DNA of 30,582 bases from Phialocephala subalpina. Its lineage: Eukaryota > Ascomycota > Leotiomycetes > Helotiales > Mollisiaceae. Within the stretch, counting starts at the first letter, position 1. Every line of letters begins with the position of its first letter. Made by a program: the position numbers and the translations under genes. Below the pieces are notes generated by a model. That model did not search any database, was not told the DNA's origin, and was given only the letters and a program-made list of their open reading frames with translations. Positions 1-30,582 of this stretch are shown here, in pieces. Where the stretch lies: contig FJOG01000053.1 of assembly GCA_900073065.1 (NCBI GenBank), positions 83,755 through 114,336 on the forward strand, in the 5' to 3' direction.

Positions 1-150
1 AATGATAAATAAAATAAATAAACATTTTAAAAGGAATTATTATTAATTATTCTATTATTATACGAAATTAAATTAAAAATAAAAGTATTATAAAATCTTT
101 CCTCCAAGTAAAACTATTTAATATCCTATCCCCAAATATCTTCCTACCAT
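1..150. other. Edge of an AT-rich (RIP-like) block
   Basis: Almost pure A/T with many TA, AAT and TTA runs and no open frame. It adjoins the truncated 3' end of the P450 reductase pseudogene, so the missing end of that gene may have been lost into this block. The RIP origin is inferred from composition only. Confidence 0.8.
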
Positions 151-200
151 ATTCTCATCGCTTTAGCCTTCCTACTCTAATTACTAATTTGTGCAGCTCC

Positions 201-2281
201 CTATCCCTTCCTCGCTATCATCGCCTCACTTATCGCCCGTTCAACATCTTTCGCTATATTCGCACGACCGCAAATACAAATATTTGCGCCCTCCTCAACT
301 AAGCCTAAAACAGTCTTACTACGTTCTACAATGCGATCTTGCGTATACACCCTACTCTCTCTGGAAACTCTCGAAAACGCAGTCACAAGCCGTAACTTCC
401 CCCCAAACAACTTTTCCATTTCCTCCAGTTCGGCGCGATAGATATAATCCTCTGCCGGGTTCCGACACCCAAAAAACAGTATCATTTCTCCGACGGGTCG
501 CCCGATACCCATGAGCTTCTTGCGCTCGGCAAGGAGGGCCATGAAAGGAGCGAGGCCGGTACCAGTTGCTATCATGACTAGAGGGCGGCTGGCGAGACTG
601 GGGAGTTTGAATTTCGATTTTCGGATGTGTGCAAAGATCTTCCCTCCCTCCAGTCTCTCCGAAGGACCGGGGGGTTGGTATGGCGGCTCACCGGTATGAG
701 TATTGGAGGTAGGGAGGGTATTGGAGAGGAAAAGAAGGTAGTTGGATGTCAAGCCCAGGATCGATTGCGTTGGAGCATTAAGAAGTGGAGTTTTGGCTAC
801 AAGAGCGGCGATGGATGGTTGGCGAGGGGAGATGACGCTGGTCGATGAAATGGAGTAGTAGCGTGGCCGGAGATGAGGAAGGTATTCAATGAGGTAAGAA
901 ACTGGAAGAGCTGTCCATGAAGAACCGGGACTAGCCAAAGACAGGATACGACCCATTGCGAGGTAGTTGCGTGTGAGAAAATCGGTGTAAACATCTTTAT
1001 CTTGACCAAGGCTGAGGAGGTATGTTTTCGCTTCTGCGGTAGGAGCAAAGTAGGCCAGGTTGAGGATCGTTTCGCAGGATACTGGAGCGCATATTTCAAG
1101 ATAATAGCGAACGAGCGCGGAAGTTGTAGTGGGCGTTTGGATCTTGACCTTGACGGTAGGATCCAGAGACTTGATTGTTATTGGCACATCGCGCTCGTTG
1201 AAGCGACCAAGAGCTTTGAGAAGGACCTGAACCTCGGCTTCTGGATTCATAGGCCATACAGCAAGATGATCACCGGTCTTGTAATGCAGATCTGGGTGTT
1301 CCGAAAGATCAAGATCCATACGCAGGCAATTTCTTTCCGCCGAATTAAAAATCTCTTTCGACTTCTGGACAGTGAGTGCTCGGATGGGCGAGCATGCGGC
1401 AGCCGTCTTCATATTATCTGATGGATGAGACGGCTCTCCATGGTGGATGTCGATGATGTCCAAGGATGGATCCTTGACGACCGTAAAGGTAGGTGTGTAT
1501 TTGATTTCGATCTCCTCTAAACCAAGGTTCCGCCGAAACATGGTAAAGAGACTAGCTTTCCATGCCATGAAATCTTCCTCTGTTGCACCCTCTGCATCAT
1601 CAGCTTTTCCAACAGGCATAAGTGACTTTTGCACCAAAGTTATTCAAAGCAACTGTAGCCACATCGATGACGCAATTGTAGTACTTATAATTGCTATTAC
1701 CCAAACCAAACGCCGCGTACCGGAGATTCGACAAAGAGGCCTCTCTTGACTTGTGGATCCAATCCCAGAATCCGACTGTATTGTCGCTTGGGTCGCCCTC
1801 TCCGTATGTCGATAAAATGAAAATGGCAAATTTCGTCTCTGAGTCAGCGTAATGGTCTCCAGGTCATAGTCCGAGAGGTCAGCAACAAGTACTTCCAAAC
1901 CGAAACAAAGGTGACATTCTCGGCCCATTCGATTCGCAATACCCTCCGCAGTTCCTGATTGCGACCCCAAGATATGACCAGATGCTTATCATGCTCGTCT
2001 AGCTTCTGCGTGATGTTCCTGGTTTCTTTCTTAGCTATCGTTGCTGCACCATTGGCGAGTTGTGGCCTGTCGAAGGACTGGCGGACAAGCGGATCTGGCT
2101 TATTCTATGCAATCCCTTTGAGAAAGTAACCGGCGGAGCCAAGCGTAATACAAGTGAGGGCAAGGAGATCCACAGTCGATGTGGGCCGTACAAAATTCGA
2201 GATTTGCAGGATATGCTCCTGCAACAGTAACGCATAGAGAATTTGAGAGGCCTTGGTTGAGAATTGGGGATCGAGGCTCAT
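201..2281 (-). pseudogene. NADPH-cytochrome P450 reductase, eroded paralogue
   Basis: Reads on the minus strand as a nearly whole CPR, the ER-bound FMN/FAD flavoprotein that passes NADPH electrons to P450s. Starting at ATG 2281 come an N-terminal membrane segment (about 2165-2110), the KKETRNI linker to the flavodoxin domain, GSQSGTAEG (about 1964), STYGEGDPSDN (about 1810-1778), FGLGNSNY, then RYYSISS for FAD (863-843), GTGLAPF for NADPH (563-543) and a late ICICGRANIAKDV. It is broken: an in-frame TAG at 2106-2108 sits where KGIAW is expected (TGG to TAG), and the frame shifts near 1964-1972, 1845-1850 and 1621-1631. The reading stops at 201 after MIARKG, without the last 30 or so residues and the C-terminal Trp that stacks on FAD. 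No donor/acceptor pairs explain these shifts. It is an extra copy, since a working CPR is essential and conserved. Confidence 0.9.
2106..2108 (-). other. Nonsense codon in the CPR pseudogene
   Basis: Codon order is GGG ATT GCA TAG AAT AAG CCA. CPRs usually have an aromatic residue here after KGIA, so TGG to TAG (G to A, i.e. C to T on the other strand) is the simplest origin, as RIP would cause. No GT donor lies nearby for splicing it out. Confidence 0.75.
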
Positions 2282-3682
2282 AGGCTCTCACTCTGTGTCT
2301 TTCCCAATAAGAAAAACTCGATCTGTAGCCCGAAAGACTTGCGGTTGGCAGATCTGAGAGATATGGGAGGGAATTCAAGATAAATAACGCGAATTGAAGT
2401 GGAAAAATGCTGGCCCGGGCTGAACGGCAATCATGGAAGGCATCAATATTACTACGCCCAAACTTACTAATATATACGGAAGCGATCGCTGGATCATCTT
2501 TTGATATGTGTACTCTGAGCTGTGTGTTATTTTCGCGGGGTAATGGAGATTCTCACTTGTAAGTCGTGCTGAAAGGGGCAAAGTCCGGCGAACATTGAAG
2601 ATCTCGCCTCGCTCGCTTCGGCCACACTTTCCCCTTTTGATTCCGCATAAAGTTTGCTCGACTAAGACCCTGGAAAGTGCATGCATGAGGGGTACCATGC
2701 AGGTAAGGAATGCTAGAGAACGTTGATCTACCATGCTCCCAGCATGTACAGAAGTTACTTGGCTTTAATAACGCACTTCTATCCGCGACTACTTCGGCGG
2801 CGCTCCGCTTTACAACGGCATTGGACCCAAAAATGGTCGATTCGTTCACGAATACCGAAAATGGTCTAACCCCGTGGAGTCTCGGTCAGAGAGCCTGAGT
2901 TTAATTCAACGTCACATGTCATGGGCCACGACGAGTTAAAAGGCCTTGGAGATCAGTATGCCTTTAACATTCCCGAGAACGATGACGATGGAGAGCATTT
3001 ATATGCCACAGTCAAGCTGCCTCAATTAACCATTTTCCAACAAAAAGCGTAGAAGCAAATAAATGCTGTGTGTTGCAGGACGCAGAAGCAACCGCGGAGA
3101 TTTCAAAGGATTTTGATATTTACAATATATGAATTTTATATATCACCTGATCTCATACATACACTACTGCAGCAAACGGAAGGCTTTTTAGGTGTACATG
3201 AGAAAACATTCTCCATACACCTGATCTCCGGCATCCTCAGTTACACGTTTGTTCGAGTTTACGAAGGACTTTGGTATTTACAATCTACAGTTAAAGATCT
3301 TGAGTGATATGGCAGTACGTAGGGTCCTAGAAGAGTACTGCGAGAATGCCAAATGTAGAGGGCATATCGCTTATGAAGGGATAGCTGGGTTTTATTTTGA
3401 CACATATATTCCATTTATAATGAATAGACTTTAGGGGCAAAATGCACGAATACTCTTGGAACAATTACTCGTGGTGTCAGATCCATCCTCAACTTGTATC
3501 TTCTCAAGGTTTCTGCTTTGGCACGGCTCCAATCATGCTGATAACAGTGGAGAAATAAATGGACCAGCAATTGTAGGTGTAACATAGACTGTATATTGTA
3601 GTATCTGAAGGACAGGAGTAATGGGTGCGAACGTACGAAGCCTTAATTTAGAAAAGATTCAAGTATGCTGGGTACAGTATAT
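2282..3682. other. Spacer between two pseudogenes; no gene supported
   Basis: Short unrelated frames only. The part next to the CPR start (2282-2500) probably held its promoter: a TATATA stretch and the 10-mer TATACGGAAG (2473-2482) lie about 190 nt upstream of the old ATG. A 21-nt sequence at 3106-3126 recurs at 3264-3284 with two transition differences. Confidence 0.6.
2473..2482 (+). promoter_or_regulatory. Candidate shared motif TATACGGAAG, copy 1
   Basis: Exact copy of a 10-mer also present at 16391-16400 and 21683-21692, each in an upstream region. This one is about 190 nt upstream of the dead CPR start (minus strand). The function is a guess; the CGG half-site resembles those bound by fungal Zn2Cys6 regulators. 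Confidence 0.3.
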
Positions 3683-4327
3683 TCAAACTCTATTCGCCTC
3701 CTTTTTCCTGGATGCTTTCATCTCCTTTTGCATGCTCTTTGCGTATTTCACAACAAATCCATGAGTATACACCTCGCGGACGGATTCGAGCGGCATGCCA
3801 TGCACTTCCGGATAGCAGAAGTAGATGAAAACCCAACCTATACCACAGATAGAAGCATAGAATCCGAAAGCACCGCTAGGTGTCATGCCCTTCATCATCG
3901 ACAAGAACGTTGATGCAATGATGATATTGCAACCCCAACAAGTTAACGTGTTGATCATCGTTCCAAGGGCACGAACTTCGTGAGGGAGAAGTTCAGTTCC
4001 AACCAAAGCAACTGGAGCAACACCTGCCGCAAAGAAGCCGACGTAAAAGACGATGGTAACCAGCAGAAGTGTGCCGGCCCAGTTGATACCCTGGGCTTCG
4101 AGAACGAGGTCTTTGCTGACGGGGATCCAGTGGAAGGCGGTAGCTACGATCACGAGGGAGAGTGACATTCCAAAAACCGTGATAAGAAGTATGATCCTGC
4201 GGCCGAATCTGTTCAGAGTGAAGAAGTAGGCGAATCCGAAGATGAAGTTCGTGCCTCCAACTACCAGAGGCACCGAAACGGGTTTGTTGAATCCAACGAG
4301 GCCAAAGAGAGTCGAGGAGTAGTACAT
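3683..4327 (-). pseudogene. MFS sugar transporter (myo-inositol type), C-terminal half
   Basis: A 214-residue frame matches the second six-helix half of the sugar-porter family. It opens with YYSSTLFGLVGFNKPV (helix 7 region), then NRFGRR (residues 39-44, loop 8/9 signature), ELLPHEVRALGT (112-123), a CWGCNIIIASTF helix and PEVHGMPLE (173-181), the C-terminal sugar-transporter signature. The wording is closest to fungal myo-inositol/H+ symporters. The frame stays similar a few residues upstream (GENFNTL, to about 4348) and then similarity ends; the first six helices are not found in 4350-5000, which is low-complexity and AT-rich. A plausible intron acceptor (TATACTAAAAG) just upstream suggests this was a 3' exon. 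Without the N-terminal half it cannot form a transporter. Annotators may call it a short intact gene. Confidence 0.8.
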
Positions 4328-4689
4328 TAAGGTGTTGAAATTCTCGCCTTTTAGTATACAACTTAAAAGAGAGAGTTAAACTATATTAAACCCGCGGACC
4401 AAAACAAGAACTTCTACAAAAAGACTTACGGTCAGAGCTCACCAACCGCTCAATAAGAGCTCGGGGGCGGAAGCTAATTGCCAAACTATATATCCATTAG
4501 AGACACAAACGATTTGGAAGGCGAGCAAGCGACTAGCGATTCTCAGCATTCAGTAAATCTCGATATTTAGTCTCAAGCCGATTACGATTCGACCTCAGTA
4601 ATCAAGTTATTTATATTAGTCAATTTCAATTAAATGTTTATATGCAAAGTTAGGCTTTTAAGTACGCTATCCTCAATATCCTCTCTGTC

Positions 4690-4956
4690 TTCGTCTTACT
4701 CAATCAGTCTCCTCCCGTGCATCCGTTTCCTGTATAATATTTTGCATCTGCGCCCAAGCTACAGCTACAGCTCCTACTGCCTCTTCTGGTTTCTGAAGTG
4801 AGACCTCTCCTCTCGACGCCTAACCAAATTATTATCCTCCGCATCCCGGAGCTTCTCTTCCGCAATCTAGTATCCAAGTTCTTCCTCTGACTAACTATCC
4901 TGGAAACCCATCACCTGGTCTAAAATCTAAGCTCCTAGCTCAGTCCGAGGTCGCAC
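4690..4956 (-). pseudogene. RIP-scarred reading frame, probably from a transposable element
   Basis: One minus-strand frame reads as a charged protein segment (RPRTELGA, ILDQVMGFQDS, SEEELGY, IAEEKLRDAEDNN, LVRRREERSHFRNQKRQ) interrupted only by TAG codons: after LGA (about 4927-4929), after QDS, after LGY, after KRQ, and two more in the next few codons. All fit CAG to TAG, a C-to-T change on the coding strand, and no TAA or TGA appears before about 4700. The Glu/Arg-rich style and the position at the edge of an AT-rich block suggest a transposase or other mobile-element protein, but I cannot assign a family. Confidence 0.55.
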
Positions 4957-5039
4957 TTTATTGCCGAAACTAATCCAATGCCATTTTCCCCCCTAATCTT
5001 CCCCATGTTTCTTTCCTTTTTACTTTTATAAATCCTCTT

Positions 5040-6360
5040 TATTATTTCTCGCGTATTTGCGCCTCGATAGGTTTTTATATAGCCACGAATATAAACGCGC
5101 TAACCAAAGAAAATTTAATATATAAATAACTTTTCTTATTTAGAGTAAATAAATTAAATATTTAATTCTTAATTTTTCTAGCGAAGAAAAAATATCTTGG
5201 AAAGAATATAAACGAGATTTTTCGAGATATTAAAATTAATACCAAGGAATAAATTTAAAAAGAAATAATATAAAGTAAATAATATAAAGTTTTAATAAAA
5301 TATAAAACTAATAATTTTCTTTAATAAATAATTCCAAATAAATCCATAATAATCGATTTAATAAATTTAAATTATAAAATATTTAAAAAGTTTATTTTAT
5401 ATAATTATTATAATTAATTTTAATTTAATATTATTATTATCCTTTCGATCGAAATAATTAAAATTATAATTAGTTTATTTTTCGTATATATAATTCTCGA
5501 ATTTTATAATAAAAAATACTTGAATTTATAAACGAATAATTTCTTAATCTTATTATCAAAATATAATTCTAAATAATTAACGCAAAAAAATTAATAAAAT
5601 TATATATTAAAGCGAATAAATTTAAATATCAAAAGATAAATATTATTAATAATGAAAATAATACTTATTTTATCCAAGGAAATAATATAAATTTATAATT
5701 AAAATCCAATATAATTAGAGTTCCAAAGTTATCAAGTATAATTACTTATTTTATAAATTCATTTTAATTATTTCCTCTCGAAAAATCTCGAGTTTCAAAT
5801 TATATAAATATAATTTAAATCCTATGAAATGAATTTCTTCTAGCGAATATATATTTTAATATTTTTAATATTCAAAGGATTATTCTTTCCGAGAAAAAAA
5901 GTAATTATAATATTTAGAATATATAAGGTATTACGAGTATATAAAATAAAGTATTAATAGCTATTAAATTTACTAAGAAATAAAAATAAAAGGAATATTT
6001 AAAAATTAAATTTAAATTACGAATTATAATTTATATTATAAGGTTTTATAATATTTTAAAGAGAATACAAATATAAGATATAAAAGGTAAAATATAAAGC
6101 TAATATCCTAAAACGTTAATTCGAGTATTAGTTAGAAAGTTATCTTTATTAATTTTTATTTAATCTCTCGAATTTATAATTATTTCTAATTCGAAATTAG
6201 AATTTAAAGATAATAATTATTATTAAACCGAGGCACTTTCTAATCCCTAATCTAATGCCCAAGAAATATTATTATTAGCGGTAATAGCTTATTATAAAAA
6301 TTGTTAATCGAGGCTAAAAGAGTTCTGCATAGTAAAAAAGATAAAATAGAGAGGAGAAGG
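5040..6360. repeat. AT-rich block, probable RIP-degraded repeat
   Basis: About 1.3 kb of nearly pure A/T with TA-rich words and very few CA/TG, no open frame of note and no recognisable domain. It continues from the TAG-riddled frame at 4690-4956, so it may be the rest of the same mutated element. Confidence 0.85.
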
Positions 6361-6747
6361 AGGTAGCGAAACGAGAATTATTGGCAACACTTTTCAAATA
6401 CCTATTGGCGCGAGGTTATAATTGGGATGAATTCATATTCTGCTATAAACAAGAAAATGGCAGACATATAACCGCACGATCCCCATCTGCTCCTCTTTTT
6501 GCTCAGACCGTTATCTGATTCAGTTAGAGATCCCCGTGGATCCAATTCTCTTTCCGCCTTGGCCCCTCAACAGCTGATTATTCTCTCCCAAGGGTTCCAC
6601 TGTGTTCTCCTCGACGTGGAAGACTTATGCTCCGATTCTGAGTATGCCTTAGAGCAGGCAGGCTTCCCAATGGACTTCTCAGCGACTGTGGTGTATCTTC
6701 TCCCGAACCGCCAATAGTTAATAAAGTGAACGCTAAAGAGTAAGGTC
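6361..6747. other. Spacer; no gene supported
   Basis: Normal-composition DNA between the AT block and the repeat-protein pseudogene. A 72-codon plus frame at 6499-6717 and two minus frames overlap each other here; none shows a domain or a convincing start. It could hold the lost 3' end of the pseudogene. Confidence 0.5.
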
Positions 6748-9474
6748 TTATCCCACGGAGATCGCACCCTGCAAACATCTTTGCTTATCTTGGAGAAAGT
6801 TAAAAATTTGCTTCCGTTGTTGTTTGTGAAGACGGAGTTGCCAAAATACTTCTCGTGGAGTCAAAAGTCTAATTAACTCTTTTTCCCAATGCTTCTTAAT
6901 AATATCCAGGTCATAGTCCCAACTCTTATTAGTGAGGTCAAATAATTGATCTGTAATCTCAATTTTGTTTGGTTTACTCCAAAGAAATTTAAAAATTAGT
7001 ACTCCCTGGTGCAAATTTTGAACAGCAGCCACGAGCACGAATTCTGTGATCTGGAGGCCGGCGTTCTGTCTCGAAAGAAGTTGGAGCATTCTCAATTATC
7101 TAGGACCAATTTCTTGCAGCGGCCTATAAAACCTCTTCGTCACATTTAAAGGACCATTTGGCGAAATCTAGTGCAAATAGCACATCCACAGAAGAAGATC
7201 TGACCGCGGTCAATACTGTCTCTCTTTCAACAACGGTATTGAATCCCTCGGTCTGCAAAAGCCGTAACATTTGCGCAGCTCCTTCCCGCCTCCTAGCAGC
7301 CAACCGATAAATTGATTGCCCCGAGAAGGAACCTGGCTGCAAACGAGGCAACAATTTCTGTACAAAACTCAGATCGTCTTCATGGTACGCTCCAGATACC
7401 ACCTTGTAGATCAGATCATAGTTGATAAGATCGTCGTCGCAAAATTCAAGTAACTTTTCGACCAGGTCTACATCAATACGTGGTGATTGGCCAAATTCAT
7501 ATACTTCCATGTCGATACAAAGATCCCCTACCTTGTCCAATAACGACTTCAGGCATCGGAAGTTACCTCGGTGGACTAAGGTTTTGCAAAAAAGCGTCGT
7601 CAAGGCTGCCTTCCCTGGCCAATCAGTCATATTGTGCTCAAGTAGCATTCCATCAAATCGCGTGCATGTGCCAGATTAGAGGCGCATGCAATAGTAGCCT
7701 CTTCCGTTAAAGGGACTACTCCACGAAAGCGATCTAATAGCATATGCATCACCAATTTCCCCTCATCTCGGTTCTTGGTCGCTGCCATATAGCATCTATC
7801 GAAACAGCCACCTCTGCATCACGGCCGAGCAGATATTCGACGAGCTTATCCCCACAAGCTTGATTCTGTGAGGCAATTTCGATCGCTTCAGTTGTGATAC
7901 AGAGACTAGGTATCTTTGCGAAAATCATCTCGATCATCTCTAGTCCACAAGACTCGTTTGCCGCAATAATCTCGACTAGCCAGCTTAGTTCTTCTGGTGC
8001 ATCGACATAATCTAGAAAGACGCCGAGTACTTCCGCGTTAGGAAACGTGGCTGCATTCCACAACGCATCCCGTACGAGAGAGGGATTTTTGGCCAAGCGT
8101 AGAGCATTTTTCAGGATGGCTGGTTCAATTGTGTGGTTGCTAGTCAATGCTTCCGCAGGCAAGTTACTTCTTGTGGCAAGATCATCCTTTCGTACCTCAC
8201 GAAAGAGTTTTATGAGCTCGCTACCTGAGCTCTTATTACTTGCAGCGCTCTCAATGATCGCATCATCAAGTGTAAGATTACCAAGCAAGCTGAGAAGCTT
8301 TTGCAAGACCCTTATGTCAGGGAAAGACATTGATGTTGCTTTCTCTATGACAAGAGAAGTAACACCCCGAAAGCGTTCTAGTAACTCTTTCACGATCTCG
8401 CTGCCAGACTTGCGATTTCCCATCGCAACTATAATGACATTGTCGAGGTCTGCAACTTCGAATTCGTAGGTCAAGAGCAACTCCACGAGCTCCAGTCCAC
8501 TTTTTTCATTCCCCGCAGCGGCTACCAAGACCTCCTGAGTGATATGAACTGGCGAAAAGGTGTCCAATAGGAACTTGAGTGTCCGAAAATTGGCTTTTGT
8601 AGCGCTCATGATGATCACTTCTTCGTCTGGCTTCCAATCCGGAAAATTGAGCAAATATTAGCTGTAATATTGCCCTCCCTGTTTTATGGTTGCTCGCAGC
8701 AGTTTCGATTGTCTGGTGATCTATTCTCGTAGGCTTGAATTTGTCAAACAACCAACGCAAGACTGAGAGCCCGTGGTTCTCATTCGAAGCAGCAGCAGCA
8801 GCATACACCTCCTCACTGCAGGTTTGCAGTCCTGGTAAAAGCAATCGAACAATCCTGTCTCCATGCTCTTCATTAAGTGCTGCGGCCACGAGTAGATCCT
8901 CTTTCTAAAAGTCACACTGGATCATTGGGCCAGTCACGCAATTTCGAAGAAGCCCGAAAGTTCTCGCTTTGAAATTGAGAGCAGCTCCTTCCAAGATACC
9001 ATATGTAATAAGATTCTCTGGATGCCGATCAAGGAGCCATTTCACGAAAGTGTCCTTGCCAGCCCGCACAACTGCATGTATTTCCATGGATCGAATGTAA
9101 GTTGAGTGATTGTCAGGAATACTTGCTCTGATTACCTCTTCAACACTATTGTGGTCGTTCCGAATCGCGACATAGAGAGGCTGCGGTCTACTAAATTGTG
9201 TGCGAACGGTGAAGTCCTCACTATTATCCAGCATATCCTTGACAGTTTCGGAGAAGCCAAACGCACATGCAACAATCGTTCGACTAGGTGGGTTGGCATC
9301 CCATTCGTCTAAGCTGTCTTGCAGTTTGGTAGTCAACTGCTTCGAGCCGATATCTTTGGCATTAAGATCCATGCTATTAATAGAGTTATAGCATTCTCGA
9401 TGCCACCTAGCAAATTCACGGGATGTGCTCTGGCCACCTAGGAAGAAACGGCAGAGTTTATCTTCAAATAACAC
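6748..9474 (-). pseudogene. Broken helical-repeat protein (ankyrin/STAND C-terminal type)
   Basis: Minus-strand frames from 9474 to 6748 form one protein broken many times. It is built of helical repeats of about 35-45 residues whose best-conserved part is AAxNxxxGxExxxLLL: GNEKSGLELVELLL, GNRKSGSEIVKELL, SNKSSGSELIKLF, ANESCGLEMIEMIF, SNHKTGRAILQLIF. Repeats of this style sit C-terminally in fungal NACHT/ankyrin STAND proteins linked to self/non-self recognition; no NACHT or effector domain is present here. Breaks: in-frame TAG at 8905-8907 between CDF and KEDLLVAAA; a frameshift near 8641-8665; two more near 7775-7800 and 7640-7650; TAG after DEEVL (7122-7124) and again after ARNWS; then another shift before 7095. 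The TAGs suit CAG to TAG mutation. Confidence 0.75.
8905..8907 (-). other. In-frame TAG within the repeat-protein pseudogene
   Basis: GAC TTT TAG AAA GAG GAT CTA: the same frame runs on both sides and repeat similarity continues past it. This is a point nonsense mutation, not a gene end, and is compatible with CAG to TAG. Confidence 0.75.
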
Positions 9475-10130
9475 CTTAAGAGTGCTAAGCTTTTAATCCA
9501 TCCTTGCAAGACTGCAGTGATACAGCTAATAGATATTTATATAGTCTTTAAAAGTCTTGTTATCTCTGTTCGGCATTGAATGTTGCCCGGTATGTTGTGA
9601 TAGACATTGCTCGAGATAATGTGGAACCCATTTTGGCCTCCTGTGTGCCCCGGCTACAGTTTCCTTACCGAATTTTGCCCGGGAATCCGTTTTGTTCTCC
9701 TACAGGGTTCTTGCCGGAGCAGCTTTTGGATCCCTCTTGTCAAAGAGCTCGTGTAGTAGTAATTCAGCCACACAAGTCAGAATACGGTGGGCCGTTTCAG
9801 CCTCTGTGGCATGACCTCAGTAGTCACGGGACTTTTTCACATGATGATTGATACATCAGTCTCTTAACCGATTGTTGGGGGCGCGGCGCCCTTCCTAACC
9901 CGAAACCCAGAGAGGACTTAGTCTCACTTTTGAGAAGTTTCGAGTAGTACTTGCCTTAGTATATTAAGCCTGCGGGCGCTTCTAGCCGCATAAAGCGTAG
10001 CGCCCTCGCTAAAACAAATCATGTGATATTAGAACCTATAAGTTCAAATCTTCCCTGTAGTTTTCGTCGTGATCCCTTCACAAGGTTTCGGGCATTTCCA
10101 TTGTTAGTATATACTCCTACTCAATGCACA
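9475..10130. other. Spacer with a GC-rich inverted repeat; no gene supported
   Basis: A 91-codon plus frame (9576-9851) shows no domain or gene context. The stretch 9880-10010 is GC-rich and hairpin-prone: GGGCG/CGCCC arms near 9882, and GGGCGCT (9974-9980) with AGCGCCC (9999-10005). It may be the edge of a decayed element next to the AT block. Confidence 0.5.
9974..10005. repeat. Inverted repeat, 7-bp arms
   Basis: GGGCGCT and AGCGCCC are perfect reverse complements separated by 18 nt. Could be a hairpin or the remnant of a small element; no function can be assigned. Confidence 0.5.
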
Positions 10131-10690
10131 CTTAAAATTTCGCGAGTTTTTATTTTAAATAATTAATTATTCGTTTAATTTAAAATTTAATATTTGGTTT
10201 TATTATATATTAAATTATATTTATAAAAAAGAATTTTATTATTTTTATTAAATTAATATAATTGTATTTTAAAATAAATTTTTTTATTTATATATTAAAA
10301 TAATATTAGTATTTAAAAGTAAATTAAAAATAAAAATATATTAAAATAAATTAATAAAATAATATATATATATATAATTAATTTTTATTTATTTTTTGAA
10401 TTATTAAAAATAAAAATAAAAATATAATATTTTATTAATATTATTAATATAACAAATTCAATTATATATAATTATTTTATATTTCAAATTTTATATTTAT
10501 AAATTTTATATATTAGAAATTATTAAATATTAAAAATACGAGTTTTTAATAATAAATAAATATATATTAATAAAAAAATTTTATTAGATATTATAATTAA
10601 TAAACGGATTGCATGTAATATATAATAGTATTTTCTAAAATTTTAGAAAATTTTATAAAAAAATTATTAAATTATAATTTTTTAAAGTTG
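10131..10690. repeat. AT-rich block, probable RIP-degraded repeat
   Basis: Almost only A and T, with no coding frame. Sharp change to ordinary composition at about 10690. Confidence 0.85.
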
Positions 10691-10939
10691 CGAGGCTAAT
10701 AGATAAATAAGGTATATATTCGGTGGGTCTATGCACTGACAACGGAAATCGGTTACCTTAGGCACTCAGGCCATAATCTGAAAGGAGTAAGGCTTACGTA
10801 CGAGTCACATAATTTCTGTTATCGACGCTTTAGGTTTAGCGGTATGCTTAGTAAGGATACATTCTCTTGTAGGTACAATCTCAATATCTCCGGACACCAG
10901 TGCCTGCGTTCAGCACATCCTCTAGAAGAAATCTCAAGC

Positions 10940-11897
10940 ATGCCCCTACCCGAGGAAGCCCTATCATCTACTCAAGATTGCCTCTTCCTCACTCGCCTCC
11001 CCTTGAAAATTCGTTACGATATCTACGAGCTCCTCGTCCGTGCCGCACCGCATCAGCCAGATGTTTATGCAACCATAACGTATCTGCGCAAATTCCATCG
11101 CGAGGGCCTCAAGCACATTGAAGACTACCAGCCCGAGTCCGTCCTCGCAATATCGCGTACATGTCGTCAAATCCGACATGAAAGCTTCACCATCTACTAC
11201 GGCTCGAACACATTCTCTTTCAGCAACACCCTTTATGCCTATCTCTACCTATCCTTCATTGGGCCGCAGCGGAGAGCATACGTGAGCAGTATTCAATTCA
11301 TGTGGGCGATCTACAATGGGCAGGCCCGGGCGATGCGCTTGCTTGACGTGACCGATCTCCTCGTACGACGTCTTGTCGATTGCGTCTCGCTACGGAAACT
11401 ACATATCGCGGTGGCTAAAGAGTCGAGGGATGGAACCTCGATGAAATATCCTCCGAGCGATTTATTCCTTTTGGACGCAACACCATCTTTAAAGGCTGCC
11501 TTGCGCGGGAGGGGGGATATAGAAATCAAGGTCAGGGAGGTTTTTGAATGGGGGGGGAGAGATAAAACCGTTTGATGATCCAAGGCCAACCGAGATGAAT
11601 AGGAAGTACTTTGATGTTGATCATCTAAGAGCTTTCGAAAAGGCGCTGCTCGAGGAGGCAATGAAGGATAAGGCCAAATATCCGCTGGTGATTGAAGACA
11701 GCCGTACTCACTTATTTTTGGTCGGGATGGGAACAAAAACAAATCCTGCAACACAAATAAAACCAACTACAGAGAGATCAGTGAGAAAATTAAACGGGAA
11801 AGGAGGGCACTCAACCAGAGTCGGTTCCTACGGAACGGTCCCCTACCGGGATCTGGCGTTTGATCAAAGTGGCAGAAGGGCGTCCAAGCAAGCTTAA
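10940..11897 (+). pseudogene. LPxxIRxxIYE (F-box-like/2EXR type) fungal protein, frameshifted
   Basis: From ATG 10940 (in frame with a weaker upstream ATG at 10844) the product opens with FLTRLPLKIRYDIYELLV, the LPxEIRxxIYExLL signature of a large fungal family of F-box-like/2EXR proteins of unknown role, followed about 75 residues later by AISRTCRQIRHESFTIYYGSN, the usual second block (CRQIxxExxxxxYxxN). The first frame ends at 11575 just after a run of eight G (11549-11556). The -1 frame continues as a plausible protein (IKPFDDPRPTEMNRKYFDV, then FEKALLEEAMKDKAKYPLVIEDS), as these proteins usually do, so one base too many in the G run is the simplest cause. That could be a true mutation or a sequencing error. 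The extended frame stays open to 11897, though its last 60 codons look noncoding. Confidence 0.7.
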
Positions 11898-12215
11898 TGC
11901 TTACCTAAGGAGGCCGTGAAAGCTTCGCATTCTTGCTGGAGAGTCAACACTGCCTTCGTTTTCATTCCAAAATACAGCTACACGTATCTTACGAGGCACA
12001 CCGAGAGACATAAGTGCATTATATGATTATTCTTGCACAACACACCAAAGCAGACCGCAAGGGGCCTTTTGGTGGCTTGTAACTTCAATCCTCGCGTGAA
12101 TATATAGTGATATATTCATATACTCCTCTCTTCTATTTGGAATTTTCTTATCGATACAATGGATCCCATTGCCATTTCAATTTTTCTCCGGTTTATATTT
12201 CTTGCTCGTTGATCA
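11898..12215. other. Spacer; nothing recognised
   Basis: Ordinary composition grading into the AT block; no reading frame, repeat or RNA gene seen. Confidence 0.5.
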
Positions 12216-15075
12216 AAAATATAATCAAATCTCAAGTAAATTTTAAGAATTAAAAATATTATATTTAATTATATTATAATATAAAAGTTATAATGGAAAA
12301 TATATTATTAAGGAATTCAAATAAGAATTTAATAAATTTAATTTTTCTTTAAATTGGAAATATATTATATATTTAAAAAAAATTTAATTTTATAAGTTTA
12401 ATATATTATAAATTTTTTATATAGGATTTTATAATATTAATTAATAATTTGAAAATTAATTTTATTTAAAATATTAATTTGAATTTAATTAATAATTTAA
12501 TTAATTAATTCTTTAATTAATTATTTATTATAAAAATCAATATAAATTTTTTCTTAGAGAAATTATATGAAAAATAAAATTAAAAAAAAAGATAATTTCT
12601 TTCCCAAATTTTAATAAAAGTACTAAATATAATTCTTTATATAATCTTTAATAATTTCTAATTAAAAATACCAAAATCTTAATTCATTTATATTTTAAAT
12701 ATTAATATAACTTTTTATATAAATTATTTAAAATTTAATTAAATATATTTATATTTTAAATTTCAAATTAAATTATTATATTATTATTATATTATTAATT
12801 AATAAGTAATTATATATTATAAATTATAATCGTAAAATATTTTAAATATATTTTATTTAAAATATTAAAATTATTAAATATTAGAAAATTATAATTTTAT
12901 AATTTTATAATTTTATAATTATATAATTTTTAAAAGGAATTTTAAGAAGCTTTTTCTAATAAATAATTATTATAATAAAAATATAAAAAAATAATATAAA
13001 AAATTATAAGAATTAATTTCTTAGAAATTTATTTTCAAATTAATCTCAAAATATAAAAAATATTCGAACGTATTATTATTAGTTTATAATTATTAATTAT
13101 GATTATTATTATGATTATTATTAATAAATAAAATTTAATAATAATATTAAGTAATATAATTAAATAATTTGTAAAGTTTTTATTATTAGTATTTTATTAT
13201 AAAGTTTATAATATATATATAATTACAAAGAATAAAAAAGAATTTATTAAATAAAAAGAATCGAATTAATGATACTTTAAAATTCAAGGTATAATTATTA
13301 AAATAATTAAAAGAAATCAAAAAAACTTTTTAAACTTTTTTAATTAATTTATTTTCTTAAATTTTATAAAACTTTATATTCTAAAGAGAAAATTAAAATA
13401 TATTATTTTATAATAAAATATTTATAAATATTATTATAAACTTAATATTTTATTTTAATTTTATTAATTAAAATAATTTTTACGAGATAATAATATTAAT
13501 AAAATTTATATATAAAATATTTAAATATTTTAAATTATTAATTTAATTAATATATATAAAATTAAATTTTAATATTTATATATTTAAATTATATAAAGTT
13601 AATATTAAATATTTTATTAAAACAAGAGAATTTGATTTATAAAAAAGATTATTTATTTATTAAGAATTTTTTAAAAGTTTTTCGAAAAAATATTAATATA
13701 TTTACAAATTAATTAAAATAATTTAAAGGATTTAACGATTTAAATATACTTAGAAAATATTATAATAAAGTTAAGCAAAAGGAAAAACGCCAAATTAAAG
13801 AAATAAAAACTCAAAAATAATTTTTATATAATAAATTTAAAGAAAACTAATAAATAATAAATTTTTAAAAATTAAAAAAAATGATTTTATGAAATTATTA
13901 TTTAATTATTTGATTATATATTAAAAAACGATTATAAGGAAACATTTAATTATATATTTTATTATAATTTAATAAATTTTTAAAAAAATTAATTAATATA
14001 ATAAAAATAGAAATTATAAAAAATAAATTTAAAAAAATAAAATTTATATTTAAAGAAAATTAAAGAAAATAAAATTAAAAAATTAAAAAGTAATTATAAA
14101 TAATAAATCGCGCTATAAAAAAGAAAATAAAAGTAAATTAATAAATAAATTAAAAAAAAATTATAATAAAAATAAAAATATTCCAAATAAAAATAAATTT
14201 ATAATTTAAAAAAAGAAATTTTCTTTAATTATTTTTATAATTAATAAAATATAATTATAGTTTTTAATTCCAAATTAATTATTATAAATAATAAATAATT
14301 TATTTATTTATAATAAATAAATATAAATTAAGAATCCTAAAGAATATTCTTTTGAAATATTATTATAATTAATAAAAATATTAAAATTTTGAAATTAATT
14401 ATCGCGAATTATTTTCCTTAAAATTTATTATTTTCCTATTTTTTAATAATTTCAAATTAAAAACTAAAATCGAAAACTTTATAATTTTTTATAAAAGCGT
14501 TTTTATAAAATTTACGAAATAATATATATATTAAATAAAAAAAATAAAAAAATAAATTTATTAATTCGTTTATCAAATTAATTAAAGCGAATAATTTCTT
14601 TTCTTTTAAAATAAAAGAAATATATTATATTTAAAGAATATATTAAATTTCTATTAATTATTTCGATTTTTTAATTTTGATTTAATATTTAAATTAGAAT
14701 ATTAAATATAATATTAATAAGTATATATTAAAGAAATATTATTTAAATTATTTAAAAGTTTTCTAATTATTAGAATAAAAATTATTACGAATAATATAAA
14801 TATCTAATAAATTTAATAATATAATATATTTTTAATATTTAAGAAAATAAACTTTTATATATTAAAAAGTATTTATTTTGTCCTAATTAATATTTTTTCT
14901 CTTTATTTAAAAAAAAGAATTAATTTTTCAAATATTATAAAATAAATCGCAATTTATAATAAAATTATTAGAAATATAAATTCGAAAATAAATCAAAGAT
15001 TCCTTTCAATAATAATTTTATATAATTATAATTTTTCTTTATTTCAATTCTCAAGTCCTTTATATTTATAAACGA
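12216..15075. repeat. Long AT-rich block (isochore), probable RIP-degraded repeats
   Basis: About 2.9 kb of almost unbroken A/T with no coding frame. It marks the left border of the biosynthetic gene island. The RIP origin is inferred from TA excess and loss of CA/TG as judged by eye; no index was computed. Confidence 0.9.
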
Positions 15076-15869
15076 TTGCAATATATACAAACTTATAAAC
15101 CTACCAACAAATTATTAATTATCTACTCATTTCGATATTCCCCGCCCTGCCTTTACTCTATACGAGTTAGGAGGCTTGATCGGAGTCCAAAGGACTTTAC
15201 ACACAGTCGAAACCAATTACAGGCTCGGTTTTTCTCAAGCCTGACGCAATATGGTCTTGTGATAACCAGCTACCTACCATCATCAAACTCAGTATACCTC
15301 CAAACCAAAACTAGCAATCAACCTAGAAACCTGATTCGATCTTTGCTTAAAAAAAAAATACATGGACAAAGTAGACGTGGCATTCACTCCAAAATATTCA
15401 GGAGCTTGCTTTTATTGTCGGACAGACGCAAGGTACGCATCAGGGGACGGGTCAACGTGGTATTTTTCTCCCAAGAAGCCTTACTCCCCCTCGAGTCGAC
15501 GCGCGTGTTTTCTCGCAGTATCTTCATAAACATCTACACTTGGCTTTGCTTACCAATGACGAAGACTGGGAGAGTCTAAAAGAGTGGCTTCAACTTCTTA
15601 TTTTCGGCAATAGGCCAAGCTCGAATAGATATATTTGTTCTCTCGTCAAAGAATGTGACAAATGGTCCCCGACAAAACTCGACTACCATGCCCAACTGTT
15701 CTTCCAAAGTCAATCCACCCTCCCTTCTTGCCTCCAACATCTATTTTCGTAATAGAACTTTCTTCTGTGACAAGCCCTCCAGCCACATACGAAAAGCACC
15801 AAACCTTTGGGTAGAGTTAGAGCTAAGTGCATCTGAGATTCTACGGGCGGGCTCACCTCAAACTTTGCT
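15076..15869. other. Spacer with coding-like fragments, unassigned
   Basis: Plus-strand pieces look partly protein-like: a 55-codon frame from ATG 15362 (motif GACFYCRTDAR) and a frame around 15525-15752 reading LLTNDEDWESLKEWLQLL. They are in different frames; a GTACGC...CTCGCAG intron between them does not give the right phase. They may be remains of an unidentified gene. The last 100 nt are the 3' flank of the precursor gene on the other strand. Confidence 0.35.
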
Positions 15870-16075
15870 CTAGATCCAGTTGATGGCTTCCTCACGTTTG
15901 TCGGTGGGCTCAGGGCTACGCTTGATCCAGTTGATGGCTTCCTCTGGGCTACGCTTGATCCAGTTGATGGCTTCCTCCGGGCTGCGTTTGATCCAGTTGA
16001 TGGCCTCTTCAGGGCTACGCTTGATCCAGTTGATGGCTTCCTCTGGATTGCGCTTAATCCAATTGATGGCTTCGT
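15870..16075 (-). repeat. 33-bp coding tandem repeat of the precursor
   Basis: The DNA word for EEAINWIKR recurs with mostly synonymous differences (GAG/GAA, AAC/AAT, ATC/ATT, AAG/AAA, CGT/CGC). Four full units are followed by one shortened unit (SPEPTDKR) and a final copy ending at the stop codon. Differences at third positions argue for selection on the peptide. Confidence 0.9.
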
Positions 16076-16236
16076 CACGTTTCGCTAGTATCTGTCAGCA
16101 CGCTTCAAGCATCTCCCAACAATCAGCCATCTCTCATACCAATGTCATAGTCTGGCACTGCGGCCATCGGTGTGGGCACCGCAAGGGCGATGCTTGCGAG
16201 CAGTGCAACAGCAGAGAATGCTTGTGTGAACTTCAT
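15870..16236 (-). CDS. RiPP precursor peptide: signal peptide plus six EAINWI repeats with KR sites
   Basis: Two exons, 16236-16140 and 16084-15870, joined across a 55-nt intron (16139-16085; GTATGA donor, GCTGAC branch, CTAG acceptor), give 103 residues. Residues 1-19 are a clear signal peptide (MKF start, hydrophobic core, ending ALA), then a Pro-rich pro-segment. From residue 34 Lys-Arg sites separate the units DEAINWI, NPEEAINWI, SPEEAINWI (three times), a short SPEPTD and a C-terminal EEAINWI. EAINWI is invariant in six copies; the DNA unit is 33 bp. Secretory signal, tandem cores and Kex2-type KR sites are the hallmarks of UstA-like dikaritin precursors (ustiloxin, phomopsin, asperipin type), and three UstYa-family genes follow within 5 kb. 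Unlike those, the core has Trp and no Tyr/Phe. A TATAAAG lies about 100 nt upstream. The intron places exon 1 in another frame, so it is easily missed. Alternative: an unmodified Kex2-processed repeat peptide. Confidence 0.88.
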
Positions 16237-16337
16237 ACTGACGATGGCTGGTTGAGCTTAGATGGGTTGTTGAGTGACTATGTTGGAAAGGAGAAAGAAG
16301 AAGTGGTTTGATACTTTGAAACAGCAGAATCCAAGGG

Positions 16338-16344
16338 CTTTATA
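16338..16344 (-). promoter_or_regulatory. TATA box of the precursor gene
   Basis: TATAAAG on the minus strand, about 102 nt upstream of ATG 16236, followed by a pyrimidine-rich leader (CTTCTTCTTTCTCC) typical of fungal start regions. Confidence 0.55.
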
Positions 16345-17234
16345 GAAGCGAAAGTGAAAGTCTTCGGTGATTTGAGCTGTCAAATTCGAATATACGGAAG
16401 CTGAACTCCTTCCTGTCAATATAATCTACCTCGGCAGCTGCATGCATTGAGAAGTGCATGATTGTAAGTGGGGAAACTTTCTCAGTTCGCAAGGGGGTTG
16501 TCCTTGCCAGATAGCTCAGATGCATAAGACAAGCCGTGCCGCAAAGTCTGAAGCCGATTCCGTGCTCAACTTGTTCAATGATTGGGCCCGGGCAGCGGCA
16601 ATTCTCGGTACAGTGACATGCTGTCTTCTTGTGCGTAGTGACAGCGCTAACCGTGTATACTACTGCAAAGAGCCAGCTCCTCCTTCCTGTTTAGTAGGCA
16701 GTGACACCTCACGGCACGGAAGATCCAAAGAGAGTTACACGGGTACTTACGATTGCAGTTTTCTAACTCGTCCACGATATATATAACCATTTTAGCCATT
16801 TTCTTTCCCGTATACGCATATGCATTGTAGGTAGTGGACGCAAAATCAATCACAAGGCGTCATCGATGATACTTTACAACCAGGGTTCTATAGTTAGCCC
16901 GGGGAAGAGAGTTTGTTATGGAAACTCTTTGTAGCTCTCACGCAAATCAATAACAAATCAATTGGTGGCATAATGTGTTGTTGTCGCCTGCCGAGTAAGA
17001 GAGTGGGAGGAAAGATCTAACCGAGTAATGGGCGCAGCCAAGCCCAGGTCTCGTCACCATTGCCATAACATACTTGAAGGAATTTTCATTGGTTTAGCGT
17101 TTTCGTAAATGGAGAGCAAATATCTATGTACAATGCTTTCAGGTACCAAGATTAGAATTGGAAATTGAAACTCCTCCTACGAGTCTACGAAAGCTCTTGT
17201 TGTCTGCTGGGGCTTGGCCAATAGCCGGCCTTTC
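16345..17234. other. Precursor upstream region; no gene supported
   Basis: About 0.9 kb between the precursor (minus) and the first UstYa gene (minus). A 110-codon plus frame at 16454-16786 has no domain and no gene-like start context. The stretch should carry the precursor promoter and the 3' end of the UstYa gene. Confidence 0.55.
16391..16400 (+). promoter_or_regulatory. Candidate shared motif TATACGGAAG, copy 2
   Basis: About 155 nt upstream of the precursor ATG; identical to copies at 2473-2482 and 21683-21692. A related CACGGAAG lies at about 16715. Role in co-regulation is inferred. Confidence 0.35.
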
Positions 17235-18246
17235 TCAAGAATGATTTAAAGTATAGTCCCAAACGGTCTCATAATTTCGACATTGGTGAGTGGTATTCCA
17301 CCCAAGGAAGACAGTGCGGCCATTGAACAATGTGGGCACCTCGATAGTCGTGTCGCCAGCACATTGTAAAGCGTGGCGAACGTAATTGAAACAATGCTTA
17401 ATATGCCATAGACCATGATCATGAGGCACGTAGTTTGGAGAGGTTGTGTCTCCATCCGAAGCTTCGAACTCAACCGGATCGAGCTTCTTGTCCATGAGTT
17501 GCCAAAATACGTGACGAATGGCACCCTAAATGAAGTCAGCAAATTTGAATATTTGGAGTTGCAGCAAAAGGGACTTCCTGACCAAACAATGAATTTGGTG
17601 GAACATGCTGATGCCGTACAACTCTCCGGATCCGTCCGATGCTTGAGACCCCGGCGGCAAGTTCAATTCGCGAGCATTGGGGATGTAAATGAAGCCTTGG
17701 GCGTTCTTTGTTGCTATGAGATCTCAGCATTAATAATATCAACTCTACGAATTAAAGGTCTCATACGTCCAGCGAGAGCCTCCCAAGCTGCATCGCTGCG
17801 CTCGCTCTGGCGCTCTGTAAATATCTCGGAGGGTCCGAATGTCTTCAACTCGTAGGGTACTGAGAAAAAGGGTCAGCTCAAGTTCCCCATCAGATATTAG
17901 ATTACAGCTAGTGTGAATTACCATTTTCGATTGGGTTTCCATATGGGAGTTCCAATTCCGGAGGACTCCTTCTTACGATGGTGAAATTTAAGGTGAAAGT
18001 CAGGATAAGTGAAGATATCACCAAGATGGCCGAAACGCCGTAGATGACGTGGAGGAGCAACCGGTGACGATCAAGTGTAAATTTGCTATGCTTTGGCAGT
18101 GATTCTTGAGAGAGTAAGTTGGCTCCCTCCAGGGAATCTTTCTCGTCTGAGTCAACAGAGATGTATCTGGGCAACGCCTGAGTTTTCGACGGCCATTTGA
18201 ACACCATTTTCTGAAGTTGGCGGGTGCCTCGAAATGGATTTTGCAT
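17235..18246 (-). CDS. UstYa-family (DUF3328) oxidative cyclisation protein
   Basis: Four exons: 18246-17922, 17859-17767, 17713-17583 and 17525-17235, giving 279 residues. The introns are 62, 53 and 57 nt with good branch sites (GCTGACC, GCTGAGA, GCTGACT); the third has a less common GTCAGG donor. The start could also be ATG 18207 (266 residues). The protein has a cytoplasmic N-terminus, one membrane helix (about 63-86), a sequon (NFT, 87) and a lumenal domain with both family motifs: HQIHC (178-182) and HIKHC (224-228), the latter followed by FNYVRHALQCAGDTTIE, a typical UstYa ending. UstYa/UstYb proteins act in the secretory pathway on the precursor and are needed for oxidative side-chain macrocyclisation in ustiloxin-type pathways. 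It lies about 1 kb upstream of the precursor on the same strand and is the best candidate for its cyclase. No break is seen. Confidence 0.92.
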
Positions 18247-18783
18247 AATGAACGAAGAAAAACCAAGTGATGAAAGATATCTGTTCCAGATTTTGATCAC
18301 ACTCTCCCTCTGAGTCTTAGGCAAGGGAGGATTGGGAATAGAAAACAAAGTGGCAGCCGATACGCACAAACTAATGATCTCAAGATTTTTCGGTCAAATT
18401 GTTTGTTCTTCTCCACCTTCCTAATTCAGCAGCCTTGATTGTTCGGCATTAACACGAAGTGACAAATCAGAGAGTGTTGAAATTTCCCAAGATCGGGAGC
18501 CTATATTCACATGTAGAGGAACAGCTCACCGACTTCGTTCCTGAGTCAATGTGTCCGCTTCATTCAGCCGCCCAACAAAGTTTTTGTGCCGTCTTCCAGG
18601 GTAACAGTCAAATAGAAACGAAGAACTTCTATGACAAATCTCTCAAAGCCTGTTTGTGGCGAGATTGAATACGGTACATATCAATTAGGCTATGCTATTT
18701 CGAGGGGTTTGGAGCAGATATGACTTCAAATGGAAGGAGGTTTCCTTTGGGTAATATGCATGACGAAAAGCAGGGGTGGAGAA

Positions 18784-18840
18784 GGCGCCTGCAGGTCTGC
18801 GGCGCCTACTGGCTGTGGCGCCTGCTGGCTGCAGCCGCTG
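18784..18840. repeat. GC-rich minisatellite with GGCGCC every 16-17 nt
   Basis: GGCGCC at 18784, 18801 and 18817, each followed by a TG/CTGGCTG-type spacer: three imperfect units. Compositionally out of place in the promoter region; function unknown. Confidence 0.6.
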
Positions 18841-19011
18841 CCCCACATGACTTCGAAATCTCAATTCGTTGACTTCAACATCTACGATCTTCACACATAA
18901 GTTACTACGTTACATTAACTGTGCCACTTCCCAACCGCACTAATTGACGTGGCAGGGTAGTGCAGAAGCGTAGTATGGCGGGATCAATCTAATCGAGAGC
19001 CCGCATTTCTA

Positions 19012-19032
19012 CGGAAAGGAACCAATTTTCCG
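19012..19032. promoter_or_regulatory. Inverted repeat CGGAAA-N9-TTTCCG
   Basis: Perfect 6-bp arms around a 9-nt spacer, about 200 nt upstream of ATG 19231. Inverted CGG half-sites with fixed spacing are the usual target form of Zn2Cys6 regulators. The flank TACGGAAAG resembles the shared TATACGGAAG motif. Functional role is inferred. Confidence 0.4.
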
Positions 19033-19230
19033 CAGAGGGGTTTTGATCGTTCCCACTCTCCTCAGTTTTATGGTCTCGAAACTTTGCTTAGACTGCTGTC
19101 TTTGATGACTTGGTAGCTAGAGCTTGACTTTAGAGTTGTTGAAACAGGACTCCCAGCAAAAAAGCAGGTCAGCTCCTCCACTTGAGCCTATCCACAAGAT
19201 TCCTTTCTAACCCGCAAGTCAGACTTTATA

Positions 19231-19962
19231 ATGTATCCTCGGACATCTTATCAGGCATCTACCTCAAAATTTGAAGATTTGGAGGAAGATGTCTCTGACA
19301 GCGTTTCCACCTCCGAGATGACCGGTCTTCGTCAGTTCTCCAGCGCAGGCAACAAGATTTCCAGACGAGGCGCGAGATACCCCATGATCCATTACTTCAT
19401 AGCAGGCTGTTGCTTTCTGACGACACTCGGTCTTCTCATTTTCTCCACGACAAATGCAAGGTCCAGCGCCGTATCTACCACGAGCCTAGTACTTGAAACC
19501 AATGTACTGGGCCTGAATGAAGATATCCTAAGATCCCCATGCGGCTCATCTCCTGCTGAAGCCAAAGCTTTGGGCTGCACATTCGACATCATCTCATTTT
19601 GTTGGCTACCCACCCGCTGCTACGATGCTGAACTGTCACATACATTTGACGAACTGGTCCAGTGGGAATGGTACATCGATCACAACAAGACACAGCCCGT
19701 CTCGAAGTCTGAGGCTCTAACTGGAGAGCTCGATGGACTGTACGTCAGTTGGGAGTACCATGTTCAGCATTGCGTTTATATGTGGGAGAAGATGCATCGG
19801 GCTCTCATGGGAGAAGGAAAGCGGGCTGTGGATGGATATATTGGTGTGTATGCTCATACGCAGCATTGTGGGAAGATGCTCCTGACCCGGGGAGATGGAT
19901 TTGAACTCAGTGATTTCAATACGAGAATCAGGGTCAAATACCCGGATTGTGGGATCGAGTGA
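19231..19962 (+). CDS. UstYa-like membrane protein with two HxxHC motifs, CG/GC subtype
   Basis: Single exon, 243 residues, ATG 19231. Acidic cytoplasmic N-terminus, one membrane helix (about 52-72), then a lumenal domain. Family motifs are present in variant setting: YHVQHC (176-181) and HTQHC (209-213), 28 residues apart, closer than in the neighbour at 17235-18246. A further signature precedes them, CGSSPAEAKALGCTFD (104-119), with nearby Cys 124 and 130. The gene at 20407-21175 has the same layout, so the two form a subtype. By family it is expected to be an ER/Golgi oxidase or an oxidase partner acting on the precursor; UstYa-type proteins often work as pairs. Its own chemistry is unknown. 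It is transcribed divergently from the first UstYa gene and convergently with the third. Confidence 0.85.
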   Translation: MYPRTSYQASTSKFEDLEEDVSDSVSTSEMTGLRQFSSAGNKISRRGARYPMIHYFIAGCCFLTTLGLLIFSTTNARSSAVSTTSLVLETNVLGLNEDILRSPCGSSPAEAKALGCTFDIISFCWLPTRCYDAELSHTFDELVQWEWYIDHNKTQPVSKSEALTGELDGLYVSWEYHVQHCVYMWEKMHRALMGEGKRAVDGYIGVYAHTQHCGKMLLTRGDGFELSDFNTRIRVKYPDCGIE

Positions 19963-20406
19963 TGTGTCGGGAAGCGTGACTTGGGATGAATCAGAGAAAT
20001 CGGCTACATTGAGCTATTTCTTTTCTTTTGCAATCTTGACGTTGCGAGGTAGATTGGTTTTCTAGAATTATGACCTGGTGGAAACAGATTCTAAGAGCTT
20101 CTCAATTGGAATGCAAACTTCAAGGGGAGAGTCCAACTTGCCTACTTAGCATGACTATCTCTCAAATCACAAATCAAAAATCCATGCTTGATGAAGTCCT
20201 GCCTCGATAACTTGAACTTTCTTACATTGTGCAGTCTTCACGAAGTCTCAGAAAGTCAAAAAATGTCTGAGCATCATATGATTGAAACTAGCAGATCACG
20301 AAGTTCACCACAGCAGTGAAATACATGCCATATCCCGTCAAAATGGGAACGGGTCCTTTCCAGCACGGCATTTTCTCCCCAAAAGGCCCAAATATCTTTT
20401 CCTCTC
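19963..20406. other. Convergent intergenic region; nothing recognised
   Basis: About 440 nt between the 3' ends of two UstYa-like genes. It should hold both polyadenylation regions; no reading frame or repeat is seen. Confidence 0.6.
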
Positions 20407-21175
20407 TCAATAATACCCACAAACACCGAAAGAGGCCCTCAAGCGCGTAACACATACTCCATCCGCGGTGCAATTTCCAGCTCCCAACTCTCCCGTGTAC
20501 GGATTCAAGACATTCCTCTCACAATGATGCGAGTGTCCCAAAGAGATTGCAGTATCATCAATCGGCCTCTTCTTAACCCAAGCCTGATGCAATTTCAACC
20601 ACTGATAAGTGCAGTGGACGAGATGATACTTGTCCGCAGTATAGACGACCTCATGATCACCAGCGAGGATCTCCGCACTGTCTATCTCGTCTGCTGGATC
20701 TAAGGTATAGCTGTGGTAGAAACGCCATTCCGTCGTCTTCTTGAAGGATTCAATGAGTTCGGCGTAGTAGCATGCTTCTGGGACCCATTGCCAGGACATG
20801 GGCTCGAAACGGCATCCGAGGGCTCGCGCAGATGCTACGCTGTTACCGCAGCCCCCAAACTCACGGCCTGTTGGGACGTCTGGCAGTTTCTGCCGCGGGA
20901 ACAGTGCTTGATAGCTGAGGAGCGTAGAAAGGATGATGATGGTACAAAGGTAGATGACGGTTCCTCGGATTCCTGGGGTGGCACGAGGTCGTGGAAGGGG
21001 CGTCTGTCGCTCAATGGCTACTTCCGATAAATCGGAATAGGGGGTCTCATTTTTTTGACGTTTGTGAGAAAGGCGTGATGCACTCTCCTCGACGGTCTGG
21101 TATTTTGACTAATATGACTCTTTGTCAGCTGCGAGCCTTGAGAATACAGACTTTGATTTTACTTGCCTCTGACAT
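20407..21175 (-). CDS. UstYa-like membrane protein with two HxxHC motifs, CG/GC subtype
   Basis: Main exon 21108-20407. A short first exon 21175-21152 (eight codons, MSEASKIK) joined over a 43-nt intron (GTCTGT donor, GCTGAC branch, ATTAG acceptor) gives 241 residues, close to its 243-residue paralogue. Without it the long frame has no Met until MSWQWV (20799), which would lose the membrane helix, so the start is inferred. Features: acidic N-terminus, one helix (about 57-76), GGCGNSVASARALGCRFE (93-110) matching the CG/GC signature of the gene at 19231, then YHLVHC (169-174) and HSHHC (200-204). Expected to act in the secretory pathway on the repeat precursor, perhaps as a partner of the other two. 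An ATG at about 21049 opens only a ten-codon frame that overlaps the coding exon out of phase. No break seen. Confidence 0.83.
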
Positions 21176-21593
21176 TTCTGGACAAGTCTAACTGTGGACT
21201 TTCTATTCAAGTGCAATATCTCGAAAGAGGCCAAGGTTCACTCAAGGGAAGGCAAAAGTTGTGTGGGGAAGCAAGAGCTGAGTGGGGAGTTGTGTGGATT
21301 AGTACTTAGATTATGCTATGGCCTTAGAGCCTTATGAGTGGGCACATGTACAACGAGCTTCGCATCTTGTAGCTAGGCTGAGCTGTTTTATTACGTAGAT
21401 TGGGCTTCCCCGCGTCTCGCCGCTACCTTCTCATTCATAGAGATATCATATACAGAGATATGCAGGCATATATGCCAGATCATCAAATCCATCAATCTTC
21501 TCGTTCTTGTTCGTGATTCCAGTAACTCGGTGACCACGAAGATTTAGTGATCATGGAAGATCGGTCGGTCGGGAATTATCGTTGGACGGAAAG

Positions 21594-21615
21594 TAACGGT
21601 AATGGTAACGGTAAT
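21594..21615. repeat. Direct repeat of TAACGGTAAT, 12-nt period
   Basis: TAACGGTAAT at 21594-21603 and 21606-21615 separated by GG, with related GGTAA/ACCGTA words around. AACGG is the core of Myb-type sites; two copies one helical turn apart are plausible operator-like sites. Inference only. Confidence 0.4.
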
Positions 21616-21678
21616 AACCAACCGTAGCGGTACAGGTAGAGAGGGGAAACCGAGTATCCTGCCGCAATGATTGGCCAG

Positions 21679-21692
21679 TCCGTATACGGAAG
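21679..21692. promoter_or_regulatory. Palindrome TCCGTATACGGA overlapping shared motif TATACGGAAG, copy 3
   Basis: A perfect 12-nt palindrome (21679-21690) whose right half extends into TATACGGAAG (21683-21692), the 10-mer also found upstream of the precursor and of the CPR pseudogene. Everted CCG/CGG half-sites are a recognised Zn2Cys6 arrangement. Confidence 0.4.
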
Positions 21693-21897
21693 AAATGCCA
21701 GTCTAGTGATGCACAATGAAAGGACCCGCAGATATGCTTTGAAGGACCCCATCTGTATACTTTACATACTTAATACTTGCATTACGCACCTAGACGGTCA
21801 AGCGGATGACATTGACCTAACTTAGCCGTATCCGGCAATTGTCGCTACGCGCACAACCAACTTCCTTATTCGGATGCGGGTACCTTATCTCTGACGC

Positions 21898-21908
21898 CGG
21901 GAACCCCG
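21898..21908. promoter_or_regulatory. CGG-N5-CCG candidate regulator site
   Basis: CGG GAACC CCG, about 200 nt upstream of the transporter ATG. The form matches inverted CGG triplets bound by Zn2Cys6 dimers. A match this short can occur by chance. Confidence 0.25.
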
Positions 21909-22110
21909 ACCCGAGATTCTGCCATCCCAGTCGAACGCGCTGTACCTGTTGCCTAGCCTGGGGGTGCATATGTACTGTAATCTAGAACTCCGTCCGATTA
22001 CGCTTTCGTACCGTCGTGCGCCTGGATACCTCGAAGGAAACTTTGATACTGTCCGTTACTTGCGTCTTCCCACGTTCTTCGCGCCATGTTCAATGTTCAA
22101 TCGATGATCA

Positions 22111-25100
22111 ATGGCTTCCAATCTCACGTTTAGTGGAACAATAGCAGACGCTCTCGCCAGTGACAGTGCTTTCGGCCCGGCAAGCTCCACGAGGGACTTT
22201 GACTTCACCCTGACCTTTGAGCAGAGCATCTTGTCCATCTTGCCCTCCGCGCTGCTCTTGCTCATTGCACCTCTACGGCTGATACAGCTATCTCGAAGGG
22301 ATTCGCGCACCTTACCCCACATCGGTCATGCGTTCAAGACGGTATGCTTCTGCTTCTACTCGTGCTCGTGCTCATGACCGTGAACTGTGGACCACGACTA
22401 ACGCCATACAGACAGCCGCGGCAATTAATCTTGCTCTCCAATTGGCCTTGGTAATATTATGGTCCTCCTCTCCTTTCATTCGGCCTCGGACAAGCATTCC
22501 TTCCGCCGTGCTATCGTTGGTCACTTCCGGTATCATCTTGATCCTCTCGCACCTTGAAGACAAGAAGGCAACGAGGCCGTCTACCGTGCTCAATATCTAC
22601 CTCTTATTATTGATCTTGCTCGATGCAACCCAAGTCCGAACTCTGTGGCTGATTGATTATGGCCATGTCGCTGCTGTTCAGAGTGCCGCCGTCGGCATCA
22701 AGATTGCCATGTTGCTCCTGGAGGCGCAGACCAAAGTGCCTCATCTTATGGGACCTTACAAGGACTATCCTCCTGAAGCTACAAGCGGGTTTTGGAACCT
22801 GAGTTTTGTTTGGTGGTTGAACAGGCTCTTCGTCATGGGCTTTCGGAAGCTCATGACCACCCAAGACCTGTTTGATATTGACCGTAACCTTACCTCCGAA
22901 GTGCTCGGGGACAAGCTGCAAAACGCCTGGGACAAACGTGGTAAGGACAGTTTGACTCTTTGTACATTACTCCCGAGACACTAACAGATTTGAGAAATTC
23001 CCGAGGGATCATATGCGCTGCCAAAAGTTGTGGCTTGGTGCTTTCGCTGGAATCTCTTAGCAGCAGCATTTCCTCGTCTATGTATCATCGGCTTCAATTT
23101 CGCTCAACCGTTCCTAATCGCCTCGGCCATCAACTACTTGGAGGGCTCCAGCCTCACACAAAACAAAAATAATGGTTATGGGTTGATTGGAGCTGCATTT
23201 CTTATCTACTTTGGGATCGCGGTATGACGACCTTGTCTGCGATCGTTTTTTGAGCTAACGATTGAAGATGTCGACTGTACATTTCAAACAGCAATTTTCG
23301 CGAATTACAACCATGTTTAGAGGAGGAATGATCTCGTTGCTTTATAACAAGACTTTGTGCCTTCAAGAGGGGGTCTGTACAGAGGGCGCAGTTCTTACGC
23401 TTATGAGCACTGGTAATTCCCCGATCTTTACGTCATATATGATCACGTTCTCGACTTTTGTGATGTGCTTTCTGACTTAGTGTGCAAGATATTGACAATA
23501 TAATCGAATTTCTGGAAAAGATCAATAATATATGGGCCTGCTCAGTGGAAATTGCAATCGGGACGTGGCTTCTGGAACGGCAGCTGGGTGCGACATGTGT
23601 TGTGCCATTGATTGTTACACTTAGTAAGTCGCTCTTTACTATTTTAATGACAATTCTCATATTCGTCTGCAGTCTGTGCGATCGGACAAGGATGGGTTGC
23701 CAAGGCTATTGGTAAAGATCAACAGCGATGGAACGAAGCCATTCAACAGCGTGTCAAGAATACTTCCTCGATGCTCGGCTCGATGAAGGCGATTAAGCTT
23801 TCCGGACTCGCGGAGAATACCTCGTCTAATATTCAAAGTGAAAGAGAACAAGAGTTGAAGACTTCTCGGCCGTTCTTCTGGGGCATCATGTGGCTCAACG
23901 GACTTGGTAGGCAACTGCCTTCATACCTCCCAAAATCTACTAGCTGACGCAAATAGCGAGCCTTCCGAAGATCTGGGCACCTGTGATATCTTTCATTGTG
24001 TTTGCTATTCAAGCCACGGTCAAAGGAACAAGCTCATTGACAACAGTGCAAGCATTTGCCTCGTTGAGCATTATCACTCTTGTCACATCACCGGCTGAGC
24101 AACTACTCGCTGTTGTACCTCAGATTGCTGCTGCTTTGGGTTGTTTCAACCGTTTACAAGCATACTTGACCTCCCCTTCAAGACAGGATTCTCGACTTCA
24201 AGTCTCCTCTAGGAAGTCTTCAATATCGTCGACCCCTCACGAGAAAGGCCATGGTGATCTTGTATTTTCTTCCATTCCACCAAAGCTTTTGCAACCACCG
24301 CTTGCTATCATAGTAGAGAAAGCAACGATCTTCCTAGCTCCCAACGCGACAGCAGCTGCTATCACCGACGCAAGCTTCACAGTTGAGACTGGGTCATTGA
24401 CTATTCTGCTTGGGCCTGTTGGTTCGGGTAAAACAAGCTTAATCAAAGCTGTATTGGGAGAACTGACCTGCGCATCTGGGAGTATATTCGTAGCTTCGAA
24501 AGGCATCTCATTTTGTAGCCAGTCATCATGGTTACCCAATATCTCTGTCAAAGAGAGTGTATGTGGACCGATAAGTTCAGAAATTGACCAAGAGTGGTAC
24601 GAAACAATCCTACACGCTTGTGCTTTAGACCAAGACGTCCTCCAATGGCCTGACGGGGATCGAAGCTTGATTGGGAGCAAAGGGCTCACACTCTCAGGAG
24701 GGCAGAAACAACGCGTGGTAAGTAATTCCTGAGGATCTTATCCTCTGTAGATATTCTTTAACAGCTCCAGGCATTGGCTCGAGCGGTTTATGCTCGACAA
24801 CATATTATTTTGCTCGACGACATTTTCAGTGCTCTAGATGCCAAGACACAAGAGGTGATTAGTACCCGACTTCTGACGAAGGAAGGACTTTTCCGTCGTC
24901 TCGCAGCGACTGTGGTCTTGGTCACACACAATAGTGAGCCTCTTGTCAGACCTTTGAGACTTCTGAGGTGCTGAGTCAATATTCTGTACAGCTAGGTGTC
25001 TACGTCTTGCGGACAAGATCGTGGTGCTTAATTCCTTGGGAAGATTAATTATGCAGGGCACCTACCAGGAGTTAAGCCAACGAGAAGGATTTTTGAATTA

Positions 25101-27037
25101 CACTACTACTGAATCAAACGAATCCGCGGACAAAGTAGTTGTTCCAATTCCAAACAGCGGCCAAAAATCGGATGAACCATCCCAAGGGGCCAAGACGGAC
25201 ACGGCCATGGAACTGACCAGGCGTACCGGTGACCTCAAAATCTATTACTACTACATTCAAAACGCAATGCCACTACTTTGGATCGGCTTTGTCGTTGTGA
25301 CGGCTTTAGCGGCATTCGCGGACAACTTTCCTTTCGTGTGGCTCAACTGGTGGACGCAAGCTGGAGGCCAGAAACTATCTCTCTACCTGCCAGTGTATGC
25401 AGCACTAGCTCTTATGGCTTCAATCCTCTCAATTCTCTCCATCTGGGTGGTGTTCCTGAACCTCATGCCACAAGCCGCCATCCAGCTCCATCAAATCTTG
25501 CTGAATTCGGTCATTCACGCTCCGCTATCGTTCTTCGCATCCACGGATACTGGAGTAACTCTGAATCGGTTCTCGCAAGACATGAGCCTGGTTGATCTCC
25601 CATTACCGATAGCACTACTTACCGTCTTCGGGTCGCTCTTCGGCTGCATAGCCAAAGTTGCACTGATATCCACTGGATCGTCCTACATGGCAGTGACGAT
25701 TCCCTTCACTATTCTAGCGATCTATATCATCCAAGATTTGTACCTCAAAACGAGTCGCCAACTTCGGTACCTAGACCTAGAGAACAAAAGCCCGCTGTAC
25801 TCACATTTCATAGAAACTCTCGACGGCCTCGCCACAATTCGTGCTTTCGGCTGGGAGCACACAGCTAAAGAGACACAGAATAGAAATTTGGATCATTCTC
25901 AAAGGCCATATTACATGCTCCTATGCGTTCAGCGGTGGCTGAACCTAGTTCTCGATCTCATGGTCACTGCACTTGCTGTGGTTGTGGTAGCACTGGCTGT
26001 TAATCTGAAGAGTACAACGACTGCTGGTCTGCTGGGCTTAGCGTTGAACAATGTTCTCGGATTCAATATGTCAATCTCGGCGCTGGTGACGTCTTGGACG
26101 TCACTTGAGACCTCTCTTGGGGCCGTCGCGCGAGTCAAGACGTTTGCTGAGACGACACCATCCGAGGACAAGTCCGGTGAGATTTGTGAACCACCTTCCG
26201 AATGGCCGGCATGTGGTTCTGTTGAAATCAACTGTGTTTCAGCCACATATGATACCTCCGTTTCGGCTTTAGACAGAATCAGTATGAGTATAGCACCCGG
26301 ACAGAAAATAGGAATCTGTGGGCGCACTGGAAGGTTAGAAGCCCTCCAAATGTTTCCCTCCGAGCAGTGGCTAACTCTCATACAGTGGCAAAAGCTCCCT
26401 ACTCATCACCCTTCTGCGCCTCCTCCCAGTCTCCTCAGGCTCCATCACCATCGACGGCCTCGACATCAGCACCATCTCCCACCAAGTCCTCCGCCAACGA
26501 CTCACCGCAATCCCACAAGAATCGTTCATCCTTCCCGGCACCGTGCGTGCCAACGCTGATCCCCTCGGCCTCGCTTCAGACGCCGAAATCATCTCAGCGC
26601 TGATCAGAGTCGGGATCTGGGACGCCCTCGAGAGTCGTGGCGCTCTCGACGCAGTATTACTCGAGAACCCGCTCTCTCAAGGACAGCATCAGTTATTCGG
26701 TCTCGCGAGAGCTATGTTACGTAAGAGCAGTGTGCTGATTATTGATGAAGCGACGAGCAGTGTGGATGGTGAGACGGACCGAGTGATACAGCAGGTGATT
26801 AGGGAGAGGTTTAAGGAGTGTACTGTCATTAGCGTGGCGCATAGAGTGAGTTTCTCGCCGTTCTTTCTTTTAAGGAGGTTGGTCGGGGTGATTTGGCTAA
26901 CATTTGTGGCGCAGCTTGATACGATCATAGACTATGATAAGATTGCCGTGATGGATGGGGGGAAGTTGGTGGAGTTTGATAGTCCTGAGAACTTACTTGC
27001 GAGGGAGAGTTTGTTTAAGGAGATGTATCGAGCATAG
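22111..27037 (+). CDS. ABC transporter, ABCC (MRP) type, 11 exons
   Basis: Exons 22111-22341, 22412-22940, 22995-23221, 23268-23412, 23489-23623, 23673-23906, 23957-24717, 24771-24933, 24992-26333, 26386-26845 and 26915-27037 keep phase throughout and give 1449 residues, normal for a full ABCC protein. Order: N-terminal TMD0 helices, TMD1 (with PFLIASAINYL and FRGGMISLLYNKT), NBD1, TMD2 (TGVTLNRFSQDMSLVD), NBD2. NBD1 has Walker A GPVGSGKT (653-660), LSGGQ (746-750) and Walker B IILLDD (766-771), with Asp in place of the catalytic Glu, as usual in ABCC NBD1. NBD2 has GRTGSGKS (1252-1259, split by an intron), LSQGQ (1352-1356) and VLIIDEA (1372-1378) with the Glu. No stop or shift. ABCC pumps export organic anions and conjugates; next to a precursor and UstYa genes it probably moves the product or protects the producer. 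Two exon starts (22995, 24771) were chosen over nearer AGs to keep family wording. Confidence 0.95.
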
Positions 27038-27285
27038 ACGTAGAGATGTTTTCGTGTTTAGTTGCCGAGCCAGCTCAGACTTGTTTTATAGATCAGGCAC
27101 TAGGTTTCGCTAAGTATGGGATATTGTCGAGGCTCACTTGCTCGAAAGCTCCGCCCCAGAGAGGTGTACTATTAGTTGGTTGTTAGGAATAAAGAGGTAG
27201 ATGTGGTCGGTTGAAATGAATTTAATTGAGCTGAGCTTATGGTCACGTCCTGCAATGGTTCGAGAGAAGACGCTCTTATATTGCC
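27038..27285. other. 3' flank of the ABC transporter
   Basis: Non-coding, T-rich stretches after the stop; should hold the polyadenylation site. Nothing else seen. Confidence 0.6.
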
Positions 27286-27491
27286 ATGGATCCTGACACT
27301 TACAACCTTCGGGAGATGAGTGATGATGAAGTCGCTCTGGCCAAGAGCGTTGTGATGCAGCTTAGGTATGAAGAGTACCCCATTTGAAAAACTTCTTGAT
27401 AAGTGTTTGTACTATAACAGTCATTAGTGGAATCTATGGTTTGACTGCGCAACGCTACGAAGATGACAACCGGATAGCATTAAGATTCTAG
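27286..27491 (+). CDS. Possible small two-exon gene or fragment, unknown
   Basis: ATG 27286 opens MDPDTYNLREMSDDEVALAK, acidic and protein-like, up to a GTATGA donor (exon 27286-27365). Splicing to the ATTAG acceptor (exon 27428-27491) continues as SGIYGLTAQRYEDDNRIALRF and stops, for 47 residues. Just beyond, another frame reads IKILEAYRIHTAVPQMSKLA, so the end may be frameshifted and this a remnant of a longer gene. No domain recognised, no signal peptide, no repeats. Confidence 0.35.
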
Positions 27492-28349
27492 AAGCCTATA
27501 GAATTCACACAGCAGTTCCCCAGATGTCGAAACTTGCGCGAAGTTAGCTTGACCATCAGCAGACGTAAGCTTGGCCATTAGGCCGACGACCAGGAGATCG
27601 GTAACATCATCACCCAAAGGCCTTTCTAGCTACAAGGATGCAAGAAGCTATCAAGAGCCGAGATCGCGGCTGCGCTTTCCTGAAATGAGAACTACTTCAC
27701 TTTGCGACGCGAACAACGAATTACACACGCAGACGTGACGAAGATCTCTAAACCACTTGGAATCGAGAGGAAGCGAATCAGCGTGGATCTAGAGAATCAC
27801 TCTAATTGCTATCAGCTAGCGTTCGGAGTATGGTCTTGGGAAGCAGGCGAGAGACAGTACATAGATCGGAGTTGTGAGATTGGTTGGGTACAAAAGCGGA
27901 GTTTTCGGAAGCCTTACTACCACCCATGGTACGAGGATGGAAATCGAGGAGTATAATGAGGAGAATAGGAAAGATAGTGACAGAGACTGGGAGGATAGTG
28001 ATGACTATGAGGAAGACTCTGAAGAGCAAGAGGATGACGATGGGGAGGACGAGGACGCTGACAATCATTAAGGATCTCTTTAGCATAAGCGTTAAAATCA
28101 TCCTCCTCCAAACCCCACATAATTCTTACCATTCTTGCAATTAAATTGCTGGAGACAATAATATTACAATGCGCAAGAATATGATAGCCTGAGATTCATA
28201 GTCAATATTGGGCTTGTAAGGCCAGATCTTGCTTCTGAAATTTAAATTTATCTATATTATGGCAAGAATGTATTATCTGACAACAATAAAAGAACGAAGA
28301 GAGGAGATCTGTAACCATGTATTGATTGCAAGTATAGAAGTCCTACAAA
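27492..28349. other. Degenerate region with an acidic coding-like stretch
   Basis: A plus frame to 27956 reads LAFGVWSWEAGERQYIDRSC, and an overlapping frame to 28071 is an Asp/Glu-rich tail (DSDDYEEDSEEQEDDDGEDEDA). They could be two parts of one frameshifted protein with an acidic C-terminus, but no start, domain or family is recognisable. The acidic run may be only purine-rich sequence. Nothing is seen from 28072 to 28349. Confidence 0.3.
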
Positions 28350-28351
28350 TT

Positions 28352-28549
28352 TCATTCGTTGCCGAGCATACCCTGAGGTATAGCAGCCTTCGTTGACAAC
28401 GCAATGAAGCCACTGAACAAGCACATCGCGCTACTAAACATAAAAACTTCAAAGAATCCTCCACAATGAAGAAAAAAAAGCTCCATTCACGAAAGATCCA
28501 ATCAACCCTCCAAACCCAGCTATTGCTATCCCCATGCCCAGGGTCGTCA
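28352..28549 (-). pseudogene. Monocarboxylate-transporter-like MFS C-terminus, frameshifted
   Basis: The minus strand reads TTLGMGIAIAGFGGLIG, a helix followed by SFVNGAF, like the GMxxxxxxxxxLxGxPIxGAL part of fungal monocarboxylate-transporter homologues, and then, in another frame, GGFFEVFMFSSAMCLFSGF, like the GGYxxxxxFxGxxxxxGxxF helix that ends these proteins. The frames meet next to a run of eight T (coding strand, about 28472-28479); one T fewer would join them. The first ten helices are absent and the piece begins directly after the end of another coding fragment. It is a decayed remnant, or a gene fragment with a homopolymer sequencing error. Confidence 0.55.
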
Positions 28550-28867
28550 TCACGTGAAGATTTCCTTCTCGGCATCCATATGAGCAAGCTTGTCCCATGC
28601 CATGCCTTGTTTGCATGAATCGAAAAGCACTTGATGATATGAAATTTAGTATCGTCCAATGTTTTCCTTTTTCTCAACTCACGTGCTTGTTCACTTGCGT
28701 GAAGCATCCTCGGCACGATAAATCCTTTAGTCCTTGATAATTTCCTTGCCCCTTACCACTTTCCCATCAAAATCCAGGACCACTCTTTCCTCTAGATCGT
28801 AGTTCATGATCTCGAAAACATGTTGCTTTTCCATCGTGTGACACAAACACGACGATTCGACCTTCAT
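28550..28867 (-). pseudogene. C-terminal fragment of an unidentified two-exon gene
   Basis: From ATG 28867 a 46-residue frame reads KQHVFEIMNYDLEERVVLDF and ends in TAA at 28727. One base off, the next frame reads TKGFIVPRMLHASEQA, crosses a good 53-nt intron (28682-28630, GTGAGT donor, ATACTAAAT branch, CAAG acceptor) and ends FDSCKQGMAWDKLAHMDAEK...IFT before TGA at 28550. Both halves look like real protein, so one frameshift near 28727-28735 probably broke a gene. I do not recognise the family. Confidence 0.4.
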
Positions 28868-29329
28868 GCCTTATTGAGGTGCAGCGCGTCGATCACAGCA
28901 GCCTAGGCTCTCCAGGTACCCTTCGATTTCCCCACGTCGAAAGGACCGAAAAGGTGCCTCTCGAGTTCGTTTTACTCCCTAAAAATGTATTCCTGAAGTC
29001 ATGAGGCTCTCAGAACCATGTGAAGACTACATAGAAAGGCCGAACCTATACCGTCGTTCGATTCTGAACCCAAATCTGGGATGTTTTGTAGTAGAGGATG
29101 CTACTAGTACCCACCCTGCACTCACTTGCAATCTCATAGCCATAGAAGCCAAAGTAATGTCATTTAACCTGTCCGGATCTTGAATTACTTATTTTTCTTT
29201 GAAATATTATTTCTGCCTCTTTGAGTTTAGCGCACCCGCTTCGGGGATGGCGCCTCGCTTACCGAGCCGCTACTTTTGACGACGATTATAAGAACCCCCT
29301 TTCTTCCCTTATCAAATCTCTTAACTAAT
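28868..29329. other. Spacer; no gene supported
   Basis: A 60-codon plus frame (29001-29183) has no domain. From 29215 the sequence becomes a short GC-richer stretch (GCACCCGCTTCGGGGATGGCGCC region) immediately before the AT block, much as around 9880-10010 at another block edge. Confidence 0.45.
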
Positions 29330-30582
29330 TCCAAAACTTTCCATTTCATTTATATATAACTTTTTCTTTAATTAAATATTAATTTTATTATTTTTATTAT
29401 TTTGAATTTTAATTTCTAAATTATATTTTTATTTCTTTTATTTTATTTTAATTAATAATAATAATAATAAATATTAAATACTCGTAAAAAATTAGAACTA
29501 TTTTATTCCTATAATTATATTATTATTTAAAGTAATTAATTATACTATTTATAATATTATTATAAATCGAAAATATATTATATTATTATTTTTCGAAATA
29601 TATTAAAAAATATTAAAATTTAATAAATAAAAATAATAGAATTTAATATTCTAATATACTTACGATTTACAGATTATTATTTCTTTATTTTACTCGATTT
29701 AAATTAATTTTACTGAGAAATTCTATTAATTTCCTTTTTATATAATTTATTTTATTTTAATTTTCTTAGTAATTTTAAAATATAAATATAATATCAAAAT
29801 AAAAACAAAGTAAATTACTTATTTCTATTCAAATAATAAACTTTTAAAGTTTATATTATAATATTAATATAATAATAATAATAATAATATAATAAAAAAA
29901 GAAATTAAAAATTATATTATTTTCAATATAATATATTTTAATTAAAGAAATATTTTATTTATTTTTCGTTTTAATAGGAAAATAAAATAATTATATATAA
30001 AATATTAAATAATAAAATTCGTAATTTTCTTTTTAATATAATTATATATTAAATTTATAATATATATTAATATATTTGGGATTATTTTATATTCTTATAT
30101 TATTTTTTGAATTATTCGCCGTTTTAATTACTAATAAACTTTTATAATCTTTAAATTAAAAAAAATTAAAAAAATTAAATAATAAAAAAGATTAAATTAA
30201 AGAAAATATTACGAATTTTTTAAAATCATAATAAATTTATTTTTATAATATAAACGTAAATAAAAGAAATCGAATTATTTATTTATATTTATTAATATAA
30301 TTTATATAATTTTATATTATTAATTACTCGTCGAAAATAAATCTTTTTTTATAAATAAATTTAATATTTGATTATTTATTTAAATTATAAATTCTATTAT
30401 TTTTTATAAATCCTTTTTAATTTTTATTAATTAATTTTAATTTTTTAATTATATATATAATTATTATTTTTATTAATATTAATAATAATATATATTGAAA
30501 TTTCTTATAATATAATTATTAAGGAAATTAAATAAAAATAAAATTATAAAAATAATTAATTTATATAAAGAATTTTATTCAA
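29330..30582. repeat. AT-rich block, probable RIP-degraded repeats
   Basis: Nearly pure A/T to the window end with short ATA and AAT microsatellite runs (for example near 29871-29890) and no coding frame. It is the right border of the gene island that holds the RiPP-like cluster. Confidence 0.9.

Follow-up and report, generated by a model that had tools for sequence, protein, structure and literature searches.

A minus-strand gene of Phialocephala subalpina, predicted to be spliced, probably encodes a Kex2-processed, UstYa-modified RiPP precursor with tryptophan, and no tyrosine, in its core

A short tandem array in the window (the whole stretch of 30,582 nucleotides of Phialocephala subalpina DNA analysed here) is open to reading on both strands, and the locus raises the question of which reading is the gene and what its product becomes. 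The first-pass annotation had proposed a spliced minus-strand gene with six EAINWI units between Lys-Arg (KR) sites, and our coordinates, intron and translation agree with that proposal. The gene consists of the following parts.

16140..16236, minus strand: precursor exon 1, in which residues 1-19 are a predicted signal peptide ending in SIALA, followed by the start of the pro-segment VPTPMAAVPDYDI
16085..16139, minus strand: predicted phase-1 precursor intron of 55 nt, with a GTATGA donor and a GCTGAC branch-like site
15870..16084, minus strand: precursor exon 2, with seven Lys-Arg sites and six EAINWI units, then an immediate stop

From the minus-strand ATG at 16236, exons 16236-16140 and 16084-15870 join into a protein of 103 residues that reads MKFTQAFSAVALLASIALA, VPTPMAAVPDYDIAKRD, EAINWIKRNPE, EAINWIKRSPE (three times), EAINWIKRSPEPTDKRE and finally EAINWI before the stop. 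The intron between them (16139-16085) reads GTATGA...GCTGACAGATACTAG, and the last base of the branch-like site lies 9 nt before the intron end. We infer the splicing from the open frame obtained once the predicted intron is removed. In a scan of GT-AG pairs of 40-129 nt, with the donor from gene base 31 on and the acceptor before the first core, three pairs lead from the leader frame into that of the repeats free of stops; a GTATG-type donor is present in the proposed pair only, the other two having GTGCC.

The six EAINWI copies are identical and start at residues 37, 48, 59, 70, 81 and 98, with KR pairs at residues 34, 43, 54, 65, 76, 87 and 95. All six cores follow a KR at a distance of 1 to 3 residues, and five are also followed by a KR, the sixth running directly into the stop. 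Near-identical units split by Lys-Arg are the defining build of a KEX2-processed repeat protein, and the precursor shows it with its six EAINWI units and seven KR. Ahead of the array, residues 6-19 have a mean hydropathy of 2.29 and ALA precedes the presumed cut. The spliced frame, the seven KR and the six cores thus bear out the annotation's description of a multi-core precursor with a likely signal peptide. Tyr occurs once in the protein, at residue 30 in the pro-segment, and the cores carry Trp. It had also been claimed that a plain open reading frame scan overlooks the gene, which proved correct: in its place, mechanical lists cover the repeats with two other frames, one of 124 aa on the minus strand and one of 145 aa on the plus strand. 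Tandem Repeats Finder describes the array as 33 bp x 5.1 with 86% match, and a search of the genome returned the precursor once, as its two exons. No homologue of the spliced precursor was found at E <= 1 among 4541 candidates of 0.55-1.75 times its length.

Could the KR spacing have arisen by chance? Seven KR were never reached in 20,000 shuffles of the precursor after residue 19 (maximum 5), a result that is weakened by the tandem array, which duplicates its own KR. The first and last cores have different spacers (AKRD and DKRE), yet KR stands before both, and since a tandem array carries KR along, these two sites are more telling than the shuffles.

The opposite strand of the same array carries a long open frame.

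15874..16311, plus strand: antisense open frame of 145 codons with LRLIQLMASSG repeats, the rival reading

If this frame encoded the true gene, an LRLIQLMASSG-repeat protein, the minus-strand reading would be a by-product. It is open throughout and has a relative, P0072 (188 aa, 73% identity over 74%, E 5.8e-39), a public metagenome protein named "hypothetical protein" by JGI; it matches no Pfam family, and we found no relatives of P0072 in viral contigs. The first-pass annotation had pointed to mostly synonymous variation between units in favour of the minus frame. As an observation this stands, with 22/22 pairwise changes synonymous inside EAINWIKR, but as an argument for the frame it fails: in the antisense frame the unit changes are likewise synonymous in 16/16 cases, and over the whole 33-nt units 2-5 that frame does slightly better (17 synonymous and 0 not, against 20 and 3 for the minus frame). 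The pattern fits both frames because the wobble (third) positions of the minus and antisense frames coincide, and synonymous change as proof of frame was dropped.

P0072 offers another comparison, since the annotation would have given up the gene had orthologues kept some other frame in place of the repeat frame. In this one relative the repeats are compatible with both frames, whereas the ends of the antisense frame are not kept: an in-frame TAG at 15871-15873 of the window stands opposite Tyr 84 of P0072, the C-termini differ, and P0072 extends 83 residues further upstream, with its residues 6-29 aligning in another frame of the window. When P0072 is translated back onto the minus strand, 30 of the 32 residues of leader and pro-segment can stay as they are, and two hydrophobic ones have to change, L18 into I/V and V20 into L; there is also room for three KR-x-P-...-(E/A)AINWI units. 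Because the sets of allowed residues are wide (the Trp site also permits Cys or a stop, and the KR sites other residues), the back-reading speaks for compatibility and is no proof. The exon 1 changes are H to Q, K to N and E to K, involving charged or basic residues, on the plus strand, as against V to L, L to I/V and F to F/L on the minus strand. At the intron ends, antisense His-Thr and Ala-Ser are conserved in P0072 and, by our own reading, permit the donor and acceptor. Identity in the antisense frame is 5/7 before the ATG, 29/32 over exon 1, 17/19 over the intron, 30/40 over exon 2 (31 gap columns) and 40/50 past the minus stop (3 gap columns), so that the predicted intron appears as conserved as exon 1 in that frame, which is unusual for an intron. 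A plus-strand gene leaves the leader, the intron, the KR spacing and the UstYa-family neighbour all unexplained, and we regard it as extremely improbable; P0072 may have been entered in the database on the wrong strand. If so, a small spliced precursor can vanish from view when a database calls the antisense frame, as with P0072. A contig of 11,876 bases is given both for P0072 and for P0012, a metagenomic relative of the window gene Y2 (below), and from the equal length we infer that the two lie on one contig, which suggests a conserved cluster. P0012 shows a frame switch relative to Y2 after residue 143.

Around the minus-strand precursor, which is the better reading, the following genes were detected.

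17235..18246, minus strand: Y1, UstYa-family gene (PF11807) of 279 aa, with HQIHC...HIKHC
19231..19962, plus strand: Y2, single-exon gene of 243 aa, with a predicted helix at residues 51-74, then HVQHC...HTQHC; without a Pfam family
20407..21108, minus strand: Y3, paralogue of Y2, with HLVHC...HSHHC
22283..27037, plus strand: gene of an ABC transporter whose TMD0, membrane and ATP-binding domains are spread over several frames; possible exporter

From the precursor, the order is Y1, then Y2 and Y3, then the ABC transporter. Y1, which the first-pass annotation did not mention, lies 1 kb upstream of the precursor on the same strand; it is predicted to have four exons (18246-17922, 17859-17767, 17713-17583 and 17525-17235) and matches PF11807 with E 4.2e-30 and 105.7 bits (cut-off 25). 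With Y1, a DUF3328 gene encoding a double HxxHC adjoins the precursor, as the enzyme-based definition of dikaritins has it. The chemical definition looks to a core Tyr as the crosslinking residue, and the EAINWI cores have none. Tyr is the residue used by most known dikaritin crosslinks. Among the Pfam matches to frames of at least 90 aa at 15.8-29 kb, except the plus-strand frame 15580-15873, we recognised no protease, tyrosinase or methyltransferase; the scans covered stop-to-stop frames of this length plus some shorter ones, so genes of short exons could be missed, and they named no further enzyme at 15.8-29 kb. Elsewhere in the genome there is one kexin P-domain match, which is partial (E 4.8e-15, 58/86 positions) and contains one internal stop, as an exon-wise match may show.

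Together, these features lead us to consider it very probable that the 103-residue precursor is Kex2-cut and that its peptides are oxidised by the UstYa-family neighbour and the two HxxHC relatives, probably via Trp. Our preferred reading of the locus is then a RiPP precursor that is processed by Kex2 and modified by UstYa, and whose core has Trp but lacks Tyr. In two publications, UstYa-type enzymes are held to crosslink the cores of Kex2-cut precursors (PMC7329392, PMC9233826), and the first describes KEX2-processed repeat proteins with DUF3328/UstYa neighbours that, like the window precursor, have KR-separated near-identical units, a likely leader and a UstYa gene nearby (PMC7329392). The EAINWI unit differs from these, and the window precursor is without a relative at the threshold given above. 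With the dikaritins (ustiloxins, phomopsins and asperipin-2a; PMC9233826, PMC12048977), the locus has in common the precursor build and a UstYa-type likely modifier; it differs in the missing core Tyr and in the tyrosinase and methyltransferase genes, which were not recognised in the scanned frames. Victorin (PMC9233826) resembles the locus in that its core finishes, or nearly finishes, with an aromatic residue that has an aliphatic one upstream, but the aromatic residue is Phe there and Trp here. The same source describes the epichloecyclins, from GigA, as products of a multi-core secreted precursor with Ile before an aromatic residue (PMC9233826); that residue is Tyr there and Trp in the window, where the constant core is also shorter.

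A precursor can also be real and Kex2-cut and still yield linear secreted signals or surface peptides, the nearby UstYa genes serving otherwise. According to a published survey, 6120 of 7878 KR-repeat precursors have no nearby DUF3328 gene and 1758 have one, and Trp is about as common in the repeats with such a gene as without (20.5% versus 24.5%), Tyr being present in 65.6% of those near DUF3328 (PMC7329392). On these figures, finding Trp in the repeat of a precursor next to a UstYa gene is nothing unusual, since one in five DUF3328-near precursors (20.5%) has it there (PMC7329392). In the window, three double-HxxHC genes lie within 5 kb of the precursor, the Pfam alpha-factor leader model (MF_alpha_N) gives it only 12.7 bits, below the cut-off of 22, and the one further precursor found in the genome likewise adjoins UstYa exons, all of which makes unmodified linear peptides improbable.

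That further precursor came from a scan of 69 loci and the window for at least three KR units with a common four-residue word, which returned one other place, locus L013, beside UstYa exons on contig C43.

G000:C43:1848703-1852188, about 2910-3425, plus strand: second precursor L013, from the KR-repeat scan

Joined by eye, L013 reads MKPTSALLVVLQFAAVALALPHGS, a phase-1 GT...AG interval, then DKR and six ADL(S/G)ALVDDELYASYD units. It has a likely leader, and the order of leader, phase-1 intron and DKR is that of the window precursor; its cores contain Tyr. The phase and place of the intron, as read by eye in L013, are the same in the two precursors, and because L013 is an independent case with matching intron phase and place, it lends the gene model of the window its best support.

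Y2 and Y3 raise a question of their own, that of their family. They are 35% identical over 118 aa, and both have a hydrophobic stretch ahead of a double HxxHC and contain the HxxHC(x)nHxxHC motif; a possible short first exon of Y3 at 21175-21152 is uncertain. This motif, also present in Y1, is that of CctR, a DUF3328 protein and copper hydroxylase for which copper dependence has been demonstrated and the motif identified as the metal site (PMC12435403). The UstYa model PF11807, in contrast, matches neither Y2 nor Y3, even at E <= 10, and no NCBIfam family matched either at E <= 1. A protein search with Y2 returned 70 proteins including Y2 itself, and thus 69 relatives; those named to species are all fungi, Cadophora gregata (65%), Cadophora sp. 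DSE1049, Penicillium, Aspergillus, Venturia and Colletotrichum among them, and none was found in viral contigs or prokaryote genomes. Two HxxHC motifs are present in 63 of the 70 proteins (Y2 included) and one in five. In an alignment of Y2 with 45 of the 69 relatives (46 rows), both motifs are found in 42 rows. PF11807 matched one of these rows (E 1.9e-4), and five unrelated families each matched one row as well (E 3e-4 to 9e-3). A comparison of the Y2-family and UstYa profiles superposed both motifs (E 4.9e-4, probability 32%), and the same comparison with the 46-row alignment gave a probability of 4.9%; kinship of the Y2 family to UstYa appears weak by this measure.

The genome contains 16 Y2-family matches at E <= 0.01 (the two of the window and 14 more) and 56 matches to UstYa (PF11807), many of them exons of one gene, which form 43 groups once matches within 1.2 kb are joined and represent a large expansion. 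Of the 16 Y2-type matches, eight (the two in the window among them) have a UstYa match no more than 10 kb away and the other eight have none, while ground this close to UstYa makes up 1.0% of the genome. Without the window locus, 5 of 12 Y2-type groups are near UstYa (binomial P 8e-8), with groups joined within 25 kb, counts that are lower bounds, and contig ends outside the statistic. The predicted structure of Y2 (mean pLDDT 80.7, pTM 0.60) is confident in two stretches, residues 101-210 and 231-243, where blocks of 10 score at least 90, and it matched nothing in PDB at E <= 0.001, the best value being 5.6. Profiles of UstYa and Y2 gave one insignificant match each to sequences of solved structures (E 0.91 and 0.59). 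A UstYa model built from nine of the genome's sequences came out poor, with a mean pLDDT of 60.6; near both HxxHC it has a strand-helix-helix-strand order resembling that of Y2, a likeness on which we place no weight.

Given that half of the Y2-type matches (8/16) fall on 1.0% of the genome and that PDB holds no match, Y2 and Y3 may represent a second, so far unrecognised line of binuclear copper enzymes that works alongside UstYa, in a cluster that makes a Trp-bridged fungal RiPP; we put this combined proposal forward tentatively and think it rather doubtful as it stands. Novelty is greater for this Pfam-invisible HxxHC family than for the precursor. No report of an EAINWI peptide was found among the 20 papers listed of 1,409 that matched in the literature search, where the string itself turned up in one paper, on medication records, and from titles and abstract openings we recognised no UstYa product with a Trp core. 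If the reading of the locus is true, it contributes a RiPP whose core is absent from the reports found in that search, and the HxxHC family becomes a second marker by which clusters of this kind can be located; the known copper-dependent DUF3328 chemistry would be broadened by a Trp crosslink.

By analogy with known systems, the steps would follow the order of secretion, KR cutting, KR removal, oxidation and export. The precursor would be secreted through its predicted signal peptide, and a Kex2-type protease would cut after KR, with removal of KR leaving (S/N)PEEAINWI, DEAINWI and EEAINWI, which may be trimmed further towards AINWI. Y1, Y2 and Y3 could then carry out a copper-dependent oxidation of the peptides, as CctR would lead one to expect, probably joining Trp to a nearby side chain. 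Victorin has a Phe-to-Leu closure (PMC9233826); as a guess from this analogy, the bond here might be Trp-to-Ile, with loss of 2 H. A further guess is that the ABC transporter exports the product.

The cluster forms an island flanked by DNA of 6-9% G+C, at 12.5-15 kb on one side and from 29.5 kb on the other, and its setting would suit an old precursor and its enzymes, decayed between AT-rich mutated blocks and with expression lost. The precursor and Y1 are, however, free of stops through their predicted exons and Y2 through its single one, and the six cores are identical as protein though the DNA of two differs from the rest, so we hold decay to be highly improbable and retain the modified RiPP precursor as the preferred reading. 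Across the window, blocks of 6-26% G+C at 5001-6500, 10001-10500, 12001-15000 and 29501-30582 resemble the outcome of repeat-induced mutation. The frames at 28352-28870 (minus strand) look by eye like a broken MFS-like transporter; Pfam scans of four minus-strand frames within 28273-28870 gave nothing above the thresholds used. Outside the island, 201-4375 (minus strand) contains a piece of a sugar transporter and the frame of a reductase that has FAD- and NAD-binding domains.
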